Assembly (NCBI GenBank): GCA_027487015.1
Contig: JAIYEK010000231.1
Coordinates: forward strand, 1-43,331
Direction of reading: 5' to 3'
Source: Erythrobacteraceae bacterium
GTDB taxonomy: Bacteria > Pseudomonadota > Alphaproteobacteria > Sphingomonadales > Sphingomonadaceae
Length of the DNA: 43,331 nt
This document shows positions 1 through 43,331 of this stretch, one piece after another. Below the pieces are notes generated by a model. The model did not search any database, was not told where the DNA came from, and saw only the letters and a program-made list of their open reading frames with translations. Every line of letters starts with the position of its first letter. The first letter of the stretch is position 1. Made by a program: the position numbers and the translations under genes.

Positions 1-1721
1 CAGCGCTTTGGCTGCCCCGACAAACCCCGAGTGCGGTCGTGGCGGAACTGGTAGACGCGCAACGTTGAGGTCGTTGTGGGCGAAAGCCCGTGGAAGTTCG
101 AGTCTTCTCGACCGCACCATTTCCGGTCAAAGCTGGGCACCGAGCCCTGCGCTCTTGCGAGAGCAGCGACCCCTTGGGCAAGGGCGTCAGTTTCGCCTTC
201 GATCTTGATCCGTTCGCCAACGCGGACCGTCTTCACGAAGGCATGAACGATTTTTTGGCGCGCTTTCGAATCGCCTTCGATCAGCCGCTGCCTAACGACC
301 TCTCCGAACCTCGTCACGGCTGCAGGCGTTATGCTAGTGGGGCCGCGATCAAGCTGCTGGCGCAGGGAGGCGACGGTCGCGTTCAGCCCGTCGATTTCTG
401 CTCTGCGGTTCTTCAAACGCTCCCGGACATCAGCATCCCGCGCCGACATTGTTCCCAGCTCAATTGCATCGTGGATCCTGCTGAGCCGCTTGCGCGCTTC
501 ATCGAGTTGCTCCTCTGAGCGCTGAAGATCCGCAAGCTTACGGGTCCGCGCCTCGTCGGAAGTGTCGAGCATTTTCTGGAGCAGCGGACGCAGTCTCTCC
601 TCGGAAAAGATTTCCTCGGCGACCGCTTGGGTCACAAGTGCATCAAGCTTCTCAGCGCGAACCTTTGGGCAACCACAGGATGATGCGCCACGGTTCACGG
701 CTGAATTGCACGCATAATACTTGTATTGTCCTGACTTCCCAGTGCGAATGGTCATCCCGCAGCCGCAGCCAGACATTCCGCACCGGGCGACACCGACAAG
801 CAACGTGGTGCCCGCCACTACGTGGGGCGGAGTGACCCGGGGCGCGCGAGATGCGCGCAACGCAGCAACGCGGTCAAACTGCTCCTGTGATATGAGCTGA
901 GGACAATCGACCCAAATCCACTCGTCCTCAGGTAGCAGGTTACCAAGCTCATCCACCTTCGAACCAGGGAAACGCCCAAGATAGTGCGGTCGTTGAAGAA
1001 GATCCGCGACATTTGAGTTGTGAAACTTCCTGCCACGCAATGTGTAGCCATTGGCGTTGAGATGCTCTGCAATCGCGCGGGCTCCCATCGGTGACCCGTC
1101 GAACCCGCGTTCCGCCAGATCAAAGATGAGCCTTACGACCTCGGATTCAGCCTCGTTTACGAATAGCTTCTTTTTTTCCTTCTTGCTCCGGACCTCAGCC
1201 GTTCGCGACTCATAACCGAGCGGCACCACTCCGCCAGGCCAAAACCCTTCTGCTGCAGTTCCACGCAGGCCCCGTCTCGTATTGAAGGCGGCTTTGATGA
1301 CATATTCCTGATCTTGCCATGAAGTCACCAACTTCATCAGCAGCCCATTATGACCGGGCTGAAACTCCTGCAAGACGAAGCGAAGGGTGACACCTGCTCG
1401 CCGTAGCCTGCCTTCCATCAATATGCTGAACTCTACGTCGCGCGCGATCCGCGCCATATCAGTTGCAACGATGAAATCGACGGGGTGATCATCGCCAGTC
1501 GCAAGATCGATCATACGATTGAACTGAGGCCGATTCCAATCGCTTCCCGACAGTCCTGGTTCATCAAAAACGTCGACCAGCTCGAAACCGTTCTTAGCGC
1601 AGTAAGCCGCAAGATCGGCAGCCTGTTGCTTTCGAGATGTCAAATTTTCTGCCTGTTCGGCAGTCGAAACGCGAACATATGCGTAGGCGCGTGGTTTACG
1701 GCGCAGCTCATGGACGCTCAT
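1..1721 (-). CDS. Large serine recombinase (resolvase N-term, recombinase domain, zinc ribbon, coiled-coil); stop codon lies beyond the left window edge
   Basis: Hand translation from ATG at 1721: MSVHELRRKPRAYAYVRVSTAEQAENLTSRKQQAADLAAYCAKNGFELVDVFDEPGLSGSDWNRPQFNRMI...; zinc ribbon CGMSGCGCGMTIRTGKSGQYKYYACNS..GASSCGCPK; frame still open at position 1. Confidence 0.9.
   Translation of the reverse strand, partial: MSVHELRRKPRAYAYVRVSTAEQAENLTSRKQQAADLAAYCAKNGFELVDVFDEPGLSGSDWNRPQFNRMIDLATGDDHPVDFIVATDMARIARDVEFSILMEGRLRRAGVTLRFVLQEFQPGHNGLLMKLVTSWQDQEYVIKAAFNTRRGLRGTAAEGFWPGGVVPLGYESRTAEVRSKKEKKKLFVNEAESEVVRLIFDLAERGFDGSPMGARAIAEHLNANGYTLRGRKFHNSNVADLLQRPHYLGRFPGSKVDELGNLLPEDEWIWVDCPQLISQEQFDRVAALRASRAPRVTPPHVVAGTTLLVGVARCGMSGCGCGMTIRTGKSGQYKYYACNSAVNRGASSCGCPKVRAEKLDALVTQAVAEEIFSEERLRPLLQKMLDTSDEARTRKLADLQRSEEQLDEARKRLSRIHDAIELGTMSARDADVRERLKNRRAEIDGLNATVASLRQQLDRGPTSITPAAVTRFGEVVRQRLIEGDSKARQKIVHAFVKTVRVGERIKIEGETDALAQGVAALARAQGSVPSFDRKWCGREDSNFHGLSPTTTSTLRVYQFRHDRTRGLSGQPKR
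33..119 (+). tRNA. tRNA-Leu (anticodon GAG)
   Basis: GCGGTCGTGGCGGAACTGGTAGACGCGCAACGTTGAGGTCGTTG...GGAAGTTCGAGTCTTCTCGACCGCACCA: acceptor stem GCGGTCG/CGACCGC, anticodon stem CAACG/CGTTG around TTGAGGT, variable arm, T-loop GTTCGAGTC, encoded CCA. Confidence 0.95.
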
Positions 1722-1789
1722 ACATCTACTCCCACCTGCATCCTCCTGACGGCATGCCCACCAATACTGTCAGGAGGATTATTGCAGTC

Positions 1790-2095
1790 TTAGTCAAACA
1801 ACTGGACGCCCACAGCTTGGCATCGGTCAGCCAGAATTTCGCGGTTTTTGTCATCAGAGAAAGCTGCGCGCCCCCCTTCGACAAAAATCGCACCCGCGTC
1901 GCGTGCGGCGACCAAGTCCATCAGAACATTGATCGCTGCATGCTCGTCATCGAGATCGCGGACTATCTCCACCATGTCATAGCCTGCGGTTTGGGCCGTG
2001 AACCGCAGCATCGTGTCCTCGAGCCCGCTGGCAGCGCGGACGCGCCTTGGCCTTGTCCCGCGGGCCGGTCGGTAACCTATCGCTGTCCTACTCAT
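1790..2095 (-). CDS. Small protein resembling a degenerate resolvase N-terminal domain
   Basis: ORF MSRTAIGYRPARGTRPRR...YDMVEIVRDLDDEHAAINVLMDLVAARDAGAIFVEGG...; begins like resolvases (AIGYxR) but lacks the catalytic Ser context; start overlaps upstream ORF stop (ATGAGTAG). Confidence 0.6.
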   Translation of the reverse strand: MSRTAIGYRPARGTRPRRVRAASGLEDTMLRFTAQTAGYDMVEIVRDLDDEHAAINVLMDLVAARDAGAIFVEGGRAAFSDDKNREILADRCQAVGVQLFD

Positions 2096-2258
2096 TGAAT
2101 ACCTCCTTCAGTCCGTCCTCGCCGAGAAGTTCGAGAAGCAGGCGCGCGAGGACGTCCTCCGAGACCGGAGACGCTTGCCACTCGATTTCAATGGGGATGT
2201 CGGTGAGCGGCAGCACGGTCGACACACGTGGGCCGCCGTTTATAGCACCTTTGCCCAT
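2088..2258 (-). CDS. 56-aa hypothetical protein
   Basis: Hand translation MGKGAINGGPRVSTVLPLTDIPIEIEWQASPVSEDVLARLLLELLGEDGLKEVFNE*; 8-nt overlap with next start; same strand as the recombinase module. Confidence 0.6.
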   Translation of the reverse strand: MGKGAINGGPRVSTVLPLTDIPIEIEWQASPVSEDVLARLLLELLGEDGLKEVFNE

Positions 2259-2296
2259 GACGATCATCCGTTCCGATCTTGCCGTCCCAGATTGAC

Positions 2297-3325
2297 TCAG
2301 CTGTTCACGCCGAGAGCGCGGCTCGCCAAAAGCGATGTGACCTCCGCCATCACCTTTTCGAACACCAGCCTGGACTCGTCCTGCGTGAGGGTGTGCGGCA
2401 AGGAGATTGCCGCCCCTCCGGCGCGCGCTGGCGCGAAACCGAGGTGAGCATCAGTGCCGGGAATTGGATGTTTTTTGCCGACGTGACGCGCGCGGGGGCG
2501 TTGCTCGTCGGGCTGCTTCAGATCGAGCCGCTTACAGCATTCAGCATGCGAGATTGCGTCCTCTGAACTCTTCAACTCCAAGATGAGTTGCCGGACCCTC
2601 TCATGAAACTGCTCAAGTCGACTTGCACCATGCATTGGGTTGGCTTCGTCCGCAGCCGCGAGATCCTTGACCTTCCGGGCAAAAGATTCCCAAAGCCCGA
2701 CCGGGATGCGTGCAGGATCGGTGATTATGTCGGCGAGATCCGGGTAGCAATCCTCCGCCCGAGCGGCGCCAATAAGCTGCGAGATCCGGGCCACGGTGAG
2801 CGTTTCATCACCCAAAATCCGCAGTTCCTGCGCGATCTGGACGTAAGTCCGTCCCGCTGCCGAAAGAATAAGCGCCCTGCGCGCCTGCGCCATGGGTTCG
2901 CGCTTGCTGCGTGCCGAGTTGTTTTGCGATCTGATGCGTAGCGCTTCGTCCGCGTCGACGATCTCAATTTCGACGAGCGCGTCGGAATCGAGCTCAACGA
3001 TCGCCGCGAGGAGCACCGAACCGTCAACGACCTGCAGGCCGCACTCAGTGACGACCACAGGAAAAGGTCTCCAGTTCCACGGCTCCGCAGCTCTCGCCAG
3101 CGCTGCATCGTGATCGCCATCTTCCTTGTGCCTACGTTCATGCTGCGGCGCTCTTGCTAGAAGATCACGAGCTTGCACGCGGCGATTGTGGCCATTCGGT
3201 GCATTACTGTTTGGTGAGTTTGGAGGGGCACTTCCTACTTCGGTATTCGTAATGTTCGGCATGCCGAAAAGGTCGCGATCAAACGGCTCTGAAGCCGAAA
3301 GCCTGTCTGCTGCTGTATTCTCCAT
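2297..3325 (-). CDS. ParB/KorB-like DNA-binding protein
   Basis: 342-aa ORF; N-terminal segment PFPVVVTECGLQVVDGSVLLAAIVELDSDALVEIEIVDADEALRIR (ParB-like core) then HTH-like GRTYVQIAQELRILGDETLTVARISQLIGAA; SD GGAGG upstream. Confidence 0.55.
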   Translation of the reverse strand: MENTAADRLSASEPFDRDLFGMPNITNTEVGSAPPNSPNSNAPNGHNRRVQARDLLARAPQHERRHKEDGDHDAALARAAEPWNWRPFPVVVTECGLQVVDGSVLLAAIVELDSDALVEIEIVDADEALRIRSQNNSARSKREPMAQARRALILSAAGRTYVQIAQELRILGDETLTVARISQLIGAARAEDCYPDLADIITDPARIPVGLWESFARKVKDLAAADEANPMHGASRLEQFHERVRQLILELKSSEDAISHAECCKRLDLKQPDEQRPRARHVGKKHPIPGTDAHLGFAPARAGGAAISLPHTLTQDESRLVFEKVMAEVTSLLASRALGVNS

Positions 3326-3422
3326 GGTGTCCTCCGTTGGTTAGAGGACACCTCCGTTAAGCAGTTGGGCGCTATCTGTGGAACAGGTTTCGCTATATAG
3401 TCGAATTATATAAAACAGTCAC

Positions 3423-5219
3423 TTAAGTGGCGATAACGCATGTTTTCGGCTTTTTTTGCGTCAGAGAATATTTCATGCGCCGCTGGTGCTTCCCTGCGAC
3501 CGGAGCGCGGCGATGCTTTGCCTTTGCCAGTGCAGATCCTACTCCTTTCGGCGCGACCGCGAATGACCTCGAAAGGCTGATAGAAGTGGGGACTTCGATC
3601 ATGGCGGCAGACAATTCTAACGCCACCGTCAGTTCTCCCAACTTCATCTTGGAGACCGACTTTCCGGTTTTGCCGATAATGGGGCTGTAGAGCGGATCAA
3701 GTCGGCTTACCTCGTCGGTCAGAGCGCCAAACCACTGATCGAGCGATGCGGTTGATCGCTCCGTGGACCATGCCGCCGGAAGCGGATATACGCGTGCAAA
3801 AGGGTTCTTCTGCTCATCATGTAAACCTCGGCGTGAAAGCGCGCCGTATCTTTTGCGGAGTTCGTTTACCCACGGCGCGCCCCAATCGGGATCATCATAG
3901 AGGAATTCATGAAGAGGGCTTTCCGCAGCAGGCTGAAACAGATCAAATGCCTTACGTTGAATCACCCTCCCGAGCCTGCCTTGCGCCGCTCGTTCAGATT
4001 TCGACCTTGGCTTTGCACGAGTTTCGGAAATTGCCGCAGATGCGGTCGCTGCGTCTGAACACGATCCCTTCCTCTTGCGTGACTGCGGAGCGTGGGACAG
4101 TCGGGCCACGAGTTCAGCAGCCGCTTCGTCGACATCCAGATGCGCAAGCACATTGAGCGCAAGTCGCAGGAATGCGGAGTGAAGGCCGAAGGGGCATAAG
4201 TTCTGCGACGCGACAACCTCTGGGAAGCGCTGGTGGCAGGAGAAGAAATATATCAAAAGAAAGTCTAGGGGCGAAAAGCCCATGATCGAATGATATCGCA
4301 AGCCTTCTGGAGCATCTGCGCGATGGCGCGCTGCACGAAGCGGTTTCAGAAAACCGGCCGCAACACGCGCGTGATTGTCCGGGTCGCCGACGGTAATGTC
4401 ACCAATGCCGAAAACATCGGCAAACAACAAAACAGGCTCCAGATCGGCGAAAATGAATGCCTTGGATCTTCCCACACAGGTATGGCGAAACAGCTTCAGG
4501 TGAGCTTTGACATAATCGCAGGTCCGCTCAAACTCCAACGCCTGCTCGAGCACGAAGATGACTGCACCGACAACGTCCATGCGCTTGATTAGATGGCCAC
4601 AATGCCTCTCGAACTCAGGTGTGGCGGCCAGCCCGTCATGGCGGACTGACTCCAATAATGCCTTGAGATCGCCCCTCCAGGCATATGCCATCGCTTTACA
4701 ATTGCGCTCTTTCGACTTTTGAAAAATCGACAGGACGCCCAATGCCGCGGCTACAGCAGCAGGTGTGGGGTGGCGGCACAGTCCCAAGGCCTGTTCAACC
4801 AGCGGATCTATCGACTGCTCGGCTGCTTCCCATTCCCCTTGAGCGAAGTTGTGCAAATAACGAAAACGATAATCGCAGATCCCGGCCAGCTCCTTTTCGT
4901 CCGGGTGCCCTGTTTTGGAGTAACCCGTGGCCGGGTTCAGCCGCAGCGCCACCTTTTCGAGGTCCTTGTCCTTCCCAGAACCTCTGGCCAAGGGAACTCT
5001 GAGGCCGGCGCTCGTCCAAGGCTGCGCTGGCAATGTCACGCCAAGGGCCGCCATGCTGCTTGTCGTGCTGGCGCTGCTCATTGCCTTAATGAGCGCGGGC
5101 CTTTGGTAGTCGAGTTCATCGACGATCACGTCGGCCAGCTTGTCCGTCCACCGCCTGCTGTCGGACGAGGGTAGAGCCCGAAGCGGCCCGCTAAACCGAG
5201 GTCTTTTACGCATTCCCAT
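3423..5219 (-). CDS. Hypothetical protein (~598 aa)
   Basis: ORF 3423-5372; probable start MGMRKRPRFSGPLRAL at 5219 overlaps the stop of the upstream ORF (5206). Confidence 0.7.
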   Translation of the reverse strand: MGMRKRPRFSGPLRALPSSDSRRWTDKLADVIVDELDYQRPALIKAMSSASTTSSMAALGVTLPAQPWTSAGLRVPLARGSGKDKDLEKVALRLNPATGYSKTGHPDEKELAGICDYRFRYLHNFAQGEWEAAEQSIDPLVEQALGLCRHPTPAAVAAALGVLSIFQKSKERNCKAMAYAWRGDLKALLESVRHDGLAATPEFERHCGHLIKRMDVVGAVIFVLEQALEFERTCDYVKAHLKLFRHTCVGRSKAFIFADLEPVLLFADVFGIGDITVGDPDNHARVAAGFLKPLRAARHRADAPEGLRYHSIMGFSPLDFLLIYFFSCHQRFPEVVASQNLCPFGLHSAFLRLALNVLAHLDVDEAAAELVARLSHAPQSRKRKGSCSDAATASAAISETRAKPRSKSERAAQGRLGRVIQRKAFDLFQPAAESPLHEFLYDDPDWGAPWVNELRKRYGALSRRGLHDEQKNPFARVYPLPAAWSTERSTASLDQWFGALTDEVSRLDPLYSPIIGKTGKSVSKMKLGELTVALELSAAMIEVPTSISLSRSFAVAPKGVGSALAKAKHRRAPVAGKHQRRMKYSLTQKKPKTCVIAT

Positions 5220-5835
5220 CGAGCGCCTCCGCCGCGGAGTTGAAAGCCGTTCGGGCTCGCAGATATTCGGGGTGAACCGTGCCTCGGAAGCTCTCCCAAC
5301 TGCGCAGGTCAGTTTTGGCTTTCCTGATCGCTTCGAGATTGGCGTCGAGCGCGTCCCGCAGAGCAATGGCACTTTCTTTGAAGGTTTCCAGAAGCGAAAT
5401 CGCCAAATCTAGGGGCAACTTCGGCGGTGGTGCGTATTCGGGAAGCAATTCTAGCGCAGCCTTCGCGGCTTCCCAGGTTCCTGGCATGATCTCACCACGA
5501 GCAAAGATTGCTTGCTGCGCCGACGAGATCTCCCAAGGCGGCACTGGGTCTGACCTGGCGCCATGCAGCTCTTGCCACCAGGGCAGGCACAAATGACACC
5601 GTTCTAGCGTTGCCTCGACTTCTGAACGCTCTGCTCTTGAAGCCGATATTTGGGCATTAAGGTAATGCGCGAAGAGCTCCGAACGAGCTGACTCCAGTTG
5701 CGCCGCGTCCGTAGGCCGACCGCCTGCTACCGCCTTGTCGAGTTCGGCATCTATTTCTGCAAAACAGGAATCATAGTCGTCGAGGGTCGCCACGATCCAT
5801 TTTGATCCGCTTGGGCTCGTCCAAGTCAGCGTCAT
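5206..5835 (-). CDS. Hypothetical protein (209 aa)
   Basis: ORF MTLTWTSPSGSKWIVATLDDYDSCFAEIDAELD...; start overlaps upstream stop by 4 nt (5832-5835). Confidence 0.75.
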   Translation of the reverse strand: MTLTWTSPSGSKWIVATLDDYDSCFAEIDAELDKAVAGGRPTDAAQLESARSELFAHYLNAQISASRAERSEVEATLERCHLCLPWWQELHGARSDPVPPWEISSAQQAIFARGEIMPGTWEAAKAALELLPEYAPPPKLPLDLAISLLETFKESAIALRDALDANLEAIRKAKTDLRSWESFRGTVHPEYLRARTAFNSAAEALDGNA

Positions 5836-6569
5836 TTCACCCTCCTATAACGGGGGTTGGCTGCAACATCGTGCAACCATAGAAACGCAGCCCTGCGGTC
5901 CGGTATTTCCGGAAACTCAATGTCGAGGCATTCAACCGTATAGCGCACCAGCCACAGCTGCTTACCCGACGGCGGCTTACGCAGCATTGCAGCCAGAGTT
6001 CCCTCGTCGAGGGTTTTCAAAAAGGCCTGTGTGCGATCAACGTAGGCGTCGTATTTGCGGCGCCATTCCTCATATCTGCCGCGATCTTCAAGCATGGCTG
6101 CGGCGCGATTGAGGAAGATCATCAGTGCTTCGCCCATGGTCTTGCCGGCGATGAAGCCCGCTTTCCAATGATCGAGGACAACATCGTCATCCAGAACGTC
6201 CTTCGGCCGCATGGCAAGGAAGCCATCGAGCGCCCTCGCATCGTGCGCCGAAAATCCATAAGCCGTCAGGACGGCACCAATGGTAATTTGGTGGTAAACA
6301 TCTTGCGGATCGCGATAGGCAACTTCGCCAGGCACGATCTGCTCCAAGGCCGCGCCTCTTTCTATTGCCTTCAATTCTGCAGACACGCGGCTCAGTTCGC
6401 GCACCACCTCGGTCAGCGGAATTTCACTTGCGGTAGGTCGAATCGTATTCATTCGCCGGAACATAGCGTAAACATAAATCTCGGCCAATAGATAATCTGC
6501 AATGTGTTTTACTTTTGACTGCCCAGTTAACTGAACGTTCTCAGTCAAGAAGCTATCCGCAGCACCCAT
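5832..6569 (-). CDS. Hypothetical protein (245 aa), first gene of a three-gene operon
   Basis: ORF MGAADSFLTENVQLTGQSKVKHIADYLLAEIYVYAMFRRM...; 4-nt overlap with next ORF. Confidence 0.75.
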   Translation of the reverse strand: MGAADSFLTENVQLTGQSKVKHIADYLLAEIYVYAMFRRMNTIRPTASEIPLTEVVRELSRVSAELKAIERGAALEQIVPGEVAYRDPQDVYHQITIGAVLTAYGFSAHDARALDGFLAMRPKDVLDDDVVLDHWKAGFIAGKTMGEALMIFLNRAAAMLEDRGRYEEWRRKYDAYVDRTQAFLKTLDEGTLAAMLRKPPSGKQLWLVRYTVECLDIEFPEIPDRRAAFLWLHDVAANPRYRRVK

Positions 6570-6587
6570 ACTTAAGTGGCCTTAAGT
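6570..6587. promoter_or_regulatory. Dyad ACTTAAG-TGGC-CTTAAGT abutting a start codon
   Basis: Direct reading: 7-bp inverted arms with 4-bp spacer immediately upstream of the minus-strand ATG at 6569. Confidence 0.5.
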
Positions 6588-6689
6588 TGGCTCTCGCTAT
6601 CTGACAGCATTTTCTATGTCCCACTTTGCCGCTTTTGATTGCTGGCCTACCAACCATATGAGACAATCATTCTGAGTTTTTGGAGGTTA

Positions 6690-6766
6690 GGGGTGGGTCT
6701 AGGCGAAATAAATGTTGCCCACTTTAGCTGGCCAAGACCCACCCCCCGTTTTGCAGACCCACCCCC
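6690..6766. repeat. Three copies of AGACCCACCCC (one inverted, two direct at 20-bp period); operator or oriT candidate
   Basis: GGGGTGGGTCT 6690-6700; AGACCCACCCC 6735-6745 and 6755-6765; the last copy abuts the relaxase ATG at 6767. Confidence 0.75.
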
Positions 6767-9445
6767 ATGAGAACCAAGCCAAGATCAGGTTGCCGATTGG
6801 TCCGGCCAGGCTCGCAGGAGCAGAAGGCGCTTTGCGCTCGCCCGCGCGGCGACGCCTATTATGCTATCCTTGCGGACCGAGAACACCGCAGGGAAGCATG
6901 GGCCGAGTGCCGGCACATCAAATCGGTCGAGCGCATCCTCCGCGAGCAGCAAGAGGCCCAGCGCGAGCGCGAGAAGGTGCATCGTTCCTTCCGCGTAAAG
7001 CGCCACAAGAATTGGGAAGATGTGACGATAGGCGTGAAGGCGCATGCGGCACGGCTGATACTGCCCACGCGGATGCCCGGTGCTCTCATGCCGCGCTACT
7101 CGAATCCGATCATCGATACGAAGGGCCGCTTGTTCGTATTCCAGCGCATTCGCTATTATTCATCGTTGAAGACCAAGCAGGGACACTGCCGCGATCGGGC
7201 ATCATACGGCATGGATGGCGCACACGTCTTTCCCGGCGGCACCTTGGCCGTGGACAGCAACATGGGGGAGACGCGGGGCGAAATCCTCGAGTGCGTCGAT
7301 TTCGTCGAGCTGGTCAATCGCACCGCTGCCAGGAACGCCAAGACCTTCTTCCACGGCATCATGCAGAGCTGCCACGAGCTTTCACCGGAGCAGCAGTTTG
7401 AGATGGCCAAAGCTTACGCCGAAGAGACCTTCGGAGGTCAGGGGCTGCCCTATCTTGTCTGCCTCCACCCGCCGAGTGCCGAGGGCGACCAGCGCAACTG
7501 GCATGTGCACTTGTTCTTCTCGTTCCGCCCCGTGACGCGCGTCAACGAGGGCGAATGGGAGATTGGTCGTCACCTGCGCACCGACCTCGACGCCCCGACG
7601 CAGTTCAAGCGTCTGCGCGCGCTGTGGGCGGCCGAGTTAAACTTCGCCTGCGAGAAGGCCGGACTCGAAAGACGCTACACCCACCTCAGCTACGCAGCCG
7701 CCGGCGTTGACTGGGTGCCGCAAAAGCATTTGGGTGAGGGCCTCACCGCAAAGGTTCGCCGCGGCGAGCACGTCGCGCTCAACCTTGCCAATCACCGGAT
7801 CGCAGCGCGCAATGCGCTCAAGCGCGCCACCCAGGCGTTCCGCGCTGAGTTGATGTCGCGGGTGTCAAAAACACGCGAGGCGGTCGAAGCTGCTCTGAAC
7901 GCCGCGGTCATGGCGCAGGCCGTGCGATCAGCAATGCCAGCGCAGAGTCCAGATTGGGCTCTCCGCACTGCTGCCGTGGAGCAGGCGCCAATAGCCTCAC
8001 CCAATGGGAACGCCTCCGCGTCGAAGCCCGCCCCTTGGACGATTGGCTCTGCTCTCGTCAGCAAGTTGCAAGAATCGTCCGCACCGCGTCCGAGCCCTAG
8101 GCCCTTCGCTCTGAAAGCCAAGGCGCCGGCAGCTCAACTGCCATCGGCGGCAACATTACCTCCGCGTCCGACACCGTTCGCTTTGCGGGTGACGCTTCCT
8201 TCAACTGCGATTCCTACCGCGCCCGCGCCGTGGCCTTGCCCGCAGCCATTTGTTCTGCCGTCCGTATCGCACTCTTTGCATCCGCCCGCCGCGCCAGCGC
8301 CGCGCCCGCGTTCCAAGCCGTTCACTCTTCTAGCCAAACCACCGGCCCAGCATTTACCCGCAGCGCCCGCACCACGTCCAGCTCCGAAACCATTCAGATT
8401 AAGCGCCGCTATTGCTGCCGCTTTACCATCGGCCGCGCCTCAGATGCACGCCGCGATCAAGGCACGGCTCGGCCTTGGTGCCAATCCAATCGCGCCACCG
8501 AGTAAACAGGCACCGTGGTCTCCCCGCAACTTAAGTGCGCTTAAGTCGCGGCCGGTGGTGACGTTTGGAGCCGCAACACGTGCTCTGACGCAAAGCCAAG
8601 CGGGTCCTGCCGCCTCCTCGTCGTCAGGGAATCCCCCGTCGGTATCGGGGTTCCTTGCGGCGCCAGCACATGCGGCAGGGTCGCGCCCATGGCTTCGCGA
8701 ACCTGCAAGGGCCACACTTCTCAAAGATCTTCAAGAGCGGGCCGTCTACGTCGAGCGAGTCGATACCGGACAGGTTCTGCCGGTTCTTATGGAGCGCGGC
8801 CTGTATCAGTTTTCGCGCGCTGACCTCGCTGACCCCGGCATGCAGGCGCACCTTGCGCATATGTATCAGCGGCAACAGGCGTTCCTTAGTCGGTTCAATC
8901 CGATCGCTGCGAACAGGATCGGGGAATCAGATTTGAATAGGAGCAACAAGGCCATGATCGCCAAGCTCCCCGATGATCTGCAGTCGGAGGCGGAGGCTTG
9001 GGCAAAGACGGCCCTCTGGGACAAAATCATGCGCGATCTGCGTGAACACGGCCTGCGTCGCAGCAGACAATCAGTTGAAGCCTGGCGAACGGCTCTTCGC
9101 ACCTCCGATAGGCGCCGGTTCGAACTTGCCGCCAATGCGTCGGACCAGAACCGCCTGTGGCCCATCGAGGAATATGATCAGGTGAGCCAGGCGCTAGAGC
9201 GGGACGCCAGCGTTCACCGTCAGCGCCTCGGGATCTATCAGGCAGCGCAGAGTGGTGGGGGGAGCAGTGCTCCAGTGTCGGCAGTATCGAGCCGCAACAG
9301 CAATGCGACAGATAAAGGTAGCGCTGCGCCTTCCGGCCCGACCGAGCAGGACGCAACGCTGACAGATCCACGGACAGGGCTGAACCACGATGCGAACCGA
9401 GGCCGCAGTCCACTTCCGCCACCTCAGGATGATAAAGGATTGTGA
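6767..9445 (+). CDS. MobA/MobL-family (MobQ-like) relaxase with Pro/Ala-rich repeat linker
   Basis: 892-aa ORF; MobA/MobL-like segment ending in the HxH metal motif (NWHVHLFFSFRPV), then a long Pro-rich region and a C-terminal domain. Confidence 0.7.
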   Translation: MRTKPRSGCRLVRPGSQEQKALCARPRGDAYYAILADREHRREAWAECRHIKSVERILREQQEAQREREKVHRSFRVKRHKNWEDVTIGVKAHAARLILPTRMPGALMPRYSNPIIDTKGRLFVFQRIRYYSSLKTKQGHCRDRASYGMDGAHVFPGGTLAVDSNMGETRGEILECVDFVELVNRTAARNAKTFFHGIMQSCHELSPEQQFEMAKAYAEETFGGQGLPYLVCLHPPSAEGDQRNWHVHLFFSFRPVTRVNEGEWEIGRHLRTDLDAPTQFKRLRALWAAELNFACEKAGLERRYTHLSYAAAGVDWVPQKHLGEGLTAKVRRGEHVALNLANHRIAARNALKRATQAFRAELMSRVSKTREAVEAALNAAVMAQAVRSAMPAQSPDWALRTAAVEQAPIASPNGNASASKPAPWTIGSALVSKLQESSAPRPSPRPFALKAKAPAAQLPSAATLPPRPTPFALRVTLPSTAIPTAPAPWPCPQPFVLPSVSHSLHPPAAPAPRPRSKPFTLLAKPPAQHLPAAPAPRPAPKPFRLSAAIAAALPSAAPQMHAAIKARLGLGANPIAPPSKQAPWSPRNLSALKSRPVVTFGAATRALTQSQAGPAASSSSGNPPSVSGFLAAPAHAAGSRPWLREPARATLLKDLQERAVYVERVDTGQVLPVLMERGLYQFSRADLADPGMQAHLAHMYQRQQAFLSRFNPIAANRIGESDLNRSNKAMIAKLPDDLQSEAEAWAKTALWDKIMRDLREHGLRRSRQSVEAWRTALRTSDRRRFELAANASDQNRLWPIEEYDQVSQALERDASVHRQRLGIYQAAQSGGGSSAPVSAVSSRNSNATDKGSAAPSGPTEQDATLTDPRTGLNHDANRGRSPLPPPQDDKGL

Positions 9446-9638
9446 CGTGTTAATGAAGCAAGCGGCTATGGGCCGGGGCGGCTCCCGACCCAGACCCAGT
9501 CATTCCCAAGCATCAATGGCAAAGCTTGCTTCCGCTGAAAACCGCCATGCAGCTTTCGGGATCGCCCATTGGCCACGCTCATGGCTGGAGCTGGGTGGAA
9601 AGTCGAATGGCAGCATCGGGACAACCTGCCGGGCAAGG

Positions 9639-10967
9639 TCAAAACGCGATGTGCACACCAAAGCCCGGGCGCGGGGCAATGGTGGCTCTGCCAGAATGGG
9701 CGGCCACGATTGCCGCAACCATGGCCAGCCCCAGACCATGGCCAGGCGTGGATCGGCTGCGGTCGACCCGTGCAAACCGATTGAAGAGGTCTGGCGCCTC
9801 ATTCTCGCTCACTCCCGGACCATCATCAGTGACGGCGAGGCAGATGCCGTTATGAGTGCTTTCGCAGGTGATGTGGACGGTCGTTCCCTGCGGCGTGTGC
9901 TGCGCGGCATTGTCGAGCAGGTTCGTGAGCATCTGTTGCAGCAGCCTGCGATCGCCGGGCAAAGTCAGGCCGGGCGCAATGCTGGTTACAAGCTGGTGGC
10001 CGCTGCTCTCCATTGAGGGTCGGAACGTCTCCGCCACATCGGCCACCACCGCGCTGAGATCCACCGTCTGGAAGTGCGCGCGGGCGGCCATGCCTTCGAC
10101 TTCGGCAATCCGCAGCAGGGCGGAAAAGACCTCCAGCAGTTCACCAGCTTCGCTTGCTGCCGCTTCGATTGCCTCGCGTTGCAGCTCGGGGTTGAGCTCG
10201 CGCAGGGCCTCGTCGAGCCGGTTTTGCAGCCGCGTGAGCGGCGTGCGCAGGTCGTGGGCAACATCGCTGGAAACCTGTCGCAGGTTCTCCATCAGCCCGG
10301 TAATGCGGTCGAGCATCCGGTTAAGCGTCGTGGCCACACCGTCAAACTCGTCGCCGCTTCCGGTCAGTGGCACGCGCCGCGAGAGATCGCCGGCAATGAT
10401 CGCAGCAGCCGTGTGATCGATGCGGGCAAGCCGCCGCTGCGTGACGATGCCCACCAGCCAAGCGGCACCGATGCCGAGCAACAGCATCGCTCCGAATGCG
10501 CCGAGGAACAGGAGTATGAAACGCCTGTCCATTTCGTCGATTGCGGCACGATCGGCCGCGACCAGCAACCGGTAGTCCCCGGGCAGGACCGTGGTCAGCG
10601 ATTGCGCGATCCGCTCCTCGCCACCCGCCTTATAGGGCAATAGTTCGACATAGCCGGGCTTTGGCGGGACAGTCGTATCGAGCGATCCTGCTACGGGTCT
10701 GTTTTGGGCATCGACGAGCCGATAGCCGAGGCTTGCCGTGCTGCTTGCCGCCTCGCGCCGACGGATAGCGGCAGCCACGCCCTCATGCCCGTCCTGCCCT
10801 TCATCGATTAGCGCCTGCGTCTCGATGGCGATGCGGTGATCGAGTTGCAATTCAAGTGCCTCATGGGTCGTTTCGAATGCGACCGCGCCGATCACCAGCG
10901 TTGCGAGCGCAAAGCCCACAGCGACAGCAGCCACCAGACCGAACGTGCCGCGCCACCAGCGCTTCAT
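9639..10967 (-). CDS. Two-component sensor histidine kinase (CusS/CopS-like)
   Basis: Start MKRWWRGTFGLVAAVAVGF at 10967 (4-nt overlap with RR stop); HAMP region, H-box SSDVAHDLRTPLTRLQ, N-box LLDNAAQHTPQGT, G-box GPGV/GHGLGLAMV. Confidence 0.93.
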   Translation of the reverse strand: MKRWWRGTFGLVAAVAVGFALATLVIGAVAFETTHEALELQLDHRIAIETQALIDEGQDGHEGVAAAIRRREAASSTASLGYRLVDAQNRPVAGSLDTTVPPKPGYVELLPYKAGGEERIAQSLTTVLPGDYRLLVAADRAAIDEMDRRFILLFLGAFGAMLLLGIGAAWLVGIVTQRRLARIDHTAAAIIAGDLSRRVPLTGSGDEFDGVATTLNRMLDRITGLMENLRQVSSDVAHDLRTPLTRLQNRLDEALRELNPELQREAIEAAASEAGELLEVFSALLRIAEVEGMAARAHFQTVDLSAVVADVAETFRPSMESSGHQLVTSIAPGLTLPGDRRLLQQMLTNLLDNAAQHTPQGTTVHITCESTHNGICLAVTDDGPGVSENEAPDLFNRFARVDRSRSTPGHGLGLAMVAAIVAAHSGRATIAPRPGFGVHIAF

Positions 10968-11641
10968 CCGCCGTCCCTGATGAGATAGCCCGCGCCGCGC
11001 ACGGTCTCGATCGGGTCGCTGTCGAACCCGGCGTTGAGTTTGGAGCGCAACCGGCTGAGGTGAGTCTCGACGATATTGGTCTTGGGGTCGAAGTCGAAAT
11101 CCCACACCCGTTCGAGTAGCATGGTGCGGGTCATGATGCGGCCGGGGTTGCGCATCAATTCGGTCAGAAGCGTGAACTCGCGGGGCTGGAGCGCAATCTT
11201 GCGGCCTGCGCGCGTGACGGTGCGGCGGTGCAGATCGAGCACAATGTCGCCTGCCGTCAGCCGCGCAGGCTCTGCTGCCGTCGAAGGCCGACGCCCCAGC
11301 GCTTGGAGACGGGCCGCCAGCTCGGTAAAGGCAAAGGGCTTCACCAGATAGTCATCCGCCCCGCCTTCGAGCCCTTCGACCCGGTCGCCAATCCCGCTGA
11401 CGGCGGTGAGCATCAGCACCGGGGTCATGTTTCCGGCAGCGCGCAGAGCCTTGACGAGAGCGAGGCCATCCAGCCCCGGCAGCATCCGGTCGACCACCAC
11501 GGCATCGAAGCCGCCTTCGGTTGCGTGATACAGGCCATCCCGCCCATCGCCGCTGGCCACCACCTGATGGCCCAGTTCGGCAAGGCCGCGGGCGATGAAC
11601 TGGTTGGTATCGGCATCGTCCTCGACGATCAGGATTCTCAT
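10964..11641 (-). CDS. OmpR/PhoB-family response regulator
   Basis: MRILIVEDDADTNQFIARGLAELGHQV...VDRMLPGLDGLALVKALR...; C-terminal winged helix RIMTRTMLLERVWDFDFDPKTNIVETHLSRLRSKL. Confidence 0.95.
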   Translation of the reverse strand: MRILIVEDDADTNQFIARGLAELGHQVVASGDGRDGLYHATEGGFDAVVVDRMLPGLDGLALVKALRAAGNMTPVLMLTAVSGIGDRVEGLEGGADDYLVKPFAFTELAARLQALGRRPSTAAEPARLTAGDIVLDLHRRTVTRAGRKIALQPREFTLLTELMRNPGRIMTRTMLLERVWDFDFDPKTNIVETHLSRLRSKLNAGFDSDPIETVRGAGYLIRDGG

Positions 11642-11645
11642 GCGA

Positions 11646-13025
11646 TCATTCTAGCGGCTTGGCACCGCTGCACCAGCCACCGCCAAGCGCGCGGAACAGC
11701 GCCACCTGCGCCTGCGCAACGGCGAGTTCGGACTGTGCGAGCGACAGTTCGGCTTGTGCCAGCGTCCGGTCGGCATCGATCCGTAGCAGCGGTGCCGCAT
11801 CGCCGAGCCGGACGCGCGCCTCGGCGCGGCGGGCATAGAGGCGTCCTTCGTCGCGCGCCTCGGTCAGCGCCCGGTTCCGGCGCACTTCGCCATCATAGGC
11901 CGCAAGCGCTGTCTCGACATCACGCAGCGCCCGGAGAACCACGACATCCCACCCGGCCAGCGCGGCCCGCTCGGCCGCCTCAGCCTGTTCGATCCGGGCG
12001 CGGGCCGGGGCCTGATTGGGGAAGGCCCAGCTCACCAGCGGTGAACCCGTTGCAACCAGCCCACCGCTCAGCAGGCCGAGTGCGCCGCCAAGGTTTATGC
12101 GGGGGTAGAGATCGGCACGCGCCACGCCGATCCGCGCCGTGGCGGCAGCGAGGCGGCGCTCGGCCTCACGGATGTCAGGGCGGCGCAGCAGCAGCGCGGT
12201 TCCATCACCGACGGGAGCCGCAGTGCGCAGTTTCGGCGGCGCGGTGCAAGTCACGGGATTGCTGCGGGCCTCTGCTGCCGGGCGTCCTGCGAGCGTGGCG
12301 AGGCGGTAGCGCGCATTGGCCTGCGCTGCTTCCAGCGGTGCAATGGCCGCCTTGGTCGCGGCGACAAGGTTGGCAGCCTGCGAGACTTCCAGCGGGGAGA
12401 CCTCGCCTGCCGCCAGCTGTCTACGGGTGATTGTCAGCGCGCGGTCCTGAAGCGCGACCTGTTCTTGCACGACGGCAAGGCTGCGGGTTGCTCCGCACAG
12501 ATCGACATAGGCCAGAACCGTATCCGCGACGACCGCGACCTTGACTGCATCGAGCGCAGCGGCCTGCGCTTCCGCATCGGCGCGGGCAGCGAGCGCACCT
12601 GAGCGAAGCCGACCGAACACGTCCGCATCCCAGCTTGCGGTTACCCCCAGATCGTAGTCGGTCGTCGGCACATTGCCCGAGGCGCTGGGCTGATTGGCGG
12701 GATTGTCGATGCCGAGGCTGCTCTCGATCGTGGTCTGGGGCAACCGGGCGGCTTGCGCCTGACGGAGCGCCGCACGCGCGCCATCGAGATTGGCATAGGC
12801 CACTCTGAGATCGGCATTGGCTGCAAAGCTGGCTTCGACCAAGCGGTCAAGCACAGGATCATCATAGAGCCGCCACCAATCATCGGGCACCGGCTCGATC
12901 GAAGCGACCGGCAGGCTCGCGAACGGTCCGGCTGCAATCGCGGGGTCGATCTTGGTTGCCGCAGGCGGGGACGTGGTCGCGCAAGCGGTCACCATCAGGG
13001 CAGCGAGGGGGACAAAGCGCTTCAT
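11646..13025 (-). CDS. RND efflux outer-membrane lipoprotein (NodT family)
   Basis: Start [21 protein letters not shown] at 13025 (lipobox); [47 protein letters not shown] typical of OEP proteins. Confidence 0.92.
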
Positions 13026-16000
13026 GCCACCGCCTCTGCCAGTTCGGGCTCGGGTGCCGGCTGTTCCTTGCCGAAGCGGGCATAGAGCGCGGGCATCAGG
13101 AACAGGTTGAGCGCAGTCGACGAGATTAGGCCGCCGAGGATGACGATCGCCATGGGATGCTCGATCTCGTGACCCGGCTTGTCGCCCGCGATCACCAGCG
13201 GCACCAGCGCAAGTCCTGCGCACATTGCGGTCATTAAGATTGGCACCAGACGTTCCTGCGCGCCGCGCAGGATCAGGGCCGGGCCGAACTCCTCGCCCTC
13301 GAACCGGCGCAGGTGATCATAGTGCGAGAGCAGCATGATCCCGTTGCGCGCCGAAATCCCGATCACCGTCACAAAGCCGACCAGCGATCCCAGCGACAGA
13401 ACCCCGCCGGTGAGCGCAACCCCGATCACCCCGCCGACCAGCGCGAAGGGCAGGCTGAGGCCCACCAGCGCGGTGATCCGGGCCGAACGAAACTCCAGCC
13501 AGACGAGCAGCAGGATGCCGAAAAGGCAGACCAGGCCCACCGTCCACAGCCGCGACCGCGATTCCTTGAGCGCTGCATATTCGCCGAGAATCTCGGGATG
13601 GTAGCCGGTGGCGAAGGGCACTTCGCTCACCGCCGCCTCAACCCCGCGCGCTACGGCTCCGAGATCGGCATCACTCGCGATATTGAGCGTGACATCGAGA
13701 CGGCGCTGGCCATCCTCGCGCTTGATTTCGTTGGGCGCGGGCACGATCACCACATCGGCGACGTCGCGCAGGCGCACCGGCGCGCCGACCGGGGTCTGGA
13801 TCATCAGATCGGCGAGCGCGTGCTGGTCGCCGCGAATGGCTGGCTCGCCCCACAAGGCGACATCGAAAGCCTTCTGGTCGCGGTAGATCTCGCCCAGCTT
13901 CTCGCCCGCCACGAGGGTCTGTGCCTGCCGCCGCACCTCGCCCGGCGTCAGGCCCAACGTGACCAGATCGGCCGCGCGCGGGCGGATCTGGATCTGCGGC
14001 ACCAGCACCTGCTGTTCGACCTTGAGGTCGGTTACACCGGGGATGCTGGCGACCTTGCCGCGCACCCGCTCGGCTGCGGCCCGCAGCTCGTCCTGATCGG
14101 GGCCGTAGATCCGCACCACCACGGTCGCGCCTGCGCCCGAGAGCACCTCCTTGATGCGCTCGCGCAGATAGGTGAGCACGTCGCGGTAGAGGCCGGGATA
14201 GCCGTCAACCACTTCCTTGATCCGGGCAACGCTGGCGTCGTAGTCGGCCCCATCGTCAAGGCTGATCCACAGTTCGGTGAAGTTCGGGCCGACCACCTCG
14301 TCAGCTGCCTCGGCACGCCCGATATGCGCACCGAAGTTGCGCACGCCGGGGATGGCCCGCAGCTCCTTCGAGGCGCGGATGGTGATGCGGTCCATCGCCT
14401 CGATACCGATGCCCGGCTTCTCGACGAAGTGCATAAGGAAGTCGGTCTCGCGGAAATCAGGTAGGAACTGGTCCTTGAATCCGAGGTAGCCTACGCCGGA
14501 AAGCAGCAAGCCGCCCGCGACGATGCCCATGGCAAGCCGTGGCCGTTCGATCAGCCGGGGCAGGACGCCAAGATAGCGCCGCTTGAGCGAGGCGACAAAG
14601 CGTGTGTCGCGATGCTCCTTCATCGGCGCATTGGGGAGCAGCATCAGGCACATCGCAGGCGTCACCACCAGCGCGACCAGCAGCGAGGCGGCAATTGCCA
14701 GCACATAGGCAATTGCCAGTGGCCGGAAGAATGTTCCTGCCACCCCGCCGAGGAAGAAGATCGGCAAGAATACCAGCATCACGATCAGCGAGGCAAAGAC
14801 AACCGCCGTGCGCACTTCGAGCGAGGCCGAGAGCACCACGGCAAAGGCCGAGCGCGGATTGCCCGCCTCCCGGTTCAGGCGGAGACGGCGGGCGATGTTC
14901 TCGACATCGATGATCGCATCATCGACCACCTCGCCAAGCGCGATCACCAGTCCGGCGATCACCATTGTGTTGATCGTCGCCCCGCTCCAAAGCAGCACCA
15001 GTCCTGCGGCCAACAGGGACAGCGGGATCGCCACAAGGCTGATCGTCGCCTGCCGCCAGTCACGTGTGAAGGCGAACAGCACGATCGCCACCAGCAGGCA
15101 GCCGATCATCAGCGCGCGGGTCAGGTTGTCGATCGACTTCTCGATGAAGGTTGCAGGGCGGAAGATCGTGGTGTCGATCTTGACGTCCTTGAGGCCGGGC
15201 CGCAGCTCTTCGACCGCTGCCTCGACGTCGCGGGTCAGCTGGAGCGTGTTGCCGGTCGGCTGCTTCTCGACGATCAGCATGATACCCGGGCCGTCGTCGA
15301 TGATCGCATTGCCGATGGGGGCGGCAAAGCCATCGGTCACCCGCGCGACATCCCCCACCCGCACCGGCGCATCGCCTGCGATCTTGATGACCGTGCGGGA
15401 AAGATCCTCGGCGGTCTGGATCGCGCCCGCCTGCTGCACCGGAAGCCGCTGGTTGGGCGTATCGACAAAGCCGCCGCCGCCGACCAGCACCGCATCCCCG
15501 GTCGCCGCGCGTAGTTCGGCCAGCGTGACGCCCGAGGCTTGCAGCCGATCGGGATCGGCCAGAACCTGCAACTGCCGGTCGCGGTAGCCCCACACGGCGA
15601 CATTGGCGACACCCGGCACTGACATCAGCTTGGGCCGGATCGTCCAGCGAACCAGCTCGGACAGCTGCATCTGATCGAGCTTCTTCGAGGAGATGCCGAT
15701 CTTCATTGCCCGACTCGTGGACGACAGCGGCGGCAGCATCACAGGCGGGCGGGCAGCGGCAGGCAGTCGCGCCTGCACCTGCGCCACCCGCTCCTGCACC
15801 AGCTGGCGGGCGCGGATGACATCAGTGCCGCGTTCGAACAGGATCGTCACCGAAGACAGCCCCAGCACCGACTTCGATCGCAGGGTTGCGAGATCGGGCA
15901 CGCCATTGACAGCGGTCTCGATCGGCACCGTGATCAGGCTTTCGACCTCCTCGGTCGACAGGCCCGGCGCTTCGGTCTGTATCTCGACGATAGGCGGAGC

Positions 16001-16126
16001 GAACTCGGGGAACACATCCAGCGGCACATCGGCAGAGGCGCGCAGGCCGAGCACGACAAGCAGCGCCGCCATCGCAAGCACCAGCACGCGCTGCTTGAGC
16101 GCCGAGCGAACCAGCCAGGCCAGCAT
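13022..16126 (-). CDS. Heavy-metal RND efflux pump (CusA/CzcA family)
   Basis: Start [30 protein letters not shown] at 16126; [49 protein letters not shown]. Confidence 0.95.
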
Positions 16127-17115
16127 CAGTGTGCGACCCCGAACTCGGTGCCGAACAGCTCGGCAGCGCCTGCCGTGACCACCAGCGTTCCGGGACGCAG
16201 GCCCCGCGACAGGATCGCGCGGCCACCTTCCGTTGCTGCCACCTCGATCCGCTGGCGCACATAGTTGTCGGCCTCGGTCTTGGCATAGACCCATTCGCCG
16301 CCGTAGATGTCCCGCAGGATCGCGGAGGTTGGCACCGACAGTCCTTCGCTCTGCCCGCTAGCAAGCGGCAGCGCGACGCTGACCCGCTGGCCGACACGGT
16401 AGGCCCGATCACGATTGTCGAGCGCGAAATAGAGATCGACGGTGCCGGCCACCGCATTGGCCGATGGCGGCGCATCGACGGGCCGCGCCGATCGTTTCGC
16501 GCCATCCTGTCCAAGCGGCGAGACCAGCGCCGACTGACCTTGTGGCAGCCCGGCAAGATCGCTCCCGAACACTGGCACCCGCACCCAGACGTAGCGTTGG
16601 TTGCCAAGGCTCGCCACCGCTGGCCCGAGCAGGCGGCGCTGGGCCGCAGCCGCATCGGCAGCAGCCTTGGCCGCACCGAGTGCTGCCGTCGCCTCATCCC
16701 GCGCACGGATGCTTCCCGCTTCCTCATCAACCAACGCCGAGGCGCGATCATAGGCGACGCGCGCCAAAGCAAGCTGCGCCCGTGCCCGCGCAAGTTCGCC
16801 ATCAGCGCCGACCTGCTGCACGCCAAGCTGTTGCAGATTGCTGGCGGAGTTGATCGGCGCGGCGCCGACCCCCGCCGGGACGACAATCTCACCGCTTGTC
16901 ATGCGCATGGCCGATGCGGTGCCCGTCCCGATCCGCTCGGTCACAATCCCGAGCCGCTTTTGCGCTTCCGGCGTAAGCTTCAGGCGGACAAGCTCGGTCT
17001 CGTGGGCGATTGCCTCGCTGTGGACCGGGGCCTTGGCAGGCGCAGCGGGTTCACCTCCGCAGGCGGTCAGGAGGATGGCAGGGCCGAAAGCGGCAAGGGC
17101 TAAGCGATTTGGCAT
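16126..17115 (-). CDS. RND efflux periplasmic adaptor (membrane fusion protein)
   Basis: Lipoprotein N-terminus [21 protein letters not shown]; hairpin and barrel-like region; stop overlaps CzcA-like start. Confidence 0.9.
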
Positions 17116-17135
17116 TCCTGCCGCATAGAGCGCTC

Positions 17136-17179
17136 ACATTGGGGCAATGTTGGCAAAGCTATACAATATCCCAATGTTG
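17136..17179. promoter_or_regulatory. Putative response-regulator binding region upstream of the efflux operon
   Basis: ACATTG-GGG-CAATGT inverted repeat 17136-17150 and a further CCCAATGTTG at 17170-17179; minus strand shows CAACATTG twice at 27-nt spacing flanking TATTGTATAG. Confidence 0.5.
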
Positions 17180-17599
17180 CAGCGCGATCTGCTGCCATCA
17201 TCGAGTTGCTGCAGTTAGGGCGGCTATGAGGTCGGTTTGTGAATTTCCGCTTCCGGGGGGAAACATATTGAAGCTGCCCAGCAGGTATCGGGATCGCGCG
17301 TCGGCCTGGCTCATAGCCGGGAACCCGTCCGCCCCCATTAGAGGACAGCATCGCGTCAGCCTGCCGCCATCAAGGTATCGATCCAGCGCTGTTGATGGAA
17401 CGCCACCGGGTCGCCCAATGCTACCTCGATTTCAGGCGCCGCGGTGCGCAAAAGGTGACGCAACAGAGACTTGGCATAGGGTCACCCATAGAAGCGGTCG
17501 CACTTTCTTCATCATCAATGCCTAAACCGGTAGAACGGTGGGTGGCACAGTTAAAGAAAAACAGCTGGCCCTCGAGCCAAGCAAGATGGAGTTTGAAGC

Positions 17600-17851
17600 G
17601 TGTCCATGATAAGCGACCAATGGGTGGACTTCGAACGTCCCGCAAGGCGCGGCGCAAGGGGCTGGAATAAGGACTTCGCCGATGGCGTCTCGATCTTCCT
17701 GCGCCTCGATGATGCGGCGCGCTGCAGTCTCACTTCCGACCTCATCCGTGCATGGCAGTTCGAGCTTCCACTGAACCGGGCGATGGCCAGCGGCGCACTA
17801 CGGCAGGCCTGGGAAAGCGAACCATACATGGGTGGGATCCGATGCGGGTAG
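17600..17851 (+). CDS. 83-aa hypothetical protein, upstream partner or split N-terminus of the next ORF
   Basis: ORF MSMISDQWVDFERPARRGARGWNKDFADGVSIFLRLDDAARCSLTSDLIRAWQFELPLNRAMASGALRQAWESEPYMGGIRCG; 3 nt before next start. Confidence 0.5.
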   Translation: MSMISDQWVDFERPARRGARGWNKDFADGVSIFLRLDDAARCSLTSDLIRAWQFELPLNRAMASGALRQAWESEPYMGGIRCG

Positions 17852-17854
17852 TTC

Positions 17855-18262
17855 GTGAGCAAGGTTGCGCACGAGAGGGGCGACGACTTCTATTGGAACA
17901 TGGACGAGTTAGCCGAAGAATGGGGACCGAGCCTGATGACCGACGAAGAGGAGGAGAAGCTAGAAGCAATGGAATTCCCCCTCACCGTATACAGGGGAGG
18001 GACCGGCAGTATCCACGAGGTTGCGCAGGGTATCAGCTGGACGTTGGACCTCGAGATTGCCAAATTTTATGCATTGGACTGGCCTAAGCGATGGGGCATC
18101 GAGCCGGAGCCGATGATTGTCTCAATGCAGGTGGAGTGCGACGACGTCTTTGCCTTTCTCGATGGGCGCAAGGAGTCGGAACTGCTCGTGCCATACGCCT
18201 CGTTGCTTCGCGAAGCCATGACCGAGGTAACGGATCGTGTGGGCATCAGATTGGCTGGATAG
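17855..18262 (+). CDS. Possible ADP-ribosyltransferase-like protein (135 aa)
   Basis: GTG start; motif order PLTVYRGG / GISWTLDLEIAKFYA / VFAFLDGRKESELLV resembles an R-S-ExE arrangement. Confidence 0.45.
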   Translation: MSKVAHERGDDFYWNMDELAEEWGPSLMTDEEEEKLEAMEFPLTVYRGGTGSIHEVAQGISWTLDLEIAKFYALDWPKRWGIEPEPMIVSMQVECDDVFAFLDGRKESELLVPYASLLREAMTEVTDRVGIRLAG

Positions 18263-18839
18263 CGGCAGTGGCGCGTGCAGCGCCCCCCTCGACCCCGACT
18301 GTCTCGAGGAGAAGAAGATCCCTACAACTCTCCGCTTGCAACCCGCGGGTTCGGAAATCGTCGACTTTCCGGCGCCTATCGGCGTCCGAAACTTTAAACG
18401 GCGAATATTCGCCAGCTTTCTGGCAAACGTTTCGGAAAAGCTGCCGTGCAGCGTTCAAATACGGCCTTTCCTATGCAGCTTCGCGCAGGTTGTGGCGTCA
18501 CCGCCAGCGGGCCGATTTGCAATTGTATCTATGGGGCAACAAGAGGCATATGGCCGCCTTTCAACCTTCCACGCATAGACGGCAGTTGTTGACCCAAAGA
18601 CGGTCCTTCAGATCAGCTACCATGAACGTCTGCTGCTAACAGAAGCTGCCTTTGAACCGCTCGGCTCCAGACCGTTAAGAAGACGCCCTTTTTCGTCTTT
18701 CAGCGGGTTGGCCACCAAATCCACAAAACAGCCGCATGTTCACCTTGCGTTCTCAACGCCCTTGCCATATTCGTTCCGAATGTCACTGTCAAAGGGCACT
18801 GATTGCCACTACCCTTCAGCGCTCAATTAGAGGTCGCAC

Positions 18840-19892
18840 ATGGGTTTTCTGTCGGAAGAGCAATTCGCGTCGCTGCAGATCGAGCACATGATTCTGCATG
18901 TGGTTCGAGACGGCCCCTTCAACCCTGAGCTGGCGCGGGAGGTTGAACATCCCGATTTCTTCATCGAGCGCATCCGCAACACCGACGCGGCAAGCGTCTA
19001 TTCGTTCGAGCCGGAGTCTGCAGTCAAGGCGAAGATCGGTGAGATGGCACGGGGGGAGGTCACCTTCGAGGCGGGAGCACAGTCGCTGTCGCGGGAGTTC
19101 GCCAGATTGCATCATGGCGGACACAAGCCCGGGGCGCTCTTCATATTCGAGTTAAGCTGCGACGAGCCTGACGTCACCATCTACAGCCTGATCAAATACG
19201 ACTATCAGGAAGTCATCGAACAAGCCGATGCGGACGAAGGCAGTCTGCTGCGGCGCATTCTTCAGGCGTTTGTCGCGGAGAAGAAGGCCATTCAGAAGTC
19301 CGCAATGATCCGGGTGGTCGACGGCATTGTTGAAGATGCCGTTTCGACAATGGACCGAATGAAAGCAGCGCCCGCCATCGGCGACTATTTCGCCAGCTAC
19401 CTCCATGTGCGGCGTGAACGCAGCGACAGTGAACTGACCCAAGCCGTAAAAGACGTGGTCCGCCAGACGCTGATCGAAAGCAAGGACGTGCTGCCGGACC
19501 GGAACGTGCCGCGAGCGATCCAGCGCGCGCAAGCTGCGCTGCGGGACAGGCAGCAGATCGACGAGGATGCCGTGCACGAAGCCATCCTCGCGGCCGCTGG
19601 CAATCCCGAGGACGAAAGCATTCGGTCACAACTCCAGGTGCGGACTAGGCGAAAGCTCAGATCTGCTAAGCTGGAAGGCTTGGCCTTTCGACCCAGCGGG
19701 CAGATCCTTCAGCGCCCGCCCATCCGACAGGTGAAGACGACCGAGGGCGTAACCTTGATCTATCCGGACGACGCCGACGAACGCACGGTGCGTCGCGTCG
19801 ACACTGACGACGGCGGCCAGGTGATTACGGTTACAACGAGACACGTCACGGAGGACCGCGTTGTCCGCGACAAAAATCGCCCGCTGGCTTGA
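18840..19892 (+). CDS. Nucleoid-associated NdpA (NA37)-like protein
   Basis: 350 aa; HMILHVVRDG..., YSLIKYDYQEVIEQ, AEKKAIQKSAMIRV, AIGDYFASYLHVRRERSDSELTQAVKDVV resemble the YejK/NdpA layout. Confidence 0.6.
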   Translation: MGFLSEEQFASLQIEHMILHVVRDGPFNPELAREVEHPDFFIERIRNTDAASVYSFEPESAVKAKIGEMARGEVTFEAGAQSLSREFARLHHGGHKPGALFIFELSCDEPDVTIYSLIKYDYQEVIEQADADEGSLLRRILQAFVAEKKAIQKSAMIRVVDGIVEDAVSTMDRMKAAPAIGDYFASYLHVRRERSDSELTQAVKDVVRQTLIESKDVLPDRNVPRAIQRAQAALRDRQQIDEDAVHEAILAAAGNPEDESIRSQLQVRTRRKLRSAKLEGLAFRPSGQILQRPPIRQVKTTEGVTLIYPDDADERTVRRVDTDDGGQVITVTTRHVTEDRVVRDKNRPLA

Positions 19893-21174
19893 TCGGCTTC
19901 CGAGGCTTGGCGCCTTCGTCGTCGAGACCGCTGATACGGTAAGCGCGTCGAACCTCTCGGCTCGACAAACGCGCGAGCTCTGCGGGCTCGTCGAGGTGGA
20001 AGGGTGGCGACTAACAATCTTTGACCAAGCAAATGAAACATGGACTCGAGACGAGCTGGACGAGGATCTGGCTCCGTTCCGCGTGACGATCGTCAAACCG
20101 CCTGCGGGCATCGACGCGGCTCGTATTCTGACGGATGTTGGCTTTGCCGCATGGCTAGCCGAGCCCAGCGGATCGGTCTGCCAAGTCGCTCGGCTATCGC
20201 GCCCCTTCGAGACGCTCGGCATTCGGTTCACTAGCTGGGATGAACCCGCCAGTCCGTTCGAGCCCGCCGAGAAAACGGCCAGCCCCCGATCCCTTGTGCG
20301 CGAATACAACGGTCAGGCACGGGCTCCGGACGATGTTCGCACATGGCTGCTTCGCGACGTTGATGACATCCCTTTCGACAACTCCACTTTCCGTATCTGG
20401 ATGGCGGCTGCGGCCGTGCATACGCTTCGTGCCGTGCCGGACGAGATCGATCCGGTGAACGGCTCGCTCAAATTTAAGGGACCGCCGCGGCTGGCGCTCC
20501 ACGTCAGCGCGGACGTCACCGAGGTTCTTTCCGAACTCGGCATCGATGGTTTCAAGAACCTGCAGCGCGGCGTCCACTGGGTGTTCGAGAACCCTCGCGA
20601 AGCAGAGATGCGACATGCGCTGTTTGCCACCGAAGTTGCTCGCAGCGGAATAGAGACCGATCGCGCGGAGATTTATCTTCGTGAACACGCGGAAGCCGCC
20701 TTGGATGGTGCCAAAATTGCCTATCAGGTTTCGCTCGCTCAGCTGAGCAGCGAGACGCTCAAGTCCCTTGCGGATCTCCGCAAGGCCGTAACCGAGGAGA
20801 CCGCCAAAGTCACCGAAGCCACGCGGCAGATCGCGGGAGCTGTGGCCGCAGCGCTGGCGGTGGGTATCGGCCTCATGGCCGCACGGGTCACTGCGGCCGC
20901 ATCTGGCAACCTGATCATCGCGATCATGATCGTCGCTGCGGCTTACGTGTCGATGGTAATCTTGTCAGGCCTTCAGTTCGCCTGGCTGCAGCGTGACCTC
21001 CGCCGCGGTTGGCAATCTCGGCTGTATCGCTATCTTCCTCGATCAGAGTATCAGGCTCTGGTGCTCACACCCACCGGTCGAGCCGAAGCGTCACTATTCT
21101 GGGTTGCCGGGATTGGCGGCTTTATCATCTTGATTGTTTCGATACTGGTGATCTTTCCCATTATCTGGACGTAG
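19861..21174 (+). CDS. Membrane-anchored hypothetical protein (437 aa, C-terminal TM helices)
   Basis: TTG start inside the upstream gene (32-nt overlap); hydrophobic stretches IAGAVAAALAVGIGLMAA, LIIAIMIVAAAYVSMVILSGL, VAGIGGFIILIVSILVIFPIIW. Confidence 0.75.
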   Translation: MSATKIARWLDRLPRLGAFVVETADTVSASNLSARQTRELCGLVEVEGWRLTIFDQANETWTRDELDEDLAPFRVTIVKPPAGIDAARILTDVGFAAWLAEPSGSVCQVARLSRPFETLGIRFTSWDEPASPFEPAEKTASPRSLVREYNGQARAPDDVRTWLLRDVDDIPFDNSTFRIWMAAAAVHTLRAVPDEIDPVNGSLKFKGPPRLALHVSADVTEVLSELGIDGFKNLQRGVHWVFENPREAEMRHALFATEVARSGIETDRAEIYLREHAEAALDGAKIAYQVSLAQLSSETLKSLADLRKAVTEETAKVTEATRQIAGAVAAALAVGIGLMAARVTAAASGNLIIAIMIVAAAYVSMVILSGLQFAWLQRDLRRGWQSRLYRYLPRSEYQALVLTPTGRAEASLFWVAGIGGFIILIVSILVIFPIIWT

Positions 21175-21607
21175 CAAGACGAGCTGAGCAGCGTCGTGGA
21201 GGCTTAACGCCACACAAGGCCGCTCGATCTGCCTACGATCATTTGCCGGGACGGCAGGCGCTGGGTCGGGAGCAGCCGACTGAAGATATCGATTGGCAAT
21301 GACAGCTACTGCGCGTCGGTCGCCCGAGAGATGCCAGTCCAGCACCGGATCAGTTTATGTCTTTCTGCAATATCGGCCGACGCGCGCTGAACGACTGCTT
21401 CTGACGAAAACTGCCGCTCGGTAAAATACCTGCGAACGGCAGAGATGTCCCAAACCCGGCCTGCGACACCCGCAGGTAGCTTGCTCGCGTGCATGCGATC
21501 CGAACTTGCTATCAATTAGCCACGCCTATGCCGCTGATTTGGGAAAATTCCATTGCCGACGCCTCGCCGCGGGGTCGGCTGAGAGAAGGGAAAAGCCCTT
21601 CGGGCCG

Positions 21608-21625
21608 GCCTCGTAATTACGAGGC
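21608..21625. promoter_or_regulatory. 18-bp perfect palindrome GCCTCGTAATTACGAGGC covering the SD-like GAGG of the next gene
   Basis: Direct reading; ATG at 21631. Confidence 0.6.
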
Positions 21626-21630
21626 GAAGT

Positions 21631-22575
21631 ATGAATACCATTAACGGCAAGAGCGCTGCCAGCGGCGGCAACGCCACCAATAATGCCGCACCTCCAAGCT
21701 GCGACCGGCAGCGCGTGCTGCTGCCGGTGCGCAAGCGGGTAGACTGGCCGCTGGAATACGACAGCAACGAAGCCCTGCGGAAAATTGCGGTGATAGACAC
21801 CGAAACAACCGGGCTGGACTGGGCCAAACACCGGGTCATCGAGATCTGCGCGGCGTCCGTGCTAGTGAATGCCGAGGGCCGGATCATTGCCATCGAACGT
21901 GTGGGCACCGGCCTTGAGTATCCCGGCCACCCCCTATCGCGGGAGATAAGCGAGCTTACCGGTCTCACCGATGCCATGCTTGAGAACAAGGTAATCGACC
22001 GGGACAAGCTCACGCCATTCTTAAGCGAGTGCGAAGCTGTGTTGGCGTTCAATAGCGGCTTCGACCGCAGCTTCGCCGAAGCTCTTCTGCCAGATCTGCC
22101 CGCGATGTCCTGGGGCTGCGTCATGGCCGATGTCCCGTGGCGCAAGCTCGGCTTCGAAAATGGCCCTCAGAATTACCTGCTCATGCAGGCGGGCCGGTTC
22201 GCCGCCGAAGCCCACCGGGCGAAGCAAGACGTGCTGTCCCTGATCGAGCTGCTGGATCATGTCTGCACTGATGGGACAAGCATCATGGCCAAGGTGCTGT
22301 CGGCCATCGACGCGCCAGCGTGGCGGTTTGAGGCGACGTGGGCGAGCTACCACCAGCGGGATCTGCTGCGCGATCGACGCTATAGGTGGCGGCCGGACGG
22401 GCGCAGCGGAGTCTGGCACAAGCATATCCGCGGTGACGAATATCAAGCTGAATGGGAATGGCACTTGAGCGTCATTGGTCATGAACCCGCGGTCATCCCG
22501 CTGCCGGCGACCGAACGGTATCGCCATGATCGGTCTTGGAAGCCGGTCGAACGCAAAGCGAAGATTACCGCCTAG
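21631..22575 (+). CDS. DnaQ-like (DEDDh) 3'-5' exonuclease
   Basis: ExoI VIDTETTGLDWAKHRVIEICA, ExoII LAFNSGFDRSFAEALLP, ExoIII HRAKQDVLSLIELL. Confidence 0.88.
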   Translation: MNTINGKSAASGGNATNNAAPPSCDRQRVLLPVRKRVDWPLEYDSNEALRKIAVIDTETTGLDWAKHRVIEICAASVLVNAEGRIIAIERVGTGLEYPGHPLSREISELTGLTDAMLENKVIDRDKLTPFLSECEAVLAFNSGFDRSFAEALLPDLPAMSWGCVMADVPWRKLGFENGPQNYLLMQAGRFAAEAHRAKQDVLSLIELLDHVCTDGTSIMAKVLSAIDAPAWRFEATWASYHQRDLLRDRRYRWRPDGRSGVWHKHIRGDEYQAEWEWHLSVIGHEPAVIPLPATERYRHDRSWKPVERKAKITA

Positions 22576-22665
22576 GAGCGGTTTGGGTGAGCTGAATCCG
22601 GGAATGGAAAAGGCTTCGCTCCCCTTGCGCGGGGGAGCGCCACACTAACAAGGAACCACAATACC

Positions 22666-22761
22666 ATGAGAAATCTCAAACTCGGCGGGGTGTGCCCCCG
22701 CCGGCCGACTAGTCCTGAGAAGCGGGGCGGTGCGCGAAGCACCGCCCCGTCCCTGTTCTGA
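22666..22761 (+). CDS. Short ORF (31 aa) resembling the N-terminus of the next gene
   Basis: MRNLKLGGVCPRRPTSPEKRGGARSTAPSLF*; cf. downstream MIDLNLGGTCPRRP; AAGGAAC upstream. Confidence 0.4.
   Translation: MRNLKLGGVCPRRPTSPEKRGGARSTAPSLF
22723..22749. terminator. Stem-loop CGGGGCGGTGC-GCGAA-GCACCGCCCCG
   Basis: 11-bp perfect stem between 21631-22575 and 22856-23395; no clear U-tract. Confidence 0.45.
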
Positions 22762-22855
22762 CAGATAAAAATGAGCCTCTCCTAGGAAGGAAAAAAGGGG
22801 CTTCGGCCTGTGCGGCGTCCGCTCAGGCTACCAAGAAACTAAAAAGGAACGAAAT

Positions 22856-23395
22856 ATGATTGACTTGAACCTTGGCGGGACCTGTCCCCGCCGGCCGCTG
22901 ACCTATGTCTTGACGAGAGCCATGTGGCACCCGCGCGGCCCCGCCGACGTATCCATCAAGGGCTGCGAGCTGGGCGTGGGCGCGTCCAACGGCGAGCTGG
23001 CCGAAGGCATTAACGTAATGGCCGACGTGGCCTTTCGCACCAAGACGCCGTGGGTGTTGGCGAACTTCGCCGACGACGTCACCACCAGGTGCGACGGCCT
23101 CTTCATGATCAAACCAATGGGAGATGAAGTTCTGATCGGCTTGGTCGAGCCCTACATCTTGCGGAAGGGGTCACCCCTTATCCTTGTGGGTGGAGACCGG
23201 TCTCGTGCCTTTTCGATCAATGCAGCTGGCAAGCTGATCGAATGCCCCGTCCCGCCGCTGTCACAAATCGCGGCCGGTGTGGATCGCGGCTGGGCCGAGA
23301 TCAGGCGCCGTATGGCTGACGTGATCGAGGGAACCGCCTTCCGCTATCCAAGCTGGGCAGTCTGTGTCGACGTCAAGCACGTCCCCGTATTCTGA
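22856..23395 (+). CDS. Hypothetical protein (179 aa)
   Basis: ORF MIDLNLGGTCPRRPLTYVLTRAMWHPRGPADVSIKG...; AAAGGAAC SD-like sequence upstream. Confidence 0.7.
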   Translation: MIDLNLGGTCPRRPLTYVLTRAMWHPRGPADVSIKGCELGVGASNGELAEGINVMADVAFRTKTPWVLANFADDVTTRCDGLFMIKPMGDEVLIGLVEPYILRKGSPLILVGGDRSRAFSINAAGKLIECPVPPLSQIAAGVDRGWAEIRRRMADVIEGTAFRYPSWAVCVDVKHVPVF

Positions 23396-23426
23396 TCGGC
23401 CACCCTTTCATCACCACCCAATCACC

Positions 23427-23463
23427 AGACGGGCGGCGCTCTCCACCAGAGCGCCGCCCGTCT
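23427..23463. terminator. Perfect 16-bp stem-loop, putative terminator/attenuator
   Basis: AGACGGGCGGCGCTCT-CCACC-AGAGCGCCGCCCGTCT, followed by GCTTT; between two genes. Confidence 0.6.
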
Positions 23464-23483
23464 GCTTTCACGAAGGGAATCCC

Positions 23484-24065
23484 ATGCACCGCCATATGAA
23501 CACCCATCCGCCGGTTCTTTCCGCGCTGATCATCATCCGGACGCGACCGGAATACGAACGTCGCTCCATCATATCCAGCCTCGCGCTGTTCACCGCCACC
23601 ATCACCGGACGGCGGGAAGCAGCCTTCGATCTGCTTCATGCCCGGTTCGATCCGACGGATACGCGCGCGGAAATCCTCAGGGGACTATGCCAACGCGTTC
23701 CGCCGGGGGCGCAGCTGCTGGTTCGCCAGCCCATCCTGCCGGCACGGCATCTGATGGACACCGCCGCAGTTCGTGACCTCCCGCCGATCGACAACCAGCT
23801 GATCGCTTCGGCCTTGCCTGGCACCACGCTCTTGTCACTGACTGTGACCGACGAGCAGCTGAAAGCTGCTGGTGAAGCGATGGGCCTCGAAATGGCCGGC
23901 CCAGAATCCACGCCGCTCAAGCGCAATCGCCGTGCGCCGGAGCAGGCGATGGCGCTCTGGTCGGTCTACACTCAGGCGTTCTGCCACAAGGCTGAGGCCC
24001 GTGCGCTGATCGCGTCCTTTCAGGCCTGGCGTGTCCTGGAGCGTGCCAAGCCGCTGCCGTTCTGA
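23484..24065 (+). CDS. Hypothetical protein (~193 aa)
   Basis: Start MHRHMNTHPPVLSALIIIRTRPEYERR at 23484 preceded by AAGGGAA; ends AWRVLERAKPLPF. Confidence 0.65.
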   Translation: MHRHMNTHPPVLSALIIIRTRPEYERRSIISSLALFTATITGRREAAFDLLHARFDPTDTRAEILRGLCQRVPPGAQLLVRQPILPARHLMDTAAVRDLPPIDNQLIASALPGTTLLSLTVTDEQLKAAGEAMGLEMAGPESTPLKRNRRAPEQAMALWSVYTQAFCHKAEARALIASFQAWRVLERAKPLPF

Positions 24066-24207
24066 GGCCAAGGCGTAATGGCGTCAGCGAACGACACCGC
24101 CGGACACCATCGCCGCATTGGTTCGAGAAACAGCGGCACAGCCGAAAAGGAGCCAGAGGAAGGAGGAAGGGAGTGGGTTGGGATCAACCCATGAAAGGAA
24201 AAAGGAA

Positions 24208-25002
24208 ATGCCAAAGTTCACGTTCATCGACATCGAATCTCTCTGGGATCCACAGCTTCACGAGGCCTATCTCGCCATCGATCCGAATGGCGACAGGAAG
24301 ACTGATCGCAATGGCAATATCCGCCACCGTCTCGCATGCAGGCGCGTTATAGCCGCCGCAGCCTTCGATGTTGAAGTGTTGGAAGGCGGCGCGATAGCGA
24401 TCGGAGGGCTGCGCGCCTGGGATGAGCATCAATATGGAGACGAGCTGGAGGTTGTAACCAAGCTGTTCGATCATCTCCGCCAGCGCCCGGACACCAACGC
24501 TGTCACCTGGAGCGGGCTCGCAGCCGATTTGCCGCTCCTCAATCTTGCGGCAATCGAGCACCACCTCGTGCTGCCGCCTCAACTCCGGGCGAACATGTTG
24601 CATGCCGCCCGCCGCAGCTCTTGGCGGCCCCATATCGACCTTGCCCTGCAGATGAAGGGCAATGGGCGGGACTGGTCGCACATGACAGAGGTCGGACTGA
24701 GGCTGGGCCTTCCTGCCGAGCTGTTCGCAGGCAAGGCTGATATCGCCGAACCGCGGAATGGCGAGGAATGGCAGGCGATGAGCCACCGGGTCGGCACCGA
24801 CTGCATCCTCACCGCCATGATCGCGCTGGTTTGGTGGCGGGCCAATGGTCTGATCGCCCTCGATCAGGTTGCCGCCCTCCACAACATCGCCGATTGGTGC
24901 CTGCGGAACAAAGCTGTCGCCGATGCCCATGAAACCCCGCTCGCCCGCCTTCGGGGAGAAATGTTCAGGCGTATGGGGGACGAATGGCACGAGGCTGCCT
25001 AG
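24208..25002 (+). CDS. Predicted PolB-type 3'-5' exonuclease-like protein
   Basis: MPKFTFIDIESLWDP (ExoI-like DIE), TWSGLAADLPLLNLAA (ExoII-like), GTDCILTAMIALVWW (ExoIII-like); SD AAAGGAA. Confidence 0.6.
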   Translation: MPKFTFIDIESLWDPQLHEAYLAIDPNGDRKTDRNGNIRHRLACRRVIAAAAFDVEVLEGGAIAIGGLRAWDEHQYGDELEVVTKLFDHLRQRPDTNAVTWSGLAADLPLLNLAAIEHHLVLPPQLRANMLHAARRSSWRPHIDLALQMKGNGRDWSHMTEVGLRLGLPAELFAGKADIAEPRNGEEWQAMSHRVGTDCILTAMIALVWWRANGLIALDQVAALHNIADWCLRNKAVADAHETPLARLRGEMFRRMGDEWHEAA

Positions 25003-25053
25003 CTAAGCGCCTGATAACGCGGCCTTAGGAAATCCTGCCTTAAGCTGCGTGTC

Positions 25054-25185
25054 ATGGTCGATACCGACGAGACGCAGAGGTCCCTACACACTCATGCGCC
25101 GGAGCCAGAAAATTCGGACAGCCTGTCCGAATACTTCCGCTTCGGCGCATGGTCATATGAGGGCGGAAGCCATATCTGCGCCTGA
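25054..25185 (+). CDS. 43-aa short ORF overlapping the sigma-like gene
   Basis: MVDTDETQRSLHTHAPEPENSDSLSEYFRFGAWSYEGGSHICA*; overlaps downstream start at 25157. Confidence 0.4.
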   Translation: MVDTDETQRSLHTHAPEPENSDSLSEYFRFGAWSYEGGSHICA

Positions 25186-25771
25186 CAAGCTCGCTAAGCC
25201 GGATCGCGTTCTGACGACCGAGGAGGTTCGCGCGGAGCTTGCGCGGATCCGGCCCGGTGCTGCCGATCCGTTGAATGAAGCAGTCGCCGGCCATGCAGCC
25301 CGTTCCCGCGAAGATCCCCGTGAGCTGCTTAACGAGGCGATACAGCGCGCCCTGACGACGCGGGCTATTCCTGCCGACGTTCCCTTCGACAAGGTTCTCG
25401 CCGAGATCGCACGCTCGGTCGCAAGCAGCATTAACATCAGCCGTCATCGCACCCGCAAGCATGTCGTGGACTTGCCGATCGAGGAGATCGTCGATTTGCT
25501 GCCCGCGGGTGGATATGTTGTCACCGCACCGGACGAGATTATCGAGCGGGAACGCATTCGGCAGTTATGTGCCGATGCAATTGAACGTCTGGCGCGCGAT
25601 GATGGCAGGCGAGAGGCACTAATTGACGCCATCGGTCAGGGAATGCGGGGAGACGAACTCACCGCTACCCTCGGCATCGGCAAACGCGACCTTGCGTCCA
25701 TGCGTAAGGCGCTCAAGCGTGAGATCCAGCGTATCTGGCCGACCGTGCAGGAGCAGATCAGCGGGGATTGA
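25157..25771 (+). CDS. Sigma-70-like/HTH regulatory protein
   Basis: MRAEAISAPDKLAKPDRV...; C-terminal sigma region 4-like segment RIRQLCADAIERLARDDGRREALIDAIGQGMRGDELTATLGIGKRDLASMRKALKREIQRIWP. Confidence 0.5.
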   Translation: MRAEAISAPDKLAKPDRVLTTEEVRAELARIRPGAADPLNEAVAGHAARSREDPRELLNEAIQRALTTRAIPADVPFDKVLAEIARSVASSINISRHRTRKHVVDLPIEEIVDLLPAGGYVVTAPDEIIERERIRQLCADAIERLARDDGRREALIDAIGQGMRGDELTATLGIGKRDLASMRKALKREIQRIWPTVQEQISGD

Positions 25772-25785
25772 GGGCACCGTGCCCT

Positions 25786-28089
25786 TCAAGAAAACAAGTG
25801 CTTCTGAATGTCGATGAACGCGCCACGGATTTCTGGGATTGAGCCTAGCACCCGCTTGGCATCGTTGGTCCCGCCATACCGGATCTGGAGGAAGTCGCTG
25901 ATTCGGTGCGGGGCGAGTTCGTCGATCCCCTGCAGCTCGTAAGCCTGCAGGATGTAGCCGAGGAACTCGCGCATCTCGGCTTCATAGCCATCGAGGCCGG
26001 TTGCCTTCGCACCCACTACCCGCTCCGACCGTGACAGCGGGTCGAGCGTGAACCGCACGTAGGCCAGCACGTCGAAGATGTCGCTTTTGGGGGCATCGAT
26101 CAGGCGGCGCATATCGTCCATGCGGTCGCGGTCGTAGCCCATCTCTTCGAGCCGCTGGATGAATGCCGTGCGCTTTTCGGGATCGGTCCAGATGGCGCGG
26201 AGCTCGTCGGCGCTCGCAACCATCGTGCCGAGGTCGCCGAACAGCTGCTCCATGAACTCTTTCGCGGTGATCTGCCGACCGTTGAACCAGTAGGTCGTCT
26301 CGGCAACATACCGGATCTTGCGTTCCTTGCCGTCGGCGAGCCTCACCACCACGCGCTCGACCGGAGGCATGGGCTCGATCGGATCGTCACCACCACCATC
26401 AGGCGGCTCAGGTGGCATCGGCGGCCGAGGCCCGGTCGACCCTTCGATCAGCTCCTCCGGCTCGCCGTCCCACGCCGGATCCTTGAAGTGCTCGTAGGCC
26501 TTCACGAAGTCGTAGATCGTGAAGAAGTCCTTCCCGTCGAACGTCCGCGTGCCCCGGCCGATGATCTGCTTGAACTCGATCATCGACTTCACAGGCCGCA
26601 GCAGCACAATGTTGCGCACGTTGCGGGCGTCCACCCCGGTCGACAGCTTCTGCGACGTGGTGAGGATCGTCGGCAGCGTCTTCTCGTTGTCCTGGAACTC
26701 GCGCAAGTGCTGCTCACCCAGCTTGCCGTCGTCCGCCGTCACCCGCTCGCAGTAGTGCGGGTCGGGGTTCTTCTTCACCTGGTTGATGAAGTTGCGCACC
26801 CGGGCGGCGTGATCCTGCGTCGCACAGAACACCAGCGTCTTCTGGCGCTCGTCGATCTGGTCCATGAACTCGCACACGCGGCTCATCTCGCGCTCGTCGA
26901 TGATCAGCTTCGTGTTGAAATCGGCCTCGGTGTATTCCTTGTCGGGGTCGATCTCCCCGCTCACCACCTCGTCCTCGTCGCTGAAGGTGTAGGTGTCCAT
27001 CGTGCTCGCCATCTGGCGCACCTTGAACGGCGTGAGGAAGCCGTCGCCGATCCCTTCCTTCAGCGCATAGGTATAAACCGGATCGCCGAAATAGCGGTAG
27101 GTATCCGCATTCACGTCGCGCTTGGGCGTGGCGGTAAGGCCCAGCTGCACGGCGGGCGCGAAGTATTCGAGGATCCCGCGCCATGTGCTTTCATCGCGCG
27201 CGCCGCCGCGGTGGCATTCGTCGATCACGATGAAGTCGAAGAAGTCAGGCTCATAGCCCTCGAACCGGAACTCGTCCTCGCCGGTCATGAAGGTCTGGAA
27301 GATCGTGAAGAACACGCTCGCATTGGTGGGCACCTTGCCCTGCTTGCGGATTTCCTCGGGGCTGATCCGGCACAGCGCATCGGGCGGGAAGGCGCTGAAG
27401 GCGTTGTAGGCCTGATCGGCGAGAATGTTGCGATCGGCGAGGAACAGGATGCGCGGGCGGCGGGTCGGCTCTCGGGTCAGGTTCCAGCGCGACTGGAACA
27501 GCTTCCACGCGATCTGGAACGCGATCGAAGTCTTGCCCGTGCCGGTGGCCAACGTCAACAGTATGCGCTGCTGATCCTTGGCAATCGCCTCGAGCACGGC
27601 GGTGATGGCATTGTGCTGGTAATAGCGCGGCTGCCACTTGCCACCACCGGTCTCGAAGGGAACCGCGCCGAAGCGCTCACGCCACGCATTGCCGGTGGGA
27701 AAGCATCGCTGCCACAACTCGTCCGGCGTCGGGAAAGGCGGGGCGATGGCCCCTTCCTTGCCCGTGTGCATGTCGACCTCATACCACTCGGCCCCGTCGG
27801 AGGCGTAGGCGAAGCGGGCTTTCAGCCGGGTCGAATAGTCCTTGGCCTGACCGACACCTGCGCCCGCACCCTTGCCGTGGCGCTTGGCCTCCATCGTGGC
27901 AAGCTTGTGGCCGCGATACTCGAAGACGTAATCGGCCGAGAGCGGAGCGCCGCGCTGGCCGCCGGGCATGATGCGGCCGGGGCAGATCGCCTCCCGCCGG
28001 ATATGCGCGCTCTCGACCACACCCCAGCCGGCCGCGCGCAGCACGGGATCGATGCGGTTCGCGCGGGTATCGGCCTCGGTTTCCTGCAT
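25786..28089 (-). CDS. hsdR: Type I restriction endonuclease subunit R
   Basis: ATMEAKRHGKG nuclease motif, TLATGTGKTSIAFQIAWKL Walker A, VIDECHRGG (DECH), GLTATPKRD, QIIGRGTRTFDGKDFFTIYDF. Confidence 0.96.
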   Translation of the reverse strand: MQETEADTRANRIDPVLRAAGWGVVESAHIRREAICPGRIMPGGQRGAPLSADYVFEYRGHKLATMEAKRHGKGAGAGVGQAKDYSTRLKARFAYASDGAEWYEVDMHTGKEGAIAPPFPTPDELWQRCFPTGNAWRERFGAVPFETGGGKWQPRYYQHNAITAVLEAIAKDQQRILLTLATGTGKTSIAFQIAWKLFQSRWNLTREPTRRPRILFLADRNILADQAYNAFSAFPPDALCRISPEEIRKQGKVPTNASVFFTIFQTFMTGEDEFRFEGYEPDFFDFIVIDECHRGGARDESTWRGILEYFAPAVQLGLTATPKRDVNADTYRYFGDPVYTYALKEGIGDGFLTPFKVRQMASTMDTYTFSDEDEVVSGEIDPDKEYTEADFNTKLIIDEREMSRVCEFMDQIDERQKTLVFCATQDHAARVRNFINQVKKNPDPHYCERVTADDGKLGEQHLREFQDNEKTLPTILTTSQKLSTGVDARNVRNIVLLRPVKSMIEFKQIIGRGTRTFDGKDFFTIYDFVKAYEHFKDPAWDGEPEELIEGSTGPRPPMPPEPPDGGGDDPIEPMPPVERVVVRLADGKERKIRYVAETTYWFNGRQITAKEFMEQLFGDLGTMVASADELRAIWTDPEKRTAFIQRLEEMGYDRDRMDDMRRLIDAPKSDIFDVLAYVRFTLDPLSRSERVVGAKATGLDGYEAEMREFLGYILQAYELQGIDELAPHRISDFLQIRYGGTNDAKRVLGSIPEIRGAFIDIQKHLFS

Positions 28090-28093
28090 TGGA

Positions 28094-29278
28094 TCAGGTC
28101 AGCTCCCCGGCGAAGGCCTTTTGCAACAAAGCTTGGCGAAGCCTTTGTAACTCATCAATCTTCGCTTGGCACTGGTCGCGAAGTCGGGTGGAGTAGCCCC
28201 GCATCGCTTTCATCTGACTGACGATTGCCCGCTGCTCTTCCAGCGTGGGATAGGCGAAATCGACCTCCTTGGCAGCGCCGACATTGAAGTGCTTTTGCGC
28301 TGCTCCGACCGATTTCTCCGACACCATCTTCTTACCGAAGCTGGAGTTCAGGAACATCGCCAAAAATTCAGGGTGTAACACCTCTTTCGGCCTCGCGATC
28401 ACGAGGTCGGCGCAATTGGCGAGTGGCAGGTCGTCAGGGATCACTGCCGCTGTGCCGGGATAGCCTGTGCGGACAATTGCCACATCGCCCGGCCGCAACT
28501 CTGACTTCTTCAATTCCGCTCGAAACGCGTCATCAATGAACTTCACATCGGCAAGGTCGATGCGGAACGGACGGACATTCTGCGAGCGGAGGAACGGCGT
28601 GCCCTCGGATGAATACCGGTCCGCCATTGGGCCAACAAACCCAACGGTTATTTGGTGGCAGAGGTCCCGCAGCTTGCTTGATGTCCACTCTGCCGGATGA
28701 TCGTGGAAGACAGCCGTTAACCAGCCGTCGAACAACGCCTCTGCATCGGCCAGATTGGCTTCGGCGAGGGCGCGGGCGCGGTCGAGGGCGGCGAAGGACT
28801 GATCCAGCACCGCAACAATCCGCTTCTGCTCCTCCAGCGGGGGAATGGGGATCGGAATTTCCCTCAGACGCCCTTGGTTGAGTTTAGGCACGGTCATGCC
28901 GGAGATGAACTCGGTCAGGTCGGCAGCGTTGAGGTAGTAGATCAGCCATTCGTCCGTGACGATTTGACGATGTGGCCGGAGCACGTGCGCGTGATTGTTA
29001 ACCCACGTCTTGCCACTCACTGCGAAGGCAGACGCATCTCCAGCGCCCCATTTTGCTCCATCCTCGCCGATCAGCACCAGCGGTTCGTCAAAGATGAACC
29101 CGCTCACCCAATCGAGGACCCCGGTGGCGCCATAGTAAGGATAAGGGCCAGCCACGCGGTCTCGCTTCGTGATCGGCCTGCGCTTGCTGTCCAAAATGTC
29201 GACGATGTCGCCGAGGAATTTGCTTTGCCAAGCAGAAGTCGCGACCAGTTCAGTTGCTAGGCTGCTAGCTGCGCTCAC
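28094..29278 (-). CDS. hsdS: Type I restriction specificity subunit S
   Basis: Two TRD halves with conserved IPIPPLEEQKRIVAVLDQSFAALDRARALAE and YPTLEEQRAIVSQM repeats. Confidence 0.96.
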   Translation of the reverse strand: MSAASSLATELVATSAWQSKFLGDIVDILDSKRRPITKRDRVAGPYPYYGATGVLDWVSGFIFDEPLVLIGEDGAKWGAGDASAFAVSGKTWVNNHAHVLRPHRQIVTDEWLIYYLNAADLTEFISGMTVPKLNQGRLREIPIPIPPLEEQKRIVAVLDQSFAALDRARALAEANLADAEALFDGWLTAVFHDHPAEWTSSKLRDLCHQITVGFVGPMADRYSSEGTPFLRSQNVRPFRIDLADVKFIDDAFRAELKKSELRPGDVAIVRTGYPGTAAVIPDDLPLANCADLVIARPKEVLHPEFLAMFLNSSFGKKMVSEKSVGAAQKHFNVGAAKEVDFAYPTLEEQRAIVSQMKAMRGYSTRLRDQCQAKIDELQRLRQALLQKAFAGELT

Positions 29279-30726
29279 AGCATCCCCCGGATCTCTTCGA
29301 GGATCTGCCGCGTCTCCTCGTCGCGGGCGAGCATGTCGGCGATGATCTGCTCGGGCGCGCGCAGCGGCGCTTCCTCCGGCGCGGTGGGGTTACGGACCGA
29401 CAGATCCCACGTCGCCTTGTCGAGATCGTCGACATTCACCGTCCAGCTCTTGGCGCTGTCCGTCTTGTTTGGCTGGAGCGCGACGAACTCGGTCAAATCG
29501 GTATCGTTGAGCGGATTGGTCTTGCCCATCGAGCGGCCCGGATCGAGCTGGTAATACCAGACCTGCCGGGTGGGCGCTCCCTTTTCGAAGAACAGCACCA
29601 CCGTCTTCACCCCCGCGCCCTGGAACGTGCCACCGGGGCAATCGAGCACGGTGTGGAGGTTGCAGCTGGTCAGCAGCTCCTTACGCAGTTCGACACTGGC
29701 GTTGTCGGTGTTGCTGAGGAAGGTGTTCTTGATCACCACCGCCCCGCGCCCACCCGCCTTCAGCTTGCGGATGAAGTGCTGCATGAAGAGGTAGGCGGTC
29801 TCCCCCGACTTGATCGGGAAGTTCTGCTGCACCTCCTTGCGCTCACCCCCGCCGAAGGGCGGATTGGCCAGCACGATGTCGTGACGGTCGGCCTGCTGGA
29901 TGTCCATCACGTTCTCGGTGAGCGTGTTGGTGTGCCGGATCTGCGGCGCCTCGATCCCGTGCAGGATCATGTTCATCACCCCCAGCACATAGGCGAGCGA
30001 CTTCTTCTCCTGCCCGTAAAAGGTCTTGCGCTGGAGCGTGTCCCATTCGGCCGCAGACAGGTCAGGGCGGCGCAGGTATTCGAAGGCTTCGCACAGGAAG
30101 CCTGCCGAGCCAGCCGCACCGTCATAGATGGTCTCACCGATCTTGGGATCGACAACCCTGATCATGGCGCGGATAAGCGGGCGCGGGGTGTAGTATTCGC
30201 CGCCATTGCGGCCGGCATTGCCCATTCGCTTGATGCGGGTCTCGTAGAGGTCGGACAGTTCGTGCTTGGCCTTGCTGCTGCCGAAATCGAGCGTGTCGAC
30301 GATGTCGATCACGTCGCGCAGGGAGTAGCCGGAGCGGAAGCGGTTGATGATCTCGGTGAAGATCTCGCCGATCTTGTATTCGATCGTATCGGGATCGTCT
30401 GCGTCGGCGCTGAAGGTCTTGAGGTAGGGGAACAGCTCGCCGTTGACGAAGTCGATCAGGTCCTGCCCGGTCATGGCGATCTGGTGGTCGATCTCGCCAT
30501 CATCCCGCTTGGGCGCGGCCCACACGTCCCAGCGGTATTCGGGATCAAGGATGGGCTGGTATTCGCGCCCCTCAAGCTCGGCTTCATCCTCCTGCGCGGC
30601 TTCGAAGTCGTCGAGGTATTTCAGGAACAGGAGCCAGCTGGTCTGCTCGGCGTAGTCGAGCTCGGACGCAAGGCCCTCGTCGTTGCGCATGGCCCGGTCG
30701 ATATTGTTGAAAGCGTTTTCGAACAT
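29275..30726 (-). CDS. hsdM: Type I restriction-modification DNA methyltransferase subunit M
   Basis: Start MFENAFNNIDRAMRNDEGLASELDYAEQTSWLLFLKYLDDFE; GEYYTPRPLIRAMIRVVDP; catalytic DIVLANPPFGG. Confidence 0.97.
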   Translation of the reverse strand: MFENAFNNIDRAMRNDEGLASELDYAEQTSWLLFLKYLDDFEAAQEDEAELEGREYQPILDPEYRWDVWAAPKRDDGEIDHQIAMTGQDLIDFVNGELFPYLKTFSADADDPDTIEYKIGEIFTEIINRFRSGYSLRDVIDIVDTLDFGSSKAKHELSDLYETRIKRMGNAGRNGGEYYTPRPLIRAMIRVVDPKIGETIYDGAAGSAGFLCEAFEYLRRPDLSAAEWDTLQRKTFYGQEKKSLAYVLGVMNMILHGIEAPQIRHTNTLTENVMDIQQADRHDIVLANPPFGGGERKEVQQNFPIKSGETAYLFMQHFIRKLKAGGRGAVVIKNTFLSNTDNASVELRKELLTSCNLHTVLDCPGGTFQGAGVKTVVLFFEKGAPTRQVWYYQLDPGRSMGKTNPLNDTDLTEFVALQPNKTDSAKSWTVNVDDLDKATWDLSVRNPTAPEEAPLRAPEQIIADMLARDEETRQILEEIRGML

Positions 30727-30881
30727 GGGTGATGGCGTATCGCGGTTTGCAGCGCGCGCCAATGGGGTTGGCGAGGAAATTCGCGGTATGCTGAAAGCCA
30801 CCGCAGTTGCCCAAGCCTCTGTTTCTTTTTACAACTCAGGCCGGCAAGTGTTTCCAAGCAGGGTGAGCGGACTGGAGGATC

Positions 30882-31256
30882 ATGGCTGAGTTGCCGACCA
30901 AATCCGGGGATTCCGAGCCCTCCCCGTTCGGCACAACAGCATACATTGCCGCTGAAAACGCTAATTGTCTGTATGAACCGACGCAGGGTAGCGCCATACG
31001 ATGCACGCCTCCTATCGGCACAGAGGTAACTGTAATCCGAGATGAAGGCGCTTGGGTCTACGTTTCGGTATTCGGCAAGAAGGCGTGGTCAGCAAGGGGC
31101 AATCTATCATCCACTCGCGGGCCCGTTCAGGAGACCGTTGAGGTTGGAGTCCAACCTCGTTTCATTGAGGGCCCTGTCCATTCTGGCGGCGTCGAATATG
31201 GACCGCGCGGCGGCCGGTTCGTCCGAACCCGCTCCGGCTTTCGGAGATATCTCTAG
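30882..31256 (+). CDS. Small SH3-like domain protein
   Basis: 124 aa; AENANCLYEPTQGSAIRCTPPIGTEVTVIRDEGAWVYVSVFGKKAWSARGNL. Confidence 0.6.
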   Translation: MAELPTKSGDSEPSPFGTTAYIAAENANCLYEPTQGSAIRCTPPIGTEVTVIRDEGAWVYVSVFGKKAWSARGNLSSTRGPVQETVEVGVQPRFIEGPVHSGGVEYGPRGGRFVRTRSGFRRYL

Positions 31257-31426
31257 AAGCTCTTCCCGCCTCAACTACCTTTGGTTCCGTTTGAAGGGAT
31301 CGGTTTGTGATTGCGCTGACACTTCAATCGGCGACCTCAGCAGCGACAATCCATTGGTCGGGCTTGCGCCTGATGGCTAACAGTCAATAATCAAAACAGA
31401 TTCGCTGTTCCCGGGGGAGTATCACA

Positions 31427-34400
31427 TTGAGCGCGGCTGCCAATCCACAGGTTCGCAGGCTATTTGATGAAACCCGCCGGCGGTTGGTGGAAACGGGGAC
31501 GCGGAATCGACTTGTCCACGTTAATCGGGCCAACACCCGCGGTGCTGTCGTCAACATCGAGGATGAACGTTCCGACGATGTTTATCAGATGCTGTCTGGC
31601 GGGCGGACGATGCGGTTCCGTCCACTCGGTAAAGATCGCCACCAGCAAGGCGAAATCTTGTTGTCGGCAACCGAGGAGGTTGGCAGCGGCGGCGCGGACG
31701 AAAGTCGATATACAGACAATCAGCTCGACACGCTGCTGGGTCCGGACGCGCTGGCGAAAAAGCTGCTCAAGATTGCACGGGATGCCCGAACCGCCGAAGA
31801 GGAGCAGGGCGTTAACATCCTCTATCTGGCGCTCGGCTTCGTTACCTGGTTCGAGGATGAGAAATCAGATGTGCGCCGCGAAGCGCCGCTCGTGCTGCTT
31901 CCCGTCGAGCTGATCCGCAACCAGCGCACGTCGACCTATGATCTCCGCATGCGCCCGGATGACCTGATGACCAACCTGCCTCTGCAGCAGCGCTGGCAGG
32001 ACGATTTCGGTCTGGTGCTGCCGGACCTTGAAATCGAGGACGATTGGCGACCTTCTGACTACTTCGATCGGGTAGAGGCGATCGTCGGTAAGCGCGCGCG
32101 CTGGTCAATCGATCGCAATGGGATGCAACTTGGCTTTTTCTCGTTCTCCAAGCTGCTGATGTATCGCGATCTTGACCTTGATGCATGGCCCGATGGCAAT
32201 CTCGAGAACCATGATCTGGTCCGGGGCCTGCTTTATGAGGGCTTCGGAGAAGACCAGTCCCCGTTTGGTCACGGTGAGAGCCTCGACGCCGTGTTGCCGC
32301 CCGAGAATATCTGCCACGTGGTCGATGCTGACGCGAGCCAAGCCAAGGTGATCGAGGAAGCCCGCTGCGGAAAGAACCTTGTCGTTCAAGGTCCGCCGGG
32401 AACGGGGAAGAGCCAGACGATCGCCAACATCATTGCGGCAGCAGCGAAAGAGGGGAAGTCCGTCCTCTTTGTGGCCGAGAAGATGGCAGCTCTGGAGGTG
32501 GTGCACGACCGTTTGGTGAAGGTCGGGCTTGCCGATATCTGCCTCGAACTCCACTCTCGCACGGCCAATAAACGCCAAGTGCTGGAGGAACTTAAGCGGA
32601 CGCTGAATGCTGGGGAAGCTATCCCCGCCATGCCAGAACAGCCGGATGCTCTGCGCAAAACCCGGGACGAGCTCAACGCAATTGCTCAGGCTCTCCACGC
32701 CCCGGTTGGTGAAACCGGGGAAACCGCCTTTCGCATGCTGAGCAGACAGGCCCGATATATCGGCCTCGGTGCGCAGCCGCCGACATTTGCCAGCCCCAAC
32801 CTGTCATCCATGGATCGTGCAGCTGAGCAACGAGCAGTGACGGCGCTTTCGCGTTATGGCGCGGCGCTTGAAGCTACTGGCGATCCCGCAGCCCACCCAC
32901 TTCGCGGGGTCCGCAACACATCTTTGCAACCTGTCGACCAAGCGCGTTTGAGACCGCTGATCGAGAGCGTCCATGACGACGTCGCCGGCTTCAACATGGC
33001 GATGGATGCTGCGCTCGATGTGGTGGGACTGGCTGATGGTGGCTGGTTCGATCTCGCAGACTCGATGGTCGAACTGCTTCGAGCCTTGGATGGCCTGGGG
33101 CAGTCGCAGGCGGGGTTAGCCCAGAAAATGCTTCGTTGCGCAGATCGCCAGAGGTTGAAGGCGACTCTCGCGCTCGGCAAACAGTGGCACGACGAACGCG
33201 ATGCTGCCCGCGACCTGTATCTCGATCATGCATTTTCGACCGATGTAACTCATTTGCGTGGTCCATTGGCCGCTGGGACTCTGTCATTTTTCTCTCGGTG
33301 GGGTGGCGCTTACCGTGCCGCCTCTCGCGAGCTGGCAGGGCTTCTGAAGACAGCCCTCCCGGGTAGTGCCGATGGCCGCCTCGAGTATGTCGACCGGCTC
33401 CTGGAAATCGCACGGCTGCGCGGTGAATGGGCGGTGGACGAACCGTTCTGCCAAGCGGCAGTCGGCGAAGATTGGCGCGGCGAACGCACTGATTGGAACG
33501 CTATCGAGTCTGTATGCGACTGGGCACATCACGTTATTGCGGCCAACACTGATATCCAAGCTGAAACCGACGATCTCGTTTCGGCCGCTCTGGCAAATGG
33601 TCGGGATGGCCTGATCGAGAGAATTCAGGCGTCGGGAGAGCAGGCTTGGAAATCCCTAAGCGAGCTTCGCACCCTTTTTGACCTCGGCGACGATCGTTTC
33701 CCGGACGGATGGCGCGAGGCTGACCTGCCGCTGATCATCGAAGCGCTCACCGAGATGGCAGGCGCGGTCGACCAGTATCCGGCTTGGGCCGAATTGGTCG
33801 CGGCGAAAAAGATCGCGGATGCAGAGGGCATTGAAACGCTTGCTGACCGGCTCGCCAACGGCGACATGAATGTTGAGAACGCGACAATTGAGCTGAGGTT
33901 CGCACGGGCTGAAGCGATTTGGCGACGTGCCGTGGCTTCAAACTCCGCACTAGCCGACCTGGCCAACGTCGATCGTCATGCGCTCGTTGCCCAATTCTCG
34001 CATCTCGAAAAGAAGCACCTGCATGACAATGTGACCGGCATCGTTGCTGGCCACCTTTCCCAGCTGCCCCGCGGTGCCCTCGGTGAGATGAAAATCATCA
34101 GAGGTGAGATGGGGAAGAAGCGCGGCCACAAGGCCTTGCGCCGCCTCTTTTCGGAGGCCCCCACCGCGATACAGCGGATCAAGCCGGTCCTGCTCATGAG
34201 TCCGATTTCCGTGGCGCAGTATCTCACGCCGGGCACGCACTCTTTTGATCTTCTCCTCATCGACGAAGCCAGCCAGGTGCGCCCTGAAGATGCGTTGGGC
34301 GCCATCGCACGTGCACGGCAGGTTGTTGTCGTCGGTGATCAGAAGCAGCTGCCGCCGACATCATTCTTTGACCGCCTCACCAGTGGCGACGGTGATGACG

Positions 34401-36112
34401 ATCAGAGCGAAGACGATGCGGCCGAGACTGAGGAAGACCTCCTTGGCGGCGCCGCGCAAGTGGCCGAATTGGAGAGCATCCTCACTCTTTGTGAAGCCCG
34501 CGGCCTGCCTGCCCGAATGCTCGAATGGCACTACCGGTCGCGCGATCCGTCGCTCATCCGGGTGTCAAATCGGGAGTTCTACTCCGACAGGCTCATCCTC
34601 CCTCCATCGCCGCTGGAGAGGGATCCGACCTTCGGCCTCACCTTCACCAAGGTGGATGGCGCCTACGACAAAGGCGGGCGGCGCGACAACCGGCTCGAAG
34701 GCGAAGCGCTCGTCCGCGCCGTGGCGAAGCATGCGCGAACCATGCCCAAACAGAGCCTCGGGATCGTCACTTTCTCAGTCGCCCAGAAGCACACCATCAA
34801 CTTGCTGCTCGAAAACGCGCGGCGCGACGATAAGGTGCTCGACGAATTCCTGCGCGAAGGCGGCACAGAAGACGTGTTCGTCAAGAATATCGAGAACGTT
34901 CAAGGTGATGAACGCGATGTAATCTTCATCAGCGTCGGCTACGGTCCAGCCCAGCCAGGCGGTCGGATGATCGGTGCAAGCTTTGGCCCAGTGAATCTCG
35001 AAGGCGGTGAGAGGCGGCTCAACGTGCTTTTTACCCGCGCACGGCTGCGCTGCGAGGTCTTTGCGTCCTTTGATCCGGGTGATCTGGATGTGAGCCGGTC
35101 AGCCCGAGAAGGGCCGCGTGTGCTCAAACGCTTCCTCGAATTCGCCAAGACCCGCCAGATTGTCGAGCACTTCCTCACCGGCGATGATGCGGATTCACCG
35201 TTCGAGGAAGATGTCGCCGACACGATCCGTTCGTTCGGATTTCTGGCCGACCCGCAGGTTGGCTCCGCAGGCTTCAGGATCGATATCGGGGTGCGTCATC
35301 CCGACCGGCCGGGCAGCTACATTCTCGCGGTGGAATGCGATGGCGCTACCTACCATTCCGCTCTGTGGGCCCGCGAGCGGGATCGCCTGCGGCAAGGTGT
35401 GCTCGAAAACCTCGGTTGGCGCTTCCACCGTATCTGGAGCACCGACTGGTTCTACAACCGCAATCGCGAAATAGCGCGCCTGCGAGACGCCCTTGAGCAC
35501 GCCCGGGAAGCCGAGCGCCGCGGCAATCTGCCAGTGAAGGAACCGGCGGTTCCGGCAGCGCCGCCAAGGCCCACGGTCATCGAACCCCAACCGCTGCCGG
35601 AAATCGTCGAGCGGCAGATGCCCGCCTATTCAAGGGCTCACTTCCCGGTTCGGTCGCCATTCGAACCCCATGAGGCACCGATGTCGGAGCTCCAGCTTCT
35701 GGCCCAAAGGATCGTCGAGCATGAAGGGCCGATCAATGCCGAAGAGGTGGCACGCAGAATTTCCGCGTGTTTTGGACGGGAGCGCGCCGGCAACCGCATC
35801 CTGAATGTCACCAAGCGGGCTCTCAATTCATTGGCAGGTCGAGGGGTGATAGAGTTCGATGACGGTTTCTACATGACAGATGGGCAGCTGAATGCGCCTC
35901 CGGTCCGCGATCGATCCAACGAAGCCGGAGCGACCCTGAAGGCCTCTTCAATATCGCTTCACGAAATCGAAGCCGCACTCAAGATCGCCCAAGATGATAA
36001 TGCGGGTGCCGCTGACGACGATCTGATCAGAGCGGCCGCACGTCTGCTTGGCTTCAAACGGGTGGGTTCTGACCTCAAAGCAAGGATTTCAGAGGCACTA
36101 ACCGCAGATTAG
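31427..36112 (+). CDS. DUF4011-type SF1 helicase with C-terminal Vsr-like nuclease and DUF3320-like domain (putative defence protein)
   Basis: N-term ETRRRLVETGTRNRLVHVNR; Walker A VVQGPPGTGKSQTIANIIAAAAKEGKSVLFVAEKMAALEVVHDRL; Walker B LLIDEASQVRPEDALGAIARARQVVVVGDQKQLPPTSFF; nuclease-like FRIDIGVRHPDRPGSYILAVECDGATYHSALWARERDRLRQGVLENLGWRFHRIWSTDWF. Confidence 0.9.
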   Translation: MSAAANPQVRRLFDETRRRLVETGTRNRLVHVNRANTRGAVVNIEDERSDDVYQMLSGGRTMRFRPLGKDRHQQGEILLSATEEVGSGGADESRYTDNQLDTLLGPDALAKKLLKIARDARTAEEEQGVNILYLALGFVTWFEDEKSDVRREAPLVLLPVELIRNQRTSTYDLRMRPDDLMTNLPLQQRWQDDFGLVLPDLEIEDDWRPSDYFDRVEAIVGKRARWSIDRNGMQLGFFSFSKLLMYRDLDLDAWPDGNLENHDLVRGLLYEGFGEDQSPFGHGESLDAVLPPENICHVVDADASQAKVIEEARCGKNLVVQGPPGTGKSQTIANIIAAAAKEGKSVLFVAEKMAALEVVHDRLVKVGLADICLELHSRTANKRQVLEELKRTLNAGEAIPAMPEQPDALRKTRDELNAIAQALHAPVGETGETAFRMLSRQARYIGLGAQPPTFASPNLSSMDRAAEQRAVTALSRYGAALEATGDPAAHPLRGVRNTSLQPVDQARLRPLIESVHDDVAGFNMAMDAALDVVGLADGGWFDLADSMVELLRALDGLGQSQAGLAQKMLRCADRQRLKATLALGKQWHDERDAARDLYLDHAFSTDVTHLRGPLAAGTLSFFSRWGGAYRAASRELAGLLKTALPGSADGRLEYVDRLLEIARLRGEWAVDEPFCQAAVGEDWRGERTDWNAIESVCDWAHHVIAANTDIQAETDDLVSAALANGRDGLIERIQASGEQAWKSLSELRTLFDLGDDRFPDGWREADLPLIIEALTEMAGAVDQYPAWAELVAAKKIADAEGIETLADRLANGDMNVENATIELRFARAEAIWRRAVASNSALADLANVDRHALVAQFSHLEKKHLHDNVTGIVAGHLSQLPRGALGEMKIIRGEMGKKRGHKALRRLFSEAPTAIQRIKPVLLMSPISVAQYLTPGTHSFDLLLIDEASQVRPEDALGAIARARQVVVVGDQKQLPPTSFFDRLTSGDGDDDQSEDDAAETEEDLLGGAAQVAELESILTLCEARGLPARMLEWHYRSRDPSLIRVSNREFYSDRLILPPSPLERDPTFGLTFTKVDGAYDKGGRRDNRLEGEALVRAVAKHARTMPKQSLGIVTFSVAQKHTINLLLENARRDDKVLDEFLREGGTEDVFVKNIENVQGDERDVIFISVGYGPAQPGGRMIGASFGPVNLEGGERRLNVLFTRARLRCEVFASFDPGDLDVSRSAREGPRVLKRFLEFAKTRQIVEHFLTGDDADSPFEEDVADTIRSFGFLADPQVGSAGFRIDIGVRHPDRPGSYILAVECDGATYHSALWARERDRLRQGVLENLGWRFHRIWSTDWFYNRNREIARLRDALEHAREAERRGNLPVKEPAVPAAPPRPTVIEPQPLPEIVERQMPAYSRAHFPVRSPFEPHEAPMSELQLLAQRIVEHEGPINAEEVARRISACFGRERAGNRILNVTKRALNSLAGRGVIEFDDGFYMTDGQLNAPPVRDRSNEAGATLKASSISLHEIEAALKIAQDDNAGAADDDLIRAAARLLGFKRVGSDLKARISEALTAD

Positions 36113-36466
36113 GCATCCCCTTCACTGCCGGGAAGCGCCGTCCGTAAGCGAACCCACTGGTTGATCGGCCGTAAAGGCCGTGTCTGGGAGGCAACCTTCC
36201 TTCTTGACCAAGCCGCCAAATGTCCGCTTCTGCGAGGTGCAGAGCGTAGCGTTCCTCCGTAACCGCAGCCAAATCTGAGAAATTGCCTCGCCAACTGGGC
36301 GTTGGGTTTACGACGAATCCGACAAAGACTGGATGAAGGTGCCAGATAGCGCCACCAACCGTGGATGGCGGCTTCGTCCCTTAGTTCGCCATTCTGAAGG
36401 TCGAACTTGTCTTGCTGTCCGGTTTCGTAAATGTGGTATCCGCAAAGGAAACCAACGGGGAATCAG

Positions 36467-37573
36467 ATGCTACGCGACGAGATCGAGGAGGCCAAGCGGG
36501 CGGTTACAACCGACACGGTAGCAATTACCGTTGGTGAGATTGCCAGCATGTATGCTGCCAACGAGTTGAACATTCTTCCAGAGTTCCAGCGCCTTTTTAG
36601 GTGGTCTGACGATCGAAAATCGAACTTCGTCGAATCAATCCTCATCGGAATCCCAGTGCCACCCGCATTTGCCTACGAGAATGATAATGGCACGTGGGAG
36701 TTGATCGACGGCCTCCAGAGGATTTCGACCCTATTGGAATTTATGGGACTTCTGCGTGACCCAGACACGGGAGAATTTAGACGTTCTCGCTTGATCCATA
36801 CAAAATATCTTCCTTCGCTTGAGGGAGTCGTTTGGAAAACACAAGGCGATGACGAAGTGGCGCTTGACACCGCCCTTCAGCTATTTTTTCGCCGGAGCCG
36901 TATCGACTTTCAAATTCTGAAACATCCGAGCGATCCGAAGACGAAGTTCGACCTTTTTCAAAGATTAAATCGCGGCGGTGCGTATGCGAACGAGCAGGAG
37001 GTAAGAACCTGCTCGATGGTGCTCGCCAATCCTGACGCTACACGGCAGATGAAGGATTTCTGCAACACGCCGTCATTTAGTGCGATATTTCGGGTAACGG
37101 ATGAACAACGAAAGGTGCAACGCGACCTCGACTATCTCGTTAGGGTAATCGTGCACACTGTAAATGACCTGCCCCGCGGGACCGACGTGCAGGAGTTTCT
37201 CGACCACGGCATTCTTCGCGTCCTTGCTGAGCCGGGAGCTCTCGAAGCAATCGAGAACGCAGAATGGACAGTGACTGCTTTGCATCGCGCCTTGGACGAC
37301 CAAGCGTTGATCCCTCCTGACGAACGCCTAGAGGGGATCGCACCTCGATTTTCTCTCCGAGCGCTAGAGGGGATCGTCGTTGGAATCGGACGCAACCGGT
37401 TCGCGATCCAAAACCTCCCGGACCCCGATGAATTTATCCGACAGCGCGTTGCAACGTTTTGGCAGCAGCCACAGGTAGCAGAAATGAGTGCTGCCGGCCT
37501 AAGAGGCACCGTTCGAATACAGCGAAGCGTCCCTTTCGGCGCTGAGTGGTTTAATCCAAATGTCGGTGCCTGA
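36467..37573 (+). CDS. DUF262 (GmrS/ParB-like NTPase-nuclease) protein
   Basis: ILPEFQRLFRWSDDRKSNFVESILIGIPVPPAFAYENDNGTWELIDGLQRISTLLEFM; FDLFQRLNRGGAYANEQEVRTC. Confidence 0.9.
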   Translation: MLRDEIEEAKRAVTTDTVAITVGEIASMYAANELNILPEFQRLFRWSDDRKSNFVESILIGIPVPPAFAYENDNGTWELIDGLQRISTLLEFMGLLRDPDTGEFRRSRLIHTKYLPSLEGVVWKTQGDDEVALDTALQLFFRRSRIDFQILKHPSDPKTKFDLFQRLNRGGAYANEQEVRTCSMVLANPDATRQMKDFCNTPSFSAIFRVTDEQRKVQRDLDYLVRVIVHTVNDLPRGTDVQEFLDHGILRVLAEPGALEAIENAEWTVTALHRALDDQALIPPDERLEGIAPRFSLRALEGIVVGIGRNRFAIQNLPDPDEFIRQRVATFWQQPQVAEMSAAGLRGTVRIQRSVPFGAEWFNPNVGA

Positions 37574-38189
37574 AGACTTTTTCGATGCCATCGATACCGC
37601 TCGCGTGCAGCGTGCGAAAGAGCTGTCCGAAGTAAAGCGGACCTTTCTCTCGATTGCGAGTGCTGACCCCCTGGCTATTGGGTCGAAGTCCGTGGTGGTT
37701 CTTAGCTATGCAGCTTGGGAGGGTTTTTACAACGATTGCGTGAGGATCTATCTGGACTTTCTCGAACATCGTGGTGTGAAGGTTGCTGACGCCAGCTGGT
37801 TGCTCTTGGCAGGCGCAATGAGTGCAGATTTCAAAAGTCTACGCGATAGACATCACTCAGATGTGGCGAAACGTGAGTTCTTGGAACAATTAAAAGACCG
37901 ATTGATTTGCGATTTCGTTGGTTTCGATCGCTCAGTCGTCATGGCGCGTTCGAATCTGAATTTCGCAAAGCTTTCTTCGAATTTTGCCCTTTTGGCTCTG
38001 GAAGTCACACCGTTTCAGGAACTTCGGTTGAGAATAGACAAAGAGCTTGTGGGGTGGCGGCACGCCGTCGCTCACGGCGATCCGCCTGACCTGACGGCAG
38101 TCGATGTTACGTCTCACACCAAATTCGTATCGGAGCTTTTGCTGACAGTTGCGGGCAGTTTCCAACATGCCATCCTTCGGCATGTATAG
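37560..38189 (+). CDS. HEPN-domain putative RNase (MAE_28990/MAE_18760-like)
   Basis: YAAWEGFYNDCVRIYLDFLE; Rx4-H motif WRHAVAHGD; 14-nt overlap with upstream DUF262 gene. Confidence 0.8.
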   Translation: MSVPEDFFDAIDTARVQRAKELSEVKRTFLSIASADPLAIGSKSVVVLSYAAWEGFYNDCVRIYLDFLEHRGVKVADASWLLLAGAMSADFKSLRDRHHSDVAKREFLEQLKDRLICDFVGFDRSVVMARSNLNFAKLSSNFALLALEVTPFQELRLRIDKELVGWRHAVAHGDPPDLTAVDVTSHTKFVSELLLTVAGSFQHAILRHV

Positions 38190-38651
38190 CACCCATGAAT
38201 TGTAGATTTGAGGCCTGGAGGGTGCCCGCACGGGGCTTGAATTGGGGCTCCATATCGGCGGAACGCATTGACCAAACCTGATGGGCAGCTTCCGTCGGAA
38301 GTAGACGTTTATCGCCGCGGGAATGGACGACCCGCTTTTCCGTCTGTAGCTCTCGCCCTCGGCCTATTTTTGTTTTTTATTCAACGGCATTTCGAGAGAA
38401 ATTTCCCAATGATTTGAGTGCCCATCTTTGTCCTCAGAAGGGCACCAAATTCTCTCTTCTGAAATCGAGAATCCGCCTTCGGGCGCCCAGCCCCGCGAAA
38501 GCGGCGCAGGTCTGCGGGATTGCGTGACCCGCCAGCACGATAGCGCGCGGCTGGCGCATTCCCGATCAGGGCGGGCTGCGGATAGCGCTGACGGCTAGAC
38601 GGGTTCGGCGCCCCGTTCTCGGGTTCCCATCAAGCCACAAGCAGCGGCCGG

Positions 38652-40151
38652 TCAGGCTGAATTTCCCGCTCGCCTCAGCCGTTGCAGAACCTTTGCCAGT
38701 GTCGGCCTCTGGCCGGTCGCCAGAAGGCTCGCCCGGAACAGCCTTGCGATCATCACCAGCTCGATGGTGATCGACACCACCAGCAGCGCGCCTGCGCCGA
38801 TCAGCTCCCAGGTGGTGATGCCCTGCCCGAGCCGTGCGAGCACGGCAAAGGGTGTCCAGAGCGGGACCCAGGTGAGGATCTGAACGATCGGCCCGTTGTT
38901 CCCCGCGATGATCGCCTGAAGCAGGAAGGTAATCGGCAGCAGGATCAACAGCAGCACCGGCATCATGAAGCCCTGCGCCTCGCTCATCGAATCCGCCATC
39001 GATCCGATCGCAACGAAGATCGCCGAAATGGCGATGTAGCCGGCGATGAAGAAGAACAGGATCGCTGCGATGATGCCGGGCGAGGATACCGGCTCGAGCG
39101 CGGGGCGGATGAAGTCCGCGATCGCCCCTTGCGTGGCAAAGGCGGCAACCCCGGCGCATCCGGCCCAGACCGTGATCATCATCAACCCTACCGCAAGGCC
39201 GCCGAGCAGCTTGCCATACATCAGCTCTTCCGGGCTGATGCAGGCGAGCAGGCTCTCGATCAGCTTGTTCGAGCGCTCCTCGACCGATCCCTGCAGCATC
39301 CAGCTGCCCGACAGCATCAGGCTCATCATCAGGATGTAGGCGAGCGCCAAGGGCACGATCGAGCGCACCAGCATCCGCTCGCTCGCCCCTCCGCCGGGGG
39401 GTGGGGTATCGATGTCGATGGTCGGCGCGATGGTCTGGACCAGCACCGCACGCTCCCCCGTCACCCCCGATTGCGCCAGCAGATCCATCCGCAGGCCCGA
39501 GGTCAGCACGTCCTGCAGCTTGGAAACGAAGGATGTGCGCACGTCGTCGGACGAGAAAATCGTGATGCGGGTGTCGGCCGGGTAGGCCTTCGGGATCAGC
39601 ACAACGATCTGGGGCGCCGTGCCGGTCTTGCCCTTGGCGAGCAGGGGCCGCGCGGTCTGTTCGAAAGATGCCTCGGGCGCATCGACCAGTTTGCGCGGCG
39701 GCGCGATGAAGCTGTAGTCGGGCTTGGGGGCTTCGAAGGCCGGCACACCCTCGGGGCGAACGCGCGCGATCTTGGCCAGCGCCGCTTTGAGGCCGCCAGC
39801 CGCGTCAAAGGCTGCGACATCGGCGGGGCCGTACCAGTAGCTCTCCTTGCTCCACGGGGCAGCCGGGTCGGCAGCCTCGAGCCCGTGGCGGCGCACATAG
39901 CGCGACAGCAGGCCCATCAGCCGGCGCTTCTCGTCAAAGGTGAACTGCGCCTCGATTCCCGCAGCCCGGGCGCCGCCCGACCGGTCGACGATGGTCACGC
40001 GGGTCGGATCGCGGTTCTCCAGCGTCTCGCCCAGCAGCGGGCCGAGCGCCAGCGCCACGGGCAGAATCAGCAGCGTCAGCCAGAAACTGCGCAGCTTGAG
40101 GATCTGCAGCATTTCGCGCTTGGCGACGAGGAGCACGTTGGTGCGGTTCAT
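38652..40151 (-). CDS. ABC transporter permease (ABC-2/NatB type)
   Basis: Start MNRTNVLLVAKREMLQILKLRSFWLTLLILP at 40151; VEERSNKLIESLLACISPEELMYGKLLGGLAVGLMM; multiple TM helices. Confidence 0.93.
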   Translation of the reverse strand: MNRTNVLLVAKREMLQILKLRSFWLTLLILPVALALGPLLGETLENRDPTRVTIVDRSGGARAAGIEAQFTFDEKRRLMGLLSRYVRRHGLEAADPAAPWSKESYWYGPADVAAFDAAGGLKAALAKIARVRPEGVPAFEAPKPDYSFIAPPRKLVDAPEASFEQTARPLLAKGKTGTAPQIVVLIPKAYPADTRITIFSSDDVRTSFVSKLQDVLTSGLRMDLLAQSGVTGERAVLVQTIAPTIDIDTPPPGGGASERMLVRSIVPLALAYILMMSLMLSGSWMLQGSVEERSNKLIESLLACISPEELMYGKLLGGLAVGLMMITVWAGCAGVAAFATQGAIADFIRPALEPVSSPGIIAAILFFFIAGYIAISAIFVAIGSMADSMSEAQGFMMPVLLLILLPITFLLQAIIAGNNGPIVQILTWVPLWTPFAVLARLGQGITTWELIGAGALLVVSITIELVMIARLFRASLLATGQRPTLAKVLQRLRRAGNSA

Positions 40152-41065
40152 GGCTTGATCTCCTCGGGCCCGACCAGCTGGACGAACACGTCGTGCAGGC
40201 TGGCCTGATGATGGTCCCACCGGCGCAGCGCGATCCCATTGGCGGAGCAATGTTCGAGCACCTGCGCAGGATCGAAGCCCGGGGCGAACTGCAACGACCA
40301 CTCGCGCCATTCAGGATCGGCTGCGGGCGTGCTGGTCGCCTCGCTGACCCCCGGCAGGCCCGACAGATCGGCCTTGGCCACCGCACTGAGCCGCGCAGGC
40401 AGCTGCGCACGCGCCTCGTCGATCGTGCCTTCGAACCGCTTGCGGCCCTTGCGCAGCAGCAGCAACCGGTCGCACAGGCGCTCGGCATGCTGCATCACAT
40501 GAGTCGAGAAGATCACCGCCGCACCCCGGCGCGAAGCGCTCAGGATCTCCTCCTCCAGCAGGCCCTGGTTGACCGGATCGAGACCCGAGAAGGGCTCGTC
40601 GAGCATCAGCAGGTCGGGTTCGTTGACCAGCGCGGTCGCCAGCTGCACCTTTTGCGCCATACCCTTGGACATGTCGGCGATCTTGCTCTTCGCGCGTTCG
40701 GCCAGTTCGAAGCGTTCGAGCAGTTCGAGCCCGCGGCGCCGGGCAAGGCCCTCGTCCAGCCCCTTGAGACGCCCGAAATAGACGATCGTCTCGATCGCGC
40801 TCATGCCCGAATAGAGCCCGCGTTCCTCGGGGAGGAAGCCGATCCGGCTGGCGACGCGGCGGCTGGGCGCATCGCCGAAAAGCGCGATCTCGCCGGATGT
40901 CGGGCGCAGGATGTCGAGCACCATTCGCAAGGTCGTGGTCTTGCCCGCGCCATTGCCGCCGAGGAAGCCGAAGATCTCCCCCGCCTCGACCGAGAAGGAC
41001 TGATCATCGACCGCGAGCAGCTGATCGAAGCGCTTCACCAGATGGCGAATTTCCAGAACGGGCAT
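40148..41065 (-). CDS. ABC transporter ATP-binding protein
   Basis: FLGGNGAGKTTTLRMVLDILRPTSGEIALFG; MSKGMAQKVQLATALVNEPDLLMLDEPFSGLDPV. Confidence 0.96.
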   Translation of the reverse strand: MPVLEIRHLVKRFDQLLAVDDQSFSVEAGEIFGFLGGNGAGKTTTLRMVLDILRPTSGEIALFGDAPSRRVASRIGFLPEERGLYSGMSAIETIVYFGRLKGLDEGLARRRGLELLERFELAERAKSKIADMSKGMAQKVQLATALVNEPDLLMLDEPFSGLDPVNQGLLEEEILSASRRGAAVIFSTHVMQHAERLCDRLLLLRKGRKRFEGTIDEARAQLPARLSAVAKADLSGLPGVSEATSTPAADPEWREWSLQFAPGFDPAQVLEHCSANGIALRRWDHHQASLHDVFVQLVGPEEIKP

Positions 41066-41129
41066 GTATCAGTGCGACCCTTTTGGGATGGAGGGCGGAC
41101 CGGTTGACCGGTCCGCCCTACGCATCACA

Positions 41130-43331
41130 TCACTTCTTCTCGGGCACCACCCGGATTTCGACCGGCTGCGCGGCGAGGTAGCGCTTCGCCTCGGCCTGCA
41201 AGTCAGCAGGCGTGATCGCTTCGAGAACCGCGCGCCGCTTGCGCCGCCTCTCGAGCAGCACCGGATCGCTCTGCGCTTCTGCGACAAGCGACAGCCAGCC
41301 GCCGTTCTGCGTCTCGCTGCGCTCCAGCCCCGCGGTGATGGGGTTGCGGGCGCGGTCAAACAGGTCAGCGCTGACCGGCGCGGCAGCCAGTTCCGCCGCG
41401 ATTGCGCGGACCGCAGCTGCCGTGCTGTCCATCGTCTCGGGCGGCACGGTCATGAAGGCGGTGATATGGCCGAAGCCCTTGTAGGCGAGCGGCGCGTAGC
41501 TGAAGGCCTGGGGCGAATAGGTCGCGCCCAGCTCCTCGCGCAGCTTTTCGGTGAGGCGCAGGCCCATCACCGCGGCGAGCACATCGCGGGTCAGATCGCT
41601 CTTGAGATCGCGGCCATCGGTGGTCGCCCAGCTCAATGTGATCGCGCCCTGATCCGCCGGCCCGGCATGGGTCAGCGTCTTGACCGAACGATCGGCCACG
41701 AATTTGACCGGCGCGGCCTTCCCGATGGCCTCGCTGCGCGCAGGCCTCGGCGGCAGTGCGCCGAGCGTTTCGCCCACGGCCTTGATCGCCGCATCGGCAT
41801 CAAAGTCCCCGACCAGCCCAAGCGCCAGCGGACCCTCGGCCAGCTGCGGGGCGACCACGCTGCGCAGATCCTCCATGGTCACGGAGGTGAAGGCCGCAAG
41901 GTCGGTCATCCCCAGGCGGGCGTCGTTGCCCGCCAGAACCCCGCCCAGCGAAACCTGCAGCACTTGCGCGGCATTGGCGCGGATATTCTGCGCAATAATC
42001 GGGGCAATACCCGCCCATTGCGCCGCCGTTTCCGGACGCCAGCCGGTCGCGGTCAGCCGCGCGCCGAGCAGATCGAGTTGCAGCTCGAGATCGGCGGAGG
42101 TGGTCACGCCATTGGCGAGCAGCGCATCCTCTTCGGCCGCCAAGCCCACGCTGACCGCCTTGCCTGCCAGCACGCGGCGCAGTTCGTCGACGCTGTGGGC
42201 TTCGAGGCCATCGATGCTGGCGATGACCGGCAGCGTTTCGCGCAGGCCCGGCTTGTCGGCGGGGAAGCCCGCAAAGCCGTTCCCGGCCCGGAGCGAGAAA
42301 GCGATCTTGCCCGGCTCGAACTGGGTCGGCTTGAGGTTCAGTTGCAGCCCGTTGGCAAAGCGCACGGTGCGGATGCCGAGATCGGCTATGGTGGTATCGG
42401 ACACCACCTTGCCCGGCGTTCCCCAGTCGCTGTAGGCGAACTTGACCTCGGCCGCAGCGGCGGGCGCGGCGACGGCGACGGCGGTGCTGCGATCAAGCGC
42501 TGCGGCGATCGCGTCCTTGCCGCCTTCGATCGGCTGCTTGGAGGACACGTGCACCAGCGTCGGCCCGCTCTGCCAGCCGGCGCGGAAGGCATTGCTGACC
42601 GCTTCGGCCGTCATCGTCGGCTCGATCGCCTTGTAGAAGGCAAGGTCGAGTTCGGGCGAGGTCGGCACCGAATTGTCGAGGCTGCTGGTCACCAGCGCGT
42701 CGGCGATGCCTGCGCTGGGGCGGCCGGCGGCCTGCTTCACCGCGTTATCGAGCGCGGTCGCGATGTTGGCATTGGCCTCGGCGATTTCGCCATCGGTGAA
42801 ACCATACTTCGCCGCGCGCCGGACTTCCTGTTCAGCCAGAGCCAGCGTCTCGGCCCACTTGCCGTCCTTGGCCACCGCCAGAAGGCCGAACGAACGGGCG
42901 GTGCGGAACAGCTTCTGGTCCCCCGCCTGCGCGCCGAGCGTGGGCGATTCCGCAGACCGGGCCAGGGCGTTGATCCGGTTGCTGAGCGCGGTGGTGGCGA
43001 CGGCGCGCAGAATGTCGTCGCGCGCGGCTTCGGCCGTATTGGCCGCCGGCGCCCACGGCGTGAAGCGTTGCAGCTCGACGATCTCGGGGATCGCCGGATC
43101 GACGAAATTGGCGATGGCGGGCCCCTTGGCGGCGTCCGCGACCGGGCTCTGGTAGGGCGCGCGCGCCGTTCCCTTGCCGCGCCAGTCGGAGAAGGTCGCC
43201 TTGATCTTCGCTTCCATCGCCGCGACGTCGAAATCGCCGACGATCACCAGTGTCGCGCGCTCGGGGCGATAGTACCCCTCATAGAAACCGCGCAGCTGTT
43301 CGGCGGTGATCCCCTTGATCCGTTCGGGATC
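41130..43331 (-). CDS. M16 family metallopeptidase (5' end beyond right window edge)
   Basis: Reads through window end: ...DPERIKGITAEQLRGFYEGYYRPERATLVIVGDFDVAAMEAKI; LREELGATYSPQAFSYAPLAYKGFGHI typical of M16 proteins. Confidence 0.93.
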   Translation of the reverse strand, partial: DPERIKGITAEQLRGFYEGYYRPERATLVIVGDFDVAAMEAKIKATFSDWRGKGTARAPYQSPVADAAKGPAIANFVDPAIPEIVELQRFTPWAPAANTAEAARDDILRAVATTALSNRINALARSAESPTLGAQAGDQKLFRTARSFGLLAVAKDGKWAETLALAEQEVRRAAKYGFTDGEIAEANANIATALDNAVKQAAGRPSAGIADALVTSSLDNSVPTSPELDLAFYKAIEPTMTAEAVSNAFRAGWQSGPTLVHVSSKQPIEGGKDAIAAALDRSTAVAVAAPAAAAEVKFAYSDWGTPGKVVSDTTIADLGIRTVRFANGLQLNLKPTQFEPGKIAFSLRAGNGFAGFPADKPGLRETLPVIASIDGLEAHSVDELRRVLAGKAVSVGLAAEEDALLANGVTTSADLELQLDLLGARLTATGWRPETAAQWAGIAPIIAQNIRANAAQVLQVSLGGVLAGNDARLGMTDLAAFTSVTMEDLRSVVAPQLAEGPLALGLVGDFDADAAIKAVGETLGALPPRPARSEAIGKAAPVKFVADRSVKTLTHAGPADQGAITLSWATTDGRDLKSDLTRDVLAAVMGLRLTEKLREELGATYSPQAFSYAPLAYKGFGHITAFMTVPPETMDSTAAAVRAIAAELAAAPVSADLFDRARNPITAGLERSETQNGGWLSLVAEAQSDPVLLERRRKRRAVLEAITPADLQAEAKRYLAAQPVEIRVVPEKK

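Follow-up and report, generated by a model that had tools for sequence, protein, structure and literature searches.

The window analysed here, a stretch of 43,331 nucleotides from an Erythrobacteraceae bacterium, makes up the whole of contig C308 in a draft assembly of 350 contigs. At its left end a minus-strand open reading frame (positions 1 to 1721) starts with the ATG at 1721 and runs uninterrupted to position 1, giving 573 codons inside the window. The Pfam domains Resolvase (PF00239, E=5e-21), Recombinase (PF07508) and Zn_ribbon_recom (PF13408) were detected in its product, and the catalytic serine, S19, was invariant in alignments A2 and A3. Judged by sequence, the protein is a large serine recombinase (LSR), an integrase predicted to catalyse attP x attB recombination. 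The core of the LSR gene, as delimited by survey and alignments, covers positions 117 to 1721 (minus strand) and ends with Trp535, whose codon TGG is the complement of the CCA of a tRNA gene at 117-119. This intact tRNA-Leu(GAG) gene (33-119, plus strand) was identified with ARAGORN; it is the apparent integration target, and its antisense strand encodes the tail of the integrated-form LSR. The initial annotation had reported the uninterrupted frame from the recombinase into the antisense tRNA together with its C-terminal sequence, and we reproduced both.

The frame has no stop codon inside the window, and the proposed extension to the left was made with contig C320 (6,047 bp), whose last 101 bp are identical to window positions 1-101 and which in three relatives has its orthologous counterpart upstream of tRNA-Leu(GAG). 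Joining C320 and C308 across this 101-bp k-mer overlap, in a fragmentary draft, placed the stop codon 69 bp to the left of position 1 and gave an integrated LSR of 596 aa. The contig break was also considered as a sign of a mixed population of occupied and empty sites, and this was rejected, as such a fork would be expected after position 119 and not after 101. Elsewhere in the same assembly the host tRNA-Leu(CAG), the counterpart of the site that carries an element in the related genome G031, was found cut off inside the tRNA at the end of contig C325 (G000:C325; L109:6300-6403).

Attachment sites and gene content of the element

Both attachment sites were located within the window. The attL core GCACCA lies at 114-119 (plus strand) at the tRNA-Leu(GAG), and the same core recurs in attR at 38442-38447 (plus strand), followed by AATTCTCTCTTCTGAAATCGAG. 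The attR, which had been overlooked in the first reading of the window, was found through orthology and a 65-bp conserved right end. About 80 bp from attR onwards match the DNA found behind an unoccupied tRNA-Leu(GAG) in relatives (loci L073, L062, L063 and L067), with 81% identity over 81 bp to L073; after these first ~80 bp the chromosomal flank (38448-43331) carries ABC-2 transporter and M16 peptidase genes. Bounded by this comparison with empty sites, the integrated element spans 114-38447 (38,328 bp core to core), and as read from the DNA the ~38.3-kb element is complete and integrated at the 3' end of tRNA-Leu(GAG). The alternative that the boundary lies elsewhere was checked against the empty sites, which gave no indication of it.

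The attP half-sites adjoin the two cores. Half-site P' (TTTCCGGTCAAAGCTGGGCAC, 120-140, plus strand) lies within the 3' end of the LSR gene and encodes VPSFDRK, and half-site P (GTGCCCATCTTTGTCCTCAGAAGG, 38418-38441, plus strand) forms the right end of the element, with an arm that is an inverted repeat of P'. The reconstructed attP reads GTGCCCATCTTTGTCCTCAGAAGG-GCACCA-TTTCCGGTCAAAGCTGGGCAC (51 bp, with a 6-bp common core). Its arms, GTGCCCAnCTTTG and CAAAGnTGGGCAC, form an inverted repeat equidistant from the centre, of the serine-integrase type.

Along with the LSR gene, the DNA between attL and attR contains a gene for a MobA/MobL relaxase (6767-9445, plus strand). By its gene content and boundaries the element is classed as an integrative mobilisable element; a scan of the 30 main ORFs gave no match to type IV secretion. 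The LSR gene is directly preceded by a 101-aa ORF (1790-2095, minus strand), in a 2.4-kb block conserved with the related element of genome G031, and our guess is that it could encode a directionality factor. Also near the LSR gene (3423-5835) are two overlapping ORFs, of which the 649-aa one matched no Pfam family and the 209-aa one gave only a weak hit to HEPN_AbiU2 that fell below the cut-off. The cargo includes a two-component system (histidine kinase and response regulator) beside an RND efflux operon with an outer-membrane efflux protein and an AcrB-type pump (9639-16294). Defence-like cargo was found at 25786-38189, comprising the R, S and M genes of type I restriction-modification, a DUF4011/MTES_1575 helicase-nuclease of 1,561 aa, and one GmrSD_N and one HEPN protein.

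Integrated-form tails across the LSR family

The LSR of G031 is 93% identical to the window LSR and sits at tRNA-Leu(CAG), not GAG; the tRNA-Leu(GAG) of that genome is empty. Its element is ~38.5 kb long and its right-end 65 bp are 94% identical to those of the window element. Identity between the two LSRs stops at the tRNA, after which the G031 tail reads CPEEDSNLHALASAAT followed by a stop codon. A search for attR in G031 by long direct repeats gave no result, because the core is too short for it.

Homologues were collected from scans of species genomes, viral contigs and a few other loci, and 108 of them could be read past the end of the gene. The loci were picked by similarity and are not phylogenetically independent. 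An intact tRNA gene (Ser, Arg, Glu, Leu, Thr, Lys, His or Met) abutted 75 of the 108, and at all 75 the TGG opposite the tRNA CCA was in frame and the frame entered the tRNA. No relative in this set had a recombinase that stopped before the tRNA, an outcome named beforehand as contrary to the idea; copies whose frame was broken or whose match was short had been removed before the survey, and 75/75 therefore describes intact genes. The same overlap at 75 of 75 relatives argues that the in-frame tRNA overlap of the window LSR is not due to chance. The stop codon lay inside the tRNA in 50 cases and beyond it in 25. Most of the remaining homologues abutted apparent tRNA 3' fragments or different sequence. 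At seven of the surveyed loci (L138, L139, L175, L189, L194, L197 and L222) the LSR adjoined a tRNA 3' half beginning near the anticodon loop, and these halves resemble remnants of tyrosine-integrase islands at the same tRNA.

Trp535 and the reading frame were conserved in 55 of 55 aligned homologues from many genera, and Trp535 is invariant since the CCA that rebuilds the host tRNA is supplied by the element. Antisense-tRNA peptides are familiar database artefacts, and the initial annotation had cautioned that the tail might be one of these. An accidental ORF extension, with the recombinase made with neither tail, is nevertheless hardly credible to us in view of the conserved Trp535 and frame, and also of the coding selection on the alternative tail described below. 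By sequence, the antisense-tRNA peptide is instead a true continuation of the reading frame in this LSR clade, and its translation is predicted.

The integrated tails of the 75 loci ranged from 2 to about 365 aa, without any pattern except that given by the tRNA; the residues DSN in these tails correspond to the antisense of the tRNA T-loop. In two groups of loci (L202/L205/L213 and L210/L211) the LSR cores were identical up to Trp535 and lay at different tRNA-Ser genes with different tails. It is therefore the target tRNA, and not descent, that writes the integrated C-terminus. Variation on this scale gives the impression that the integrated tails are tolerated and not tuned.

In an AlphaFold model built with a 52-sequence alignment, the LSR core was confident to about residue 525, whereas residues 526-573, which cover the attP-encoded half and the tail, had a pLDDT below 50. 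The model places the tail in a disordered C-terminus, outside the confident fold. It also contained two long helices (382-421 and 430-458) that correspond to the long coiled coil of LSRs, and its fold matched the integrase complexes of SPbeta, phiC31 and Bxb1.

A conserved tail in the predicted circular form

In the predicted circle, Trp535 would be followed by CPSEDKDGHSNHWEISLEMPLNKKQK and a TAG stop codon at 38364-38366, read on the minus strand of the element right end (38364-38444) and joined to the LSR gene only in that form. The reconstructed C-terminus is ...SFDRKW-CPSEDKDGHSNHWEISLEMPLNKKQK*, with 26 element-encoded end residues, and the circular LSR would thus have 561 aa, compared with 596 aa in the integrated form.

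When 76 bp of the right end were used as a query across the order, sites turned up in 58 of the 401 genomes. We read 61 distinct right ends from the core TGG and obtained a consensus of approximately W-CPxxDKDGHSNHWEIS-[VLI]-x-[RL]-P-stop. The frame aligned with the LSR was open to codon 20 in 60 of the 61, and a stop codon followed at codons 20-23 in 45. In the two control frames the survivors numbered 28 and 26, of which 2 and 1, respectively, had stops at these codons, and 2,000 shuffles after codon 16 gave a mean of 7.2 and a maximum of 18 right ends with a stop at codons 20-23. In the subset of right ends mutually less than 60% identical past codon 16, the stop was at codons 20-23 in 30 of 43. 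The clustering is not an artefact of the search, because the matches mostly fell short of the stop. In codons 16-20 the third base was nearly free and the residue class was retained (S as any TCN; R as AGR and CGN; P as CCN), and the stop codons were a mixture of TGA, TAA and TAG. The clustered stop points to coding selection on the joined gene of the excised form. This conserved tail was established for elements targeting tRNA-Leu, -Thr and -Arg, and not for the large tRNA-Ser-targeting group. Before the circular tails were found to be conserved, the wild variation of the integrated tails had been taken to mean that tails are irrelevant, and that view was abandoned.

Codons 8-15 of the circle tail were conserved at their third positions also, which indicates that coding signal and DNA motif are superimposed in this stretch and that part of the conservation is at the DNA level. 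This motif, the 25-bp AATTTCCCAATGATTTGAGTGCCCA, is kept even at right ends without an LSR in cis. These observations would suit a right end conserved as a DNA element, either a lengthened att arm or a site bound by a recombination directionality factor (RDF) or host factor, and not as coding sequence. Such a reading is improbable, however, as nucleotide identity outside the motif falls to 0.35 while the in-frame stop remains clustered, with mixed stop codons and with free third positions in codons 16-20.

Complete elements and right ends without an LSR

No complete element was found within 20 kb of the right ends, because the elements are 20-75 kb long. Right ends were paired with LSR genes that share their contig and point the expected way, and this yielded 12 further complete elements in 11 genomes, plus two that were split between contigs. 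Their targets were tRNA-Leu GAG, Thr CGT and Arg CCG, TCT and CCT, with Leu CAG among the split ones. The LSR cores of the 12 were 30-66% identical to that of the window. Their reconstructed circular tails had 19-28 residues of the same type and kept GHSNHWEI-like residues; even where core identity was 30-36%, GHSNHWEI was matched at 6-8 of its 8 positions. In searches for further attachment sites, a generic attP-arm pattern run on 23 genomes gave mostly matches at control level, yet also two perfect right ends, and a search for a second attP arm within 10 kb of other LSRs gave one useful case, the tandem locus L193. At L193 (2208-2500), L295 and L300 the 3' end of an LSR gene, complete or decayed, was fused directly to the right-end tail of another element, and these tandem junctions or relics recreate a circular-type reading frame within the chromosome.

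In 35 of 56 genomes with a right-end site no LSR was detected at E<=1e-40, and their tails were kept as well as those of paired elements. Right-end sites also outnumbered LSR genes among loci L278-L345 (e.g. G065:C6:35392; G162:C1:7293 and 15285; G301:C1:10568 and 28053). The right ends lacking an LSR are possibly cassettes mobilised in trans, or scars. Their conservation is unaccounted for by selection through an LSR in cis.

Discussion

On the reconstructed sites, attP extends across the 3'-terminal part of the gene for the integrase, and integration swaps a conserved tail for a target-dependent one. Integration at the tRNA-Leu 3' end had been proposed to set the tail and the stop codon of the recombinase; the location of attL and attR, the conserved circular tail and its clustered stop support this. 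By sequence, half-site P' serves as coding DNA (VPSFDRK), the crossover region is read as Trp535, and half-site P encodes the conserved tail of about 20 residues with its own stop. The LSR gene and this tail are contiguous only in the predicted circle, or beside a neighbouring second element. Upon integration the full length of the element (38 kb here) comes to lie between them, and an antisense-tRNA tail, set by the tRNA hit, is substituted. In the mechanism that we propose, the native-tailed enzyme encoded by the circle may be the form selected to perform integration, while integration would yield a differently tailed and often differently sized enzyme, with a transcript antisense through the tRNA. 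We infer that the swap biases activity, direction or amount according to the integration state, and that the tRNA-tailed enzyme could drive excision, probably together with a directionality factor. Through such effects the tail exchange may regulate integration or excision, in line with the directionality or dosage switch that the initial annotation had suggested as a possibility. As a whole explanation, a circle-encoded tail selected for integration combined with a bias by tail swap is given a probability of about two in three.

A passive account is that attP with its CCA merely falls in the 3' end of the integrase gene, in which case the circle tail would serve for folding or stability only and the tRNA tail would be tolerated without any switch. 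The spread and lack of pattern of the integrated tails fit this account, as does the modelled disorder of the tail region. The length and residues of the circle tail were kept, however, while LSR cores diverged to 30% identity, which makes it doubtful that losing this tail at every integration is wholly without effect, and we regard the passive overlap as rather unlikely. An extension of the preferred mechanism, in which tail exchange acts throughout a widespread clade of tRNA-targeting serine integrases as a memory of the integration state, is tentative and less likely than not. The circle tail would then favour integration, the antisense-tRNA tail would disable re-integration or permit excision, and a tandem insertion would restore a native-type tail to the first element.

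An overlap of a serine recombinase with attL and a site-dependent C-terminus have been described for DsiB of the Dehalococcoides ssrA-specific islands, and the authors suggested that DsiB is perhaps fully functional only on the circle (PMC3146451). Its target is ssrA whereas tRNAs are targeted here, and DsiB is termed a CcrB homologue. In the passages of that paper that deal with DsiB, the circular-form tail and the selection test of this study have no counterpart. In the integration-dependent immunity of mycobacteriophage BPs, attP lies in the repressor ORF and the change of C-terminus upon integration was experimentally demonstrated to set repressor activity (PMC4557955). As in BPs, attP falls within an ORF and integration alters the C-terminus of the encoded protein, but in BPs the gene is a repressor with a shorter prophage form, whereas here it is the integrase and the effect of the swap is inferred. 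An attP inside an ORF with two alternative C-termini is predicted for the window element and the 12 further elements. In haloarchaeal proviruses a coding sequence overlapping attP is intact only once circularised; that sequence is a separate gene beside the integrase, in contrast to the integrase itself in our case (PMC7911831). The integrases SPbeta YokA, phiC31, Bxb1 and A118, the best PDB sequence and fold matches, share fold and domain order with the window LSR. The solved fold matches are only about 15-20% identical to it, and their records hold no information on a C-terminus shared with attP. YokA has been solved also as a chain carrying YotN of SPbeta, in complexes described as integrase and RDF (9dxd). 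Our searches of open-access literature turned up neither an account of such an arrangement in tRNA-targeting LSRs nor one of an integrase tail that is conserved and confined to the circle.

What sets the direction of serine integrases is a central question that is usually answered by an RDF; here the C-terminus of the enzyme itself is predicted to change with the integration state. The idea is directly testable, since any genome lets the alternative tails be read off and nature already supplies identical enzymes that differ in their tails. The arrangement would also explain an oddity of the databases, namely 'recombinase family protein' records that end in DSN-containing antisense-tRNA peptides. 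For those who build tools from these enzymes, it would mean that attP lies inside the gene and that the annotated C-terminus is the integrated, host-derived one.

Follow-up and report, generated by a model that had tools for sequence, protein, structure and literature searches.

A mobile gene pair of an NA37/YejK-family protein and a membrane-anchored partner: a candidate two-component defence unit

Described relatives and analogues

The proteins of the NA37 family (PF04245), among them E. coli YejK and pneumococcal StaR, associate with the nucleoid; YejK acts on topoisomerases and StaR activates topoisomerase I (PMC10053502). A link to phage defence comes from the DefensePredictor study (DeWeirdt et al., Science 2026, PMC13092281), in which 94 E. 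coli transcription units were tested and 42 validated; in the accessible parts of that paper, one of the validated systems is said to have "a YejK nucleoid-associated domain", new to defence, and the legend of its Fig. 3 has "TM" and "CC" among the abbreviations. No other paper linking NdpA or NA37 to phage defence was found in the open-access literature. Further points of comparison are Kiwa, in which a membrane lattice of KwaA brings the DNA-binding, non-cleaving KwaB to the injection site (review PMC12904381), and the SLATT and 2TM effectors of CBASS-like, nucleotide-signalling defence.

Our subject is a pair of overlapping genes, A and B, in a 43,331-nt stretch of DNA, the whole of which is here called the window. 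The sequence-only reading had seen in them an undescribed two-gene defence system, reminiscent of Kiwa in its logic but lacking a direct sequence match to it. The absence of a match agrees with our comparisons: the KwaB family PF16162 (DUF4868) is absent from the window genome, and we rejected both A as KwaB and B as KwaA, hhalign giving probabilities of 0.3% and 0.1% against four proteins of each kind. What the two share is the arrangement of two genes, overlapping or adjacent, one coding for a membrane protein and the other for a protein associated with DNA, an association that is presumed in the case of A; the order differs, however, as Kiwa has KwaA before KwaB (four loci, same class), whereas in the pair the membrane gene comes second. 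We take the link to Kiwa as an analogy, one of shared logic only.

The claim of novelty stands in part. Neither protein of the window matches a known system in PADLOC-DB 2.0, and B belongs to no Pfam family, but the 2026 DefensePredictor paper makes the word "undescribed" uncertain: as far as its accessible parts describe the YejK-domain system, an NA37/YejK domain is found there, as in our pair, in an accessory E. coli operon. The protection against phages reported in those parts belongs to that system. Its identity with our pair family is conceivable, although we rate it somewhat below an even chance because several other NA37 operons occur in E. coli relatives.

Gene layout and the two proteins

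Both reading frames are present as the sequence-only reading gave them (Table 1), with an overlap of 32 nt. The overlap is not a chance arrangement, as in 86 of all 93 loci, each with one intact A and one B, the start of B precedes the end of A, by 4–125 nt with a median of 35. The TTG start of B is made credible by the GGAGG that precedes it, and the AGAGG ahead of A is identical in the Sphingomonas loci L018 and L019. The 5' flank of A looks non-coding, and a promoter scan of the upstream region found no sigma-70 consensus on the + strand.

Table 1. Features of the gene pair, its surroundings in the window and other accessory NA37 operons
Feature	Location	Strand	Description	Basis
Gene A	18840–19892	+	NA37/YejK-family protein, 350 aa, ATG start	ORF, profile and structure comparison
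Gene B	19861–21174	+	membrane-anchored partner, 437 aa, TTG start	ORF, segment prediction and model
AGAGG	18829–18833	+	probable ribosome-binding site of gene A	sequence read
GGAGG	19850–19854	+	probable ribosome-binding site of gene B, within gene A	sequence read
Mobile cassette	18679–21348	+	sole stretch common to the window and two Sphingomonas loci	blastn
tRNA-Leu (gag)	33–119		very start of contig; possible island insertion site	
Relaxase	6767–9445		MobA/MobL	
Efflux operon	9639–17115		two-component system and RND efflux	
DEDDh exonuclease	21631–22575		RNase_T; directly downstream of the pair	PADLOC DEDDh 5e-18
Exonuclease-like gene	24118–25002		PolB-exonuclease-like	
Type I R-M operon	25786–30801	-	HsdR, HsdS, HsdM	PADLOC
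Helicase-type protein	31427–36112		1561 aa; PDC-S37 match full-length, Hhe partial	PADLOC
GmrSD-N protein	36431–37573		after the helicase-type gene; NsnA match too	
B, N-terminal part	residues about 1–215		soluble, alpha/beta	predicted model
B, helices	residues 219–262			predicted model
B, long helix	residues 269–343		75 residues, continues into TM1	predicted model
B, motif	K301-x3-D305-L-R-K308		directly ahead of TM1	
B, TM1	residues 323–341			hydrophobic segment
B, TM2	residues 351–369			hydrophobic segment
B, TM3	residues 417–435			hydrophobic segment
Type 1 NA37 operon	L143–L147		~410–440 aa partner, two or three membrane segments at its C-terminus; prophage-borne or next to integrases	
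Type 2 NA37 operon	L148, L149		Zn-ribbon NA37 and a 388–422 aa protein	
Type 3 NA37 operon	L150–L153		RelA_SpoT protein	PF04607, 4e-17 and 7e-16
Type 4 NA37 operon	L154, L155		~307 aa protein and a ~375 aa protein	PADLOC Hp1 (3e-7) for the former
Type 5 NA37 operon	L156		partner of 523 aa, two membrane segments at its C-terminus	

The sequence-only reading was right to call A an NdpA/NA37-like protein, and the family is NA37 by two independent routes, profile and fold. PF04245 is matched by 50 of the 59 homologues of A (best 8.1e-22) and, above the cut-off, by the E. coli copies (9e-13 and 2e-12), though the Pfam NA37 model is missed by the copy in the window; aligned with hhalign to chromosomal YejK proteins, the family matches over 290 columns (E 2.4e-5, probability 76%). 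An AlphaFold model of A, built from the 59 natural homologues (pLDDT 85), matches only one PDB entry below 0.001, the E. coli YejK structure 9be2 (E 2.9e-6, probability 1.00; the global TM-score is low, 0.35), and PGAP annotates relatives of A as "nucleoid-associated protein". Weak matches to Terminase_2, JetA3 and NsnC are not common to the family and were rejected as its identity, and an integrase fragment, 3lys (E 0.008), was taken as chance; in PADLOC, the matches of A members were limited to JetA3 at 0.0036 in two and Unk_06 in one.

The description of B as a soluble N-terminal part followed by two to three C-terminal membrane helices likewise fits, the number of hydrophobic segments being three. 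In the AlphaFold single-chain model (pLDDT 93.7), TM2 and TM3 lie in two long helices additional to the one that runs into TM1, and conservation is strongest at K301, at D305-L306-R307-K308 and at the tryptophans W180, W240 and W384. The distribution of charges suggests that the N-terminal part and the loop 370–416 are cytoplasmic, the net charge of the loop being +4 in the window and +2 as the median of the family, and the C-terminus would accordingly be periplasmic; relatives often carry a Pro/Ala/Ser-rich C-terminal tail. We found no relative of B in Pfam, none of the window copy in PADLOC, and no structural match below 0.001 in PDB or BFVD. B resembles the SLATT/2TM effectors in having a C-terminal membrane-helix bundle after a long cytoplasmic helix, but the window copy matches neither SLATT nor Saf_2TM, the Rac copy giving one weak match to the latter (0.046), and the pair, unlike CBASS-like systems, contains no nucleotide synthase.

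Pairing, mobility and surroundings

Searches with B alone returned 76 loci from 84,980 species genomes and 7 from IMG/VR; B was used for the viral contigs because a scan with A alone had found nothing, the conserved stretches of A being too short. Of these 83 loci, 82 have a homologue of A immediately upstream of B, and in the remaining one the contig ends; among the 82, A is frameshifted in one and B is split in two. Even in two distant Enterobacteriaceae copies, where B scores only 1e-21, A still precedes it. The protein distances of A and B correlate with r = 0.946 in a mirror-tree comparison, a value reached by none of 2000 permutations, the maximum of which was 0.10. The hosts, which include unrelated bacteria, are alpha-, beta- and gammaproteobacteria, and the nearest relatives of the window copy are in Sphingomonas; the occurrence in one Bacteroidetes MAG (L084) probably reflects mis-binning. 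Broken copies also exist: on pSymA of Sinorhizobium meliloti (L003) an intact A is followed by B in several frames, and B is split in much the same way in L059 and L070. On an IncHI2A resistance plasmid of Klebsiella variicola (L007, NZ_CP044051), a truncated B without A, immediately behind an IS26 copy, is a remnant of the pair.

DNA similarity to two Sphingomonas loci is confined to the pair. When 21-kb loci from Sphingomonas sp. R647 (L018) and GM_Shp_1 (L019) were compared with the window by blastn, each gave a single match, the tabulated cassette at 91.4% for L018 and 18603–21340 at 88.7% for L019, with unrelated flanks; between themselves, the two loci match at the same pair region and over one further 150 bp. 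As judged from these alignments, the moving unit is therefore a 2.7-kb cassette that comprises the pair and short flanks, some 160 bp on the upstream side and 170 bp on the downstream side. Synonymous codon differences between the window and L018 outnumber replacements by 46 to 11 in A and 64 to 30 in B, and both proteins are consequently under purifying selection.

The places where the pair is found are those of mobile DNA, and an integrase adjoins it in several groups. It is present in 33 of 5426 complete E. coli genomes: three copies belong to the leuX region, where they neighbour an integrase at tRNA-Leu as well as an N-6 methylase gene and an HNH gene of retron type, and about thirty are nearly identical to one another. 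The one looked at among these is carried by a Rac-type prophage, flanked by hok-like and Q antiterminator genes on the opposite strand. This spot is the usual place of morons in prophages; a Rac-type pair of E. coli spans L096:9954–12417. The pair is also carried by conjugative plasmids, including IncC pKAZ5, and by the Thiobacimonas phage vB_ThpS-P1; no E. coli relatives were found for the Pantoea and pKAZ5 copies. On a Methylocystis plasmid it stands beside DUF262, PLD-type and DUF1156 anti-phage genes, and on a Rhizobium plasmid gene A adjoins the end of a gene (L010:6458–7933) whose motif HWDADHW is like that of metallo-beta-lactamases.

In the window, the tRNA-Leu and the relaxase suggest that the region is an island; with its two-component system and RND efflux operon, it carries cargo besides defence. 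The R-M and helicase modules that the sequence-only reading had placed near the pair are both downstream, as the Type I R-M operon and the PDC-S37/Hhe-like helicase. The nearest downstream gene of similar size is the DEDDh exonuclease; the Sphingomonas locus L036 has a related exonuclease some 4 kb downstream of its own pair. The 150 nearest neighbours in 64 sequence groups include 6 phage integrases, alongside GmrSD, PtuA (Septu), Abi_2 and PLD proteins. The surroundings are rich in defence genes: at 1e-10, 144 PADLOC families are matched by these neighbours and 5 by a control set, which consisted of 137 genes taken at 20 random places in four alphaproteobacterial chromosomes. This enrichment gives the direction and not the size of the effect, as PADLOC models overlap one another and the control set is confined to those four chromosomes.

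Sister operons and function

Our survey of 295 Enterobacteriaceae genomes found NA37 in 195, nearly always as the single core yejK; unlike the paired A, this chromosomal gene is single-copy in most of the genomes sampled and has no gene B. Two NA37 matches were present in 18 genomes, and while four of these represent a split gene (G424, G450, G543 and G558), the other 14 have a second, divergent gene. All 14 start or sit in a tight operon, with gaps of -53 to +14 nt, and the operons are of five types (Table 1). A SLATT-like 2TM gene lies upstream in three of the four type 3 loci (SLATT_4 3e-4, PADLOC 2TM effector 1e-5), and no homology to B was detected in the type 1 partners (probability 0.7%) or in the membrane partners of the other NA37 operons. 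One conserved NA37 component with exchanged partners is the pattern of a sensor and its effectors, which is why we take A to be the sensor and B the effector, a division suggested by operon structure. This pattern of NA37-led operons is a more interesting result than the pair itself. We suggest, tentatively and with a little less than even confidence, that the NA37 fold of the housekeeping YejK lineage has become a general sensor module, at the head of at least five kinds of accessory operon with an exchanged partner, be it a B-type membrane protein, an unrelated protein with C-terminal membrane segments, a RelA/SpoT synthetase together with a SLATT-like 2TM protein, or soluble proteins that are uncharacterised; the window pair would then represent the alpha- and gammaproteobacterial branch with the B-type effector.

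The pair likely acts in anti-phage defence. The basis for this is comparative, namely obligate pairing, co-evolution, mobility and a defence-rich context, and the validated E. coli system with a YejK domain provides a precedent, in so far as the accessible parts of its description go (PMC13092281). Of the original proposal of a two-gene defence system, the obligate cassette, the defence-rich mobile neighbourhoods and the placement in a hotspot and prophages are borne out by comparison, while phenotype and mechanism are what we infer. The explanation that we favour, with a confidence just above even, is a mobile two-component unit against phages or mobile elements, with A as sensor or regulator and B as membrane effector. 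As a cytoplasmic protein of the NA37 family, A would associate with DNA; B, in the inner membrane, may dock A with its soluble part and hold it near the membrane, and its long helix and three membrane segments would carry the response. On meeting invading or topologically abnormal DNA, the presumed trigger, A could release or reshape B, which would then compromise the membrane so that the infected cell stops, that is, abortive infection. Since no relative of known function could be detected for B, its role as a membrane effector is argued from topology and analogy.

If correct, the favoured explanation would describe a housekeeping-type nucleoid protein turned into a sensor of invaders with exchangeable effectors, comparable to the cyclases and reverse transcriptases of CBASS and retrons. 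It would explain the lone "nucleoid-associated protein" genes of prophages and islands, offer a testable mechanism for the YejK-domain system already protecting E. coli, and raise the question of which feature of phage DNA the sensor reads: its coating, its topology or the activity of topoisomerases. The Rac-prophage and leuX copies in E. coli make the pair testable in laboratory strains.

A Kiwa-like tether, in which B senses infection at the membrane and holds A at injection sites, has the same two-part logic as membrane KwaA with non-cleaving, DNA-binding KwaB (PMC12904381), and it would suit the origin of A in a nucleoid-associated family and the large predicted cytoplasmic part of B; A would coat the incoming DNA so that it is neither replicated nor transcribed, and the cell would not be killed. 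We nevertheless consider the tether rather unlikely, given that A and B are unrelated in sequence to KwaB and KwaA, and that the RelA/SpoT and SLATT-like or soluble partners in the sister NA37 operons fit a sensor–effector scheme better. Less probable again is a maintenance or addiction module that stabilises an island, plasmid or prophage, as a toxin–antitoxin or by a nucleoid function, with no action on phages. The pair is indeed always on mobile DNA, and while A is found with a broken B, an intact B lacking A was seen only where a contig ends; however, the broken copies of B persist beside an intact A, many defence genes adjoin the pair, and a maintenance role fits poorly with its presence in lambdoid prophages, where it is a moron, and in chromosomal islands, where it is a bare cassette.

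The remaining argument against our favoured explanation, to which we give a similarly low probability, concerns a set of polar residues in A that could form a catalytic site, a ligand site or a contact with B. None of the 59 paired A proteins departs from K119, Q152, K153 and D172, nor do the distant copies or those of E. coli and the phage, and position 121 of the paired proteins is D or E; none of the K119, K153 and D172 set is present in chromosomal YejK, which lacks the whole signature, and K119, D121, Q152, K153 and D172 together are specific to the clade. Were this a gained catalytic site (K119-x-D121, Q152-K153, D172), A would be the effector, a nuclease or a nucleotide-modifying enzyme, and B its membrane sensor. 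Such a role is improbable, as the order of the residues matches no nuclease motif known to us, YejK is the sole PDB match of the A model, and binding to B or to a ligand could account for the invariance. Among the other NA37 operons, the signature is whole in type 5, and most of it is found in type 4.
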